Part shown: piece by piece, positions 1 to 56,635 of the stretch | How positions within the stretch are numbered: the stretch's first letter is position 1 | Layout of the letters: each line of letters starts with the position of its first letter | NCBI GenBank assembly: GCA_023249105.1 | Contig: JAHFDG010000021.1 | Location: forward strand, 1-56,635 | Source: Candidatus Methanoperedens sp. | GTDB taxonomy: Archaea > Halobacteriota > Methanosarcinia > Methanosarcinales > Methanoperedenaceae | DNA length: 56,635 bases | Direction of reading: 5' to 3' | The notes under the pieces: model-generated | Told to the model about the DNA's origin: nothing | Seen by the model: only the letters and a program-made list of their open reading frames with translations | Database searches by the model: none | Program-made: the position numbers and the translations under genes

Positions 1-41
1 ACTTTCATTATATCGACATTTTCTATTTCCAATTTCCGCAT
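1..41 (-). CDS. 5' end of an unidentified gene, running off the left edge
   Basis: On the minus strand an ATG at 41-39 is preceded by GAGGTG four bases upstream, a good archaeal ribosome binding site. A TATA-like stretch (TATATACTATATAG) lies at about 60-75. Only about 13 codons (MRKLEIENVDIMK) fall inside the window, so the product cannot be named. The start signals are the whole of the evidence. Confidence 0.45.
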   Translation of the reverse strand, partial: MRKLEIENVDIMK

Positions 42-104
42 AATACACCTCAGTTATCTATATAGTATATAGACCAAGGTATATTAATTTATGCGCAATT
101 ACTT

Positions 105-539
105 ATGACGCTGTGTATAACTGGTGATTCTCCAACTAGGAGTTATGTGGCTCATCAAGGCAGTTTATTAACTATGCAAGAATGCACTATGACCATATCT
201 GGCATCGAAGAAGGAAAAATCCTATTATTTGACTTGGAATTTCGTAAATCCATACCAGTAATGAATACCGCCTCTAAAATATTAGAATATGTCCCCTATC
301 TTCTTATCAATGCTCTATCTATACTATGTGAATTAATTCCGATTGCAAAAACGGAATTCGTCACTGATTTAGGCAACGAATTCATAATACTTTCAAAAGA
401 AACCGTTGAACCAGAAAAAGGCGTTAAAGTGGGAATTATTAAAGAAATGAACCGGGTTAATGTTATAATCGAGGATCGTTATATATCGAGAGATGCTTTA
501 TCCAAAGCAATACAAATAACAAACATTAAAATTAACTGA
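105..539 (+). CDS. hypothetical protein, 144 aa
   Basis: An open frame of 144 residues with no family I recognise. There is a hydrophobic stretch at about residues 60-78, rich in Leu, Ile and Pro, which could be one membrane segment or a buried helix. The rest is mixed alpha/beta in composition and ends in a charged region. No clear ribosome binding site precedes the ATG at 105, and a later start (ATG at 174) is possible. It runs convergent to truD with 6 bases between the stops. It may be real because it fills the gap and does not overlap another gene, but confidence is modest. Confidence 0.4.
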   Translation: MTLCITGDSPTRSYVAHQGSLLTMQECTMTISGIEEGKILLFDLEFRKSIPVMNTASKILEYVPYLLINALSILCELIPIAKTEFVTDLGNEFIILSKETVEPEKGVKVGIIKEMNRVNVIIEDRYISRDALSKAIQITNIKIN

Positions 540-545
540 AATTAT

Positions 546-1832
546 TTATTTCTTCATATACTCCCTCAAAACAGTGGTAGCATAGCTCCCTTTCTGCAAA
601 GAAAAGTCAAGCGTGACTTTCGTCTTCCCTGCATTGATTTCATCCTCCGCAACACTGAATTCTGGCGAAAAAGACAGTATAATCTCCCTGCGCAGCCCTT
701 TTGAGGATAATTCGGGCATGAGAGAGACTTTGAATCCCTCAAGGTCGATGTTTAACTCACGCACAACCGCACGCTCAATCTCACCCGGCGCGCCTTCTGC
801 AAACTGTGTTTCATACCCCACAATAGGAGCAGTGACAAACGCCCGCCCCCTGTTGATGAGATTATTTATCCCCTCCAGGTTATCCTTCGTGACCTTCTGG
901 AGCCGCGAAGTATCAGGCAGACCCATTTCGTTCTTGAAACACACGATGTCCCCGTCATACGCCTCATGTATTGTCATTCCGGATGCAATCCGGCGGCTCA
1001 GGATAATATTGAAGATATATGATTGGTACGCATGCAGGAACATTGCCTGTAATTTCGGGGACAATTTTTTAAAAGCGCCTGTGTAATCATCAGGATACGC
1101 AATCAGGTGGTTCATCATAGCCCTCTCGAACTGGAGATGCAATGGATATAGCTTCAGTCCCTCTTTGTAGTCGCCCGTGTCCTGTACAAACTGGCGCGCT
1201 TCTCTTATCTCCTCCGGTTCATCGGGAAAGGCTCTTGCTATATATGTAAGCGCCGCATCCCTGAAATTACCCCGCGCGATAGCTTCGCCCACCACATGCG
1301 TCACAGGGCGCAGCTCACCGAACCTCTGGACGCCAAAGAAATTCGGCGCGCCCCGCAGAAACTCCTGCGTTATGGCTTTTACGCGGGAAAGCGTTTCTTC
1401 CTGCGATAGCTCGATATCCCGTATTGTTATCTTAAAACGATTCCCCCAGAGGTCACCGAGGCTTATTTTATTATTTGAGCGGCCGATAGGCTTTAACTCC
1501 ACATCCTTTAAACGGATACGCGATAAGTCCTCTTCGTTTACATCCCAGATACTTATTTTCTGTTTTGTAAGGGCGCGTTTATCCTTGGTTCCTGCCCAGC
1601 CGAACCTCTGCTGGCTTATTCTAAATATCCGCGCAAGGTCGCGCACAAGATGATGAGTGTCCCAGTTTTTTTTTGTCAGCTCTGCAATCAGGTATTTCCC
1701 GTTCGCGCTCTCAATCCTGTTCGTGAGCTCCTCTACCTGGAAATCCTCGATTTGCTGCCGGATGACCCCGCCGATTCCGGGAGTTTTAGTATAGTATAAG
1801 CCGATACCTATCGTATTATCCTGAATGATGAT
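546..1832 (-). CDS. truD: tRNA pseudouridine(13) synthase TruD, start codon unclear
   Basis: TruD-family pseudouridine synthases convert U13 (archaea and bacteria) or U35 (Pus7) of tRNA in the cytoplasm. The frame contains YYTKTPGIGGVIR near the N-terminus, QRFGWAGTKDKRA around the first third with the catalytic Asp region, and NFFGVQRFG, all hallmarks of TruD. The first ATG/GTG/TTG in frame is GTG at 1646, but that removes about 60 conserved residues. The frame stays open and homologous back to about 1803 and meets a stop only at 1865-1863. Between them lies no ATG, GTG or TTG, only ATC/ATC/ATT at 1832-1824 behind GGGGG. I extended the gene to 1832 (about 428 aa, normal for the family). Either a rare AUC/AUU start or a frameshift in the GGGGG run at 1842-1838 is implied. 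It is transcribed divergently from rimI. Confidence 0.85.
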   Translation of the reverse strand: MIIQDNTIGIGLYYTKTPGIGGVIRQQIEDFQVEELTNRIESANGKYLIAELTKKNWDTHHLVRDLARIFRISQQRFGWAGTKDKRALTKQKISIWDVNEEDLSRIRLKDVELKPIGRSNNKISLGDLWGNRFKITIRDIELSQEETLSRVKAITQEFLRGAPNFFGVQRFGELRPVTHVVGEAIARGNFRDAALTYIARAFPDEPEEIREARQFVQDTGDYKEGLKLYPLHLQFERAMMNHLIAYPDDYTGAFKKLSPKLQAMFLHAYQSYIFNIILSRRIASGMTIHEAYDGDIVCFKNEMGLPDTSRLQKVTKDNLEGINNLINRGRAFVTAPIVGYETQFAEGAPGEIERAVVRELNIDLEGFKVSLMPELSSKGLRREIILSFSPEFSVAEDEINAGKTKVTLDFSLQKGSYATTVLREYMKK

Positions 1833-1942
1833 AGCAACCCCCGTAAAAATGTATTGAATGAATCATAATCAGGTGCATATATATACATGATTAATATAAC
1901 CCTATGCGCTTTTAGGCGCCAGCAATTAATAACGGTGACAGA

Positions 1943-2380
1943 TTGATTATCATACGAAAATTCCAGCCCCAGGATTTCCAGTGGGTCATTGATATTGAAA
2001 GGAAGGTCTTTAATGAGCATGACCCTTACCTTTATATGCAGTTCTATGAGACATATCCTGAAACTTTTATTGTCGCTGAAATTAACGGTTTCGTGGTGGG
2101 ATATGTTGCCGGGTTCATGGCAAAAGAGGGAGTAGGCCGCGTTTTTTCTCTGGCCGTGCACCCCTCGTATCATAACAGGGGCGTGGGTGGCAATCTCTTA
2201 AAAGAGATAATCGAAATTTTCCGGAGTATGGGAGTTACCGAGGTAGTTCTTGAAGTGCGTTCGGGCAATATTAAAGCGAGAAGATTTTATGAAAGGCATG
2301 GTTTCCATAAGATTGGGATATTGGAAAAATACTATAATGATGCTGAGAATGCATGTTTGATGGAACTTGAAATAAAATAA
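1943..2380 (+). CDS. rimI: RimI-type ribosomal-protein-alanine N-acetyltransferase
   Basis: A 145-aa GNAT acetyltransferase, which transfers acetyl from acetyl-CoA to a protein N-terminus or amine. The CoA-binding R-G-x-G-G loop is in HNRGVGGNLL (residues about 75-84), preceded by the beta-4 strand FSLAVHPSY, and the C-terminal YERHGF motif is typical of RimI. Archaeal RimI enzymes act on the N-termini of ribosomal and other proteins. The start is TTG at 1943 with GGTGA four bases before it. It is convergent with the DUF5788-like gene, with adjoining stops (2380/2381). The exact substrate is not shown by the sequence. Confidence 0.85.
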   Translation: MIIIRKFQPQDFQWVIDIERKVFNEHDPYLYMQFYETYPETFIVAEINGFVVGYVAGFMAKEGVGRVFSLAVHPSYHNRGVGGNLLKEIIEIFRSMGVTEVVLEVRSGNIKARRFYERHGFHKIGILEKYYNDAENACLMELEIK

Positions 2381-2848
2381 TCATAAACTGTTTTTCTTGC
2401 CCACGTTTTTCAAAAAACCTATCCATCTGCGTGCGTCATCGACTTTCTGTTTTATTTCATCTCTTGGCTCTTTTAATTTGACCCTGCCAGCTTCGCATTC
2501 CCGTAAATCCATAATAGCGCGGATGAAACTTGCAATCTCGTTGTATAATCTTTTTGCCTCTTCGCGTGTCAAAGGAGTTTTTGAAAGGACCTCTTCATCC
2601 TGTTTTGATTTGGTTTCAAGCAAATTCACAAGTTCCAAAAGGCGAGCTTTTTCCTCCTCTGAAATCTCTTTATTATGAATGCATCGCCAGATGAGTTCAT
2701 GAAGTTTTATGTTTTTCCCATTCACCAGGACTTCATCTGGAACTTTCTCCCCGACCCAGATAAGATATCTATGCAGCCCGTTAAGTAGATGTTCCCGCTC
2801 TTCCATGGAGATATAATCATCCAGCTTAACCGATTCTTCTTCATTCAT
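2381..2848 (-). CDS. DUF5788-like conserved archaeal protein
   Basis: A 155-aa, highly charged, mostly helical soluble protein. It begins MNEEESVKLDDYISMEERE, carries a central WVGEKVPDEVLVNGKNIKLHEL segment, and ends in a helix with RRWIGFLKNVGKK. It resembles the DUF5788 family of methanogen-related archaea; I recognise this from memory and it should be checked. No catalytic motif is visible and no membrane segment is present. It lies 9 bases downstream of trxB on the same strand, so the two are probably cotranscribed. Function unknown. Confidence 0.7.
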   Translation of the reverse strand: MNEEESVKLDDYISMEEREHLLNGLHRYLIWVGEKVPDEVLVNGKNIKLHELIWRCIHNKEISEEEKARLLELVNLLETKSKQDEEVLSKTPLTREEAKRLYNEIASFIRAIMDLRECEAGRVKLKEPRDEIKQKVDDARRWIGFLKNVGKKNSL

Positions 2849-2857
2849 TATGTCAGT

Positions 2858-3766
2858 TTATAATCCCTCAATATACCTTTCAGCAGAAACAGCAGCGATT
2901 GCCCCGTCTCCTACTGCAGTAGCTATCTGACGCAAAGGAGTGACCCTGCAATCCCCGGCCACGAAAATACCCTTTACCGAGGTTTCCATTTTATCATTAG
3001 CGACAATAAAACCGCGCTCGTCCTTTGTTACATTTGCAAATACGGTGTTGGGAATAAGCCCCACATATATGAAAACCCCGTCTGTTTTTATTTCGGACAG
3101 CACATTCGTCTTTACGTTCCTGATAATCACTTTCCCGACAACCTTCTCGCCTGCTATTTCTTCCACCACGGAATCCCAGACAAAGCTTATTTTCGGGTTC
3201 GCAAAAGCATGTTCCTGGTTAATCTTCTCGGCGCGAAGTTGGTCCCGCCGGTGCACGATAATCACATTCTTTGCCATCTTGGTGAGGTAAATGGCTTCCG
3301 TGATAGCGGAATCCCCTCCCCCTACTACTACGACGACCTTATCCCTGAAAAAAAAGCCGTCGCAGGTGGCGCAATACGAGACGCCTCTCCCTATTAAATT
3401 AAGCTCACCTTTAGCACCTAATTTTTTTGGTGTGGTGCCTGTGGCTATTATGACGGTTTTTGTCTCAAAATCCCCTTCATATGTTTTCACGATTTTTGTT
3501 GCCCCCCTGTCCTCAATCCCGCTGACCTCGACCATACCTTTCATTTCAAGCCCGAATTTCAGGGCGTGCTCCTCAAATTTCCTCGCGAGGTCTCCACCGG
3601 ATATTTCAAGGAACCCCGGGAAGTTCTCCACAAGGTCTGTAACGATTATCTGCCCACCGACTCCCATTTTTTCAAGCAGCAGTGCATTTAACATTGCGCG
3701 CTTTGTGTATATCCCGGCTGTGAGGCCTGCGGGGCCGCCTCCGATTATTACTACATCGTGTACCAT
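2858..3766 (-). CDS. trxB: thioredoxin-disulfide reductase
   Basis: Flavoprotein that passes electrons from NAD(P)H through FAD and a redox disulfide to thioredoxin. At 302 aa it is the usual low-molecular-weight length. The FAD Rossmann loop GGGPAG is at residues 9-14, the redox-active pair is CATC at 132-135, and the nucleotide-binding GGGDSA is at about 149-154. The C-terminal FAD site GIFVAGDCR followed by RQIATAVGDG is intact. All catalytic features are present. It sits upstream of the DUF5788-like gene and downstream of the aglB stop, with a 110-bp gap that holds its promoter (AT-rich, TAAATATATGATG at about 3793-3805). Confidence 0.95.
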   Translation of the reverse strand: MVHDVVIIGGGPAGLTAGIYTKRAMLNALLLEKMGVGGQIIVTDLVENFPGFLEISGGDLARKFEEHALKFGLEMKGMVEVSGIEDRGATKIVKTYEGDFETKTVIIATGTTPKKLGAKGELNLIGRGVSYCATCDGFFFRDKVVVVVGGGDSAITEAIYLTKMAKNVIIVHRRDQLRAEKINQEHAFANPKISFVWDSVVEEIAGEKVVGKVIIRNVKTNVLSEIKTDGVFIYVGLIPNTVFANVTKDERGFIVANDKMETSVKGIFVAGDCRVTPLRQIATAVGDGAIAAVSAERYIEGL

Positions 3767-3876
3767 GATTTTTGTCCTTTACTTTTGATTTCCTAAATAT
3801 ATGATGTTAAATTAACTTAATAGCCTTTTCCAAAATCATATGGGATTTGGACAAGAAGCAATCGTCAAGGATGCAG

Positions 3877-6465
3877 TTAAACCAAATCAAGAGTTATAGT
3901 GTGACCTTCAAGGACATCCATATCACTTACATCGATTTGTTTTGAGACATTGCCAACGGTTACCGTATAAGGACCTGTTGGCCTGGTGTCAAAATTTGTG
4001 CCCCCCTTCTCTCCCGTGAAAAAACAACCGTTACATTCAAAAATTCCTGAAATTGGACCGAGCGTCGAATAGGGAACTGTAAATACATAAGTTCCGTTGG
4101 AGGCGGTGGTCTGTGAATATTGAACCTTTCTTTCAATGTTTGTTTTAATTGTATTTGTCAGCGTGACTGTAGTGTTTGGCGGCACCCGTCCCGTTATTTT
4201 TGCACCTTTTACATATTCAAAGACTTTTACAAGGCCTGAATTCTCTATTGGAATATGCCCTCTGTATAAAGTATTATAAATATATTTAATCTGCTGTTCC
4301 ATATATCCTCCTTCTGTATTTGGATTTTGAGGAGACTCGTGCACCAATCTATAGTTCTTTAAGCTATTACCATCAAAAATATGGAGTTTTGCCTCCATAT
4401 TATCATAATACTTCGAGGAAGGTACATCCTGAGGCCCCTGGTTCGTCTGGATCCACACGCGATAGCCATAATCTTCGTTCCAGATTCCAAAAATATCCAT
4501 TATTCCATATGCCATGAAACCATCACTCACAATATAGCGTGCTCCGGGTTTTCCATTAATTCCAAGAGCATTTAGTACACCAGAAGCCTCCTCCTCACTC
4601 TTTGCAGTTAAGAACGAAGACGCACCTGGCAGATGTTTCTCACCGCCGCCGATACCTCCCTGGAATGGGTTTGCATTGGGTATTCTGCGCGCCCAGTATG
4701 TTATAACATGCCCGTAGTCCCACCAGCTCATAACGCCGTATGCTGTCTCAGGATATGGATAAGTGCTATTTTTGGGTTGGTCATATTTTGCGAGATAGTC
4801 CATCCCGGGGTCAGGCGTGTTATAGCGCATCCAGGTAAGGGTTTCATACCATTCGCCAAATCCTCCGCCCGACGGCTCGCTTCCACCCCACCTTGAATAC
4901 TTCGTGTAGGTTTCGGAAAACGCTGGATAGGCAAAGAAAAGCAGCAGCATTACTACAAAAATCGTGGAAAGTACATGGCTCCCGCCAATATTTTTTATAT
5001 CGACTTGCCCCCCCCATCCCCCGAATATTAATAATCTCTCTGAAAGGGCTGCGCCAGCATAACCAACCATCAAGGCTACGTTCACCGCCGCATAATAAGC
5101 CCACCTGTTCTGACCGTACATTGCAAGAAGCATCACAATGCCCCACACCAGAAAGAGCATATCCTCAGGTCTTTGTTTTCTGGCAATCCTGTAGCCGATA
5201 ACAACCAGAACAGCTATAATAAACCAGAGGACAGCGTTGTCCGATTGCAGGGAGCCAAGTACGGGGAAATTACCCCAGAGCATGCCCGGTCTGTCAAAAA
5301 TCGATGTGGCTTCGGAGATGGTGTTGGCACCACCGGTGTGGACCGCAAATATGGTGGCAGGTGCATTCACAACAGCACTGTACATTTGAGGCAGAACCAT
5401 TTTTATTGTTAACATGCCCAGTGCAAAGAAGCCGCCCAGAGAAATGGGATAGTAGTACGAGCTATATCCTCTTTTTTTCATCTCGTTTGAGATAATACTT
5501 AACGCAATCGGCATGCCCATGCCGACGAGAGGCACTGCTATGTGGAACCATGAATATTTATCCGTCGCAAAACCACGTTCAGGATTAAAATATGGCAGCA
5601 TGGAAATTAAATTGATTAAAAACATGGGCACTGCTGCTATGGCAAGGTAATCGGTTGACCTGCCACGCATGTCGTCTATTATATACTGAATCAGAATGAA
5701 TATAGCGATAATCAAGGCAAAAAATGGAGCCCCGGGCCAGCTAAGCTGATAACCGGCAAGCATCACACCAGCAAATATTGAATACAAAACCGGCTTTTCT
5801 TTCAGGCGCACCTCAGAAAATTTTATATTTCTTTCCCTGCCGGCTTTTAATGAAAAAATAAAGAAAGCAATGGTCGCAGTACTGAAAAGCACCTCTGCAA
5901 CATGGTTGTCAGTGAAGCCAAGCGTTGAGCGGGAGAAAAACTGTCCTGGCAATATAGCGATCATAAATGCTGCAAGCAGACCGGTGGTCCTGTTGCGCAG
6001 GCTTTTACCTATGTAATACACGGGGAAAACGACAAGAGCGCCAAATACAGATGGGAAATAAGCACCTATCGTGTTCACTGTTTGCATATTGTAGCTGCCA
6101 AAACCAACTATTAGAGAGATAGTGGCAATCAACTGGGTCCATAGAGGTCCCCAATGCAAGGGGCTACCAAATGGATACAACGAAAAGGGATCAAAAGTAA
6201 GCCTGTGCGGGAAATTATAAAGGGTATTTTCCACAAGGCGCATCTGGAATACTGAATCGTCTGAAGCAAAAGCAACAACGCCATTCCTGAAAACGCTGTC
6301 ATAGGGCATCACTGTCCTTAAATAGAGTGAAAGGACGAAAGCGGCTAACAGAAGGATAGCGAAAATGTAATTAAAATAGGGTGGTATTATTAACCCGGTT
6401 TTAACTTCCTTTTTACCATTATTGACGGATTTTTTTAAGTCTTGCTTTTTTTTGTTACGAGTCAT
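3877..6465 (-). CDS. aglB: archaeal oligosaccharyltransferase (STT3/AglB), N-glycosylation
   Basis: The catalytic subunit that moves a lipid-linked glycan onto Asn of N-x-S/T sequons on the outer face of the membrane. The basic cytosolic N-terminus is followed by about a dozen membrane helices to residue about 515. The first acidic catalytic motif is FASDDSVFQMRLVEN (residues 66-80), the second is GFTDNHVAEV (183-191), the TISE loop motif is at 382-385, and the signature WWDYG is at 581-585. A beta-rich extracytoplasmic tail follows, with a CNGC pair near the C-terminus (about residue 806). The length of 862 aa is normal for euryarchaeal AglB. It overlaps the upstream GT4 gene by four bases, so it is cotranscribed with it, and it anchors the glycan locus that fills the next 45 kb. 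Confidence 0.96.
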   Translation of the reverse strand: MTRNKKKQDLKKSVNNGKKEVKTGLIIPPYFNYIFAILLLAAFVLSLYLRTVMPYDSVFRNGVVAFASDDSVFQMRLVENTLYNFPHRLTFDPFSLYPFGSPLHWGPLWTQLIATISLIVGFGSYNMQTVNTIGAYFPSVFGALVVFPVYYIGKSLRNRTTGLLAAFMIAILPGQFFSRSTLGFTDNHVAEVLFSTATIAFFIFSLKAGRERNIKFSEVRLKEKPVLYSIFAGVMLAGYQLSWPGAPFFALIIAIFILIQYIIDDMRGRSTDYLAIAAVPMFLINLISMLPYFNPERGFATDKYSWFHIAVPLVGMGMPIALSIISNEMKKRGYSSYYYPISLGGFFALGMLTIKMVLPQMYSAVVNAPATIFAVHTGGANTISEATSIFDRPGMLWGNFPVLGSLQSDNAVLWFIIAVLVVIGYRIARKQRPEDMLFLVWGIVMLLAMYGQNRWAYYAAVNVALMVGYAGAALSERLLIFGGWGGQVDIKNIGGSHVLSTIFVVMLLLFFAYPAFSETYTKYSRWGGSEPSGGGFGEWYETLTWMRYNTPDPGMDYLAKYDQPKNSTYPYPETAYGVMSWWDYGHVITYWARRIPNANPFQGGIGGGEKHLPGASSFLTAKSEEEASGVLNALGINGKPGARYIVSDGFMAYGIMDIFGIWNEDYGYRVWIQTNQGPQDVPSSKYYDNMEAKLHIFDGNSLKNYRLVHESPQNPNTEGGYMEQQIKYIYNTLYRGHIPIENSGLVKVFEYVKGAKITGRVPPNTTVTLTNTIKTNIERKVQYSQTTASNGTYVFTVPYSTLGPISGIFECNGCFFTGEKGGTNFDTRPTGPYTVTVGNVSKQIDVSDMDVLEGHTITLDLV

Positions 6466-7610
6466 ATTATCTCTGATATAACTTTAAGATACAACTTACT
6501 TATTACATCCCATCCTAACGCTGGAGGGCTATATATTTTTTCGCTTCCGAAGTGTTTAATGAGCTGCATCTTTATAGCATCACTGTTCCCGGGGGGCACA
6601 AAAGATGTTCCTGCATAGCTTCCCATGGATTCTTTCAATCCCCCTACCTCCGAAACTATTACCGGTTTTCCAAACGACATTGCGATATGGGCAATGCCAC
6701 TTTGTGAAGCCCTTGTATATGGCAAAACTACAATATTTGCGGCACTGAAATATATCGGAATCTTATTGTCAGGAACATAATCATTGACAAGGGTAATTTT
6801 CTCATGGTACCTGGATGATTTTATTTGATTTAGCAGTCCACCCCCATCTTCCCAGATTTCACCGACAATGAGAAGCCTGCTTCTTTTAGCAATGTTTTCT
6901 GGTAATTTGTCAAAAGCATTAACCAGGTAAGCTATTCCCTTATATTTCCGTATTAAACCAAATGAGAGAATCACGCATTCTTCTTTAATAGACAGGAGTT
7001 CTTTTGCTTTTTTGTTTTCCATTATCTCATAGTGATCATACAGCCCATGTGGTATAACATGAATTTTTTGCGGGTCAATTTTATACCGTTGTGCCACTAA
7101 AAATTTATCTGATTTCGAATGCACGATATATGTATTAAGATTCCTGCGAAGAATTGTCCCCATTAAACGAGAATACATCCTGATAGGCAGGAAGCCCTCT
7201 TCCAGGGGGTCAACGACCTCATGGAATTCTATTATCAATTTTGATTTTAGCAGCATGCCCATTATTTTCAATAAAAGGTGCATATGTGATACCGAAGACG
7301 TCCACCATTGCAAAATAATGACGTCTGATTTCGATTTCTTTAGATATCGGTATGCTCTATGCCATGTTATCGGATTGTTGTAGTCCATGCCATCAAACAC
7401 CCCTACCTGAGGCAAGAACTCAAGATCCGAGATGTTCTTGCCTACATGCGCACGCCCGGGAAACAGGAATTCCGGAAGTAACCGTCTAAAACAGATAACA
7501 GACACGGTGCCGGATTCCGATAAAGCATTGGCAAGCCGTATAGTAAAATAACTAATCCCGCTTAAGAATCGCTTTGATGGGCCTACAATGCAGATATTTA
7601 TATTACGCAT
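6462..7610 (-). CDS. GT4-type glycosyltransferase, variant donor site
   Basis: A two-domain GT-B protein of 382 aa. The N-terminal Rossmann domain starts INICIVGPSKRFLSGISYFT. The C-terminal GT1/GT4 domain has ILSFGLIRKYKGIAYLVNAF at mid-protein and NIVVLPYTRASQSGIAHIAM where the donor-binding E-x7-E motif should lie. In that place neither Glu is present; Ala and Ser occupy the positions. It is a GT4 subfamily I cannot assign to a particular sugar. The start overlaps nothing upstream, and its stop overlaps the aglB start (ATGA), so the two form an operon. It probably adds a sugar to the lipid-linked glycan on the cytosolic face. Confidence 0.88.
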   Translation of the reverse strand: MRNINICIVGPSKRFLSGISYFTIRLANALSESGTVSVICFRRLLPEFLFPGRAHVGKNISDLEFLPQVGVFDGMDYNNPITWHRAYRYLKKSKSDVIILQWWTSSVSHMHLLLKIMGMLLKSKLIIEFHEVVDPLEEGFLPIRMYSRLMGTILRRNLNTYIVHSKSDKFLVAQRYKIDPQKIHVIPHGLYDHYEIMENKKAKELLSIKEECVILSFGLIRKYKGIAYLVNAFDKLPENIAKRSRLLIVGEIWEDGGGLLNQIKSSRYHEKITLVNDYVPDNKIPIYFSAANIVVLPYTRASQSGIAHIAMSFGKPVIVSEVGGLKESMGSYAGTSFVPPGNSDAIKMQLIKHFGSEKIYSPPALGWDVISKLYLKVISEII

Positions 7611-7672
7611 AAATTCGTACTACATTATCTTTATATTAAATTAATGCGTTGGTGGAAACGAGGCAGTCTTAA

Positions 7673-8761
7673 GTGAAAATAGCACAGGTATGTCCCCGGT
7701 ATTACCCGGATATCGGAGGAGTTGAAACACATGTGCGTGAGATTAGTGAACGACTTGTAAAATTGGGGTTCGATGTTGAAGTTGTCTGCACCGATCCGAC
7801 CGGCAAATTGCCCAAACACGAGATAACAAACGGGGTTACAGTAACACGATTCAAATCAATTGCGCCTGGCGATGCCTACTTCTTTGCCCCTCAGATTTAT
7901 TGTTATTTAAAAGATCAAAGTTATGACATTATTCATGCTCACAGTTATCATGCGCTTCCAGCGCTTTTTGCTGTGCTGGCAAAGAATGGGCGCAGGCTTA
8001 TCTTTACGCCGCACTATCACAGGGAAGGGCATACGCTTTTCAGAAACTTACTGCATAAACCATACAAACTAATCGGCAGCAAAATCTTTGAAATGGCTGA
8101 TAAAGTGATATGCGTATCAGAATATGAAAAAAGAAACGTCCTATCAGACTTCAAAGTACCCCCTGGAAGAATTGAAAAAATCCCAAACGGTCTTAATTTT
8201 GCCGAGTTTGCAAATATCAAACCTGACAAAAAATCTAACGGTGAGAGTATATTGTTATATGTTGGGCGACTGGAAAAATATAAAGGTATTCAGTTTATAA
8301 TAGAAACCCTCCCACACTTGCAGAATTTTAAACTGGAAGTCGTTGGAAAAGGGCAATATGAAAAGAATCTCCGCAAGCTTGCGGAAGAACTGTCAGTCAC
8401 GAAACTCATCAACTGGCATAAAAACCTGACACGAAGGGAGTTACTACAATACTATGCACAGGCAGATGAGTTCTTAATGCTCTCAACACACGAGGCATAC
8501 GGCATCACAATAGCAGAGGCGCTTATGTCCGGCACGCCATGTATTGTGGCATTGGGAAGCGCACTTGATGAGTTTGTGGATGGGGAACGATGCTTCGGAA
8601 TTGAAACTCCAATCACAACAGACAAGCTGGTTAACGCAATACAACAGGTAAATAATGCCGGTATAAAAGGAAAAATGAATACCAATAATTTTCCATTTGC
8701 TGACTGGAATGAAGTCACGGATAAATTAATTGGCATATATAAAGGGCTCAATAGGTGGTGA
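7673..8761 (+). CDS. GT4 glycosyltransferase
   Basis: A 362-aa retaining GT-B glycosyltransferase of the PimA/WbaZ type. The N-terminal acceptor domain has YYPDIGGVETHVREIS, a glycine loop followed by the helix that contacts acceptor phosphate. The C-terminal nucleotide-sugar domain has LLYVGRLEKYKGIQ and the donor motif E-x7-E in HEAYGITIAEALMSG. The start is GTG at 7673, and no strong ribosome site is visible. It is divergent from the aglB operon across a 62-bp gap that must hold both promoters. The sugar specificity cannot be read. Confidence 0.92.
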   Translation: MKIAQVCPRYYPDIGGVETHVREISERLVKLGFDVEVVCTDPTGKLPKHEITNGVTVTRFKSIAPGDAYFFAPQIYCYLKDQSYDIIHAHSYHALPALFAVLAKNGRRLIFTPHYHREGHTLFRNLLHKPYKLIGSKIFEMADKVICVSEYEKRNVLSDFKVPPGRIEKIPNGLNFAEFANIKPDKKSNGESILLYVGRLEKYKGIQFIIETLPHLQNFKLEVVGKGQYEKNLRKLAEELSVTKLINWHKNLTRRELLQYYAQADEFLMLSTHEAYGITIAEALMSGTPCIVALGSALDEFVDGERCFGIETPITTDKLVNAIQQVNNAGIKGKMNTNNFPFADWNEVTDKLIGIYKGLNRW

Positions 8762-8832
8762 TGTTTATAAAAGCAGGGAATACCATATCACAAAGGTTAA
8801 ATAAAACTTGATAAATAATCAGGAAAAATATA

Positions 8833-9984
8833 ATGAAAATTGCTATAGTCGTTCCTTATTTTCAGAAAGAATGGGGTAGCTACGAATATTATCTGGCAAA
8901 AAACCTATCCATGCTAAGGCAGGATGTAACTATCATTACATCTGCTACAAAGGTGAAAAGATACTACCTGGATGATAGGTCTGCATTCATGGCAGAAGAA
9001 GAAGTTGATGGTTTTTATGTAAAACGCCTGCCAATAAAAATCGAGCTGGAAGAAGCGCCCTATATGCAGGACATGAGGAAAACTCTGGAGGCAGGCAGTT
9101 TTGACATTGTCCACTCGACCGAAGATTTCCAGCCCAGCTCGTGGCAGGCAAGTTCATATACAAAAAAACATAAGATTCCGCTGTTCATCACCCGCTGGCT
9201 TTACTGGAAACCCAATATCAGGCTGGCTTCTTTCTTCCAGTTTTATGACAGGTATATCTCAACCATCGTTAGAAATCGTGCAGCATCCATTATTGCCCCT
9301 TCCTATTCAATAAAAGAATATCTTCTTAACTATGGGGTAAATGAAGAGAAGATCCACTGGATACCGAGTGGCGTTGATATTGAGGCATTCTCCCCGAACC
9401 CCTCCTCAATGCTGAGGGAAAAACTGGGTCTTGGTGATGAGAAAATTATTTTGTCCATCGCGAGGCTCCATCCTCTCAAAGGTCTCCATTCACTTGTTCA
9501 GGCTTATGGGACTGTGGCAAGGAACTTTCCGGAGACAAGGCTTGTAATTCTGGGAAAGGGCCCACAGGAAAAAGAATTAAGAGACATGGCAAAACAATTG
9601 AACATAGAGAAAAAGGTGAGTTTTTTAACAGAACATGTACCCCATGAAAATATATCCCGGTTATATAATGGCGCCGATATCTTTGCTTTTCCAAGCATCG
9701 TAGAGCCGTTTGGGATGGTTAATCTTGAAGCGATGGCATGCGGTGTCCCGACGGTAGCTTCGAATACAGGCGGTATGAGGGATATGGTATTGCAGGGCAG
9801 AACTGGATTTCTATTCACTCCAGGGGATGTAAAAGGGATTGAAATCGCCCTGATGGCAATGCTCGGCGATGAAAGAAAGACAAAGGAAATGGGGACAGAA
9901 TCGAGAAAAAGGGCGCTGGAATACGATTGGAGAGAAATTGCAAAACAGATACTTGAGAGATATGAGGGTGCATTGCGATTATGA
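8833..9984 (+). CDS. GT4 glycosyltransferase
   Basis: A 383-aa GT-B protein. N-terminal domain: KIAIVVPYFQKEWGSYEYYLAKNL. C-terminal domain: LSIARLHPLKGLHSLVQAYG, then LVILGKGPQEKELR and the E-x7-E motif in VEPFGMVNLEAMACG followed by GVPTVASNTGG. All catalytic landmarks of a GT4 are present. It follows the previous GT4 gene by 71 bases in the same direction. It is probably a second step in assembling the same lipid-linked oligosaccharide. Sugar unknown. Confidence 0.92.
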   Translation: MKIAIVVPYFQKEWGSYEYYLAKNLSMLRQDVTIITSATKVKRYYLDDRSAFMAEEEVDGFYVKRLPIKIELEEAPYMQDMRKTLEAGSFDIVHSTEDFQPSSWQASSYTKKHKIPLFITRWLYWKPNIRLASFFQFYDRYISTIVRNRAASIIAPSYSIKEYLLNYGVNEEKIHWIPSGVDIEAFSPNPSSMLREKLGLGDEKIILSIARLHPLKGLHSLVQAYGTVARNFPETRLVILGKGPQEKELRDMAKQLNIEKKVSFLTEHVPHENISRLYNGADIFAFPSIVEPFGMVNLEAMACGVPTVASNTGGMRDMVLQGRTGFLFTPGDVKGIEIALMAMLGDERKTKEMGTESRKRALEYDWREIAKQILERYEGALRL

Positions 9985-10062
9985 GAATAGTACGCATCTC
10001 CACTATTTTTCTGCTTTCTGCCTTTTTGTGATGCGTAAATCATATTAAAAATTATAAAAAAA

Positions 10063-10091
10063 TATTTATACCCAAAAAAGAATCACGGAGG
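10063..10091 (+). promoter_or_regulatory. candidate promoter and ribosome site ahead of the FkbM gene
   Basis: TATTTATA at 10063-10070, within an A-rich run, is a good archaeal TATA box. GGAGG at 10087-10091 is a strong ribosome site. It is followed by a GTG frame of only 18 codons (10097-10153). The signals therefore do not sit directly in front of the FkbM start at 10208, which lies more than 110 bases downstream. Confidence 0.5.
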
Positions 10092-10113
10092 ATTAAGTGC
10101 TGAAAAAGTATAA

Positions 10114-10203
10114 ATGTCCGCGAAAGAGAAAAAGAAGATGTTTTTCGATATAAATAATGCAAAGGAACTAAAAATTAAAAAGATGTTAAATAAGTTGGAT
10201 TAA
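10114..10203 (+). CDS. possible 29-aa leader peptide
   Basis: ATG at 10114 opens a frame encoding a Lys-rich peptide (MSAKEKKKMFFDINNAKELK and nine more residues) that ends at TAA 10201-10203, four bases before the FkbM ATG. The position suggests translational coupling, but no homology is recognised. It could be the remnant of a longer gene, since a second short frame starting at GTG 10097 overlaps it. Confidence 0.25.
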   Translation: MSAKEKKKMFFDINNAKELKIKKMLNKLD

Positions 10204-10207
10204 TACC

Positions 10208-10903
10208 ATGTGGAATATAAAATATATTATACAAGACCTTTTACAGTCAAAAAATTTTCAAGAATTTATAAATCATAGATTCAGTGAAGACAGTAAAGTT
10301 ATACTTCCAAGAAATAGTTTTAAAACTATAAGTACAGAGTATGCTACATTCTATTTTGATGATTATGTGCAAACTATTGGAGATGTAGAATTAGATTATA
10401 GTTTTGAAGATATGCTCCCATCAGATATTGTGTTAGATATTGGGGCATGTATTGGTGCATTCTCCTTAAAAGCATGTAGAAAAGCAGTTCGTGTATATGC
10501 TGTAGAACCATTTATGACTGCACAGTTGAATCGCAATATTGAGTTAAATAAAGTAAAAAATGTTATCGTATTTAATACAGCGTTGGGAAAAGGTGAACTT
10601 AATTTAAAATGGGGAAATATGGTCAGAAAAGTAAAAAGTATGTCTCTTACTGAGATAATTAATCTGTGCGGTGGTCATGTAGACTTTCTAAAGTTGGATT
10701 GTGAGGGGGGGGAATGGTATATTCAGCCGCAGGAACTCCAAGGCATAAGAAGAATTGAAGCTGAAGTACATAATTTTGATGGCAAACACAAATTCAGAGA
10801 TTTTGAGAGTATGCTAGTCCAAGCGGGATTCGATTATATAAGAAAACCCTTAAAAGGTGGGATAGAAACAATTTGTATATCTGCTAGAAAAAAGCATAAT
10901 TAA
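10208..10903 (+). CDS. FkbM-family SAM-dependent methyltransferase
   Basis: A 231-aa methyltransferase of the FkbM family, which O-methylates sugars or related hydroxyls using S-adenosylmethionine. Motif I is VLDIGACIGAFSL (residues about 75-87), the ribose-binding acidic residue is in VYAVEPF, and the family motif DFLKLDCEGGEW is at about 158-169. The N-terminal 60 residues are a family-typical beta-rich region. In this context the target is likely a sugar of the surface glycan. It is followed one base later by the interrupted GT2 gene. Confidence 0.88.
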   Translation: MWNIKYIIQDLLQSKNFQEFINHRFSEDSKVILPRNSFKTISTEYATFYFDDYVQTIGDVELDYSFEDMLPSDIVLDIGACIGAFSLKACRKAVRVYAVEPFMTAQLNRNIELNKVKNVIVFNTALGKGELNLKWGNMVRKVKSMSLTEIINLCGGHVDFLKLDCEGGEWYIQPQELQGIRRIEAEVHNFDGKHKFRDFESMLVQAGFDYIRKPLKGGIETICISARKKHN

Positions 10904-10904
10904 T

Positions 10905-11921
10905 ATGCGAAGATATCTTAAAATATTGCAATCATTTGAGAATTGCTGGAAGATTCTGTTTACTATGAAAGCATCGATAGTTATTAACGCAAAAAATGCA
11001 CTATGCGATATCGAAGAGATTTTAAATTCGCTACTTAATCAAACGTTTTCAGACTTTGAAGTCATAGTTGTTGATAGCGAATCCACAGATGGTACGATAG
11101 AAGTTGTTAAGAAATATATAGATATATTCAAAGACCGCTTAATATTACATATAGAAGAATGCAGTATTGGAAGAGGGCGTCAAATCGGTGCAGAGCTCGC
11201 AAGGACAGAACTCATTTTTTACTTGGATTCTGATTGTATTCCACCAAAGGATTGGTTTGAAAGATTTTACAACGATTTTGTTGAAAAAGGTTGTGACATC
11301 CTATTCGGAAAAGTAAAAACATATCCGGATAAAGGATTCTTTTATAGATGTGTGGGAGCCCTATACGAAAGTGTATACAATGAAGCTGGTGAATTAAATC
11401 TCACTAGATACGGCAATGTAGGTCGTGGAGGTTGAATGTCAAACTGGGGCGTTAAAAGAAAAATAGTATTGAGCGTCAAATTCCCTGATTGGAATTCAAT
11501 GGAGGATATGTACTTCTGTGAAAAAGCGAAAGGATATAAAGTTTGTGTTTCCAATGCATATATATATCACCATCACAGGTCTACTTTCAAATCATATTTA
11601 CAACAAAATATTAGAAATGGAGCAGGAGAAATACAATATCTAAGATACAAAAAAGATAAAAAAGGAATTTACGGTTATATTGCCGGTATTTTGGGGGTTA
11701 TAGCATTATCCGGTATAGCAATATTATCTCAAAAATATATTTTAGTAAATTTTTTCCTTGCCTTGTATATTGGATTTCTAATGCGAAGATATGGGATATT
11801 TAAAAGGATTTATAAACAATATGGGTTTAAAGTGCTGGTAGGTTCTATTATTTTGTATAATATTTCGGTTATAGGTACTGCGTATGGAAAAATTAAGGAG
11901 ATTGTCATAGGTACTAAGTAA
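10905..11921 (+). pseudogene. family 2 glycosyltransferase split by an in-frame TGA
   Basis: Two frames in the same phase are separated only by TGA at 11433-11435. The first (176 codons) holds the GT2 catalytic half: SIVINAKN, VVDSESTDGT and the DSD metal site in FYLDSDCIPP. The second starts at the ATG directly after the stop (TGAATG) and holds FPDWNSMEDMYFCEKAKGYK, the acceptor-side ED motif, then a C-terminal membrane region. Together they make one normal GT2 of about 338 aa, so a single nonsense change, a sequencing error or reinitiation at TGA-ATG explains the split. The start is ATG at 10905 or, matching the usual GT2 N-terminus better, ATG at 10965. The intact parent would transfer one sugar of the surface glycan. 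Confidence 0.8.
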
Positions 11922-11925
11922 AAAT

Positions 11926-12630
11926 TTAAACACGCTTTATTATATAAATTTTTTGATATGTGCTGCCGAAATCAAAAATTGGCATAAACCAGCCAATCAT
12001 TTTCATTAATACTTTTAATAGCTCATTCCTCTTTGCAGGTGCAAATTTCCACAATAATGTGTCAAAAGGCAATTGAACGATCATGGTAGTGAGCCAAATA
12101 GTTAAATTCACATTACCAAAAACTTCTATCTTACTATTTGGATTTGAATTATATATTTCTTCGATAATGTTTCCTTTTTCTGGTAATCCGAATTCTTCAT
12201 GTTCTCTTAACCATCCCAAATCTTCAAAAAAGAGAGACTGGAATCTTCTAAGTTTTTCCTCACAATACTCACTCTTTTTACCACATGGGACAGAAATCAC
12301 GATAAAATTTTTTGTAACTCGAAGCATTTCACGAATCACTATGCTTCGTGCGTTAGATTGTATGTGTTCAAGCATAGAAACAGAAACTACAACTTCAAAT
12401 GCACTATCTCTGAATGGAAGAAAACATGCTGAACCAACAATAGGAAAAAGATTCTTTGCTATATTGGTTTCATCATGAAACTGTATATCCAATCCTATTA
12501 TGTTTCCCTCATAAAAGCGCGCAGTACCGTAGCTACTAGATCCAATCTCTAATATACGGCAGTCTTTTCTTGTACATAAACGTTTCATAATCTGTACAAT
12601 CGGCCAGTAACGTTGTATTACATCAATCAT
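11926..12630 (-). CDS. class I SAM-dependent methyltransferase
   Basis: A 234-aa protein with motif I ILEIGSSSYGTARFY (about residues 24-38), the acidic loop GLDIQFHD, and the post-I pattern LPFRDSAFEVVVSVSMLEHI typical of Methyltransf_11 enzymes. Its C-terminal third is hydrophobic enough to associate with the membrane. It overlaps the upstream GT2 gene by four bases and is the last gene of the minus-strand rfb operon. Substrate unknown, probably a glycan sugar. Confidence 0.85.
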   Translation of the reverse strand: MIDVIQRYWPIVQIMKRLCTRKDCRILEIGSSSYGTARFYEGNIIGLDIQFHDETNIAKNLFPIVGSACFLPFRDSAFEVVVSVSMLEHIQSNARSIVIREMLRVTKNFIVISVPCGKKSEYCEEKLRRFQSLFFEDLGWLREHEEFGLPEKGNIIEEIYNSNPNSKIEVFGNVNLTIWLTTMIVQLPFDTLLWKFAPAKRNELLKVLMKMIGWFMPIFDFGSTYQKIYIIKRV

Positions 12631-13544
12631 AACTTGGGTAAATATTTATTCTTCCCGTTCAGAGCATCAATTATTCCTTGCAATCGTGCAGGAGGCAAAT
12701 CAAAATGTCCTCTACTTGCATACAGTAAACTGTATATCGGCGTTGCAATAAATAGCTCACGCAATAATGCATCCACAAACCTTAATTTACTATAGTTTTT
12801 TCTAACCATCACCAACTTATTCCTTGTTCCAAGATATACAATAAATGGACTCATTCTACCTTGTTTTTTTGATGTTGCCCCTTCTTTGTGCCATACATGA
12901 GGATATGGAATATACATACATTTGTATCCCGCTTTTCTTGCACGGATGCACAGGTCAACATCTTCCTGATATGCAAAAAATGATTCATCGAACAATCCTA
13001 TTTTTTTTATTACTTCCTTTTTTATCAACATCGCGCAACCGGTCACATATTCGCAAGTTGCAGCAGTATCATAGATGTTGCTATCTTTTCTCCCGTACCC
13101 GATATGAGCTCCTTGATATTTCCAGTCAATATACCCTCCTGCAAACCAGATTGTATCAGGTCTGTCATAAAAATATATTTTAGGGCAAAAAATGCTTGCA
13201 TCAGGATGCTCAGATGCTTGCTTTATTAGACAATCCAAAAAATCCTCTTTAACTATTGTATCATTGTTCAAAAATAAAATATAATCTCCCCTGGCTATAC
13301 TCATTCCTTTATTAGCCCCTTCTGCAAATCCCAGATTTATTTTATTGATTATGAAAATAATATTAGAATATTTAGATTCTAATTCTTTTAATATCTCTTT
13401 AGAACCATCAGTTGAGCCATTATCAATTAAAATAATTTCATAATTATTAAAATTGTTTTTCATAAGGGAGTGTACGCATTCTAAAGTGTCATTTGTATTA
13501 TTATAATTAAGTATGAGGACAGATATTTCTGGTTTAGTATTCAT
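12627..13544 (-). CDS. family 2 glycosyltransferase, rhamnosyltransferase-like
   Basis: A 305-aa inverting GT-A enzyme. Nucleotide-binding start ISVLILNYNN, IDNGSTDGS at about residue 40, the DxD-equivalent LFLNNDTIV near 90, and the acceptor-side motif YQEDVDLCIRARKAGY near 195 are all present. The layout matches WbbL-type rhamnosyltransferases. It lies directly downstream of the dTDP-rhamnose genes, 57 bases after rfbD, which favours rhamnose as donor, although the sequence alone does not prove this. It overlaps the following methyltransferase by four bases. Confidence 0.9.
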   Translation of the reverse strand: MNTKPEISVLILNYNNTNDTLECVHSLMKNNFNNYEIILIDNGSTDGSKEILKELESKYSNIIFIINKINLGFAEGANKGMSIARGDYILFLNNDTIVKEDFLDCLIKQASEHPDASIFCPKIYFYDRPDTIWFAGGYIDWKYQGAHIGYGRKDSNIYDTAATCEYVTGCAMLIKKEVIKKIGLFDESFFAYQEDVDLCIRARKAGYKCMYIPYPHVWHKEGATSKKQGRMSPFIVYLGTRNKLVMVRKNYSKLRFVDALLRELFIATPIYSLLYASRGHFDLPPARLQGIIDALNGKNKYLPKL

Positions 13545-13601
13545 TTTTCCAGCCTGTAAACAATATCGAACTCAAGCGGTGAGTTCAAGGATTCTCCTTT
13601 A

Positions 13602-14462
13602 TTATAAGTATTCCTTCTCAATAAGATAGTTCCGCAAAGCTTCCTGCCAGCTTTCCATATACAGTCCATACTTTTTCAGTTTGATGTTATTAAGTGGTGA
13701 ATACATTGGTCTCCTTGCTTTTAATTGCATTGTATTGGTTTTTATAGGAGATAAATTTGCCTTTATATTAATTGTCTCAAAAATCGATTTTGCAAATTCG
13801 TACCATGAGCATTGCTCTTTGTTGACAACATGATAAATACCAAAAGGCAGATTTTTTATCAATATATTCTTTATCATACCTGCTGCATCTTTTGTATAAG
13901 TCGGAGACATTATCATATCATCCACAACTTTAATTTCTTCGTTGTTGTGCGCTTTTTTTATCATAGTCTCCACGAAATTTCCACCCTTGCCGCTTGCTCC
14001 TGCGGCTCCAAACAGACTGGAGGAACGTATGATATAGTATTTTTCCAGCGTATTTCTAACAAAATATTCACCGGCAAGCTTGCTGTTTCCATATACATTT
14101 AAAGGATTAGGGATATCGTTTTCAATATAAGGTTCTTTTTTCCTGCCATCAAAGATATAATCAGTACTTATATGCATCAAAATTGAATTCAAATCTTTAG
14201 AGATTAACGCGATGTTTCTTGCACCCAACGCATTTACAGCAAAAGCCCTGTCAGCAAAATATTCTGCATCATCCACTCTCACATAAGCTGCACAGTTGAT
14301 TATAGCTTCAGGCTGTATTTTTTTTAAGATGTTTAGAGACATTTTAAAATCAGTAACATCGATATCTGCATGAGTCAGAGGTACAATTTCATCGTTTTTG
14401 TTCAGTATTCTTACAAGATCAAAGCCAAGCTGCCCGTTCGCTCCAATTACAGCAATTTTTAT
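13602..14462 (-). CDS. rfbD: dTDP-4-dehydrorhamnose reductase, apparently starting at AUA
   Basis: The last step of dTDP-L-rhamnose synthesis, NAD(P)H reduction of dTDP-4-keto-rhamnose. The Rossmann motif IGANGQLG lies only when the frame is read back to 14462; YIFDG and the YGNSKLAGE catalytic Tyr-Lys motif follow. The first canonical ATG (14342) would delete the cofactor-binding motif. The codon where ATG is expected is ATA (14462-14460), overlapping the rfbB stop as TCATAA. The only in-frame codons upstream before a stop are AAG AGA GAA CAG GGG GTT CTG GTC. From ATA the product is 286 aa, the normal RfbD length, with GGGGG eight bases upstream. A rare AUA start or an ATG-to-ATA mutation is implied. 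Confidence 0.88.
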   Translation of the reverse strand: MKIAVIGANGQLGFDLVRILNKNDEIVPLTHADIDVTDFKMSLNILKKIQPEAIINCAAYVRVDDAEYFADRAFAVNALGARNIALISKDLNSILMHISTDYIFDGRKKEPYIENDIPNPLNVYGNSKLAGEYFVRNTLEKYYIIRSSSLFGAAGASGKGGNFVETMIKKAHNNEEIKVVDDMIMSPTYTKDAAGMIKNILIKNLPFGIYHVVNKEQCSWYEFAKSIFETINIKANLSPIKTNTMQLKARRPMYSPLNNIKLKKYGLYMESWQEALRNYLIEKEYL

Positions 14463-15451
14463 GACCAGAACCCCCTGTTCTCTCTTTCAAGTCTCTCTTT
14501 CAGCGGCTTCCACCATATGGAATTATTCTTATACCAATCCACGGTTTTCGCAAGTCCTGCTTCTAAATTTACTTTTGGCGCCCATCCAAGGTCTTTTTTG
14601 ATTTTGGTATTATCAAGAGCATAGCGGTAATCGTGCCCTGGCCTGTCCTTGACGAATTTTATATAACTTTCATTTTTACCTAATAATTTTAGAATAATTT
14701 TTACAATATCGATGTTCCTTTTTTCACTCTCGCCGCCCACATTGTAAACTTCGCCATTCTTTCCTCTGTCCAGAATAGTTGCAATGCCTGCGCAGCAATC
14801 CTCAACAAAAATCCAGTCCCGTATATTTTTCCCTTCACCGTACACAGGTACAGGTTTATCCTCCAACAGATTGGTTATTATCAGTGGAATAAACTTTTCA
14901 GGATATTGATAGTAACCGTAATTGTTGGAAGGTCTGGCCGTAACTACAGGCAAATCATACGTTTCATGATACGCTCTTATTATCAAGTCGGCTGAAGCTT
15001 TGGAAGCAGAATACGGAGAGTTTGGAAGCATGGGCAGCGTTTCAATGAACTTACCAGTCTCCCCAAGTTCCCCATATACCTCATCCGTGGAAATATGCAC
15101 AAATTTCTTAATATTGCTTTTCCTGCACGCTTCAAGGAGGGCTACTGTCCCTTCGATATTTGTAACAATAAAAGGCGTTGGGTCAAGTATCGACCTGTCA
15201 ACATGGCTCTCGGCTGCGAAATTGACCAGATAATCCACATCCTGAACAAGTCCTGATACCAGCTTTTTGTCCTCTATCCTGCCATGAACAAAGCTATAGT
15301 TCTTGTTTTTCTCTATATCTGTCAGGTTGTCAGGATTTCCGGAATACGTTAATGCATCAAGATTTATTAATTCATGGTCAGTATTTTTTAAAATATAATG
15401 AATAAAGTTAGAACCTATAAAACCGCATCCGCCAGTCACAAGAATTTTCAT
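14459..15451 (-). CDS. rfbB: dTDP-glucose 4,6-dehydratase
   Basis: Converts dTDP-glucose to dTDP-4-keto-6-deoxyglucose, step 2 of the rhamnose pathway. At 330 aa it has the NAD-binding GGCGFIGSNF (residues 7-16), the dehydratase motif HISTDEVYGELG with the catalytic Asp-Glu pair, YSASKASAD with Tyr and Lys, and RPSNNYGYYQYPEKFIPL, the signature of RfbB. It overlaps the rfbC stop by four bases upstream and the rfbD start downstream. Confidence 0.96.
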   Translation of the reverse strand: MKILVTGGCGFIGSNFIHYILKNTDHELINLDALTYSGNPDNLTDIEKNKNYSFVHGRIEDKKLVSGLVQDVDYLVNFAAESHVDRSILDPTPFIVTNIEGTVALLEACRKSNIKKFVHISTDEVYGELGETGKFIETLPMLPNSPYSASKASADLIIRAYHETYDLPVVTARPSNNYGYYQYPEKFIPLIITNLLEDKPVPVYGEGKNIRDWIFVEDCCAGIATILDRGKNGEVYNVGGESEKRNIDIVKIILKLLGKNESYIKFVKDRPGHDYRYALDNTKIKKDLGWAPKVNLEAGLAKTVDWYKNNSIWWKPLKERLERENRGFWS

Positions 15452-15933
15452 TGCTCATCCACCTTAAAAGGACTGTTATCCATACCTTCGTATCTTATTT
15501 CGTCCACGCTTTCTTTCTTCCCCCAGCCTGCGTAGAGTTTATTTGGAAGATTTATTATCAGACCCGGTTTGTCTCCAACATTTTTATAAGCGTGAACTAT
15601 ACCCGGAGGAACTATTACGATTTTGGGTTCATCTTGACCAATGTTTAAAATCATTTTATTTTTATATGTTGAAGAATCTTTTCTATTATCCCATAGTATT
15701 AACTTAAAGTCCGAAGTACCTAAAAAACAAAAATAATCTGTTTGTTCCAGATGTTCATGGGGTCCTCGTGCAATTCCCGGATAGGTCAGCGATATGTAGG
15801 ACATCTGGGGAAAAATATCTTCATCGACTGTATCTTCCCTGAAAAGCTCTATAAGCCAGCCTCTATCATCTTCATTTTTTACTAAATCTTTTATAATGAT
15901 TCCATTAATTTCGCCACGTTTGAAATCTCTCAT
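15448..15933 (-). CDS. rfbC: dTDP-4-dehydrorhamnose 3,5-epimerase family
   Basis: A 161-aa cupin epimerase. DDRGWLIELFRED at the N-terminus is the RmlC start, and the catalytic His lies in GPHEHLEQTDYF (about residues 57-68). VIVPPGIVHAYKN is the cupin strand, and YAGWGKKESVDEIRYE carries the C-terminal Tyr region. It is a shorter and more diverged form than enteric RfbC, as is common in archaea. It overlaps rfbA and rfbB by four bases each, so it belongs to the same operon. Confidence 0.9.
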   Translation of the reverse strand: MRDFKRGEINGIIIKDLVKNEDDRGWLIELFREDTVDEDIFPQMSYISLTYPGIARGPHEHLEQTDYFCFLGTSDFKLILWDNRKDSSTYKNKMILNIGQDEPKIVIVPPGIVHAYKNVGDKPGLIINLPNKLYAGWGKKESVDEIRYEGMDNSPFKVDEQ

Positions 15934-16994
15934 ACCTCTATCTCCGAATAATCCCCTATCATCAATCTCAATGCTTTATGGCTGTTATGATTCTTTGAAA
16001 CTTTTACCTCCTTTCCTATCAAGCTATCTTCCAGCCTTTCTATTTCTCTAACCTCTGCATTATTGAGAATGACACAGTGCTCAATGGACGAATCTATGAT
16101 CTTGGTATCGTCACCGATGCTGGTATAAGGTCCTATAAAAGAGTTCTCAATATGGGAATTTTTGCCTATAACTACAGGACCGCGGATAATGCTGTTTATA
16201 ACAACTGTACCTATGTCGATTTTTACCCTTCCGGTTACTTTACTTTTCTTATCCAGGCTCCCATGTATTTCATTTTTCACATATTCATCCAGAACTATAC
16301 TATTTGCTGTTAAAATATCATCCTTTTTTCCCGTATCAAGCCACCAGGATTTGAGAATTTCACTTTTTACTTTGCAGCCCATGTTGATTAATTCCTGTAT
16401 GGCATCCGTGATTTCAAGCTCGTTTCGCCATGATGGTTTTATTTTATCTATAGCATCATGTATTCTTGGAGAGAATATATAGACTCCAACCAGGGCTAAA
16501 TTGCTTGGCGGTTGTTTTGGTTTCTCTATAAGTTTAACCACATTTCCTTTATCGTCCAAAACCGCCACGCCAAAGGCAGTTGGATTTTCAACTTCTTTTA
16601 ATAGAATTAATGCATCCAGTTTTTCCTTTTTGAATTTCTCTACGAGCTTTTTTATCCCTTCTCCAAGCAGGTTATCTCCAAGACACATCACAAAAGGTTC
16701 ATCTTTTAAGAAATTTTTTGCTGTTTTTACAGCATGTGCCAGCCCCAGGGGTTCTTGCGGTATATAAGTGACTCTTATTCTCCATGCAGAACCGTCTTTT
16801 ACATAGTCTTTTACATACTCGCCAGTTTCGTGCGCGATAATTATTGCGGTATCTTCTATTCCAGCCTGGGAAGTTTGATCCAGGACATAGCCAAGTATAG
16901 GTTTATTAGCCACTGGAATGAGCTGCTTTGCTGTTGTAAATGTTAAAGGTCTCAGCCTTGTTCCCTTACCACCGCTTAAAATTAATGCTTTCAA
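15930..16994 (-). CDS. rfbA: glucose-1-phosphate thymidylyltransferase, long form
   Basis: Makes dTDP-glucose from dTTP and glucose-1-phosphate. The nucleotidyl signature LSGGKGTRLRPLTFTTAKQL is at residues 6-25, the Mg site is in MCLGDNL, and EKPKQPPSNLALVGVYIF is the sugar-binding strand. After residue about 240 the chain has left-handed beta-helix repeats (IGTVVINS, IRGPVVIGKN, IENSFIGPYT), as in the archaeal long RmlA/GlmU-like form. It is the first gene of the minus-strand operon rfbA-rfbC-rfbB-rfbD-GT2-methyltransferase. Its promoter should lie in the 217-bp gap 16995-17211. Confidence 0.93.
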   Translation of the reverse strand: MKALILSGGKGTRLRPLTFTTAKQLIPVANKPILGYVLDQTSQAGIEDTAIIIAHETGEYVKDYVKDGSAWRIRVTYIPQEPLGLAHAVKTAKNFLKDEPFVMCLGDNLLGEGIKKLVEKFKKEKLDALILLKEVENPTAFGVAVLDDKGNVVKLIEKPKQPPSNLALVGVYIFSPRIHDAIDKIKPSWRNELEITDAIQELINMGCKVKSEILKSWWLDTGKKDDILTANSIVLDEYVKNEIHGSLDKKSKVTGRVKIDIGTVVINSIIRGPVVIGKNSHIENSFIGPYTSIGDDTKIIDSSIEHCVILNNAEVREIERLEDSLIGKEVKVSKNHNSHKALRLMIGDYSEIEV

Positions 16995-17211
16995 TGTTTC
17001 ACTACCTATCTCAAATATACTATTTTTATGCTAATAGTATGTAGAGTGATATATCTATTACGCAAATAAAATGGCATGTCACTCATTTAAAGAATTACTA
17101 AAAGATTCGGTGTTTACTGAAGATTCTATCAATTGATTTGCCAACTTTCATATATTGCGAATAAATAGTAGTAAGTAATTAAATAGCCTTCCCAAAACAC
17201 TGGAGAACAAA

Positions 17212-18153
17212 ATGACAGCAAGCATAATTATTCCCACACTAAATGAAAAAGAGAATATTGCCAATACGTTATATGTCTGGCTGAACCAGTCATATACCAA
17301 CCTTGAAATCATAATAGTTGACGGTGGCTCTACCGATGGTACCTGTGATATAGTAGAAGAGATTTCCAAAATTCATAACAACGTCCGACTGTTGGTTGAG
17401 AAAAAAACAGGACCCGCTGAAGCAAGGAATAAGGGGTGCAAAGCAGCAAATGGAGAAATAGTAGTTTTCGCAGACGCCGACATTGCAGGGGTAAATAAAG
17501 ATTTTCTTAAAAATAGCATAAAACATTTTGATGACCTAAACGTAATCGGCGTATCCCCGGATGCTGAATATTCGAATGACACATTAGTTGAGACTGCATT
17601 TTTTTCAGGACGGAAAAGTACTGGTTTAAATGCTATGTTATCTTATTACCCCCTCCTGATGAGACAAGATACCTTTCTTGAGCTTGGTGGTTTTCCCGAT
17701 ATAGGATTTGGCGAAGACCTTATTATGAGGGATAAAGTAATAAAAAAAGTAATTACAAGTCCAAAAAAATTAGTTTTCGAACCTCAATCAATAGTTTCAA
17801 TCCATGGTCCCCATACATTGGGTGAGTTTTGGACGCAGCAGAAATGGTATGGAAGAACCTTCCCCCTCTATGCAGCGAAGGCAAGACCGGAATTAGAAGG
17901 ATATATCAACTTTTATCTAAATACCTTTTTATCTTGCACCCTGTTTTTCATTTTTTTCGTTCCGTATTTTCCAGTCCTGATAGTTAACCTGACACCACTG
18001 CTTTTTTCTTTCACACTCTATTTATTGAATGGTATTAAAAATTCAAATCTAAAGATTTCGCTGGTCAAGTTTTTATTAATACTAATAGGCGGCTTTGCAA
18101 AGGGCTTTGGATTGTTGGAATATCTTTTGGGTAAAAGAAGAATCGGTAGATGA
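17212..18153 (+). CDS. family 2 glycosyltransferase with C-terminal membrane helices
   Basis: A 313-aa GT2. SIIIPTLNEKENI and VDGGSTDGT form the nucleotide site, FADADI is the metal-binding DAD, and GFPDIGFGEDLIMRDK is the acceptor-side ED motif. Two to three hydrophobic helices after residue about 235 anchor it in the membrane. GGAG at 17202-17205 is its ribosome site. It is divergent from rfbA and convergent with the GT4 gene at 18170 (16 bases between stops). Sugar unknown. Confidence 0.9.
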   Translation: MTASIIIPTLNEKENIANTLYVWLNQSYTNLEIIIVDGGSTDGTCDIVEEISKIHNNVRLLVEKKTGPAEARNKGCKAANGEIVVFADADIAGVNKDFLKNSIKHFDDLNVIGVSPDAEYSNDTLVETAFFSGRKSTGLNAMLSYYPLLMRQDTFLELGGFPDIGFGEDLIMRDKVIKKVITSPKKLVFEPQSIVSIHGPHTLGEFWTQQKWYGRTFPLYAAKARPELEGYINFYLNTFLSCTLFFIFFVPYFPVLIVNLTPLLFSFTLYLLNGIKNSNLKISLVKFLLILIGGFAKGFGLLEYLLGKRRIGR

Positions 18154-18169
18154 AACATTATGCCATCTA

Positions 18170-19252
18170 TTAGCTTTTTATAAGGGATATAATGATCTTT
18201 TTCAAATTCTCCCTGAAAACCACATAATCGAAAAGTTTTGCCCTTTCAAGACATGCTTCCCTGTAAGTCTCAGGTTGTTTTGATATCTCAAGGATGCCGT
18301 CAACCAGTTCATCAATCCTGGGCGCAACGAGCATGCCTGTAACGCCATCCAGTACTGTTTCAAGATAACCCCCTTCTTTAACTGCAACTACCGGCTTGCC
18401 TGACGCCATTGCCTCGGCAGGAGTTAAACCGTAGTCCTCGTCTATAGATGTTGCAATTACACCTTCGCATCGTGAGTAAAGCTCTCTTAATTCTTTTTCA
18501 CTTCTGTTTCCGAGAAGTTCAACATTGGCGGGACGAGTTGCCAATATTTTCTTAATTTTTGGGGTTTGGTTTATGCTGCCTACGATTTTCAGGGTTTTAT
18601 CCGGAAGCCTTCTGAAAGCTTCGAACTGGAGGTCGATACGTTTCCAGTTATCTATTCTGTTGACCGAGAGCCAGTATCCCTCCGATGGCTTGTATTCATA
18701 AAGCTCAGCATGGACTGGAGGATACACTACCCAGGCGTCCTTTTGATAATACTTATACACGCGGTTGCGCACGTTATGGGAGATGCAAACAATGTTTTGG
18801 ATATGGTTTTTCACAAAATTGCGATCAATTTTTCTATAAAAATCCAGCCATGTTTTGACTGCATATTTCTTAATAAAATTGTCCTGGTTTTCAATTACAT
18901 GATAATACATGTCGTATAGTTCTCTCCTTGGCCCGAAGCAATAAAATAAATTGGGTTTGTGCTTTTTTAACGCAAACATGGAAGCATGGTCAAAAGCTAT
19001 GAAAAAATCATATTGTCCTGTGAAATCTATTTTCTCAAAAATTCGCTTCGCTGCAAGGGAACCAAAGGGCTCTTTAGGAATTTTTTTATTCAGGCTAATA
19101 ATCCTGACATCTCTGCCATAGATTTTCAATACGCTTTCTTCAGCACTAAGAACAATAAGGTCAGCATCCAGCGCTCTTGCTGTATCCAGCATAAATCTTT
19201 CAGCGCCGCCTATGATGCTCAGGTCAGCGCAACAGAAAATTGCGGTTTTCAT
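18170..19252 (-). CDS. GT4 glycosyltransferase
   Basis: A 360-aa GT-B protein. The N-terminal loop is CCADLSIIGGAERFMLDTAR, and the donor domain has LSVNRIDNWKRIDLQFEAFRR and the E-x7-E motif in DEDYGLTPAEAMASGKPVV. It resembles the GT4 group that includes ALG11-like and archaeal mannosyltransferases. Its ATG follows the stop of the broken methyltransferase by four bases, so it is the last gene of the minus-strand group 22052-18170. The insertion sequence upstream may reduce its expression. Confidence 0.9.
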   Translation of the reverse strand: MKTAIFCCADLSIIGGAERFMLDTARALDADLIVLSAEESVLKIYGRDVRIISLNKKIPKEPFGSLAAKRIFEKIDFTGQYDFFIAFDHASMFALKKHKPNLFYCFGPRRELYDMYYHVIENQDNFIKKYAVKTWLDFYRKIDRNFVKNHIQNIVCISHNVRNRVYKYYQKDAWVVYPPVHAELYEYKPSEGYWLSVNRIDNWKRIDLQFEAFRRLPDKTLKIVGSINQTPKIKKILATRPANVELLGNRSEKELRELYSRCEGVIATSIDEDYGLTPAEAMASGKPVVAVKEGGYLETVLDGVTGMLVAPRIDELVDGILEISKQPETYREACLERAKLFDYVVFRENLKKIIISLIKS

Positions 19253-19610
19253 TAGTTTACCTATATTTTGTATTAAAAGCTATTTTTTCAAGAATCTTAG
19301 AATTATTCTTTATTTTTGTGACTTCAAAAACCCAGCACCATGCCCAAAAATATGTCAACTTATGGCCAAATAATTTTCTTAAAATATATTGGAATCCATG
19401 ATTAAGATAGAAGTTGTTAAGGTATTTTGTATTGAAATCCCTGAATAAGGGTATATAGCCCCAGGCTTTATATTTTTTTATTTTGAAATTAATTTTTAAA
19501 TAATCAATAAAATTTTTATATTCGAATAAACATGGGTAAATGAATTCATGCCGTGTTTTTGGATTGGGTATACTGATTATTAGACTTCCTGATGGCTTTA
19601 AGCATTTTTT

Positions 19611-19618
19611 GATCTCTT
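19611..19618. repeat. left copy of the 8-bp target-site duplication
   Basis: GATCTCTT here is repeated exactly at 20783-20790 on the other side of the insertion sequence. Deleting the element plus one copy restores the methyltransferase reading frame. Confidence 0.9.
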
Positions 19619-19634
19619 TGCTTTGTAGCATGAT
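19619..19634. repeat. left terminal inverted repeat of the insertion sequence
   Basis: TGCTTTGTAGCATGAT matches the inward-read right end (20782 to 20767, TGCTGTGTGGCATGAT) at 14 of 16 positions. Confidence 0.88.
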
Positions 19635-19638
19635 TGGT

Positions 19639-19794
19639 CTATTTTCTTATTAGAACATATACTTTCTTGCCTATGTATTTTTTTGTAGAAAGTATCATAG
19701 CTCCATTACCAATTTTTTTGACATCGCCTTCAACGACCGCTTCTATTTCATCATCCAGATGAAACTTTCCATTTTCAAGTTTTAGGTTTCTCAT
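19639..19794 (-). CDS. DUF2080-like small transposon-encoded protein, 51 aa
   Basis: ATG at 19794 to TAG at 19641-19639 encodes 51 residues, starting MRNLKLENGKFHLDDE and containing VVEGDVKKIGNGAMILSTKK then YIGKKVYVLIRK. The pattern of a strand, a K-x-x-GN-x-A turn and an (Y/W)IGKKV strand is that of DUF2080, a family of small proteins carried by archaeal insertion sequences. It resembles an AbrB-like fold and may bind DNA. It is encoded within the element and divergent from the transposase. Its function in transposition is not established. Confidence 0.75.
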   Translation of the reverse strand: MRNLKLENGKFHLDDEIEAVVEGDVKKIGNGAMILSTKKYIGKKVYVLIRK

Positions 19795-19834
19795 AGTTAG
19801 TTATATATGTGTTTAAACATATATAAACATTACT

Positions 19835-20720
19835 ATGGCAAAATCGAATCGATGGGGCAAAAAAGGCAAATATGAACGAGACTGGAAAGCATACAACGAA
19901 CAGTTAATCAAACGTGGGGAGTATTACATCAACCCGGCTTTTCTTGAGACCTGGATTCCTGAGGTTAATAGCTGGTAAAGTGGGTGAACCTTATTTTTAT
20001 CCTGATTCAATGATACGGTTTCTTGCAATACTTTACAGCAAGGGTTTTGAATACAGGGCATTACAGGGTATTATGCGGGGATTGTCCAGGCACTTTTATG
20101 ATTTTCCTGTTATCAGTTTTAGCCAGATTCGAAGAAGAATGCTGAAGCTTCCCCTGACCTTCAATGCAAAATCGGATGACCTGATAGTCGGCATAGATGG
20201 CACAGGAATGAAAGTTAGCAATCGAGGAGAATGGATGCGGCAGGCATGGGGGATAAGAAGAGGCTGGATCAAGGTAGTCATTCTCGGAGACAGCGAAGGT
20301 AATATTGTTGACGTTCGTGTGGGAAATGAGGATCTGGATGAGCGAAAGTCGGGAAGAGGAATGTTACGAAAAAACAGTAAGAACATTAAGAAGGCAATGA
20401 TGGATGGCTTGCACGATTGCGAGGACACTTTCAACTTATGTAATAAACTCAAAATTGAGCCTGCAATAAAAATACGGGAGAATGCTTCGGAGAAAGGGCT
20501 GTCGCCCAGAGCAAATGAAGTGAGGAAATACAAAAGGAAGGGATATAAACGATGGGCGAAGGAGAAAGAGTATGGAAAACGATGGATATGCACTGAAGGG
20601 ATTTTTTCCGCTGTCAAACGAATATTTGGAGAAAATGTGAGAAGTCATAAGATTCGAAATTCGTATAAGGAGGCAAAAATCAAGTTCTGGGCGTATCAGC
20701 AGATAAAAAACATCAGATAG
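19835..20720 (+). pseudogene. IS5-family DDE transposase, frameshifted
   Basis: ATG at 19835 opens MAKSNRWGKKGKYERDW and continues to FLETWIPEVNSW, where TAA stops it at 19976-19978. The rest lies one base out of phase: GKVGEPYFYPDSMIRF, the first catalytic Asp in IVGIDGTGMKV, the second near MMDGLHDCED, and the Glu in CTEGIFSAVKRIFGE. One extra T in the AGCTGGTAAAG stretch near 19973 explains it. Joined, the product is about 293 aa, normal for the family. Whether this is a mutation or a programmed shift cannot be told from one copy; there is no slippery run at the site, which favours mutation. Confidence 0.88.
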
Positions 20721-20766
20721 CAGAACCAAACTATTGTTAGAGCAGAAGCTATTTTATTTTGGGGGT

Positions 20767-20790
20767 ATCATGCCACACAGCAGATCTCTT
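20767..20790. repeat. right terminal inverted repeat (20767-20782) and right target duplication (20783-20790)
   Basis: ATCATGCCACACAGCA is the right end of the insertion sequence, followed directly by GATCTCTT, the second copy of the target duplication. Confidence 0.88.
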
Positions 20791-21170
20791 CCAAACAATG
20801 TTGAGGATTTTCAAGATGTTCCAGAGTTTCCAGGCAGATTATGAAATCAAAGTAATCGCTCTCAAAAGGTATTGTGTCTCTGTTCGCATCAAACAAACTT
20901 GCACTTATACCCTTCTTTTTGCAGATTTCAACTCCGGATTCAGATGCATCCATACCATATACTTCATTTGAATCTTTAAGAAACTGTATTACACCACCAT
21001 CACCACAGCCAATTTCAAGAATATTATATCCTTTATAACTTGGAAGAAAGTTTTCAGCAACCCAAATATATCGATTGGATATTATTGAGGTATTAGAACC
21101 ATCGTAATGATCTGCATACGCCTTAAAAACCCTATTCTTTGAACCCTTATCCGCAGATTCATCCATCTTT

Positions 21171-22052
21171 TCAAACCTCATGGCTTTTTCCTCTGTATTT
21201 GACCAGCCAGTTAATATAACCATACACTATTCCCATAGACGATACCATCTGGTACACATAAAAAGCCATCAGTAATTTAATGCTTTTGTCCCCCCAGCAT
21301 CTTCTAAAAGAAAAATATGAGAGAAATGTAAAATAAAAAAGCAAGTAAGGCAGGTAAAATATAGCCAGTGGAAAAGAAATCCTTAACAGTGAAACTGAAA
21401 GGTAAGGAGAAACCAATCTTTTTTCAGATTCTCCCATCCATTTTTTCTGGTTAAATATTTCTCTTAAAGTTTCAGGCACATAATGATAACAGATAGCGTT
21501 TGTGCCTTTTGCTTTAACCTTTAATTTATCGTAGAGTGTAGTATCATCGAAATACCCTTTTTCAGGATTAAATCCACCTGCTGATATAAATTTCTCTTTT
21601 AAAATTGCCCTGAAAATACCCGCTTCCTCCGGTAGCATGTGCTCCTTTTCAGACATCTGCCTTCTCCAGCAAAGGGCCCATATCTTATCGAGATTTGCAA
21701 TGCGCTCGATTAGATGGTGGGTACCGATACATTTACCTTCTATGATTGGTTTTACAAGCTCGCTAACATAGCTTTTATCAAAAAACTGATCTGCATCAAC
21801 AAATACCAGAATATCACCCTTTGCTTCGCTGGCTCCATAGTTCCTGGCAGCTCCAGCACCTTTGTGGTCTTGTGACAAAAATTTCACGGGATATTTTTTT
21901 ACGATTTCTTTTGTGCTGTCTTTTGAACCATCATCAACGACAATTATCTCAAGGTCAGAATAATCCTGGCTGAGAAGTGAGCTTATACATTTACCAATAT
22001 GCTTTTCTTCATTGTAAGCAGGGATTACGACCGAGACTATGACGCTTTTCAT
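21171..22052 (-). CDS. family 2 glycosyltransferase, membrane-associated
   Basis: A 293-aa GT2. SVVIPAYNEEKHIGKC, VDDGSKDST, then GAGAARNYGA and the metal site FVDADQFFD. The second half has the acceptor-side KGYFDDTTLYDKLK (a variant of the ED motif) and the family-typical F-x-Q-x-x-W region as FNQKKWMGESEKR. Two hydrophobic helices at residues about 220-275 anchor it. It is the first gene of the minus-strand group with the broken methyltransferase and the GT4 gene. Sugar unknown. Confidence 0.9.
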   Translation of the reverse strand: MKSVIVSVVIPAYNEEKHIGKCISSLLSQDYSDLEIIVVDDGSKDSTKEIVKKYPVKFLSQDHKGAGAARNYGASEAKGDILVFVDADQFFDKSYVSELVKPIIEGKCIGTHHLIERIANLDKIWALCWRRQMSEKEHMLPEEAGIFRAILKEKFISAGGFNPEKGYFDDTTLYDKLKVKAKGTNAICYHYVPETLREIFNQKKWMGESEKRLVSPYLSVSLLRISFPLAIFYLPYLLFYFTFLSYFSFRRCWGDKSIKLLMAFYVYQMVSSMGIVYGYINWLVKYRGKSHEV

Positions 22053-22103
22053 TAGGTCATCTAATTGTTAATAAGCTTAAAATCCTTTTGTTTTGCAAAC
22101 ACT

Positions 22104-22144
22104 TTTATAAGAAGGAACGATAATTAGCAGGACTGGAAGGAGAG
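22104..22144 (+). promoter_or_regulatory. promoter and ribosome site of the Rmd/Gmd-like gene
   Basis: TTTATAA at 22104-22110 is a TATA box in the intergenic gap, and GGAAGGAGA at 22135-22143 is a strong ribosome site four bases before the ATG at 22148. Both match archaeal consensus signals. Confidence 0.6.
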
Positions 22145-22147
22145 AAT

Positions 22148-23104
22148 ATGACAAAAAAAGTATTAATCACCGGAATTACTGGCTTCGTTGGAAGCCATCT
22201 TGCCGAGTATCTGCTAAGCTTAAATATGCAGGTCTACGGTACTGTAAAACGTAGAAGCAGGTTTGACTATATCGAAGATATAAAAAATAAATTAAAGCTC
22301 ATAGAATGCGATGTGATCGATTCCTATTCTGTTGAAAGCGCAGTAAGAGACGCCCAACCGGATTATATTTTCCACCTCGCTGCCCAGTCATTTGTTCCCA
22401 CAAGCTGGCGCTCGCCATTGGAAACATTGCATACAAATATAGATGGCACTTTAAATATTCTTGAAGCCGTGAGAAAGCTTGATCTTGACTCAAGAATCCA
22501 GATCGCTGGAAGCAGCGAGGAGTACGGCATGGTGTATCCTGATGAGGTCCCGATACGAGAGGAAAATCCCCTCAGACCCTTATCTCCTTATGCAGTGAGT
22601 AAAGTAGCCACAGACATGCTGGGCTACCAGTATTACAAGAGCTACGGATTAAAAGTTGTAAGGACACGAGCCTTTAATCATACAGGTCCGCGCAGGGGAG
22701 AGATGTTTGTTACGTCTAATTTTGCAAAGCAGATAGCTGAGATAGAAAAAGGATTGAAGGAGCCGATTATCCATGTGGGCAATCTCAATGCGCAACGGGA
22801 TTTTACTGATGTACGTGATATAGTTAAGGCATATCTCCTTGCGATTGAGAAGTGTGAGATTGGTGAAGTTTACAACATTTGCTCAGGAAAAGGCAGGAAG
22901 ATACAGGAGGTTCTGGATACGCTCCTCACCTTTACCAATAAAAAAATAAAAATTCAGCAGGATCCGGACAGGATGAGACCTTCAGATGTTGAGCTTCTTG
23001 TGGGAAGTAGCAGTAAGTTCAGGGAAAAAACAGGCTGGAAGCCTGAGATATCTTTTGAGAGGACAATGAAGGATTTGCTGGATTACTGGCGAGAGATTGT
23101 GTAG
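22148..23104 (+). CDS. GDP-mannose 4,6-dehydratase / GDP-6-deoxy-mannose reductase family SDR
   Basis: An extended SDR of 318 aa acting on a nucleotide sugar, most like Rmd/Gmd. NAD(P) loop ITGITGFVGSHLAEYL (residues 7-22), IFHLAAQSFVPTSWRSPLET (typical of the Gmd/Rmd group), the active-site strand IAGSSEEYGMV and YAVSKVATDML with catalytic Tyr and Lys. TRAFNHTGPRRGE is the sugar-binding loop. SSEEYG points slightly more to the reductase (Rmd) than to the dehydratase (TSELYG), so the exact step is uncertain. It heads a plus-strand pair with the flippase. Confidence 0.85.
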   Translation: MTKKVLITGITGFVGSHLAEYLLSLNMQVYGTVKRRSRFDYIEDIKNKLKLIECDVIDSYSVESAVRDAQPDYIFHLAAQSFVPTSWRSPLETLHTNIDGTLNILEAVRKLDLDSRIQIAGSSEEYGMVYPDEVPIREENPLRPLSPYAVSKVATDMLGYQYYKSYGLKVVRTRAFNHTGPRRGEMFVTSNFAKQIAEIEKGLKEPIIHVGNLNAQRDFTDVRDIVKAYLLAIEKCEIGEVYNICSGKGRKIQEVLDTLLTFTNKKIKIQQDPDRMRPSDVELLVGSSSKFREKTGWKPEISFERTMKDLLDYWREIV

Positions 23105-23137
23105 AGTACGGCATTCCTGAAACAGGTAGATTTAAGC

Positions 23138-24556
23138 GTGAACACCATAAGACGGATAGCAAAGAATACACTTGTGTTAACAGCTTCTGATATTGCAAAT
23201 AGAGTCCTCTCTTTCATTTTTGTAATTCAAATCGCAAGATATCTGGGTGATATAGGTTTTGGTAAGTATTCCTTTGCGTTTGCTTTTGTAAATTTATTCA
23301 TTATCTTTGCTGATTTTGGATTGAATACCATATTAATAAGAGAAATAGCGAAACACAAATTAGAGGCAAAAAAATTTCTTGGTAATGCTCTAATAATCAA
23401 GCTTTTTTTATGTTCGATTACTTTCTTATTGATTTTTATTACAATAAATCTGATGGACTACCCCACGGATACGACTATAGTTGTTTATCTTGTTGGTATA
23501 ACTTTAATCTTAGGTTCTCTTTCTGGAATTTTCGGCACAGTATTTCGTGCTTTTGAAAAAATGGAATATGTAGCCTTGATTTCTACAATTGAACGATTAT
23601 TTGTGGTTTCGATAGGGATAATTGTTTTAAAAATGGGCTTTGGCGTTGTCTCTTTGGCCATGGTACTTTTAGCTGGTAACATAATATCTTTTATATTAAG
23701 CATCGTGATCAGTTTTAAAAAATTTGTAATACCTGAATTTGAAATAGATTTAGTTTTTTGGAGGTATCTACTAAAAGAGTCTTTTCCTTTTATAATAACC
23801 GGCTTATCTGCTTCAATTTATTTTTATATAGACTCAGTAATGCTTTCTTTCATGAAGGGGGAGGCGGTTGTTGGATTGTACAACGCAGCCTATAATTTAG
23901 TTTTATCACTTATGTTTATACCGTCCGCATTCATGGGTGCAGTTTTTCCAGTGCTCTCTCAATTTTCCATTTCATCACATAGTTCAATTAAATTAGCTTA
24001 TGAAAAGTCATTCAAGTGGCTGTTCACGCTCTCATTGCCTATTGTAGTTGGAACAGCATTAATATCAGAGAATATTATTTTATTTATTTATAAAATTGAG
24101 TTTGTGGGATCTGCGCTTGCATTAAAAATATTAATTTTTGTTTTTATATTTATGTGTTTTAATATTGTAATCGCGAATGTCATGTATTCAATTGGTAAGC
24201 AGACCGTCGTAATGAAAGCAGGTATTATGGGTGTCATATTTAATGTAACTCTGAATGCTTTATTAATTCCAAAGCTCAGTTTAAATGGAGCGAGTATCGC
24301 AACAGTTCTCACTGAAACTTTAGTTTTTTTGATTTTATTTTATTATATTTCCGTATACTTTCATAAACTTATGATTATTGAAATAATCTACCGCCCCATA
24401 ATTGCTGTTTTTATGATGTCAATTTTTATATTATTTTTCAGGCATATTAATATATTTTTGATAATCATATTATCTGTAATTATATACTTTGCTACATTAT
24501 ATTTAATCAAAGGTATCACAGAAGAAGATATAAAACTCATAAAAAAAAGCTTGTAG
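23138..24556 (+). CDS. oligosaccharide flippase, Wzx/MATE-like
   Basis: A 472-aa polytopic membrane protein of the polysaccharide-biosynthesis flippase family. It has about 12-14 hydrophobic segments and the N-terminal motif RIAKNTLVLTASDIANRVLS, followed by RYLGDIGFGKYSFAFAF and, mid-protein, LYNAAYNLVLSLMFIPSAF. It would flip the lipid-linked glycan to the outer face before AglB acts. The start is GTG at 23138. It lies 33 bases after the Rmd/Gmd-like gene. Confidence 0.93.
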   Translation: MNTIRRIAKNTLVLTASDIANRVLSFIFVIQIARYLGDIGFGKYSFAFAFVNLFIIFADFGLNTILIREIAKHKLEAKKFLGNALIIKLFLCSITFLLIFITINLMDYPTDTTIVVYLVGITLILGSLSGIFGTVFRAFEKMEYVALISTIERLFVVSIGIIVLKMGFGVVSLAMVLLAGNIISFILSIVISFKKFVIPEFEIDLVFWRYLLKESFPFIITGLSASIYFYIDSVMLSFMKGEAVVGLYNAAYNLVLSLMFIPSAFMGAVFPVLSQFSISSHSSIKLAYEKSFKWLFTLSLPIVVGTALISENIILFIYKIEFVGSALALKILIFVFIFMCFNIVIANVMYSIGKQTVVMKAGIMGVIFNVTLNALLIPKLSLNGASIATVLTETLVFLILFYYISVYFHKLMIIEIIYRPIIAVFMMSIFILFFRHINIFLIIILSVIIYFATLYLIKGITEEDIKLIKKSL

Positions 24557-24569
24557 GAACTCTGCTCGG

Positions 24570-25988
24570 TTATAAATGAACAATATCTCTTAAAATCGAG
24601 ACAAATCCTTTTTTAGCATTTCTTATATGTGCAGGTATGCTCCGGGGATACTCAATACTTTCTAAAACTGTTTCTGTAAACCTTTCAGTTAATTTTATTT
24701 TTATATATTCTTTTTGAATAATTGTATTAACAATTCCACTGCAACGTTCTATATCCTCTTTTGTTAAGTTATCTGTCCGAACAACACAATTGTCCGGGGA
24801 ATATTCGTCATAGTTTTGCGAAAGCAAATGCCCTTTTTCAATAACTTCTCTTTCTAACTCTGTACCGGGAAATGGAATAGCAACTGAAAAACCCACAGAA
24901 TGGGGTTTAATTTCTTTAAAAAGAGTTATACTATCCTTAATGGTGTCTTTATTTTCTCCAGGCAGTCCGATTATAAAACTTGCTATAGTTTTTAATCCTA
25001 CTTTATGCGTTAATTCAAATGCCCTTTTTATTTCTTCAACCTTTAAGCCCTTTTTCATTCTATTCAGCATCTCTTGATTTCCATTTTCGACACCATAAAA
25101 AATTAACCAAAAACCTGCTTTTTTTGCCAATTTCAATAGGTTTTCGTCTATTAATTGTTTATTGGCTCTAAAAGGTGTTCTATATATTATATCTTTATTC
25201 AACCCGTTGTTTATTATAAGGTTAAAAATTTCTTCCGCCCATTGCCTGTTTAAGTTAAATGTATCATCCTGGAAAAAAATTTCTTTTATACCATATTTTT
25301 CATGTAGCCATTTTATTTCTTCTATTATTGCAATAGGTTTCCTGTACCTAATTGTATTACCCCATATAGATTTGTTGCAGAAAGTGCAACTGAAAGGACA
25401 ACCTCTCGATCCCATAATAAACATTGTTGGATGGCAACGTATTGGGGCTGTGCCAACAAAATTATTTATATCTCCAATAATGTCCAAATTAGGTAACGGA
25501 ATATGGTCTAAATTTTTGGTTAATGGTCTTGGTTCGTTTATTTTATTATGATAACATAATCCTTTGACTTCATTCAAATTTTTCCCCTCGACTATTTCCA
25601 AAAATGTATATTCCCCTTCTCCTATAACAACTACATCAACATAAGGAAAATCTTCGAAAATTTTTAGTTTCAGTGCGGAAGGATGCGGACCGCCTACCAC
25701 AACCAATATATTTCTATTATTTTGCTTGATAATTTTAGTAATTTCTTTTACGGATTTTGTCTGGAATGTGCTCATTGTTATTCCAACAATTTCAGGTTTA
25801 AAAGATACGATTATATCGCTTAGTTTAGAAGGTACTATCTTATCAACAACCATGTGAACAATTTTAACATTGTGGCCAATGTTATGCAACATAGTTCCAA
25901 TTAAAATTAGCGCTCCTGAGGGGTATGCTTCATATTCAACAGGGTAATTTTGCATCGGGTTAATTAATAATATGTTTTTTGTTTCCAT
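24570..25988 (-). CDS. radical SAM protein with N-terminal B12-binding-like domain
   Basis: A 472-aa protein. Residues 1-135 form a B12-binding-like Rossmann region (LINPMQNYP, VVVGGPHPSA, VIGEGEYTF). The radical SAM domain follows with C197-x3-C201-x2-C204 in GSRGCPFSCTFCNKS holding the 4Fe-4S cluster, then GIKEIFFQDDTFN and GVENGNQEMLNRMKKG. This arrangement is used for methylations and other radical steps on unactivated carbons. The His-containing B12 motif D-x-H-x-x-G is not evident, so cobalamin binding is uncertain. It shares one base with the upstream methyltransferase (TAATG). Substrate unknown; position suggests a sugar or lipid of the glycan pathway. Confidence 0.9.
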   Translation of the reverse strand: METKNILLINPMQNYPVEYEAYPSGALILIGTMLHNIGHNVKIVHMVVDKIVPSKLSDIIVSFKPEIVGITMSTFQTKSVKEITKIIKQNNRNILVVVGGPHPSALKLKIFEDFPYVDVVVIGEGEYTFLEIVEGKNLNEVKGLCYHNKINEPRPLTKNLDHIPLPNLDIIGDINNFVGTAPIRCHPTMFIMGSRGCPFSCTFCNKSIWGNTIRYRKPIAIIEEIKWLHEKYGIKEIFFQDDTFNLNRQWAEEIFNLIINNGLNKDIIYRTPFRANKQLIDENLLKLAKKAGFWLIFYGVENGNQEMLNRMKKGLKVEEIKRAFELTHKVGLKTIASFIIGLPGENKDTIKDSITLFKEIKPHSVGFSVAIPFPGTELEREVIEKGHLLSQNYDEYSPDNCVVRTDNLTKEDIERCSGIVNTIIQKEYIKIKLTERFTETVLESIEYPRSIPAHIRNAKKGFVSILRDIVHL

Positions 25989-26689
25989 TATTGAATTGCT
26001 CCTTTAGCTTCCTCAACATTTTTAATCGCCTTAACTATAAGCGTCATCCCAAATGTGGGAAATAGTCTTGCAAGTATAACACTATAACGGTTAGCTCCAT
26101 ATTGAACTATATCAGAAGCAAAAACATCAATAGTTAAGCCATGCGCTTTTAAAAGCTCAGAAAGACTGTTTTTTACAAAATACCTTATATGTCCAGCAGA
26201 ATTACTTCCAAGAGATGTTTCGATATTGTAGGGATTTTTTCCTAATAGAAGCCGCCATCTGCTATTGAAGCATGCAAGATTTGGTGTTGTTAAAACCAAA
26301 TAACCTCCAATTTTTAATATTCTGTTGATTTCATTTAAAAAATTATCTACATCGAAAATATGTTCTATTATTTCGCCTGCAACAACAACATCAAAAAAGT
26401 TATCTAAAAAAGGCAACTTATCTTCAATGTCGCAAGTAAATGCCTGTATTCCATTTAATTTTGCTAATTCAACAGCTTTTTCTGAAATATCAACTCCATA
26501 TACCTCATTTTTGTTGGGCAAGAGTAGTTTACTGATACTTCCATCGTAACATCCCACATCTAAAACTCTCTTATTTTGCCCAACTATCTCGATTATTTTC
26601 TTGATTCGATGTTGATCTTCAGGCAATTGATGCCATGGTTTAGCATACCTTTCTTCATTAAAATCTAATTTTTTTAGTTTCATGTTCAA
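25988..26689 (-). CDS. class I SAM-dependent methyltransferase
   Basis: A 233-aa methyltransferase. Motif I VLDVGCYDGSISKLL (residues about 40-54), the acidic loop GVDISEKAVELAK, and LPFLDNFFDVVVAGEIIEHI, followed by RILKIGGYLVLTTPN. All motifs of the Methyltransf_11/UbiE group are intact. It is translationally coupled to the downstream radical SAM gene by a TAATG junction, so the two may work on the same substrate. Confidence 0.88.
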   Translation of the reverse strand: MNMKLKKLDFNEERYAKPWHQLPEDQHRIKKIIEIVGQNKRVLDVGCYDGSISKLLLPNKNEVYGVDISEKAVELAKLNGIQAFTCDIEDKLPFLDNFFDVVVAGEIIEHIFDVDNFLNEINRILKIGGYLVLTTPNLACFNSRWRLLLGKNPYNIETSLGSNSAGHIRYFVKNSLSELLKAHGLTIDVFASDIVQYGANRYSVILARLFPTFGMTLIVKAIKNVEEAKGAIQ

Positions 26690-26780
26690 AATCTAAGCAC
26701 TATGTATTTTCGATTTGTATTAAAGTTTATTTCCTATCACTGCATTAAGTGCTTTGTAGTTATTTACTTAACGCATTACA

Positions 26781-27872
26781 ATGAAAGTCGATTATTATAT
26801 AGGTCCAAGAGGCAGCGAAAGCGAAATGTGCGGCATAGAAAGATACCTAACGAGCGTGCTGCCTCATCTTTCTGGCAAAACTGACCCTAAGTTCATTGGA
26901 TTTAAGGCTCTTCAGAAAATACCTATTACAATTCAAGAATATGCTCTCTATCCGATTAAAATTCGTAAGGAGAGGAGGAAGGACAGTGTTTCTTGTTTTA
27001 TTTCCCAGGACACCGCCTATCTTCTAAATCTCCTGAGCTTTAATCGAAGCGTGGTCATCTGCTATGACTTGATTCACTATTTGCGCCCGGAATATTCATT
27101 TATAATTAAAAATAAAATCAAAATTTCCATAGCCGGAATGAAAAGGGCAGACAGGATTATCACAATCTCAAACCACGTCAAAAAACAGATCGCTGAGTAC
27201 CTGAATTATCCGGAAGAAAGAATAGATGTTGCATACCCCGGAGTCGATTTTGAAAAATTCAAGCCATTTACACCATCCAGCAACTTCTTGGAAAAATACG
27301 GCATTGGAAATATAGATCCTAATATAATCTTGTATGTTGGCTCTGAGCATCCCAGGATGAACCTCAACACTCTAATAAAAGCGCTTTATTTTGTCAAAAA
27401 AAAATGTCCAGATATTAAATTCCTCAAAGTTGGCAGACCGCAGTTCCAGGGTGCCAGAGAAAAATTTCTGGCATTGATAAAAAGTTTGGGTCTTGAGAGA
27501 AATGTTATTTTCATCGATTATGTCGAGGAAGAGCATCTGCCAGCTATCTATAACGCTGCCTCCTTATTGGTTTACCCCGTCCTCGAAGCAGGCTTTGGTC
27601 TTCCTCCCCTTGAGGCTATGGCATGCGGCACGCCAGTGATAACTTCTAACACCGCTTCCCTTCCAGAGGTCGTGGGTGATGCAGGGATTATGGTTAATCC
27701 TTATGATACCGACAAACTCAGTGAAATGATATTGAAGGTTCTTACAGATAATAGTTTGCAGAAAAAGTTATCTGAAAAGGGATTAAATAGAGCACGGCAA
27801 TTCACATGGGAAAATACAGCGAAAACGATATTTAAAACGTTTGAAAAATTAAGAGAAATCCATAATATTTAA
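26781..27872 (+). CDS. GT4 glycosyltransferase
   Basis: A 363-aa GT-B protein. N-terminal part [20 protein letters not shown], mid-part [20 protein letters not shown] and [13 protein letters not shown], then [19 protein letters not shown] and the donor motif E-x7-E in [19 protein letters not shown]. This mannosyltransferase-like group is common in glycan clusters. Divergent from the methyltransferase upstream (91-bp gap). Followed 36 bases later by the PMT-like membrane transferase. Sugar unknown. Confidence 0.92.
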
Positions 27873-27908
27873 ATATGTTTGAATAGTTAATATGACAATG
27901 TCAAGATA

Positions 27909-29621
27909 ATGGCTAAAAAGAAAAACATGGCTAATAGATCGGCGGCAATAGTTCCCGATAATAACAGTTCCACTTTATCAAATGCGCTTTTTGTCGCAGG
28001 ATTACTATTGATTTTTGGTTTGATGATATATAATATATATCATTTTAAAATTTTTAGTGATGAAGCTGGGCATTTGCATGAAGCAAAAGTTTTTGGAAGG
28101 AATTTCTTTTTTGACAACGAGGCTGCTCCGTTTTTATTCTATGCGTCCGAATATTTTTTTATGTTCCTCTCAGGTTCGATACTTGGAGCGCGTTTCGCCT
28201 CAGTTTTTTATGGCATGATGACTCTTATTGCCAGTTATTTCCTGCTTCCAGAATACTTCAGTAGATCCAAAAAAATAAAATTTGTCCTATTGCTTGGGTC
28301 ATTGCCATATTTTATTTTTTTTAGCAAGATAGCTTTTTCAGATATCGCTATCACTTTTTTTGGATTCACAGGTTTTTTATTGTTGATACGTTTCATGGAT
28401 ACTAAAAAATTAAAATATATAATAGCATCTGGTATTTTTTTGGCTCTGGGCATTTTGATTAAATTCGCAATAATACCTTTTATTTTCGGTTTAATTTTTA
28501 TTTTAATAATGTATACATTGAATATTGATTTAAATAGTACAAATGGTTTCAAATCTTCATTGAAAAATATTTATAATAATGGAATTGCAAATGCACTCGG
28601 GAAAATGCTTCGCCCGGAAGTTATAATATTTATTGGAATTCCTTTTAGCATAGTACTATTCATATACCAAATCGATCAACAATTCCCTTTTCCATTATCT
28701 TTCAGCATGGTAACCTTAGATCAAAGTGCCAACGCAAACCAGATTTCAAATTTTTTAGTATTTAAGACAGGTTTTATTGATAGTTTATTGTTTCATTGGA
28801 AAGAAATTTTAATCTCAGCAGTAGTCGTTTATGGCTTCATGTTTTTCATCCTTGCATATTTTTCAAAAATAAAAATTGAGATGTTTAGAAATAAATATAA
28901 TATTTACTGCCTAATTGTTATTCTTATTAGTATTTTGGCTTTCATTTCAGGCGCCAGATTTCTTTCCAGATACACTCTTGTGCTGGTTCCATTAGTCATG
29001 TTTATTATTTTCAATAATAAGGAAGGTGAGAGATTATTTAACTATTATCCTCTATTTACGGGTTTAAGTATAATTACAGTAGTATTTATGGTGACGCCGA
29101 CTAGCACTTTTTTTTTAATAGGTAATATAGCTGGTGAATATAATGTACCAATAGAACCAAGTTTAGATGCTGCAAAATTTGTTAATGGCAATACCACGAT
29201 AGATGACTTTGTTGTTGTCGGGGATAATGCCCCTCATTCACTTTATTATGCACAAACGTTAGGCGCATATGAATTAGAAATTGAGAAGCCAATAGAATAC
29301 AACGGCAAGCAATACAAAAGTTTAGTCTTTCAATATCTGACACCCTCTAATGGAGTAAAATACATAATTGCAAGCAAAAAGGATACTCAAGAGATGTATT
29401 TAGATTATATGGCACAGAAATTTTACTTAGAAAAGGTGATAAAGTTCAATGGTGAAGAATATTATTATATATTTTATATAGATCAAAACTTAACATCACC
29501 TAATACACCCGTAATTTATCTCGGAGATTCATACTTTTCTTTTCCTGACAGCATAGGAAACATGCAAAATTATTATAAACATAATATTCATAGAGATTTG
29601 AGACCAAGATTTATTAAATGA
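27909..29621 (+). CDS. GT39/PMT-like membrane glycosyltransferase
   Basis: A 570-aa protein with about 10-12 membrane segments, beginning after a short basic N-terminus. The first outer loop holds FSDEAGHLHEAKVF, where the adjacent Asp-Glu is the catalytic acidic pair of dolichyl-phosphate-sugar-dependent GT-C enzymes. FLSRYTLVLVPLVMF before the last helices and the soluble tail after residue about 410 fit the PMT_2 superfamily. It would use a lipid-phosphate sugar on the outer face. Target glycan or protein unknown. Confidence 0.85.
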   Translation: MAKKKNMANRSAAIVPDNNSSTLSNALFVAGLLLIFGLMIYNIYHFKIFSDEAGHLHEAKVFGRNFFFDNEAAPFLFYASEYFFMFLSGSILGARFASVFYGMMTLIASYFLLPEYFSRSKKIKFVLLLGSLPYFIFFSKIAFSDIAITFFGFTGFLLLIRFMDTKKLKYIIASGIFLALGILIKFAIIPFIFGLIFILIMYTLNIDLNSTNGFKSSLKNIYNNGIANALGKMLRPEVIIFIGIPFSIVLFIYQIDQQFPFPLSFSMVTLDQSANANQISNFLVFKTGFIDSLLFHWKEILISAVVVYGFMFFILAYFSKIKIEMFRNKYNIYCLIVILISILAFISGARFLSRYTLVLVPLVMFIIFNNKEGERLFNYYPLFTGLSIITVVFMVTPTSTFFLIGNIAGEYNVPIEPSLDAAKFVNGNTTIDDFVVVGDNAPHSLYYAQTLGAYELEIEKPIEYNGKQYKSLVFQYLTPSNGVKYIIASKKDTQEMYLDYMAQKFYLEKVIKFNGEEYYYIFYIDQNLTSPNTPVIYLGDSYFSFPDSIGNMQNYYKHNIHRDLRPRFIK

Positions 29622-29639
29622 TAGTTCAATAATACATAC

Positions 29640-30593
29640 ATGAAATGTCTGGTAACGGGCGGCGCAGGATTTATAGGTTCACATCTTGTTGACAGATTAC
29701 TTAGCAACGGTCACGATGTGATCGTATATGATAATTTTTCCACTGGTTTTCAAGAATTTTTAAACGGTGCTAAGAAACACGATAATTTCAAATTTGTCAG
29801 AGGAGACCTTTTAAATCTTCGATTTCTTACAAAATCCATGTCTGGCTGTGATTTTATTTTTCATCTGGCAGCGAATGCAGACGTCAGATTTGGTACATCG
29901 CACCCGGATAAAGATCTTAAACAGAATACTGTAGCCACTTTTAATGTTCTTGAAGCAATGCGATTGAATAATATAAAAAAAATCGCTTTTTCTTCAACAG
30001 GTTCGGTTTATGGGGAAGTAGCTATCATTCCAACACCTGAAGATGCCCCTTTTCCTGTTCAAACCTCACTTTATGGAGCTTCAAAATTAGCTTGTGAAGG
30101 ATTGATACAGGCGTATTGCGAAGGATTTGGTTTTCAATCATGGATTTTCCGTTTTGTCTCGATTCTTGGGGAACGATATACTCATGGGCACGTGTTTGAT
30201 TTTTATAAGAAATTATTGGCGAACCCTGATAGGCTTGATGTTCTTGGGAACGGAAAGCAGAGAAAATCATATTTATATGTACAGGATTGCATAGATGCGA
30301 TGTTGCTTGCAATCGAAAAATCTGGTGAGAAGGTCAACATATTCAATTTAGGAACAGATGAGTATTGCGAAGTCAATAACTCTATCAAATGGATATGCAG
30401 TCATCTTAATGTCTCTCCCCAATTGGTTTACTCAGGAGGAGAACGGGGATGGATTGGCGACAATCCTTTTATTTTCCTGGATTGTTCGAAGATAAGGGGG
30501 CTCGGCTGGAAACCTAAATATACGATAAAAGATGGTATTATAAAAACATTAAGTTACCTCGAAGAAAATAAATGGGTACTGGATAGACAATGA
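29640..30593 (+). CDS. extended SDR, nucleotide-sugar epimerase or dehydratase
   Basis: A 317-aa SDR of the UDP-glucose-4-epimerase-like group: [18 protein letters not shown] (NAD loop), FHLAANADVRFGTSHP, active-site strand AFSSTGSVYGE, and LYGASKLACEGLI with Tyr and Lys. First gene of the overlapping operon that continues into the heptose genes. Its stop overlaps the next start by four bases. The substrate is probably the NDP-heptose or a derived keto sugar, which is inference from context only. Confidence 0.88.
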   Translation: MKCLVTGGAGFIGSHLVDRLLSNGHDVIVYDNFSTGFQEFLNGAKKHDNFKFVRGDLLNLRFLTKSMSGCDFIFHLAANADVRFGTSHPDKDLKQNTVATFNVLEAMRLNNIKKIAFSSTGSVYGEVAIIPTPEDAPFPVQTSLYGASKLACEGLIQAYCEGFGFQSWIFRFVSILGERYTHGHVFDFYKKLLANPDRLDVLGNGKQRKSYLYVQDCIDAMLLAIEKSGEKVNIFNLGTDEYCEVNNSIKWICSHLNVSPQLVYSGGERGWIGDNPFIFLDCSKIRGLGWKPKYTIKDGIIKTLSYLEENKWVLDRQ

Positions 30594-31912
30594 AAATCTG
30601 CGTATTTGGTTTATGGCACCTTGGTTCTGTAATTGCTTCATGCCTTGCTGAGAAAGGTTTTGAAGTCGTTGGGCTTGATCTGGATTCAAATAGGATCAAG
30701 GATCTGCAGAATGGGATTCCGCCAATATTTGAACCCGGTTTGGAAGATTCAATTAAGAAAAGCTTAGCAAGCAAAAAACTTTTTTTCACAACAGATGAAA
30801 AAAGTGCTCTGGAAAAAACCGATATTTTATGGGTAGCATTTGACACACCTGTGGATGAAACCGACAGAGCAGACGTTGATTATGTTATAAATCAAATCGA
30901 GAGATTATTCATCCATATTGAATCAGGAATGATAGTATTAATCTCATCACAATTACCTGTCGGGTCCACAAGACAATTGCAGGGAGCTTATTTTAAGCAG
31001 TATCCGAAGAAAAAGGTAATTTTTTCATATTCTCCAGAAAATTTAAGACTTGGTAAAGCGATAGAATCTTTTACAAAACCTGAAAGAATAGTGGTCGGCT
31101 TAAGTAATATTGAAAAGAGAGAAAAAATCGAAGCTTTATTAAAACCGTTTTGTAACGATATAGAATGGATGTCTATAGAGTCAGCAGAAATGACAAAACA
31201 TGCCTTAAATGCGTTTCTGGCAACATCTATATCTTTTATCAATGAACTTGCGATCCTGTGTGAAAAAACAGGTGCTGATGCCCGTGAAGTAGAACGTGGA
31301 TTGAAGAGCGATCCGCGCATAGGTATAAAATCATATCTTATAGCAGGCGCCGCTTTTGCTGGAGGGACTCTTGCAAGAGATGTTGTTTTTCTGGAGACTA
31401 TAGGCAGATCACTGTCTATACCAACATCACTGATCACGGCAGTTAATGTAAGTAATCAAGAACATAAGATGTGGGCTTTGAACAAATTAAGAATAGAATT
31501 GGGCGATTTAAAGGGTAAAACTGTCGCTGTTCTTGGTCTGACGTATAAACCCGGGACAAACACATTAAGACGATCAAGCTCAATCGAACTTTGCGAAAAT
31601 CTTGTTAAATATGGTGCAATCATAAAGTGCCATGATCCATCTCTTAACAAACTTCCACCGGAGTATGAAGAAAAATTTATTTTTTCGTCTTCAATTACAG
31701 ATATTCTGAAAGGGGCTGATGCATTGGTCGTCGCAACAGAATGGCCTGATTATAAATCAATATCTATTGACGATATTCTGCAAAATATGCGCAAACCCAT
31801 TGTGATCGATGCAAAAAGATTTCTGGAAAAACCATTGGGAGAAGATCAACGAATTTGTTATATTGCTGTTGGTCGCCCACTAAAAACCGAGGTATATTCA
31901 AAATGCAATTAA
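30590..31912 (+). CDS. UDP-glucose/GDP-mannose dehydrogenase paralogue lacking the catalytic Cys
   Basis: A 440-aa member of the nucleotide-sugar 6-dehydrogenase fold: NAD-binding CVFGLWHLGSVIASCLAEKG, FSYSPENLRLGKAIE in place of the normal NPEFLREG block, EMTKHALNAFLAT, and a C-terminal NDP-binding domain with LGLTYKPGTNTLRRSSSIEL. At the active site, where the genuine enzyme in this window (50044-51330) has GGSCFPKD with Cys264 and Lys267, this protein has GGTLARD with Thr260 and Arg263. A second conserved Lys (ATKISF) is Ser (ATSISF). It therefore cannot form the thiohemiacetal needed for two-step oxidation to an acid. It may oxidise a hydroxyl once, epimerise, or act on another sugar. Overlaps both neighbours. 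Confidence 0.88.
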   Translation: MKICVFGLWHLGSVIASCLAEKGFEVVGLDLDSNRIKDLQNGIPPIFEPGLEDSIKKSLASKKLFFTTDEKSALEKTDILWVAFDTPVDETDRADVDYVINQIERLFIHIESGMIVLISSQLPVGSTRQLQGAYFKQYPKKKVIFSYSPENLRLGKAIESFTKPERIVVGLSNIEKREKIEALLKPFCNDIEWMSIESAEMTKHALNAFLATSISFINELAILCEKTGADAREVERGLKSDPRIGIKSYLIAGAAFAGGTLARDVVFLETIGRSLSIPTSLITAVNVSNQEHKMWALNKLRIELGDLKGKTVAVLGLTYKPGTNTLRRSSSIELCENLVKYGAIIKCHDPSLNKLPPEYEEKFIFSSSITDILKGADALVVATEWPDYKSISIDDILQNMRKPIVIDAKRFLEKPLGEDQRICYIAVGRPLKTEVYSKCN

Positions 31913-32772
31913 AAGGTAAGAACGCAATAATAACCGGGTCAAACCAGGGATTTGGAAAAGCGATAGCAGAAGAGTTCATATCCCAGGGAGCAAATATTTT
32001 GATATGTGCCCGTAATGAGCAGCTTCTTGAATCTGCAAGAAAAGAACTTTCAAAGAAAGCAGCAGGATCCCATAAAGTATATGCGTGTCGGGTTGATGTA
32101 ACGGATCATGAAAGTTTGGATCAGCTTTATAAAACAGCTCTTGAAAAATTTGGAAATATCGATATCTTGGTAAATAACGCAGGGGTCTATGGTCCAAAAG
32201 GTGCTATAGAGGAAATAGATTGGGATGAATGGGTAGAAGCAATAAAAATCAATCTGTTAGGTACTGTTCTGGCTTGCAAGATTTTTGTACCGCATTTTAG
32301 AAAGAACGGGTATGGTAAAATAATCAATCTATCGGGTGGTGGAGCTACTGCACCATTGCCGCGTATAAGCGCTTATGCTGCCTCCAAAGCTGCTGTCGTC
32401 AGGTTCACAGAAACACTTTCTGAAGAACTAAAAGGCACGGGCGTTGAGGTTAATTGTATTGCTCCCGGCGCTTTAAATACAAGGCTGCTTGATGAGGTTT
32501 TAGAAGCAGGTATGGAAAAAGTAGGGAAAACATTTTATGAACGTTCTCTGGCTCAAAAACAACAGGGTGGAACACCGCTGGTCAAAGGAGCGCAATTGTG
32601 CGTATTCTTAGCGTCAGATAAGAGCAATGGCATCACGGGAAAGTTGATCAGCGCGGTTTGGGACCCGTGGGATAAGCTTCCTGAACATCTTGAAGATTTG
32701 AAAAATAGCGATGTATATACTTTGAGGCGCATCATTCCAAAAGAAAGAGGTATGACCTGGGGAGATGTTTAA
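31903..32772 (+). CDS. classical short-chain dehydrogenase/reductase
   Basis: About 289 aa. The NAD(P) motif TGSNQGFGKA lies just after the start MQLKGKNAIITG, NNAG is at about residue 90, and the catalytic Ser-Tyr-Lys lies in NLSGGG and YAASKAAVVRF. I start it at ATG 31903, which puts MQLKGKNAI at the family's usual N-terminus and overlaps the previous stop by 10 bases. An upstream TTG-type extension adds 16 unrelated residues. Part of the heptose operon; likely works on a keto intermediate together with the Gfo/Idh enzyme. Confidence 0.88.
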   Translation: MQLKGKNAIITGSNQGFGKAIAEEFISQGANILICARNEQLLESARKELSKKAAGSHKVYACRVDVTDHESLDQLYKTALEKFGNIDILVNNAGVYGPKGAIEEIDWDEWVEAIKINLLGTVLACKIFVPHFRKNGYGKIINLSGGGATAPLPRISAYAASKAAVVRFTETLSEELKGTGVEVNCIAPGALNTRLLDEVLEAGMEKVGKTFYERSLAQKQQGGTPLVKGAQLCVFLASDKSNGITGKLISAVWDPWDKLPEHLEDLKNSDVYTLRRIIPKERGMTWGDV

Positions 32773-33751
32773 CGTGAATGTAGGAATTGTAGGTTGTGGT
32801 TTAATTGGCCAAAAAAGAGCAGCATCTTTAGGCAATAATGAACTGAAAGGCGTAGCAGATGTTTCGCTTGACCGGGCACAAAAATTAGCTTCCTGTTATA
32901 ATGGTGTTGAAGCATTTTCAGATTGGAAAAATCTTGTTGAACGTGATGATATTGACATAGTGATCGTTTCGACAACAAATAACTGGCTTGCGCCAATAAC
33001 CCTTGAAGCCGTTAGATCAGGGAAGCATGTTCTTGTCGAAAAACCAGGCGCTCTTAATTTTAGGGAGCTTGATCCGGTAATCGAAGCCGCAAAAAAGAGC
33101 AGGGTAAAAGTCAAAGTGGGTTTTAACCTGCGCTGCCATCCTTCATTTATAAAAGCTCGTGAAGTAGTCGATTCCGGGATACTTGGAAAATTGATGTTCA
33201 TCCGTGGGCGTTACGGTCATGGTGGTCGCCCTGGTTATGATAAAGAGTGGCGTGCGGATCCAGCTATTTCCGGAGGTGGAGAATTGATAGACCAGGGAGT
33301 ACATATTATTGACCTTTCGAGATGGTTCCTTGGGGATTTCACACAGGTTTTAGGTTCTGTGCATACATATTTCTGGAATATGCCTGTGGAAGATAATGGT
33401 TTCATTCACCTTGAAACCTCATCTGGAAATGCAGCATGGTTACAGGTGAGTTGTACGGAATGGAAAAACATGTTTTCATTTGAAATATATGGTGAACAAG
33501 GGAAATTGCAGATCGATGGGCTGGGAGGCAGCTATGGAACAGAAAGGCTAACATTTTATCATATGTTACCCCAGATGGGCCCTCCAGAGACAACAATATG
33601 GGAATATCCTGCCAATGATATGTCCTGGAAAATTGAGTTTGAAGAATTTATAAACACAATAAAGAGCAACAGTGAGCCACAACCCGGTCTTAAAGATGCC
33701 CGTGCAGCTTTAGAGATCGTATCGAAAATATATGAGGTGTCCAAAAAATGA
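32765..33751 (+). CDS. Gfo/Idh/MocA family oxidoreductase
   Basis: A 328-aa NAD(P)-dependent sugar oxidoreductase. Rossmann start VGIVGCGLIGQKRAASL, the family's GKHVLVEKPGALN with the key Lys (about residues 87-99), and the C-terminal substrate domain with GGGELIDQGVHIIDLSRWFLG, whose D-x-x-x-H pattern is the catalytic site. Start overlaps the SDR stop by 8 bases and its stop overlaps the kinase start by four. Probably oxidises or reduces a ring hydroxyl of the operon's sugar. Confidence 0.9.
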   Translation: MFNVNVGIVGCGLIGQKRAASLGNNELKGVADVSLDRAQKLASCYNGVEAFSDWKNLVERDDIDIVIVSTTNNWLAPITLEAVRSGKHVLVEKPGALNFRELDPVIEAAKKSRVKVKVGFNLRCHPSFIKAREVVDSGILGKLMFIRGRYGHGGRPGYDKEWRADPAISGGGELIDQGVHIIDLSRWFLGDFTQVLGSVHTYFWNMPVEDNGFIHLETSSGNAAWLQVSCTEWKNMFSFEIYGEQGKLQIDGLGGSYGTERLTFYHMLPQMGPPETTIWEYPANDMSWKIEFEEFINTIKSNSEPQPGLKDARAALEIVSKIYEVSKK

Positions 33752-34731
33752 TAATTACACGCAGCCCACTTCGAATATCTCTTGGCGGTGGGGGGACAGA
33801 TCTACCATCGTACTACATGGAACACGAAGGGTTTTTAATCGCAGCAGCTATTGATAAGTATGTGTACATCACTTTACACCAGACATTTGTGGAAGAGATG
33901 ATCATAAAATATTCAAAGATGGAACGTGTTGCCAGCATCGAAGAAATCCAGCATCCGATTATTCGCGAGGCACTGAAGCTTGTAAATATTCAAAACCTGA
34001 ATCTTGAATTAGCGAGTATGGCAGATATACCTGCCGGGACAGGTTTGGGATCATCGGGCAGCTTTACATGCGCTTTATTGAAAGCCTTGCACGCATACAA
34101 GAAAAACTTAATACACCCGAATGAGCTCGCAGAACAAGCATGCCATATCGAGATGGATTTGCTGAAAGAACCAATCGGTAAACAGGACCAATATATATCA
34201 GCATATGGTGGTATCAATTGCTTCAAATTCTGTAAAAATGATACAGTCGAAGCAAAACCTCTCAAAATCTCAGATGAAACACTCTACAGTCTTGAAGACA
34301 ATCTCCTGTTATTTTTCACCGGATATTCAAGATCAGCTTCAAATATTCTGAAAGAACAGGACGATAAAAGCAAAAAAAATGACTCATCAATAATTGAGAA
34401 TCTGCATTTTGTTAAAGATATTGGTTACAAAAGCCAGCAAGCTTTCGAATCCGGAGATCTTGAAAAGTTTGCTGAATTGATGAATGTTCATTGGGAATAC
34501 AAGAAACAACGCTCAAATTCGATGAGCAACAATAAAATCAATGAATGGTACGACATAGCAATGAAAAATGGGGCGCTGGGCGGCAAACTCATAGGTGCAG
34601 GAGGCGGCGGTTTTCTCATGTTTTACACGGATGAAAATATGAAGCTCAGGCATGCAATGGCACATGGGGGTTTAAAAGAAGTCCGCTTTAAATTTGACTT
34701 TGAAGGCAGTAAAGTGGTAACGCAATCATGA
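33748..34731 (+). CDS. hddA: GHMP sugar kinase, D-glycero-D-manno-heptose 7-phosphate kinase-like
   Basis: A 327-aa GHMP kinase. SPLRISLGGGGTDLPSYY (residues 6-23) is the substrate-side signature of the HddA/HddA-like heptose-phosphate kinases. The ATP loop is PAGTGLGSSGSF (95-106), and GAGGGGFLMFY near the C-terminus is motif 3. In known heptose pathways this enzyme makes heptose 1,7-bisphosphate for the GmhB phosphatase. Symbol given by similarity to HddA and by its neighbours. Four-base overlaps on both sides. Confidence 0.88.
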   Translation: MIITRSPLRISLGGGGTDLPSYYMEHEGFLIAAAIDKYVYITLHQTFVEEMIIKYSKMERVASIEEIQHPIIREALKLVNIQNLNLELASMADIPAGTGLGSSGSFTCALLKALHAYKKNLIHPNELAEQACHIEMDLLKEPIGKQDQYISAYGGINCFKFCKNDTVEAKPLKISDETLYSLEDNLLLFFTGYSRSASNILKEQDDKSKKNDSSIIENLHFVKDIGYKSQQAFESGDLEKFAELMNVHWEYKKQRSNSMSNNKINEWYDIAMKNGALGGKLIGAGGGGFLMFYTDENMKLRHAMAHGGLKEVRFKFDFEGSKVVTQS

Positions 34732-35447
34732 TGCCGCCAGCAGTCATTCTTGCTGGAGGATTGGCAACACGACTCTATCCAGTGTCATCAAAAACCCCAA
34801 AATCCCTCATTGAAGTGGCAGGAAAACCATTTATTTTTCACCAATTAGCACTTTTAAAACAGCAGGGTGTATGCCATGTCGTGTTATGTGTCGGTAAGTT
34901 CGGAGAAATGATACAGGATTATGTCGGCGATGGGCATAGATGGGATTTAAGGGTACAATATTCTTATGATGGTGATGTTCTGCTTGGGACGGGGGGGGCA
35001 ATTAAAAAAGCATGCCCACTGCTTCCAGAAGTATTTTTTGTGTTATACGGTGATTCCTATCTTGATGTTGATATGATGCCAATCCTTGAGAGGTTTGAAT
35101 CTGAAGGAAAACCAGCTTTGATGACTGTTTATCGTAATAAGAATCATTGGGATAAAAGCAACATTTTATTCCAGGATGGTCGAATTGTAAAATACGACAA
35201 AAAAAATCCAACGCCTGAGATGGAGCACCTTGATTATGGAATAAATATCTTGATGAAAAAAGTTTTTAATGATTGGCCAGATGGAGTGCCCTTTGATCTT
35301 TCAGAGGTCTTTACTAAACTTATCGAAAAAGGTGAATTATCGGCTTTTGAAGTTTTCAAACGTTTTTACGAAATTGGATCTATCCAGGGAATAAAAGAAA
35401 CTGAACAATATTTAAATAGTAAGCATCAAATTTGTAAAAATACGTGA
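34728..35447 (+). CDS. hddC: sugar-1-phosphate nucleotidyltransferase, HddC-like
   Basis: A 239-aa nucleotidyltransferase without a C-terminal beta-helix. Signature VILAGGLATRLYPVSSKTPK with Gly10-11, Arg15 and Pro-Lys 24-25, the metal-binding YGDSYLDVD at about residues 107-115, and LGTGGAIKKA for the sugar. Short single-domain enzymes of this kind next to HddA/GmhA/GmhB activate heptose-1-phosphate to GDP-heptose (HddC) or ADP-heptose. The nucleotide used is not determined by sequence alone. Overlaps the kinase by four bases. Confidence 0.85.
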   Translation: MMPPAVILAGGLATRLYPVSSKTPKSLIEVAGKPFIFHQLALLKQQGVCHVVLCVGKFGEMIQDYVGDGHRWDLRVQYSYDGDVLLGTGGAIKKACPLLPEVFFVLYGDSYLDVDMMPILERFESEGKPALMTVYRNKNHWDKSNILFQDGRIVKYDKKNPTPEMEHLDYGINILMKKVFNDWPDGVPFDLSEVFTKLIEKGELSAFEVFKRFYEIGSIQGIKETEQYLNSKHQICKNT

Positions 35448-35452
35448 TAAAT

Positions 35453-36058
35453 ATGGAACTGGAAGATTATATTAATACTTATTTTAAAGACTGCGTTGAG
35501 ATTATTAATCAGATTGACAGGGAACAAATAACAAAAATTGCTACAATCCTTAAAAAAATCCAGACAAGACAGGGTAGGCTGTTTATTCTTGGTGTAGGCG
35601 GAAGTGCAGGCAATGCATCCCATGCTGTTAATGATTTTCGAAAAATTGCAGGCATCGAATCCTATGCCCCAACGGACAACGTTTCTGAACTTACGGCAAG
35701 GGTTAATGATGATGGGTGGGAGACAGTATTTATAAACTGGTTGAAGGGAAGCCGATTAAATTCAAAGGATGGCATCATTGTATTCTCAGTAGGCGGAGGT
35801 AATGCTGAAAAAAACGTGAGCGTTAACCTTGTCAGAGCATTACAATATGCCAAGGAAGTAGGTGCAAGTATTATGGGTATTGTTGGACGTGATGGCGGAT
35901 ACACTGCAATGGTTGCTGATGCCTGTGTTATTATTCCTCCGGTGAACGATGAAACTATTACGCCTCAAACAGAGGCGTTTCAAGCTGTTATCTGGCATTT
36001 ACTTGTTTCCAGTCCGGAAATGAGAAAATTTGAAATGAAGTGGGAGAGCACCAAATAA
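35453..36058 (+). CDS. gmhA: SIS-domain sedoheptulose 7-phosphate isomerase
   Basis: About 201 aa. LGVGGSAGNASHAVNDF is the SIS phosphosugar-binding motif, and TPQTEAFQAVIWHLL carries the Gln and His that correspond to the catalytic region of GmhA. GmhA turns sedoheptulose-7-phosphate into D-glycero-D-manno-heptose-7-phosphate. A GTG nine bases upstream (35444) would overlap the previous stop by four; I prefer ATG 35453 because a GTGAT lies just before it, but both are possible. Directly follows the nucleotidyltransferase. Confidence 0.88.
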   Translation: MELEDYINTYFKDCVEIINQIDREQITKIATILKKIQTRQGRLFILGVGGSAGNASHAVNDFRKIAGIESYAPTDNVSELTARVNDDGWETVFINWLKGSRLNSKDGIIVFSVGGGNAEKNVSVNLVRALQYAKEVGASIMGIVGRDGGYTAMVADACVIIPPVNDETITPQTEAFQAVIWHLLVSSPEMRKFEMKWESTK

Positions 36059-36071
36059 TCGGTGGAACTGA

Positions 36072-36665
36072 ATGGTAGAGGCTGTTTTTCTGGACAGGGA
36101 TGGCGTGCTTAACGAGCTTGTATTAAATCCTGCGACTGGAGAGTATGAGCCTCCTCATCGTATAGAGGATATGAGACTTTTTCCTTACGCGATTGAATGC
36201 CTCGAAAAGCTCCAGGATTCAGGATATGAGCTGTTTCTCATCTCTAACCAGCCTGATTATGCTAAAGGAAAAACCACTCTTGAAGCATTAGAGAAAGTTC
36301 ATAAAAAATTTGATCAATTGTTAACTTCACAGGGAATCCATTTCAGGGAATATTATTATTGCTTTCATCACCCTCAGGGGATAATACCTGAATATGCCTC
36401 TGAATGCATATGCCGCAAACCAAAGCCATTTTTTCTTTTCAAGGCGGAAGAGGATTATAATATCGATCTTGGAAACTCATGGATGATCGGTGACCGGGAT
36501 ACAGATATCGAATGTGGCAAAGCCGGAGGTACGAAAACAATATTAATTGAGGAATCATTATCAGTGCATAAACGCGGGAAAAGCCTGCCGGATTATAAGA
36601 CAAAAAATTTAAAAGAGGCTGTTAACATAATACTTCAAATAGACAAAGGCATTGCACAAAAATAA
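36072..36665 (+). CDS. gmhB: HAD phosphatase, heptose 1,7-bisphosphate 7-phosphatase
   Basis: A 197-aa HAD-superfamily phosphatase of the GmhB/HisB-N group. DxD motif FLDRDGVLNE (Asp8, Asp10), motif II ISNQPD, zinc loop with Cys97, His99/100, Cys112 and Cys114, and motif III-IV GDRDTDIECGKAGG. In the heptose pathway it removes the 7-phosphate before nucleotidyl transfer. 13 bases after gmhA. A decayed copy of its 3' end lies at 37910-37996. Confidence 0.9.
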   Translation: MVEAVFLDRDGVLNELVLNPATGEYEPPHRIEDMRLFPYAIECLEKLQDSGYELFLISNQPDYAKGKTTLEALEKVHKKFDQLLTSQGIHFREYYYCFHHPQGIIPEYASECICRKPKPFFLFKAEEDYNIDLGNSWMIGDRDTDIECGKAGGTKTILIEESLSVHKRGKSLPDYKTKNLKEAVNIILQIDKGIAQK

Positions 36666-36740
36666 TATAGCAATATTTATAATAACAAACCACAGATGAG
36701 CATACTATTAACAGTTTCAGTTCATATCAACAATAAAGCG

Positions 36741-36757
36741 CTGGGGTGCGACCCCAG
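36741..36757 (+). other. GC-rich stem-loop in the gap after gmhB
   Basis: CTGGGGT, loop GCG, ACCCCAG forms a 7-bp perfect stem in the otherwise AT-rich 272-bp gap 36666-36937. It is flanked by GCGC upstream and GGCGCC downstream that could extend the fold. No T-run follows directly, so it is not a typical terminator. The rest of the gap shows nothing beyond a possible TATA box (TATATAATTATG, about 36884-36895) before the antitoxin gene. Confidence 0.45.
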
Positions 36758-36946
36758 ACCCCTGTGAGGCGCCGCCGATGGCGGGATTTAGCATTAGATA
36801 ATCGGTTGATTCGGTTCAACCATATCTGACCCCTCGTTCCAGCAGTCAGTGTTGGGTAGATAAAAGTTAAACGTATTGAACACTATATAATTATGAATAC
36901 AAAATTTTCAGAGAAATGCCAGGATTGATTACAAGAGGTGATGAGA

Positions 36947-37261
36947 TTGTTGTCCCAAGAATTGATGAGAAAAGAAATACAAATCGGTCCAAAGATAGGA
37001 CTTTATAAAAGTGAGCAAGAATTTATAAGTGAAGCTATTAATACGCTTATGGCATCCAGAAAAGATTTGAGAATAGCCATAGCATCTGAATTATATAGAA
37101 ATGATGATATCTCTTTTGGAAAAGCATGTGAAATAGCCTCCCTGGATATTGAAGAAATGAAAGAGGAATTGCACAAGAGAAAGATCAAGAGAAAGGTAAA
37201 TGTGTCTTTGGTTGAAATGGAAAACATGGCAACGGAGGCCATAAGAATTGCAGGAAGATAA
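36947..37261 (+). CDS. UPF0175-like antitoxin
   Basis: About 104 aa. The N-terminal half has the ribbon-helix-helix-like LYKSEQEFISEAINTLM. The second half, DISFGKACEIASLDIEEMKEEL, is the UPF0175 pattern of a helix-turn-helix antitoxin. The only strong ribosome site, GAGGTGA at 36935-36941, overlaps GTG 36938 and abuts ATG 36941, so those cannot be the start; TTG at 36947 or 36950 is best placed. It overlaps the toxin gene by 14 bases. It would neutralise the PIN toxin and repress their promoter, as is known for such pairs. Confidence 0.75.
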   Translation: MLSQELMRKEIQIGPKIGLYKSEQEFISEAINTLMASRKDLRIAIASELYRNDDISFGKACEIASLDIEEMKEELHKRKIKRKVNVSLVEMENMATEAIRIAGR

Positions 37262-37745
37262 AATCATAATACTGGATACTGATTTCTTAAGCTCTTTTTT
37301 GAAAATTGGCAAATTGAATTTGGTGAAGGATTTTTTTAATGTTGAGTTTCTTCATATTCCAGTCGGTGTGTTGAGAGAGATTTCAGCAACCAGTTTGATG
37401 AATGAATTTTTAGAAATAAATTATATAAAAACAGTACAAGTTTCACAGAAGCATTTTGGAATTTTGAAAGCTGAGGAATTTGACCGTCTTGGTTCAGGAG
37501 AAAAAGAATGTATGGCTTTATGCAAGCAATATCCAAATTCTTTGCTCTTTATCAGTGATAATAAGGCGAGAAAAGTTGCTATGAAAAACGGTATTGTAGT
37601 TTTGAACATTTCAGGGTTCCTGCTTGCATGTAAAAAGACCATGTTTTTGGAAACAAATGAAATTGCTACGATTATGAATGATCTGAAACAAAAAGATTAT
37701 TATGAATTTAGCGCGGTTGAAAAGAAAGAATTATTGAAATCTTGA
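37248..37745 (+). CDS. PIN-domain toxin, DUF3368-like
   Basis: A 165-aa PIN-domain nuclease. IILDTDFLSSFLK supplies the first acidic residues (Asp10/Asp12), LGSGEKECMALC the central Glu, and FISDNKARKVA the third Asp, the usual metal-binding set. It resembles the DUF3368 group that pairs with UPF0175 antitoxins. Start is TTG 37248 with GGAGG eight bases ahead. The pair sits between gmhB and the transaldolase, next to a relic of gmhB, so it looks like an insertion into the heptose operon. Confidence 0.8.
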   Translation: MQEDKIIILDTDFLSSFLKIGKLNLVKDFFNVEFLHIPVGVLREISATSLMNEFLEINYIKTVQVSQKHFGILKAEEFDRLGSGEKECMALCKQYPNSLLFISDNKARKVAMKNGIVVLNISGFLLACKKTMFLETNEIATIMNDLKQKDYYEFSAVEKKELLKS

Positions 37746-37909
37746 AGGTGTATTTATTACATATATATTATATATCCAAAGTTCTGGCGCTTCTCATAAG
37801 CCGATGCAACATCCCGCACAAAAAATCCAACTTAACCCAATAGTTATATCAGTTGCCGGCGCTTCCCATGCCACATGCAACCACAAGCGCACCCTCCTCT
37901 CAGACTGTA

Positions 37910-37996
37910 AAAAAACGCGGGAAAAGCCAGCCGGATTATAAAACTGAAAATTTGAAAGAGGCTGTAAATATAATACTTCATATAGACCAAAAATAA
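37910..37996 (+). pseudogene. relic of the gmhB 3' end
   Basis: Read in the gmhB frame this stretch gives KKRGKSQPDYKTENLKEAVN then IILHIDQK and a stop. The real gmhB C-terminus reads HKRGKSLPDYKTKNLKEAVN then IILQIDKGIAQK. About 85% of residues match and the stop is kept. It is a second, decayed copy of about 85 bases, located just before the transaldolase start. It shows that gmhB once ended here. In the remaining part of the 280-bp gap (37746-37909) I see no gene. Confidence 0.88.
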
Positions 37997-38025
37997 TTAA
38001 TTTACAAAAGAAACTGAGGTAAATC

Positions 38026-38742
38026 ATGAAAGGATTAAAACAATTTAAAATCAAGCTGTATGCCGATGGTGCGGATTTGAAGGAGATGATAGGGGTTTAT
38101 AATGAAGGAATTGTAAGCGGTTTCACCACAAATCCTACATTGATGAGAAAAGCCGGCGTAAAGAACTATGAAGATTTTGCAAAAGCTGCGCTGAAAGCGA
38201 TTCCTGACCTTCCTGTATCATTCGAGGTATTCTCGGATGACCTGGGCGGGATGGAGAGGGAAGCCCGTAAAATCGCTGGCTGGGGTGAAAACGCTTACAT
38301 AAAGATACCTGTCACAAATACTAAAGGAGAAAGCACAGCATCCCTGGTTAAAAAGTTGTCACATGACGGATTAAAGCTGAATGTAACTGCCATTTTAACA
38401 ATCGAGCAGGTAAAACAAGTCTCTCGTGCTCTTTCGCCTGCAACCCCAAGTATAGTTTCAGTGTTTGCAGGGCGAATTGCTGATACCGGTAGGGACCCCG
38501 TGCCCATAATGAAAGAAGCGGTTGGGATTTTGAAATCGAATACGAAATCGGAACTTCTATGGGCAAGTACCAGGGAATTACTGAATCTTGCGCAGGCTGA
38601 ATCATGCGGATGCCACATTATAACAATTACCAATGATATATTGAAAAAAGTCCCGATGCTTGGCAAGGATCTTAATGAGTTATCGCTGGATACTGTTAAG
38701 ATGTTCTATAATGATGCACATGCGGCGGGGTATATGATTTGA
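38026..38742 (+). CDS. transaldolase family, TalC/FSA-like
   Basis: A 238-aa class I aldolase of the small transaldolase (MipB/TalC) subfamily. LYADGADLKEM holds the first Asp, VSGFTTNPTLMRKAG is the family signature, and the Schiff-base Lys93 lies in YIKIPVTNTKGE. Transaldolase activity makes sedoheptulose-7-phosphate from fructose-6-phosphate and erythrose-4-phosphate, the entry point for heptose synthesis. This fits the operon, although F6P aldolase activity is also possible. GAGG just upstream of the ATG (38015-38020 region) is its ribosome site. Confidence 0.88.
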   Translation: MKGLKQFKIKLYADGADLKEMIGVYNEGIVSGFTTNPTLMRKAGVKNYEDFAKAALKAIPDLPVSFEVFSDDLGGMEREARKIAGWGENAYIKIPVTNTKGESTASLVKKLSHDGLKLNVTAILTIEQVKQVSRALSPATPSIVSVFAGRIADTGRDPVPIMKEAVGILKSNTKSELLWASTRELLNLAQAESCGCHIITITNDILKKVPMLGKDLNELSLDTVKMFYNDAHAAGYMI

Positions 38743-38758
38743 TTTAGCTTATAATAAT

Positions 38759-39169
38759 TTATTGATCAATTGAATCTTTATTGAAAACATAAGAATTACT
38801 GGCATAATATCCCCATGCAAAACTTATTAATATCTGTATAACTTTTGAAGCCAATAATCCAATGCTCAATAATTGTACACTTATTATTAATATAATATTA
38901 TTTAGAATATAAGTAATTACAACAAGTGATAAATATCTATTAAACGTTTTTAAATTTTTATTTGTGAAATATTGAAATGTCCAATTTTTTTGTAGATAAT
39001 ATACAATGAGAGTAGCAAATGTGAAAGAGAATATATTGGAAATTAAGTAATTTAAATGAAAAGTATAAATAATCAAACTATACAATGTAAAATCGGTTAT
39101 TGCACCTGTACCACCTACAATACAATATTTAAAATATTTTAGTAAATTATTTAACAAAAGATAGGTCAT
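38759..39169 (-). CDS. GtrA-family membrane protein
   Basis: A 136-aa protein with four hydrophobic helices. YCIVGGTGAITDFTLYSLII is the family start, then a middle N-x-x-W-T-F pattern (YYLQKNWTFQYF), and FAWGYYASNSYVF at the end. GtrA proteins are thought to help move lipid-linked sugars across the membrane. A GtrB-like GT2 is four genes upstream on the same strand (40790-41737), so the pair may supply lipid-phosphate sugars. Confidence 0.88.
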   Translation of the reverse strand: MTYLLLNNLLKYFKYCIVGGTGAITDFTLYSLIIYTFHLNYLISNIFSFTFATLIVYYLQKNWTFQYFTNKNLKTFNRYLSLVVITYILNNIILIISVQLLSIGLLASKVIQILISFAWGYYASNSYVFNKDSIDQ

Positions 39170-39248
39170 AACATCTTTAATAGTTTGGATTCATCTTCTG
39201 CAGAATTTGTGAAACACCCAAAAACGGACAATATGGCTTTTGAAAGCA

Positions 39249-39896
39249 TTATTCCTTTTCTCCATAAATTAGTAAATTCTGCCCTTGCCACCGCAATACA
39301 GGTATCTTTTCACAGAACTCACTAATGGCAATTGTCAGAGGAATAATTTTTTCATTTTGAAAAAATAAGACATATTTACCTGGTGTATATGAATGCTCGT
39401 TTAACGCTTTTGCTTCCTTGCCGAATTCACCAAGTTTCCTAGGGATACTTAATCCATTTGCTTCGCAAAGGAAAAAATATCTTCGAGTTACTCGAATCAT
39501 TTCATTGGCCATCATTGCTGGGGAATCCACATGATGCATCACATCAAAACAAAATACCAAATCAAAAGAGTTGTCATCAAAATCCAAAGATTGTGCATCC
39601 ATTTTAAATGCTCGGATCCCTTTCTGCTTCATGCAATCTGTTCCTTCTGCAGAGTATTCTATAGCAGTATAATCTTTTATGAAGTCAGGGTTCTTTTTCA
39701 TAATCAATTCATACATTTCGCCATTCCCACCTCCAATTTCCAGCACTGATAATGGCCCCAATCCGCTATAAAGCCTGAAAAAATATCTAAGATATTTAGG
39801 AAGTCGGTATCGTGCACCTATCAAACCTTCATTGGCAAATCGCGAAGATTTATTCTCCGAATAGACTTTATCATATAATTGCATCATACGGCTCAT
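39249..39896 (-). CDS. class I SAM-dependent methyltransferase
   Basis: A 215-aa methyltransferase. Motif I VLEIGGGNGEMYELI (residues about 50-64), acidic position in YTAIEYSAEGTD, and FDDNSFDLVFCFDVMHHV as motif post-I and II. All are intact. Ten bases after the next methyltransferase in the same direction. Substrate unknown. Confidence 0.85.
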   Translation of the reverse strand: MSRMMQLYDKVYSENKSSRFANEGLIGARYRLPKYLRYFFRLYSGLGPLSVLEIGGGNGEMYELIMKKNPDFIKDYTAIEYSAEGTDCMKQKGIRAFKMDAQSLDFDDNSFDLVFCFDVMHHVDSPAMMANEMIRVTRRYFFLCEANGLSIPRKLGEFGKEAKALNEHSYTPGKYVLFFQNEKIIPLTIAISEFCEKIPVLRWQGQNLLIYGEKE

Positions 39897-39905
39897 ATTA
39901 TAATC

Positions 39906-40793
39906 TCATTTTTTCATAGTTAACAAACATCTAATTCCAAACGGATATCTAATTCCAGCTCCAAGTGTTAATTCCATTAACATCAAAATATATAACAGGG
40001 AATTAGCTAATGAACCCCCAATGTGGATCATATTTTTTGTCTCCATTTGTTTTTCAGCTATTGTTTTATTATTTTTATGTTTATTCTTGAGCTTTACAAA
40101 CCTGAAAAAAGGATAGATGAAGAATCCGAGGTGGGAAGCATAAAGGAGTTTAAAACCGATCTTTTCTGACATAAGTACCAGTTTTTCACTATCATATCTC
40201 CGGTAATGTTTTAATAGTTCATCATAAAAATCATAAAGTTCCTGGTTTGCAGGAACTTCGATAACCACTATGCCACCAGGTTTTAAAATTCTATGTAGTT
40301 GTTTCAAAGCTTGTTGGTCATCTTTTATATGCTCAAGAACATTTAATAAAACAACCGCATCCACCGAGTTGTCTGGCAAAGGACACTTTGTTAGATCAAA
40401 CTGAATTAACGGTACATTTTGTGTATATTTAGCAAGTCTCTCCAGTGGTTCCGAGATGCAATCTGAACCAATTATGAAAGCATTTGAAGCTTTTAACTTG
40501 AGGTCGCGGAGAAAATATCCCGAAGAGGATCCCACTTCAAGTATGACAGACCCTTCTTTATCTATTACATTTTTTAGTTGAGATAGAGCATTGCGCCGCG
40601 ATGCTTTGTCTATATAATGATTCCCATGGCTTGCCTCAGTTTCATGAAAAACAGTTAAACTGTCGTTCCAACCGCTTGAATCTTCTGTATATTTAAGCAC
40701 AGACACTTTCTGTCCTTCAATTGTAAACCCCCTTCCGGTCCAGATCGGCCTTTCATGAAATCCATGAGGAATTGGCCATTCAAAATCCATCAC
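39906..40793 (-). CDS. class I SAM-dependent methyltransferase
   Basis: A 295-aa protein. Motif I VILEVGSSSGYFLRDLK is at about residues 103-119, FDLTKCPLPDNSVDAVVLLN follows with NVLEHIKDD, and ILKPGGIVVIEVP closes the core. The first 100 residues are a separate soluble region, and the C-terminus has a hydrophobic helix. Overlaps the GtrB-like gene by four bases, so it is cotranscribed. It may methylate the sugar or lipid made there. Confidence 0.85.
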   Translation of the reverse strand: MMDFEWPIPHGFHERPIWTGRGFTIEGQKVSVLKYTEDSSGWNDSLTVFHETEASHGNHYIDKASRRNALSQLKNVIDKEGSVILEVGSSSGYFLRDLKLKASNAFIIGSDCISEPLERLAKYTQNVPLIQFDLTKCPLPDNSVDAVVLLNVLEHIKDDQQALKQLHRILKPGGIVVIEVPANQELYDFYDELLKHYRRYDSEKLVLMSEKIGFKLLYASHLGFFIYPFFRFVKLKNKHKNNKTIAEKQMETKNMIHIGGSLANSLLYILMLMELTLGAGIRYPFGIRCLLTMKK

Positions 40794-41737
40794 ATGTTCT
40801 CCATTTCCTCAATAATATACATCGGACGCCTTTTTACTTCCTCATATATACGACCAACGTATTCCCCCATAATACCAAGCGATAGCAGTTGGACTCCTGC
40901 AAAGAATGTTATCAAAATGATTGTCCATGTAAGCCCTGGTGTAAGATCTATATGCAATATTATTTTTTGAAATAAAAACCATATCCCTAATAGAAAACTT
41001 GCACCAGCGATCAAAGCACCCAACAATGAGGCTACCTGCAATGGGCGGATGGAAAAACCAACAATCCCATTAAATGCGATTCTCAACGATCCAAGATACT
41101 TATTATAATTTGTTTTTCCAGACACACGTTCGTCCCGATCGTATTCGACAAATGTCTGCCTGAAACCAACAAAAGCAACCAGACCCCTGAGGAAACCATG
41201 CGTTTCGTTAAGTTTTTTTAATTCTTCAACAATCCTTCTGTCCATTAATCGGAAATCACCTGTATCTTTAGGGATTTGCACATCTGAAATACTGTTAATG
41301 ACACGATAGCCAAAGTGCGATATCCACTCTTTAATAAAAGTCTCTCCTTTACGTGATCGCCGCTTTGCATAAACAACTTTAAACCCTTCGCGCCATTTCT
41401 CAAGCATTTGTTCTATTAATTCAGGGGGATCCTGCAAATCAACATCGATGACAACACAGACCTCACCTTTGCAAGAATGAATCCCAGCCATAGTCGCTGC
41501 AGGCTGACCAAATCTGCGGCTGAACTTAATTAAACGAATGTTGGGATTGCGTTTAATTTCTTCCTGGATTACCTGTTCTGTATTATCTGGAGAAGGATCT
41601 AAACAAAAAATAATTTCGTAATGTGATGGTTGTAATTTTTCCATTACAGCTTCAGTTCTCTTCAAAAATGGTTCGATGTTAGACTCTTCTCGATAAACTG
41701 GAACGATGATTGAGATTGATGCATTATTAACGGTCAT
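40790..41737 (-). CDS. GtrB/DPM1-type polyprenyl-phosphate glycosyltransferase
   Basis: About 315 aa from ATG 41737, where the conserved region begins (SISIIVPVYREESNI). It has the DPM1 set: CLDPSPDNT, SRRFGQPAATMAGIHS, the metal site VIDVDLQDPPELI, and GDFRLMDRRIV. Two C-terminal membrane helices (residues about 230-290) fit the GtrB/ArnC/DpgS group, which loads a sugar from its nucleotide onto polyprenyl or dolichyl phosphate. An upstream extension to 41824 adds 29 unlike residues and is not used. Confidence 0.9.
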   Translation of the reverse strand: MTVNNASISIIVPVYREESNIEPFLKRTEAVMEKLQPSHYEIIFCLDPSPDNTEQVIQEEIKRNPNIRLIKFSRRFGQPAATMAGIHSCKGEVCVVIDVDLQDPPELIEQMLEKWREGFKVVYAKRRSRKGETFIKEWISHFGYRVINSISDVQIPKDTGDFRLMDRRIVEELKKLNETHGFLRGLVAFVGFRQTFVEYDRDERVSGKTNYNKYLGSLRIAFNGIVGFSIRPLQVASLLGALIAGASFLLGIWFLFQKIILHIDLTPGLTWTIILITFFAGVQLLSLGIMGEYVGRIYEEVKRRPMYIIEEMENM

Positions 41738-41846
41738 TATTTTATCCAATTTCCTATTCGTAAAGTCAAGACAAATAATACGTTTATCTATATTAAATGT
41801 TATAGTGTTAAATTTTAAAAACATTTTTTTCTCAAATAATTCGACA

Positions 41847-41864
41847 ATTCATGAAATCATGAAT
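41847..41864. promoter_or_regulatory. perfect palindrome between divergent genes, possible operator
   Basis: ATTCATGA, AA, TCATGAAT is an 8+2+8 perfect inverted repeat in the 226-bp gap between the GtrB-like gene (minus) and the PMT-like gene (plus). Both genes would have their promoters here, which makes an operator possible. The repeat is too AT-rich and short to form a stable terminator. Confidence 0.45.
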
Positions 41865-41963
41865 ATGATAAATGTACGTTCCATTACTATAATTCTCAGA
41901 TATATTTTTAAGTGCAGAAGCTATTGGTATCACTGTTAAAAGAGTAGTTATAAAATTAAATCC

Positions 41964-44066
41964 ATGAATTCCAAATATCTCAAATTGGTTAAAAAAAATC
42001 CTGACATACTTTTCGTAATCCTCTTATCCTTATTTTTAACCTCTCTCTCCTATTTAACCCAGTCCTATGAAAAAAACCCTCTGCTCTACCTCCGCTGGGT
42101 GCTGGGAATATTTTTCATATATGCACTCTCCGGCTATCCTTTCACAGTTGCCCTTTATCCAAAGGAAGGACTCGGTTTTCTAGAGCGCCTGATGCTGAGT
42201 TCAGGCATCAGCATGCTGCTGACGTATCCGGCAGGTATTGTCAATGAAATATATGAGGGAAAAATTAACGTCTTTATTCCTCACCTTGCAGGCGATATGG
42301 CTGCACTGAGCGGGCTTGTGTTCTTGGGCTCTATTCTTGCTTTGCACGCCAGGAAAAATGAAAATACATTTTTTAAGTTTAATTTCAAAAATCACGCGGC
42401 ACAGTTTATCAAAAATAAAATAGAGATACTGTTAGCCTTGAACTTGATTTTATTTTTTTTACTTTCAATACTCAATATTGATAAAGCAGGAATATACAAC
42501 GATGAGTGGAATCTCATAAAACAGTCATATAATCTCGTGGATGGGAATCTCGCAGCCAGAAATGCATATACAATCTCATTTGTAGATCATTCGCCCCTTG
42601 GAAATTTCATCGGTCATTTTACGATGCAAGTGATAAACCCTCTGGGACTTCATATGATCAATGATGTGTGGGTTTTCCGAATTTCAAGCGTGATTGTAGG
42701 ATTTCTCAGCATCCTGTTCGTGTATATTATGGCAAAAAATATGTTCAATAGCAAGGTAGGTCTGATCTCATCGGTGCTGGTTGCTGTATCCGGCTACCAT
42801 GTAGTAATGACCAGCATTTTCTTTCCCCGCGATGCCTACCAGATGCCTTTTATGATAATTGCACTATACTTTTTTTACAGGAGCCTGAATGGAATCCAGA
42901 AAGACATGCTTGTTAGCGGGTTGTTTTTAGGGGCTTCGATGCTTGTAAAATTCCCGGCAGTTTTACTCATTCCTGTAATTTATATTTTAAATCTTGCCAG
43001 AACAGGAAGGTTATTGGATAAGAGGCTTTCAAAAATATATCTTGTCGGTGTTATTGTGTTCTCCCCTGTCCTATTTTATAATCTTGGAGCATACTTAACC
43101 ACAGGCTATACGGACGTGCCCTTTTCAAAGCTCCTGGGAAATCCAATGTCTCCGAATGGACCAAATATAAGGGAATATGGAGGAGAGCCGTTTGCCGCTC
43201 AAAATTTAATAAATGCTATTACGATACTGTATGGGCATTTTTCTACTGTGATAATGGTCTTATTTTTACTCTCAATAGTGTATGCGATATTCCATATATA
43301 CAAAAAGCGTGACTGTGATGAATTGAGCTTTTTTGTTTTATGGGCAGCAGGTACAATATTATTTTTCTGGATAGCCGGGGCTGGAATTTTCTACCTGCAC
43401 CCGATTACTGTTCCTCTTTCCATTCTGTCTGGATATTTTATAACAGGTCAATATAATAAATATAATTCTAGGGTATATTTAATCACTGCATTTTTCCTTC
43501 TCTTGCTGTACTCGGCGCATTATGCCTACGGAGTGAACGTTAATGATATGACTTTTAAAGGAAACAAGGTATTTCCGGATTATGGTTCTGGAGAACTTAG
43601 AGACTTTCTCCTAAAATATTACAATGTTGATAACGATATCGTAGTTGTTAGCGACGAAATTACACACTCTGTTATTGGGTGGGGGATCTCCTCTATTGTC
43701 CTGCAAAAAATATCCCCTGGAGCATACGACTATTCTGAGTTAAAAGGAATCAAGGATATGAATTATAAACGAATAGAATTCCAGGAGAAAAGTATTTTGA
43801 CATTCAACAACAATACGCTCATTGCAGGTTTATCTAATTTCTCATTAGAAAATACAACAAAATATGACAAAATAATAGCTATCATACCTCATCAGACATA
43901 TTTAGCACCAGGCGCCTTCATAGCAGACCCGGAAATGATCAGTGCAGAAAGATATGGGCTTTCAAAAAATAAATCCAAGTTTATCGAATCTAAATATCAG
44001 CCTTCCAGGATTATTTATGACAGAACAGGAAATCCTACTTTCTATATCTACCTTTTAACGACGTGA
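41964..44066 (+). CDS. GT39/PMT-like membrane glycosyltransferase, large
   Basis: A 700-aa protein with about 13 membrane segments. After the first set of helices, GIYNDEWNLIKQSYNL carries the acidic Asp-Glu of dolichyl-phosphate-sugar-dependent GT-C enzymes. FVDHSPLGNFIGHF and VFRISSVIVGFLSILFVYIMAK are the PMT_2 pattern that follows. The soluble tail from residue about 530 is outside. It is convergent with the AglD-like gene, the stops overlapping by 12 bases. Sugar and acceptor unknown. Confidence 0.85.
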   Translation: MNSKYLKLVKKNPDILFVILLSLFLTSLSYLTQSYEKNPLLYLRWVLGIFFIYALSGYPFTVALYPKEGLGFLERLMLSSGISMLLTYPAGIVNEIYEGKINVFIPHLAGDMAALSGLVFLGSILALHARKNENTFFKFNFKNHAAQFIKNKIEILLALNLILFFLLSILNIDKAGIYNDEWNLIKQSYNLVDGNLAARNAYTISFVDHSPLGNFIGHFTMQVINPLGLHMINDVWVFRISSVIVGFLSILFVYIMAKNMFNSKVGLISSVLVAVSGYHVVMTSIFFPRDAYQMPFMIIALYFFYRSLNGIQKDMLVSGLFLGASMLVKFPAVLLIPVIYILNLARTGRLLDKRLSKIYLVGVIVFSPVLFYNLGAYLTTGYTDVPFSKLLGNPMSPNGPNIREYGGEPFAAQNLINAITILYGHFSTVIMVLFLLSIVYAIFHIYKKRDCDELSFFVLWAAGTILFFWIAGAGIFYLHPITVPLSILSGYFITGQYNKYNSRVYLITAFFLLLLYSAHYAYGVNVNDMTFKGNKVFPDYGSGELRDFLLKYYNVDNDIVVVSDEITHSVIGWGISSIVLQKISPGAYDYSELKGIKDMNYKRIEFQEKSILTFNNNTLIAGLSNFSLENTTKYDKIIAIIPHQTYLAPGAFIADPEMISAERYGLSKNKSKFIESKYQPSRIIYDRTGNPTFYIYLLTT

Positions 44067-45776
44067 GCCTGTATTTACAAAATACGTCCTGGACGCAAAT
44101 CCCAGATGAACCGTCGAAATCAACCCGAATATAAGCGTAACCGATGCCCGCACAAAATGGTCAACCAGCGCCAGCGAAACGCCTGTTGATAATGGGATCC
44201 CGAAAAGTACAAAAACCCCTCCCATTGCTCCCTCATATATCCCAATCCCTGCTGGAGTTATTGGTATGGTCTGGGATACGAAGGACGTTATGCCAGCTAC
44301 GGCTGCCAGTGAAAAAGGGATCGGATATCCGATTGCAAAGGCTGCAAGATACGTGCCTGAGATTTCAAGGAACCACACTGGCAAGGATATGATTACAGAT
44401 AATACCACTGCGCTCGGGTTAGAGCAAATCTTCCTGAGACCTTCTTTCATCATATTCATAAAACCCGCAAGTTCCGGGATTCTTTTTCCAAGCTTTCTGG
44501 AAATGAATGAATCATATCTGTATGCAAAAATAAGCATCATCACAAGCAGGAATGCAATTGCAAGCGAAATTCCAGCCAGCGTGAGCACGGCAGTGCTTCT
44601 TGATAAAAGCACCGCGCCAACACCTAATAGTATTGAAAGTGTAAACATGTCCATAGCCCTCTCGATTACAATGGTAGTAAGGCTGATGCCCATTGGGATA
44701 TTCTCTGTAGATTTAAGAACCGCACCCCTTGAGATGTCGCCTATCCTTGCTGGAAGAAAGTAGTTGAGAAGGTAGCCAAACATAAGACTTTTAAAAAGAA
44801 TAGCCCTTGGTACAACATATCCTGATGTTCGAAGCAAAACACTCCACCTCCATGTACGCATAAAGAAGCTTGTTGTGATCGTTACAAAACCTAGAAGAAC
44901 GTAGAAAAAAGAGGCTTTTTTTATTGTTTCATAGACTTCTGAATAACCGGATAGTGAGAATATCCCCATCAATAAAAGTAACCCGAACAACATTGTACCC
45001 AGGAGTTTCAATTTTGACCCGGAAACTACTGAGCCAAACAAATCTCTGAGGCTTATGATAGTCCCGATAATGAACAGCTTTAGCAGACGGTTCCCGTATT
45101 TTGAGGCATTCTCCGAGAGTTTGAGTTTTGCCTCCCCCCGCTCTCGTCCACGCCACTTTACAGGAACCTCAGCACTTGTGAAACCCATTATGTGCGCTTT
45201 CAGGGGTATCTCTACAGTAAGATCAAAACCGCTGGCTTCAAGAGTACCTATTCCTATACTGGCAAGAACTTCCTTTCTATATGCCTTGAAAGCATTGGTA
45301 ATATCTTTATGTTTTATCCCGAAAAGGAGCCCTACTACGTTATTAAAGGCACGGTTTGCAACCATCTTAGCCAGGGGGTACCCGTCGGTAGCGCCGCCTT
45401 CAATGAACCGTGAGCCGTATGCGATATCATAGCCTTCCTCAATTTTGCGAACAAGTTTCGGTATGTCCTCCGGGTCATCCGACAGGTCACCCATCACGGG
45501 TATGATAATCTCACCAGTAGCGTTCTTTAAACCTTCCTTAACAGCATTTCCGAACCCAGGATTGAAATACCTGTGTACTGGCTTTATCCGTGGGTTCTTT
45601 CTTCCAAATTCATCAATTAATTCCCCTGTATTGTCCGTACTATTATCATTGACAAGAATGAGTTCATAATCCCTGGTCTCTGCATGCTTATCAAGAACGG
45701 AAAGCAATTCATCAAGTAAGTTGGGAAGATTTTCTGCTTCATTATGTGCAGGAACTACTATTGAGATTTCAGGCAT
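44055..45776 (-). CDS. AglD-like fusion of GT2 and LPG-synthase-type membrane domain
   Basis: A 573-aa two-part protein. Residues 1-235 are a DPM-like GT2: SIVVPAHNEAENLPNL, NDNSTDNT, PVMGDLSDDPEDI (metal site) and VPVKWRGRERGEAKLKL. Residues 250-570 form an eight-helix lysylphosphatidylglycerol-synthase-like membrane domain with FLPARIGDISRGAVL and ITPAGIGIYEGAMG, the UPF0104 signatures. Haloferax AglD, which loads the last mannose on dolichyl phosphate, has the same fusion. That supports a role in N-glycan completion. Gene name withheld because the sugar is not known here. Confidence 0.88.
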   Translation of the reverse strand: MPEISIVVPAHNEAENLPNLLDELLSVLDKHAETRDYELILVNDNSTDNTGELIDEFGRKNPRIKPVHRYFNPGFGNAVKEGLKNATGEIIIPVMGDLSDDPEDIPKLVRKIEEGYDIAYGSRFIEGGATDGYPLAKMVANRAFNNVVGLLFGIKHKDITNAFKAYRKEVLASIGIGTLEASGFDLTVEIPLKAHIMGFTSAEVPVKWRGRERGEAKLKLSENASKYGNRLLKLFIIGTIISLRDLFGSVVSGSKLKLLGTMLFGLLLLMGIFSLSGYSEVYETIKKASFFYVLLGFVTITTSFFMRTWRWSVLLRTSGYVVPRAILFKSLMFGYLLNYFLPARIGDISRGAVLKSTENIPMGISLTTIVIERAMDMFTLSILLGVGAVLLSRSTAVLTLAGISLAIAFLLVMMLIFAYRYDSFISRKLGKRIPELAGFMNMMKEGLRKICSNPSAVVLSVIISLPVWFLEISGTYLAAFAIGYPIPFSLAAVAGITSFVSQTIPITPAGIGIYEGAMGGVFVLFGIPLSTGVSLALVDHFVRASVTLIFGLISTVHLGFASRTYFVNTGSRR

Positions 45777-45814
45777 TTTGTCAGATTACTTGTATTTATT
45801 TATTAAAAATATAT

Positions 45815-46882
45815 TCATTCTATCTGAGTAAAAACACTATTCTTGAAGATCTCGATCAATATGTCCTTCAGGTTATATTTAAAATCCCAACCCGGATAAT
45901 GGGATTTGAATTTACTCACATCGCTGATCCACCAGATATGGTCGCCGATACGGTTCGTTTCACTATAAGAATAATTCATTTTCTTCCCGGTAATCTCTTC
46001 ACACATTTTTATTGCTTCCAGCATTGAACAATTGGAATGTCTTCCTCCACCTATGTTATACACTTCACCTATTCTCGGTTTCTGGTAAAAGTGCCAGAAA
46101 GCATTTACAAGGTCATAACTGTGGATATTATCCCTGACCTGTTTCCCTTTATAGCCGTATATCGTATAATATGTGCCAGTGGCAGCGCATTTCATAAGGT
46201 ATGCCAGGAATCCATGCAGCACTGTGGGTGAATGTCCCGGTCCTGTCAGGCACCCGCCCCTGAAACAAACCGTTTTCATATTGAAATACCTGCCATATTC
46301 CTGGACAAGCACATCAGCCGCCAGTTTTGAGGCGCCGAACAGGCTGTGCTTTGTCTGGTCAACGCTCATGGACTCGTCTATCCCGTTCTTATAATAAGGG
46401 TGGGATTCCTCGATTTCCCACCGTGTTTCAAGTTCGACAAGAGGCAGACTATTTGGAGTATCGCCATATACTTTGTTAGTGGAAGTGAAAATAAACACAG
46501 CATCAGGACAATACTGCCGTGTCATTTCAAGAAGCGTGAGCGTGCCATTCGCATTAACAGTGAAATCTGTAAAGGGGTCTTTTGCTGCCCAGTCGTGAGA
46601 TGGTTGTGCAGCCGTGTGGATGATCAATTTTATATCCTTATTGTATTTTTTGAAGATCGCTTCCATTGCCTCTTTGTCCCGGATGTCCTTGTTGTAGTGA
46701 GTGTAATTTTTTATTTCAGATTCAAGTTTTTTCCTGCTCCATTCAGTAGAGGCTTCTTCACCAAAAAACACTCGACGCATATCATTATCTATTCCGATTA
46801 TCCTGAATCCCTTTTTGCTGAAAAACCGGACAGACTCAGCCCCTATCAAACCCGCTGACCCTGTAATCAAAGCAATGTCCAT
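45815..46882 (-). CDS. extended SDR, CDP-paratose/tyvelose 2-epimerase-like
   Basis: A 355-aa [21 protein letters not shown] is the NAD loop, [20 protein letters not shown] and [14 protein letters not shown] are signatures of the CDP-tyvelose epimerase (RfbE) group, with catalytic Tyr and Lys in the [11 protein letters not shown] segment (Phe replaces the usual Tyr position, so the acid may be elsewhere). [11 protein letters not shown] follows. Paired with a related SDR 12 bases upstream. Precise sugar not known. Confidence 0.85.
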
Positions 46883-46894
46883 TAATATTCTCCT

Positions 46895-47956
46895 TTATGC
46901 AAGTATAGGTCTAAGTTGTTCTGAGTTCTCTTTAATCCATATAGATATTTCTTTTATGATTTGATCCACTGTAATTTCAGGTTTCCAGCCGGTTTTTTCT
47001 GTTATTCTGGAATTATCCGTGATATATATGCGGATATCACCCACCCTGTCTTCATACACGCTTATTATCGGTATTTTATTTCCGGTATATTTCTGACAGA
47101 GACCGGTCAATTCAAGCAGAGATATAGATTGTTCCAGCCCGCCGCCAACATTGTATATTTCGCCATTATGCACTGCCATATCATTTATCTCAATCTCTAA
47201 AAGACGATACAGGTCTTTTACGTGGAGAATATCCCTTACCTGTTTTCCCTTACCGCCAAATCCCATATAACTCAAGGACTGCTGATAATAGTGTTTTGCA
47301 ACCCAGTGAACTACAACCCCCTGGTCAACTTTTCCCATCTGCCAGCTTCCTGTCAGGAGACCGCAACGATTTATAACACCTCTTAGTCCATACATTTCTA
47401 TGTATTCCTGAATAATCAATTCCGATGCCAGCTTTGTGGCGCCGTATAATGTGCGCGTGCCGTTTAGCGGGAAATCTTCCGTGTAACCTCCAGATGAAAC
47501 TCCGGGAACATCCTGTTCGTCTGATAGTTCAAAACGTGTCGGTTTTTCAACAAATTTCAAATTATTAATTGTCCTTACAGGATATACCCTGCTCGAAGAC
47601 AAAAAAATGATATCTGCACTGCATTTTCTTACATATTCCAGACAATTCACAGTTCCCAGAAGGTTGGTGTTCAACAGATATTCAGGCGAAGAATCAACCC
47701 CTGCCATCACTGATGGTTCTGCCGAACACTCAATTACCAGATCAGACTTCCCCAGAGCTTCAAAGTCTTCCCGGTTCCTGATATCGCCATGTATGAATTC
47801 AATACCCACCTCTTTCAATCTTGGGATATTAAGCTCAGAGCCTCTTCTTTTGAGATTGTCAAAAGCCACTACCTGGGTATCTTTTCTATTCTTTTTGAAC
47901 TCAATTGCCAGATTAGAGCCTACGAAACCTGCACCGCCGGTTATTAAAATATTCAT
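46895..47956 (-). CDS. extended SDR, CDP-tyvelose epimerase-like
   Basis: A 353-aa SDR related to its neighbour. LITGGAGFVGSNLAIEF (NAD loop), ECSAEPSVMAGVDSSPEY, active-site strand FLSSSRVYPVRT and TLYGATKLASELI with Tyr and Lys, then RCGLLTGSWQMGKVDQG. Both this and 45815-46882 share the G-K-Q-V-R-D (GGKGKQVRDILH / [12 protein letters not shown]) segment. The pair probably acts in sequence on one sugar, or came by duplication. It is 5 bases after the UDP-xylose synthase gene, on the same strand. Confidence 0.85.
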   Translation of the reverse strand: MNILITGGAGFVGSNLAIEFKKNRKDTQVVAFDNLKRRGSELNIPRLKEVGIEFIHGDIRNREDFEALGKSDLVIECSAEPSVMAGVDSSPEYLLNTNLLGTVNCLEYVRKCSADIIFLSSSRVYPVRTINNLKFVEKPTRFELSDEQDVPGVSSGGYTEDFPLNGTRTLYGATKLASELIIQEYIEMYGLRGVINRCGLLTGSWQMGKVDQGVVVHWVAKHYYQQSLSYMGFGGKGKQVRDILHVKDLYRLLEIEINDMAVHNGEIYNVGGGLEQSISLLELTGLCQKYTGNKIPIISVYEDRVGDIRIYITDNSRITEKTGWKPEITVDQIIKEISIWIKENSEQLRPILA

Positions 47957-47961
47957 TAATT

Positions 47962-48894
47962 TCAGGATTCTAAAATAGACTTAAAGTATTTTATCGTTTC
48001 CTTTAATCCCCGCTCAAGTGAAACTTTTGGTTCCCAATGAAGGAGCTTTCGCGCTTTTGTGATATCAGGTCTTCGCTGCTTCGGGTCGTCGACCGGCAGG
48101 TCTTTAAAACTAATTTTTGAACTGCTTCCCGTTATCCTGAGTATGATTTTTGCAAACTCAAGTATGGTGTGCTCTTCGGGGTTCCCTATATTCACAGGTA
48201 AAGCGTAATCCGACATCATCAACCTGTAAATCCCCTCAATTTCATCACTAACATAGCAGAAACTTCGGGTCTGGGAGCCGTCACCGTATACTGTGAGGTC
48301 CTCGCCGCTCAATGCCTGTCCTATGAAGTTTGGCACAACCCTGCCATCGTTCAGGCGCATCCTCGGCCCGTAAGTATTGAATATTCTCACTATCCTCGTA
48401 TCAATTCCATGATACCGGTGATATGCCATAGTAATTGCCTCAGCATATCGTTTTGCCTCATCATAAACACCCCGAGGCCCTATCGGGTTCACATTACCCC
48501 AGTATTCCTCAGTCTGGGGGTTCACAAGCGGGTCACCGTAAACTTCCGAGGTAGACGCAAGCAAAAACCGGGCTTTTTTTTCTTTAGCAAGACCGAGCAT
48601 ATTGTGAGTCCCAAGCGCTCCAACTTTTAACGTCTGGATTGGCAGTTCCAGATAATCTATCGGGCTTGCAGGACTTGCAAGATGGAACAGGAAATCTATT
48701 TTTTCCTCAACATAAAGCGGCTTTGTCACGTCGTGTTTTATATAGGAGAATCTGTCGTTATTAATATGTTCGATGTTCCTTGCACTGCCTGTGATGAGAT
48801 TATCTACACATATCACTTCACATTCTTTGGATAGCAGCAGGTCACATAGATGCGATCCGAGAAATCCTGCGCCGCCTGTTACTAATGCCTTCAT
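47962..48894 (-). CDS. uxs: UDP-glucuronate decarboxylase (UDP-xylose synthase)
   Basis: About 310 aa. [18 protein letters not shown] (NAD loop), [20 protein letters not shown] (the UXS/dTDP-glucose group), [20 protein letters not shown] with catalytic Glu, [11 protein letters not shown] with Tyr and Lys, and [20 protein letters not shown]. It turns UDP-glucuronate, made by the dehydrogenase at 50044-51330, into UDP-xylose. I start it at ATG 48894, which ends exactly at the repeated RNA element and is preceded by GAGGTG at the right distance. An upstream ATG (48927) lies inside that element and its reading frame happens to be open. Confidence 0.9.
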
Positions 48895-48978
48895 AAAGCG
48901 CCACCTCGCTTTATGCGGTATCCACATATGGCAGAGCCATATGTGTCTGCGAAGTAAAGCAGCGCAACGGTTTTTGAT
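48894..48978 (-). promoter_or_regulatory. structured leader element, copy 1, upstream of uxs
   Basis: Read on the minus strand: AUCAAAAACCGUUGCGC, strand A UGCUUUA (48961-48955), CUUCGCAGA, a 10-bp hairpin (48945-48936 with 48932-48923, loop 48935-48933), GAUACCGCA, strand B UAAAGCG (48913-48907), AGGUGG, strand C CGCUUUA (48900-48894). B can pair with A (one U-G wobble) or perfectly with C. The B-C hairpin places AGGUGG, part of the ribosome site, in its loop and reaches the A of the uxs AUG. A near-identical copy is at 53341-53426. Confidence 0.75.
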
Positions 48979-49009
48979 GAAAAATTCGTAAAGTTTTTCA
49001 TGTTTATCC

Positions 49010-50032
49010 TCAGAACTCTATAGACGATGAGTCCCCGATATTAAGTGAATTATGTTTCCCATGTACACTGGCATCATCCCCCACGATTGATCTCTGGAGA
49101 TTTACCTTTGATATATGGGAGCGGGAGCCTATCACGCTGTCTGAGATGATGCTGCTTTCAATATAAGAATCACTTGCGATGGAGGCATGTGGTCCGATTA
49201 CCGAATTAATAATCGTAACATTATCACCTATGGCAACGGGCTGTATAATCACCGAATCTTTTATCTGGTGTACATGGTCAATATCCTCTTTCTCATCCAG
49301 CAGTACCCGATTTGTCTCAAGCAAGGATTCAGGATGCCCGCAATCATACCAGCTTGATACCTGGAAGGTTTTAAGACGATAACCCCTGTTCACCATCTCC
49401 TGCAACGCATCCGTAAGCTGGTATTCCCCGCGCGTCCTTGTATTTTTATTAATCATCTCTTCAATTATCGACAAAAGAACGGCTGTCTCCTTAATGAAAT
49501 AAACGCCTGCTATCCCCAGGTTGGAGCTCGGACGTGCGGGTTTTTCTTCCAGCCTTTTAATATATTTTCCCTCAAGTTCCACAATACCGTATTTCTTCGG
49601 GTCATCTACCTCGCGTACGCCAATCGATGCGGCGCACTCGCCATTGGTCAAATATTGTTTGTAAAACTCTGAATAGCCTGCCTTGAAAATCATATCCCCG
49701 AGTGCAATCATTATATTAGAATCGCCGATTTCATCCCTGGCGACGTAAATAGAATGACCGAGGCCGAGCTGTTCTTCCTGGTCAACATACCTGATATTGA
49801 AAATGCCCGAATAATTCTTATCCACATACGATATAATCTGCTCTTTCTTGTAGCCCACTACCATTATTATCTCTTCAGGCTCGACATCTATCATTCTATC
49901 GAGTATATGGCCGATTATGGGCTTGCCTGCTATGTAAACCATCGGCTTGGGTTTTGTGAATGTATGCGGAAAAAGGCGTTTGCCTGCCCCGGCTGCGGGA
50001 ATGACTACCTTGATTTTATTTTTCACGGTCAT
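49010..50032 (-). CDS. sugar-1-phosphate nucleotidyltransferase with beta-helix tail
   Basis: About 340 aa from ATG 50032, which has GGGAG five bases upstream. [20 protein letters not shown] is the nucleotidyl signature, MIALGDMIF the metal site, and [20 protein letters not shown] the sugar site. Residues from about 255 have left-handed beta-helix repeats ([19 protein letters not shown] and similar). It is the long GlmU/RmlA-like archaeal form, most often a UTP or dTTP:glucose-1-phosphate transferase. Next to UDP-glucose dehydrogenase it probably makes UDP-glucose. The 115-bp gap to uxs carries the structured element. Confidence 0.88.
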
Positions 50033-50043
50033 TATTCTCCCGG

Positions 50044-51330
50044 TTACCAGCAAAGACCCACATATTCAATATCTTTCCCCGGCTTAACCAATATGTGCCG
50101 TCCGTCTATTACGAGCCTGTTTTCCATAGCATCAAATTCCTTATTAAGTGATTTGAATTCATCCCATTCGGTCATTATAAGGCAGGCTTCAGCACCGCTT
50201 AATGCGTCCGCTGCCGAGCTGTAATATCCAATGCCGCTGAATAGCTTTTTCATATTCTCGTTTGCCATCGGGTCGTAAGCAGATACCCTGGCCCCTTCAT
50301 CCAGTAATTCTTTAATTACCGGTATCGACCTTGATTCCCTGATGTCATCGGTGTCATTCTTGAACGCAAGCCCAAGGACTGCGATATTTTTTCCTTCCAG
50401 GCTCCCGAGCTTATTTTTTAGCAATAGCACCATCCTTGCCGGCTGCCCCTCGTTAATCGCAATTACTGATTTAAGCAATCGGGGTTCATAGCCAATCTCT
50501 TTAGCCTTGCCAATCAGGGCTTTCACATCCTTGGGGAAACATGAGCCTCCAAAGCCGGCTCCTGAGTTGAGAAAGTATGGCCCTATCCTGAAATCCTTCC
50601 CCACGGCTGACATGACCTCATAGGTATCGATGCCGAGCAGCTTGCAGATATTTCCTACCTCGTTCGAAAAGGATATTTTGGTTGCAAGAAAGGCATTGTT
50701 TACATATTTTATCATCTCAGCCGTGCGCGGGTTTGTCCTTGTTACCTCGCATTTAAGACCGTTGTAAAGAGAGGCTACAATATCGCCTGACTTTTTATCG
50801 AGAGAACCTATTACTATCTTGTCGGGATGCATGAAATCATGAACCGCCTTGCCTTCCCGCAGGAACTCCGGGTTCATGGCAATACCGAACTCCCCCGGAT
50901 GTTTTCCTGAATGTTTCTCTATTATGGGAAGCACTATCTTCTCCGTTGTCTCAGGAACAACCGTGCTTTTTACAACGATAACATGGTAACCTTTCTTTTT
51001 TCTTAGCGAGTCGCCAAGACTGGCGCTTGCGGCCCTGACGATGCCGAGGTCAATGTTGCCTTCGGAGTCGGAAGGAGTTCCCACACAAATAAATGAGACA
51101 TCAGAATTCATTATCGCAAGCTCGTAATCGGAAGTGGCACTGAGCCTCTTGCCGGCGTGCTTTTCCAGTAGTTCAGGGAGACCTTCTTCATAAATAGGCG
51201 GAATTCCTGCATTTATCATGTCAATTTTTGACTTATCTATATCAACACATATCACTTCATGCCCGAGTTCTGCAAAACATGCTGCACTCACACTGCCGAC
51301 GTATCCTGTCCCGATTATGGATATTTTCAT
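50044..51330 (-). CDS. ugd: UDP-glucose 6-dehydrogenase
   Basis: A 428-aa enzyme oxidising UDP-glucose to UDP-glucuronate. NAD loop SIIGTGYVGSVSAACFAELG, NPEFLREGKAV with the general base, EMIKYVNNAFLATKISF with Lys208, and GAGFGGSCFPKDV with catalytic Cys264 and Lys267. All are intact, in contrast to the paralogue at 30590-31912. It supplies UDP-glucuronate for uxs. The promoter should lie in the 127-bp gap 51331-51457, where AACTTATAGG is a candidate TATA region. Confidence 0.93.
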   Translation of the reverse strand: MKISIIGTGYVGSVSAACFAELGHEVICVDIDKSKIDMINAGIPPIYEEGLPELLEKHAGKRLSATSDYELAIMNSDVSFICVGTPSDSEGNIDLGIVRAASASLGDSLRKKKGYHVIVVKSTVVPETTEKIVLPIIEKHSGKHPGEFGIAMNPEFLREGKAVHDFMHPDKIVIGSLDKKSGDIVASLYNGLKCEVTRTNPRTAEMIKYVNNAFLATKISFSNEVGNICKLLGIDTYEVMSAVGKDFRIGPYFLNSGAGFGGSCFPKDVKALIGKAKEIGYEPRLLKSVIAINEGQPARMVLLLKNKLGSLEGKNIAVLGLAFKNDTDDIRESRSIPVIKELLDEGARVSAYDPMANENMKKLFSGIGYYSSAADALSGAEACLIMTEWDEFKSLNKEFDAMENRLVIDGRHILVKPGKDIEYVGLCW

Positions 51331-51457
51331 GAGTTTTTCCTGTCTCTATCTTTATTTTAACAATTGCCTATAAGTTTTTGGTTTTGCTCGTAATTTTAAT
51401 TGGTAATAGGGGCTTTTCGTTCATGGCCTTTTTTATATCCGCAATAGAATGTTGTAA

Positions 51458-52681
51458 TCATTGCGATTTCACAAGTTTTCTTGTATGTTCTGCAACTTCC
51501 AAAGGGTCAACGCGCAGCCTTGCCACGCCGCTATCCATAGCAGCTTGCGCCACAGCAGATGCAACTGACGGGGCAACCCTCGAATCAAAAATGCTGGGTA
51601 TAATCATATCCTCGGTTGGCTCAACAAGCGAAGCAAGTGCATTTGCAGCTGCCAATTTCATTTCTTCATTGATATCCCTCGCCCTTACGTCCAGCGCACC
51701 CCTGAATACACCCGGAAAACCAAGAGCGTTGTTTATCTGGTTTGGGCAGTCCGAGCGCCCCGTACCTACGATTCTGGCGCCGGCTTTTTTTGCTTTTTCT
51801 GGCATAATCTCTGGTGTCGGGTTTGCAAGCGGGAAAACAATCGCATCATCTGCCATCGAACGCACCATTTCCTCCGTAACTATACCGGCTACCGACAGAC
51901 CAATGAAAACATCTGCTCCTTTCATGGCATCAGCAAGAGACCCGGATATTATATTTTTGTTGGTAAGCTTCGCAAGCTCTTCTTTAGCAGGGTTGAGCCC
52001 GGCTCTGCCATGGTAAATTATACCCGTGGAATCGCATACAAGGATTTCCTTTACCCCTTCGTTTTTCAAAAGCCTGGAGCTTGCTGTGCCTGCCGCTCCA
52101 GCCCCGCTTATAACCACTTTTATCTCACCGAACTTCTTCCCCACAATCTTCAAGGCATTAATCAACGCGGCAAGCATTACCAGCGCTGCTCCGTGCTGGT
52201 CATCATGAAACACAGGAATATCGAGCAGTTTTTTCAAGCGTGTCTCTATTTCAAAACATCTCGGCGCGCCAATATCCTCAAGATTGATACCTCCGAAAAC
52301 CGGCGCAATATTCTTTACGATATTGATTATCTCATCTGTATCCTTTGTATCAAGACAGATTGGAAACGCGTCAACCCCCCCGAAGACCTTGAAAAGCATC
52401 GCTTTTCCTTCCATTACCGGCATTGCAGCTAACGCGCCAAGGTCGCCCAATCCGAGCACGGACGAGCCGTCACTCACTACGGCTACAAAGTTCCCTTTTC
52501 CGGTATAGCGGTAGGCATCTTCGCTGTTTTTATGAATCCGAAGACACGGCTCGGCAACCCCGGGTGTATATGCAAGGCTCATATCTTCTTTTGTTTTGAT
52601 ACTGACTTTGCTTTTCAGGGCTATTTTTCCCTGGTGGGATTCATGGAACCGAAGCGCCTTTTCATATATTGAATCTTTCAT
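51458..52681 (-). CDS. malic enzyme (malate dehydrogenase, decarboxylating)
   Basis: A 407-aa NAD(P)-dependent malic enzyme, malate to pyruvate plus CO2. SLAYTPGVAEPC at residues about 35-46, LGDLGALAAMPVMEGKA, PVFHDDQHGAALVMLAALIN, ISGAGAAGTASSRLL (the NAD loop), and FPLANPTPEIMPE. The catalytic Lys lies in the EGKAMLFK block. The archaeal short form lacks the extra bacterial phosphotransacetylase domain. ATG at 52681 follows the DUF166 stop directly (TAAATG), so the two are coupled. Confidence 0.93.
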   Translation of the reverse strand: MKDSIYEKALRFHESHQGKIALKSKVSIKTKEDMSLAYTPGVAEPCLRIHKNSEDAYRYTGKGNFVAVVSDGSSVLGLGDLGALAAMPVMEGKAMLFKVFGGVDAFPICLDTKDTDEIINIVKNIAPVFGGINLEDIGAPRCFEIETRLKKLLDIPVFHDDQHGAALVMLAALINALKIVGKKFGEIKVVISGAGAAGTASSRLLKNEGVKEILVCDSTGIIYHGRAGLNPAKEELAKLTNKNIISGSLADAMKGADVFIGLSVAGIVTEEMVRSMADDAIVFPLANPTPEIMPEKAKKAGARIVGTGRSDCPNQINNALGFPGVFRGALDVRARDINEEMKLAAANALASLVEPTEDMIIPSIFDSRVAPSVASAVAQAAMDSGVARLRVDPLEVAEHTRKLVKSQ

Positions 52682-53431
52682 TTAACCGCTCTCCTCTAAA
52701 GCCTTTTCTACTGCTTTTTTATGTAACTCCCCTGCTTTATGTATTCCGCCTTTGATACCCCTGACGGCTCTGCACGGGTACTGCTGCACGAGAAGCCCCG
52801 CTTTTCCCGGCGCATCTTTTGTGCCCGTTCCTAAAAGCCCCTTCGCCATGTGCCATGTGCTTCCGCATGGTGCGCCGCAAAGCACTTCCACCTTTGTTAT
52901 AAGACCTGCTTTTGTGGTTATTTTAATCTCTGGTCTTCCGAAACGTGATGCGAATTCGTTAACGACATTGTTGCCGCATTGTTCTATATCGCAGCAGATT
53001 TCATGGAGCTCAACATGCATATTGTATTTTTCAGAAATCTTTTGAAGCCCGGAGCCTGCCTTTGCCGCGCCGCCAGCGATAATTACAGCGCGGGCGCCGT
53101 TCTCTCCTGCAAGTCTCACGATTTCGGGGGTCAGGTCGGGATGCAGGATGTAGGCAATTATGAGGTCATTTGAAAAAATGCTTTTATCAAGATTCAGGTC
53201 AGCCAAAAAATCAGATGGAGCCTCTATAAAATCGGGAAGGGATTCGGGGATTTCTATTGTCGATACTTTGAAATCTGAATTTTTTTTAATATTTTCTATG
53301 AGGCGGTGACCGTATTTTCCCCGCGTTATTACGCCGATTGTAAAGCGACACCTCGCTTTATGCGGTATCCACGTATGCCTGTGGGCATACGTGTCTGCGA
53401 AGTAAAGCGGCGCAACGGTTTTTGATATCAT
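52682..53431 (-). CDS. DUF166 family protein, start codon unclear
   Basis: A DUF166 protein, a family found mainly in methanogens, of unsettled function. The conserved region begins TIGVITRGKYGHRLIENI and has YILHPDLTPEIVRLAGENGA, IIAGGAAKAGSG, CCDIEQCGNNVVNEFASRFG and VLCGAPCGSTWHMAKGL with several conserved Cys. Where the family starts (Met-x-Ile-Gly), this copy has ACA at 53341-53339. The only canonical in-frame start is ATG 53431. From there translation would pass through the whole repeated RNA element, adding about 30 residues (WIPHKARCRF at the junction). Which start is used is open. Coupled to the malic enzyme gene downstream. Confidence 0.8.
   Translation of the reverse strand: MISKTVAPLYFADTYAHRHTWIPHKARCRFTIGVITRGKYGHRLIENIKKNSDFKVSTIEIPESLPDFIEAPSDFLADLNLDKSIFSNDLIIAYILHPDLTPEIVRLAGENGARAVIIAGGAAKAGSGLQKISEKYNMHVELHEICCDIEQCGNNVVNEFASRFGRPEIKITTKAGLITKVEVLCGAPCGSTWHMAKGLLGTGTKDAPGKAGLLVQQYPCRAVRGIKGGIHKAGELHKKAVEKALEESG
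53341..53426 (-). promoter_or_regulatory. structured leader element, copy 2, at the DUF166 start
   Basis: On the minus strand: strand A CGCUUUA (53409-53403), then CUUCGCAGA, a 10-bp hairpin (53393-53384 with 53379-53370, loop 53383-53380), GAUACCGCA, strand B UAAAGCG (53360-53354), AGGUGU, strand C CGCUUUA (53347-53341). Outside the hairpin it differs from copy 1 at two positions only. In the hairpin two base pairs change on both sides (A-U to G-C and G-C to C-G), which keeps the stem. The 3' end abuts the conserved DUF166 reading frame, as copy 1 abuts uxs. Confidence 0.75.
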
Positions 53432-53619
53432 TGGTTTATTATTGTCGCTTTAGTATTTTGGTTTTGCGGATTAGGTGCAGAACAACCTTACAACATTTTT
53501 TCATTGAAAAAAATAAAAAGGAATTCTAACTTCTTGTTCAGTTGATGAGTTTCATTATGAGTATATACTAATGATTCAACAAATTAAAGACTCGGAGGCA
53601 TAGAGCTTCCGAATCCTCT

Positions 53620-53660
53620 GGCATGGGCTTTTCTGAAAAGAGATGTCGGCGCTGCGCGCA
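53620..53660. repeat. short repeat downstream of the PGF-CTERM gene
   Basis: The core CTTTTCTGAAAAGAGATGTC recurs with small changes at 55445-55484 on the other side of the surface-protein gene, in the same orientation. The outer part GGCAT-GG and GCGC is also shared. In the rest of the 263-bp gap 53432-53694 I see no gene. Confidence 0.6.
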
Positions 53661-53694
53661 CCAACCACGTTTTTAGATTGACATCATTGATTTA

Positions 53695-55317
53695 TCATTC
53701 TTTGTTACTTGTGACTCCATTTACTTTTTGCCACCTCTTTTTAAAGAATATGACAAACAATAATCCGCTTATACCAATAATTGCTCCAAATCCAGGACTT
53801 GACTTCTGCATTGGGTTTGTCATTGATTTTTGAGCGGAATCAACAGGTTCTTTCCTTACTGTTATTGGCAAATTCACGGGTTTTTCCTCGTATTTATCTT
53901 TTTCATCACCAAAATAATATACGACTTTGCCTTTCACGTTAAAGTCCCCGACCTGATTCGATTTTATTCTCACCTCAATATCCCTGACACCTCCTGGGTC
54001 AAGTTCATAGTCCGATGTGAACTGTCCTGCTCCAGACATGCTAAATTCAGATGAGGTTACGCTCATACCCGAAGGTGGGATTATTATTACCTGAACATGC
54101 ATTTTGGGCATTGAGATATAGTTAACAGCCGAGAGCTTGAGCAGAATGTCCTCGCCGAGTACTACATCAGTCTTTTCGCCGTGAAGGTCAATGCTAACGC
54201 TGGCTTTCGGTGTAGGGGTGGGTGTGTTCATTTTAGCCTGAATAGCGGTTGATTTGGTAATTCCGGCATTGGTAAGAGCATCATTGGCATATGTTTTTGC
54301 TTCGTCAGCAGTAGTTTTTGCATCGTTCCATTTCTTGTTATTGAAATATGAATTTGCCTCATCGTACTTTGTGTTTGCTGAATTTAATTTGGAAGTAGCG
54401 GTATCTAAAAATGTCTGGGCTGAACCAACATCGGCGCCAATGTTTTTTGCATCATTTATTGCATTCTGCGCCTCTGTTTTGGACGTACTGGCTGAATCTA
54501 TAACTTTTTTGGCGCTGGTAATTGCTGTTGAAGCGCTGTCTTTTGTAGCCTGAGATATTTGTTTTGCCTGAACAGCTATAGAATATGCACTATCAGCGTC
54601 ACTTTTTGCTGAATCCGCTGACGATTTAGCCTCGTTAGCGGTATTGGTTGCCTGGTTATAATTTGAGGAAGCATAATACGAGTTTGCAGACGATTGTTTA
54701 CTTTGAGCAGTCTGCATAGAGTTTTGAGCATTGAATAGTTTATTCTCTGCGAGGCTCGCATCTGCGCCAAGATTCTTTGCATCGTTTATGGCATTTTGTG
54801 CATTGTTTATACTGGATTGCGCCGAGTTGATAACACTCTGTACAGAATTGATTGCCTGACTTGCAAGGTATCCTGGATTTTCAGTATAGGTTAGGGTAAA
54901 AGAAGTACTTTTGTAAATTTTCGTTAAATCCCGCCCACTTCCAATATTGTAGCAATAAGTATAAACTGTATGTTGTACGCTTCCAGCACCACTTCCCCAA
55001 GCAGGAGCCTGTACAGAGATGGATTGAGTTATTGGTTTATAATTTGAATGCCCAGATGCAATATAAATTTCAGTTGACCAAGAGGGAGTATTATCGAATC
55101 TAAAAGCACAAAAACCATCATAATAATAATTACTTGTAATTGTAAATGAAACATTCAAACTTTCACCCGTATATAATGAAATGTCCGGTATTGGGTCTAA
55201 AGTATATTCCATGGCTGCAAGTGCAGTTCCAGACATTATTAAAATAGTTGTCAGAATTAATGATGTCCATTTCATGCCGTTCAAACAAATTTTCAGCCCG
55301 ACTTTTTGGTTTAACAT
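53695..55317 (-). CDS. secreted coiled-coil surface protein with PGF-CTERM anchor
   Basis: About 540 aa. A signal peptide is at residues about 10-35 (MKWTSLILTTILIMSGTALA). A beta-rich N-terminal domain follows. Two related Ala/Asn/Ser-rich coiled-coil blocks both start with AQNAINDAKN-GAD, and a beta-sandwich-like domain lies after a TPTPTPK linker. The C-terminus is SPGFGAIIGISGLLFVIFF followed by KKR: the PGF-CTERM signal, in which archaeosortase cuts and a lipid is attached. I start at ATG 55317, with GGTGG just upstream. It is a plausible substrate of the glycosylation locus, as it has N-x-S/T sites. Confidence 0.85.
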   Translation of the reverse strand: MLNQKVGLKICLNGMKWTSLILTTILIMSGTALAAMEYTLDPIPDISLYTGESLNVSFTITSNYYYDGFCAFRFDNTPSWSTEIYIASGHSNYKPITQSISVQAPAWGSGAGSVQHTVYTYCYNIGSGRDLTKIYKSTSFTLTYTENPGYLASQAINSVQSVINSAQSSINNAQNAINDAKNLGADASLAENKLFNAQNSMQTAQSKQSSANSYYASSNYNQATNTANEAKSSADSAKSDADSAYSIAVQAKQISQATKDSASTAITSAKKVIDSASTSKTEAQNAINDAKNIGADVGSAQTFLDTATSKLNSANTKYDEANSYFNNKKWNDAKTTADEAKTYANDALTNAGITKSTAIQAKMNTPTPTPKASVSIDLHGEKTDVVLGEDILLKLSAVNYISMPKMHVQVIIIPPSGMSVTSSEFSMSGAGQFTSDYELDPGGVRDIEVRIKSNQVGDFNVKGKVVYYFGDEKDKYEEKPVNLPITVRKEPVDSAQKSMTNPMQKSSPGFGAIIGISGLLFVIFFKKRWQKVNGVTSNKE

Positions 55318-55359
55318 TATTACCACCACTTTTTTTATTTAACATCACAAATTCAGAAG

Positions 55360-55367
55360 TTATATAA
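55360..55367 (-). promoter_or_regulatory. promoter of the PGF-CTERM gene
   Basis: GTTATATAAC on the minus strand, preceded by AAA, is a TATA box about 43-50 bases before the ATG at 55317. Transcription would begin about 25 bases downstream, leaving a short leader with GGTGG. The region 55318-55628 (311 bp) otherwise holds the second short repeat and no gene. Confidence 0.55.
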
Positions 55368-55444
55368 CTTTCTACTTTGTATTGCTCTTTTAAGCATTAA
55401 AGAACATCGTTATAACCATTTCAGAAGTATCAAACCACTCTATC

Positions 55445-55484
55445 GGCATAGGTTTTTCTGAAAAGAGATGTCATCTGTGCGCCC
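55445..55484. repeat. short repeat upstream of the PGF-CTERM gene
   Basis: GGCATAGG, then TTTTTCTGAAAAGAGATGTC and TGTGCGC, matching 53620-53660. It lies about 80 bases beyond the surface-protein promoter. Confidence 0.6.
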
Positions 55485-55628
55485 ATTTTCTCCTTTTGTG
55501 TGTACGCACCCTCAATTTAATTTTATACCACCGTTTTTTTAAAGTTCTGACTGTATGAATGGTTTTATTGAGTAGATTTTAGTAAGCGGGGTGAAAGTAA
55601 TCGTTATATCTAAGAAGAATAAGTTTTG

Positions 55629-55910
55629 ATGGACGAATATTATGCTTGGGAGAAATATATGCTCAGCGATGAAGAACTCTATGCTATTTTAGAAACCTTT
55701 TACCGTCCAACTGATGCTATTTTGATTTCCACCATCAAAGCTGAATTAAGGAATTTTGGTTTTAATGCTAATGAAATAAAAGAAATGATTGAAGATGCAA
55801 TTGATGAAGGTTACTTGAAAAAGATTACGCCTATCCGAGTGAAATTAACAAAAATTGGAAGGGAATTATGGAAAGATGCAGATGAGGAGGGTTTGTTTGA
55901 TTTAGATTGA
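55629..55910 (+). CDS. hypothetical protein, 93 aa, possible winged helix
   Basis: A small acidic soluble protein. The pattern ELYAILETFYRPTDAILIST then ELRNFGFNANEIKEMIEDAI and GYLKKITPIRVKLTKIG resembles a winged-helix fold (recognition helix followed by a beta hairpin), but I recognise no family. TTG at 55626 precedes the ATG, which is the likelier start. Its stop overlaps the next frame, so the two are probably cotranscribed. Confidence 0.55.
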   Translation: MDEYYAWEKYMLSDEELYAILETFYRPTDAILISTIKAELRNFGFNANEIKEMIEDAIDEGYLKKITPIRVKLTKIGRELWKDADEEGLFDLD

Positions 55911-55915
55911 TAAAT

Positions 55916-56275
55916 ATGAACAATGAAACCACCATACCAAAAGAGAAAATCTCAAAATTCGGGAATATAAGAAAAAAATATAAAGGTTTTTCTATAACTC
56001 CACCTGATGTTCATTTAGTAGATATTTCAGCAGTGTATCACGAAAATATTTTCAACATTATAGGATATGTATTTACTCTTTTAGGCTCAATATTTGTTAG
56101 TTTATTTTATGCATCTTCTGAAAAACACATATGGTTTCTGGAAATATTTGCTTGGATTTTGCTTGTTTTCGGAATTATTTTATATTTATATGCAAAGATA
56201 TATTTATTCCTTCACCTTCGAAAAGGAAAAATTCCACTTGATGAATACATCGACGAAGAAGACAGAATGTTATAG
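55916..56275 (+). CDS. hypothetical membrane protein, 119 aa
   Basis: Starts MNNETTIPKEKISKFGNIRK with a charged, soluble N-terminus of about 45 residues. Two hydrophobic helices follow (IFNIIGYVFTLLGSIFVSLF and the IFAWILLVFGIILYLYAKIY region) and a charged tail ends in DEYIDEEDRML. No family recognised. ATG 55916 is 5 bases after the upstream stop; a TTG at 55907 would overlap it. Function unknown. Confidence 0.55.
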   Translation: MNNETTIPKEKISKFGNIRKKYKGFSITPPDVHLVDISAVYHENIFNIIGYVFTLLGSIFVSLFYASSEKHIWFLEIFAWILLVFGIILYLYAKIYLFLHLRKGKIPLDEYIDEEDRML

Positions 56276-56382
56276 AAATAATTTGATGAATAATTACTGG
56301 TTCAGGTTATATGGAGAAAAAAATTGTCCAGAGTATATTCTCCACTTCTCTAATCATTGGCAGACTTTTATGCTCAATGGAT

Positions 56383-56514
56383 TTAACCAACTCCGCACTT
56401 AATGCAAAGTCCCTCGTCTCTTTTCATTTGCCTTGCCAATGCGCAGGGTTTGATTTGGTCTATGGTGAAGGTAATATTAATAGCTGTTAAGGGTGTATCA
56501 GGAAAGGGTGAACT
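56383..56514 (-). CDS. C-terminal fragment of a gene interrupted by the group II intron
   Basis: On the minus strand, just 3' of the intron end, the frame reads FTIDQIKPCALARQMKRDEG then LCIKCGVG and stops at 56385-56383. It has a C-x2-C pair and no obvious reason to be open otherwise. It looks like the 3' exon of an interrupted protein gene. The family is not recognised and the upstream exon lies outside the window. Confidence 0.35.
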   Translation of the reverse strand, partial: SSPFPDTPLTAINITFTIDQIKPCALARQMKRDEGLCIKCGVG

Positions 56515-56635
56515 ATGGTAGAGTAAAAGAGAGGTCTTAACAACCTCCCTCTCCTCATCAAACTGCACGGACTGATTTCCAGTATGCAGCTTTCGTTTGG
56601 CAATCCCTTTTCAAGAAATGGTTTCATCCAGTAAT
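56515..56635 (-). mobile_element. 3' end of a group II intron (domains V and VI)
   Basis: On the minus strand, AGCTGCATACTG, GAAA, TCAGTCCGTGCAGTTT (56591-56560) has the domain V hallmarks: the AGC triad, a GNRA tetraloop and a two-base bulge on the 3' side. It is followed by GATGAGGAG and the domain VI stem GGGAGGTTGTTAAGACCTC (56549-56531), with a bulged A available as the branch point, then ACTCTACC at the 3' end. The spacing and wording match archaeal and bacterial group II introns. The rest of the intron and any reverse transcriptase lie beyond the right edge. Confidence 0.75.

Follow-up and report, generated by a model that had tools for sequence, protein, structure and literature searches.

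A Cysteine-Less Clade of Nucleotide-Sugar Dehydrogenases That Accompanies a Putative Heptose Cassette in Archaea and Bacteria

What defines the NDP-sugar dehydrogenases is a twofold, four-electron oxidation that proceeds through a cysteine. The canonical enzymes position the C6 of a hexose by means of Lys204, Asn208, and Asp264 and convert its primary alcohol to an aldehyde and then, via a thioester bound to the cysteine, to an acid. In the GDP-mannose dehydrogenases, His{359} holds the 2-OH of mannose. The roles of the catalytic residues, which we number as in the UDP-glucose dehydrogenase (UGDH) of S. pyogenes, have been assigned (PMC4794789): Asp264, Lys204, and Asn208 serve the first oxidation, Cys260 the second oxidation, and Tyr10 (98% conserved) the hydrolysis of the thioester, and Arg244, Lys320, and Arg327 are assigned to the sugar, the diphosphate, and NAD, respectively.

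The window analyzed here, a stretch of 56,635 nucleotides from Candidatus Methanoperedens sp. (contig JAHFDG010000021.1), contains an intact open reading frame at 30590-31912 (+) whose product of 440 amino acids is a member of the UDP-glucose/GDP-mannose dehydrogenase superfamily with threonine at the position of the catalytic cysteine. The protein matches TIGR03026 with 323 bits (cut-off 190), and it contains all three UDPG_MGDP_dh domains of Pfam above the curated cut-offs (PF03721, N-terminal, 1.4e-41; PF00984, central, 8.6e-24; and PF03720, C-terminal, 2.2e-26). An AlphaFold2 model of the protein (pLDDT 84, with the lowest confidence at residues 246-257, the loop just before the motif) was used to query Foldseek, and the best matches were all UGDH, headed by BceC and the P. 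gingivalis enzyme; we take the model to confirm the fold and not the pocket. The source genome encodes only two members of the family. The other is a canonical paralogue at 50044-51330 (-) with the motifs GGSCFPKD and ATKISF, which is the genuine enzyme that a previous, sequence-only reading of the window had mentioned; it lies outside the cassette described below, has no member of that cassette within about 5 kb of it, and served for comparison.

The motif of the 30590-31912 protein is GAAFAGGTLARD, and the longer stretch around it reads AAFAGGTLARD. Counting back without gaps from the retained Asp264 in GGTLARD (residues 258-264, 31361-31381, +) puts Thr260 at the position of the catalytic cysteine and Arg263 at that of a lysine. 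Both substitutions had been proposed in the sequence-only reading, and both are real: threonine occupies position 260 in all 22 members of the clade, as compared to cysteine in 21 of 21 canonical enzymes, and Arg263 and Asp264 are invariant in the same 22 sequences, down to 40% identity. The NAD loop, GTGYVG in canonical enzymes, has become GLWHLG (residues 7-12, 30608-30625, +), with Trp9 in place of glycine and His10 in place of Tyr10 (W and H in 22/22 Cys-less sequences, G and Y in 21/21 canonical ones). Because the second glycine of GxGxxG is tryptophan in every member, the Cys-less enzyme may bind NAD in an unusual manner. Gln121 of SSQ (residues 119-121, 30944-30952, +) replaces Thr118 and is likewise universal in the clade, as compared to threonine in all 21 canonical enzymes. 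In SPENLRLG (residues 148-155, 31031-31054, +), Glu141 is kept as E150 and Glu145 has been replaced by leucine (Leu154), as it has in all 22 members. The aspartate whose equivalent forms a hydrogen bond with Glu145 in S. pyogenes UGDH (PMC4794789) corresponds to alignment index 491, at which aspartate is present in 21/21 canonical enzymes and threonine in 21/22 Cys-less sequences. In all, fifteen alignment columns separate the clade from the canonical enzymes fully or nearly so.

Meanwhile, the residues of the first oxidation (Lys204, Asn208, and Asp264) are present in all 22 members, as are Glu141, Arg244, Lys320, and Arg327. The equivalents of Lys204 and Asn208 are K203 and N207 of AEMTKHALN (residues 199-207, 31184-31210, +). 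The sequence-only reading had also drawn attention to a change from ATKISF to ATSISF. This change is real and extends across the clade (serine in 20, glutamate in one, and cysteine in one of the 22 sequences), but the lysine concerned is not the catalytic Lys204, which stays as the invariant K203, and so loss of a catalytic lysine is ruled out. Judged by these residues, the clade has lost the second half-reaction and retained the first: Cys260, Tyr10, Thr118, and Glu145, residues of a four-electron 6-dehydrogenase, are gone, and with them the set for the second oxidation and for hydrolysis of the thioester. Thus, the earlier suggestion that two-step oxidation has been lost, which had named fewer residues, gains backing from changes at three positions beyond Cys260.

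Two further positions bear on the nucleotide sugar. The His{359} site is leucine in the Cys-less enzyme, as in UDP-glucose enzymes. Index 406 is alanine in 17 of the 22 Cys-less sequences; since alanine is found there in GDP-mannose dehydrogenases and glycine elsewhere (PMC4794789), this residue provides a weak hint of GDP as the nucleotide.

A maximum-likelihood tree of 48 sequences, built with the motif columns left out, separated all 22 Cys-less sequences from the rest by a branch supported at 100/99, and GGTL.RD arises on it by a single change; the motif thus defines a clade, as the sequence-only reading had proposed to check. An identity gap separates the two sets, the Cys-less sequences being at least 40% identical and the canonical enzymes at most 36%. 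The Cys-less enzyme is present in three of 31 Methanoperedens genomes, and one relative in the same genus, G012 (locus L013), encodes a protein identical to that of L003. Relatives of 40-54% identity occur in Thermoplasmata, Methanomicrobiales, Polyangiaceae, Firestonebacteria, Pelagibacteraceae, Nitrospirae, and Obscuribacterium, on two Rhizobium plasmids, on a plasmid of Lawsonia intracellularis, and in single genomes of several groups. Within the clade, archaeal and bacterial sequences intermingle, as expected of horizontal transfer. The branch is real and conserved, as well as rare (one to six of 237-337 genomes per sampled group, counting the seed genome) and patchily spread over archaea and bacteria.

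Between Methanoperedens copies of the enzyme, dN/dS was 0.13 and 0.15; selection is purifying, and the enzyme is not in decay. The loci do not show scattered loss of the cysteine amid decayed neighbors, which had been named beforehand as the mark of a simply inactive protein, and we exclude a pseudogene on the basis of the invariant pattern in 22/22 sequences, the dN/dS values, and the intact cassette. A frameshift or a misread motif is also excluded, as the same motif recurs across independent genomes. We rejected a phage origin as well: the phage collection contained canonical-like relatives only, of about 32% identity or less. Separately, we note that the Firestonebacteria contig that carries the Cys-less gene of L008 also encodes a second odd NDP-sugar dehydrogenase (L062), which is 25% identical. 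It retains the cysteine (AGPCFPRD), but GTGYVG is replaced by GLGKLG and NPEF by NPVF, so that Tyr10 and Glu141 are missing; its divergence is of another kind than that of the Cys-less clade.

The gene for the Cys-less enzyme starts 4 nucleotides inside the end of a gene at 29640-30593 (+) for a GalE-like extended SDR (an NAD-dependent epimerase/dehydratase; Pfam Epimerase, 6e-52), the nearest solved structures to which are 3ehe and 8rdg. Downstream lie genes for a classical SDR oxidoreductase (31903-32772, +; Pfam adh_short, 2.7e-56), which probably uses NADP(H) because an arginine follows β-strand 2; a Gfo/Idh/MocA oxidoreductase (32765-33751, +); an HddA-like GHMP kinase, that is, a sugar 7-phosphate C1 kinase (33748-34731, +); a MurU/HddC-like sugar-1-phosphate nucleotidyltransferase (34728-35447, +); a SIS-domain isomerase distantly related to GmhA (35444-36058, +); a GmhB-like HAD-IIIA phosphatase (36072-36665, +); and a transaldolase/FSA-family enzyme (38026-38742, +; Pfam TAL_FSA, 4e-42), which is the probable supplier of sedoheptulose 7-phosphate. 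From 29640 to 36058, most junctions are overlaps of 4-8 nucleotides, an operon-like arrangement. As would be looked for in a GDP-D,D-heptose cassette, heptose enzymes are found as close solved relatives of three of the products: the structures nearest to the kinase are the D-glycero-D-manno-heptose kinases 3k85 and 4usm, the PDB matches of the isomerase are phosphoheptose isomerases (best 3.4e-11; 1tk9 is a solved heptose relative), and 6jq8 and 5xhw are among the best four solved matches of the nucleotidyltransferase. The curated models were matched below their cut-offs throughout, with HddA at 175 bits against 600 for the kinase, GmhA at 48 against 209, GmhB at 113 against 178 and 106 against 150, HddC at 94 against 300, and, for the GalE-like protein, the HldD model TIGR02197 at 76 against 274.6. 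An activated heptose is our best reading of the cassette product, and another C7 sugar, or even a C6 sugar, would be compatible with heptose models that all score below cut-off.

A copy, 88% identical, of the last 78 nucleotides of the GmhB-like gene (36570-36647) lies at 37913-37990. Between the repeats is an insert of about 1.27 kb that contains a gene for a UPF0175 protein (36938-37261) and an open reading frame for a PIN-like protein (37248-37745) that has no Pfam match; the two are likely to be a toxin and its antitoxin. Because L003 and L086 have the transaldolase gene directly after the phosphatase gene, the pair in the window has been inserted into the cassette. Elsewhere in the window, an SDR resembling LegB and GDP-mannose-4,6-dehydratase is encoded at 22148-23104, homologues of which (38% in L003, 37% in L083) stand beside the cassette; it is possibly an extra tailoring enzyme.

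Members of the cassette accompany the Cys-less enzyme elsewhere. The Gfo/Idh enzyme is its partner in all 21 loci, and the kinase was found in 20, the epimerase in 19, the SDR in 18, the nucleotidyltransferase in 18, the SIS isomerase in 15, the HAD phosphatase in 15, and the transaldolase, usually adjoining the phosphatase, in 14, these counts being lower bounds as several contigs end inside the cassette. The 19 GalE-like orthologues are 58-88% identical and conserve STGS.YG and Y.ASK; a close GalE-like gene is absent from two loci and a close SDR from three. The SDR or the Gfo/Idh gene was found within 1.5 kb at none of 33 canonical loci, as compared to 15 of 17 Cys-less loci of the same size. 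Among the 31 Methanoperedens genomes, the Gfo/Idh orthologue occurs in the same three as the Cys-less enzyme and in no others, and close kinase orthologues occur in these same three; another three genomes contain kinases that are more distant (40%). The distances of the SDR, kinase, Gfo/Idh enzyme, nucleotidyltransferase, and epimerase track those of the Cys-less enzyme (Mantel r 0.67-0.86, p 0.0005); no such tracking was seen for the SIS isomerase (Mantel r 0.13). Thus, the co-occurrence anticipated in the sequence-only reading is borne out for the Gfo/Idh and heptose-activation genes and, in most loci, for the SDR. These genes, nine in all with that of the Cys-less enzyme, evidently move between bacteria and archaea as a set. 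On the Lawsonia intracellularis plasmid (L041), the SIS, HAD, and transaldolase genes form one block and the GalE-like gene lies about 10 kb away; the cassette genes there carry generic annotation only, the Cys-less copy being labeled "nucleotide sugar dehydrogenase." L083 combines in one cluster, at 2947-4275 and 9285-10583, a UGDH-like protein of 33% identity and the Cys-less enzyme, together with several GalE-like genes.

What reaction might the Cys-less enzyme catalyze? In a heptose, C6 bears C7 and its alcohol is secondary; oxidation there ends at a ketone, and no thioester is possible. Oxidation that halts at the ketone would leave Cys260, Tyr10, and the Glu145/Asp pair useless, and they could then have been lost together; such a model would account in one step for the joint loss of these residues in a heptose-linked branch. 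We therefore propose, with a probability of slightly under one half, that the Cys-less enzyme is a one-step NDP-heptose dehydrogenase, which carries out one NAD-dependent two-electron oxidation and not two. In the pathway that we envision, the transaldolase would give sedoheptulose 7-phosphate, which the SIS isomerase would turn into heptose 7-phosphate; the HddA-like kinase would add a phosphate at C1, the HAD enzyme would take off the 7-phosphate, and the nucleotidyltransferase would yield NDP-heptose. The Cys-less enzyme would then oxidize C6 once to produce NDP-6-keto-heptose, which would be epimerized at C5 and/or re-reduced, with either the Gfo/Idh enzyme or the NADPH-type SDR as the reductase, and the GalE-like enzyme would alter another stereocenter. 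The end product, destined for a surface glycan, would be a heptose of L-glycero or otherwise re-set configuration. The substrate, the carbon oxidized, the order of the steps, and the product are those that we infer. We put forward more tentatively the wider picture in which a cassette moving horizontally among archaea and bacteria makes undescribed nucleotide heptoses by way of a UGDH-fold, ketone-forming NDP-heptose 6-dehydrogenase.

Retention of the first-oxidation residues together with loss of the cysteine would also suit an enzyme that oxidizes the terminal C7 alcohol (or the C6 of a hexose) once and releases the aldehyde, a dialdose, after which C6 would be epimerized through an enolate and the SDR or the Gfo/Idh enzyme would carry out the reduction. 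The human C276A mutant, when it starts from UDP-glucose, cannot complete the reaction (PMC3184952), and PMC10680097 lists four routes to the inversion of C6, oxidation at C7 among them. However, the fold puts C6, not C7, beside Lys204, Asn208, and Asp264, and a free aldehyde is reactive; we regard both the C7 oxidation and the enolate route that would follow it as unlikely. A serious alternative, though in our judgment quite an unlikely one, is that the enzyme is a self-contained epimerase that oxidizes and re-reduces the same carbon with tightly held NAD, in the manner of HldD on ADP-heptose. The altered and invariant loop GLWHLG might grip the cofactor tightly, and the ADP-heptose 6-epimerase acts by oxidation and reduction at C6 (cited in PMC10680097), but a separate reductase is at hand in the ever-present Gfo/Idh enzyme and the usual SDR. 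We know of no epimerase with the UGDH fold, and by inference we favor single oxidation over self-contained epimerization.

Two other explanations leave the single oxidation aside. Loss of the cysteine and the change to GxGxxG could be those of a scaffold or regulatory subunit that has no catalytic activity and has been retained for complex formation, but such a protein would have no need of Lys204, Asn208, Asp264, Arg244, Arg327, and Lys320, which are invariant in 22/22 sequences, and we consider this very improbable. We give hardly any credence to the idea that Thr260 stands in for cysteine as the nucleophile and that an acid (a heptosuronic acid) is still made, by a different route: threonine and serine can in principle form hemiacetals, and the human C276S mutant accumulates a covalent adduct (PMC3184952), but Tyr10, needed for hydrolysis, Thr118, and Glu145 are missing as well in all members.

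If the proposed single oxidation of a heptose is correct, then a family defined by four-electron oxidation would have in this clade its first branch that works in one step and independently of the cysteine, and C6 of a heptose could be reset by a second kind of chemistry alongside that of HldD. By giving up the second half-reaction and keeping the first, a whole branch illustrates how the family can be turned to secondary alcohols, and the Cys-less enzyme is a concrete, assayable candidate for heptose C6 chemistry. The cassette would also reveal a sugar pathway behind generic gene names in methane-oxidizing archaea, SAR11-type bacteria, rhizobia, and Lawsonia. In the open-access literature that we searched, we found no description of a Cys-less UGDH or of a heptose 6-dehydrogenase.

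Finally, we compare the Cys-less enzyme with the systems it most resembles. With UDP-glucose 6-dehydrogenase (TuaD/UGDH; EC 1.1.1.22), as represented by the P. gingivalis enzyme (3gg2) and BceC of B. cepacia (2y0e), it shares the three-domain fold, 32-34% identity, and the first-oxidation and substrate-binding residues, but it lacks Cys260, Tyr10, Thr118, and Glu145, forms a clade of its own, and has a different gene neighborhood. GDP-mannose 6-dehydrogenase (AlgD) belongs to the same family and has the alanine at index 406 that is seen in 17/22 Cys-less sequences (PMC4794789); the Cys-less enzyme differs from it in having neither the catalytic cysteine nor His{359}, and it scores 131 bits to AlgD as compared to 254 to UGDH. 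The heptose modification enzymes of C. jejuni (the C4-dehydrogenase Cj1427, epimerases, and C4-reductases) are preceded by the same four activation steps, as judged by homology, and follow the same logic of oxidation, modification, and reduction by separate enzymes (PMC10680097). Cj1427, however, oxidizes C4, no UGDH-fold enzyme is among the heptose enzymes listed in that paper, and the inversion of C6 of GDP-heptose in C. jejuni HS:3/HS:4 is described there as unexplained. The ADP-heptose 6-epimerase HldD/RfaD acts by oxidation and reduction at C6 of the heptose, the carbon at which we place the action of the Cys-less enzyme, but it does so with an extended SDR fold, unlike the UGDH fold of the Cys-less enzyme.
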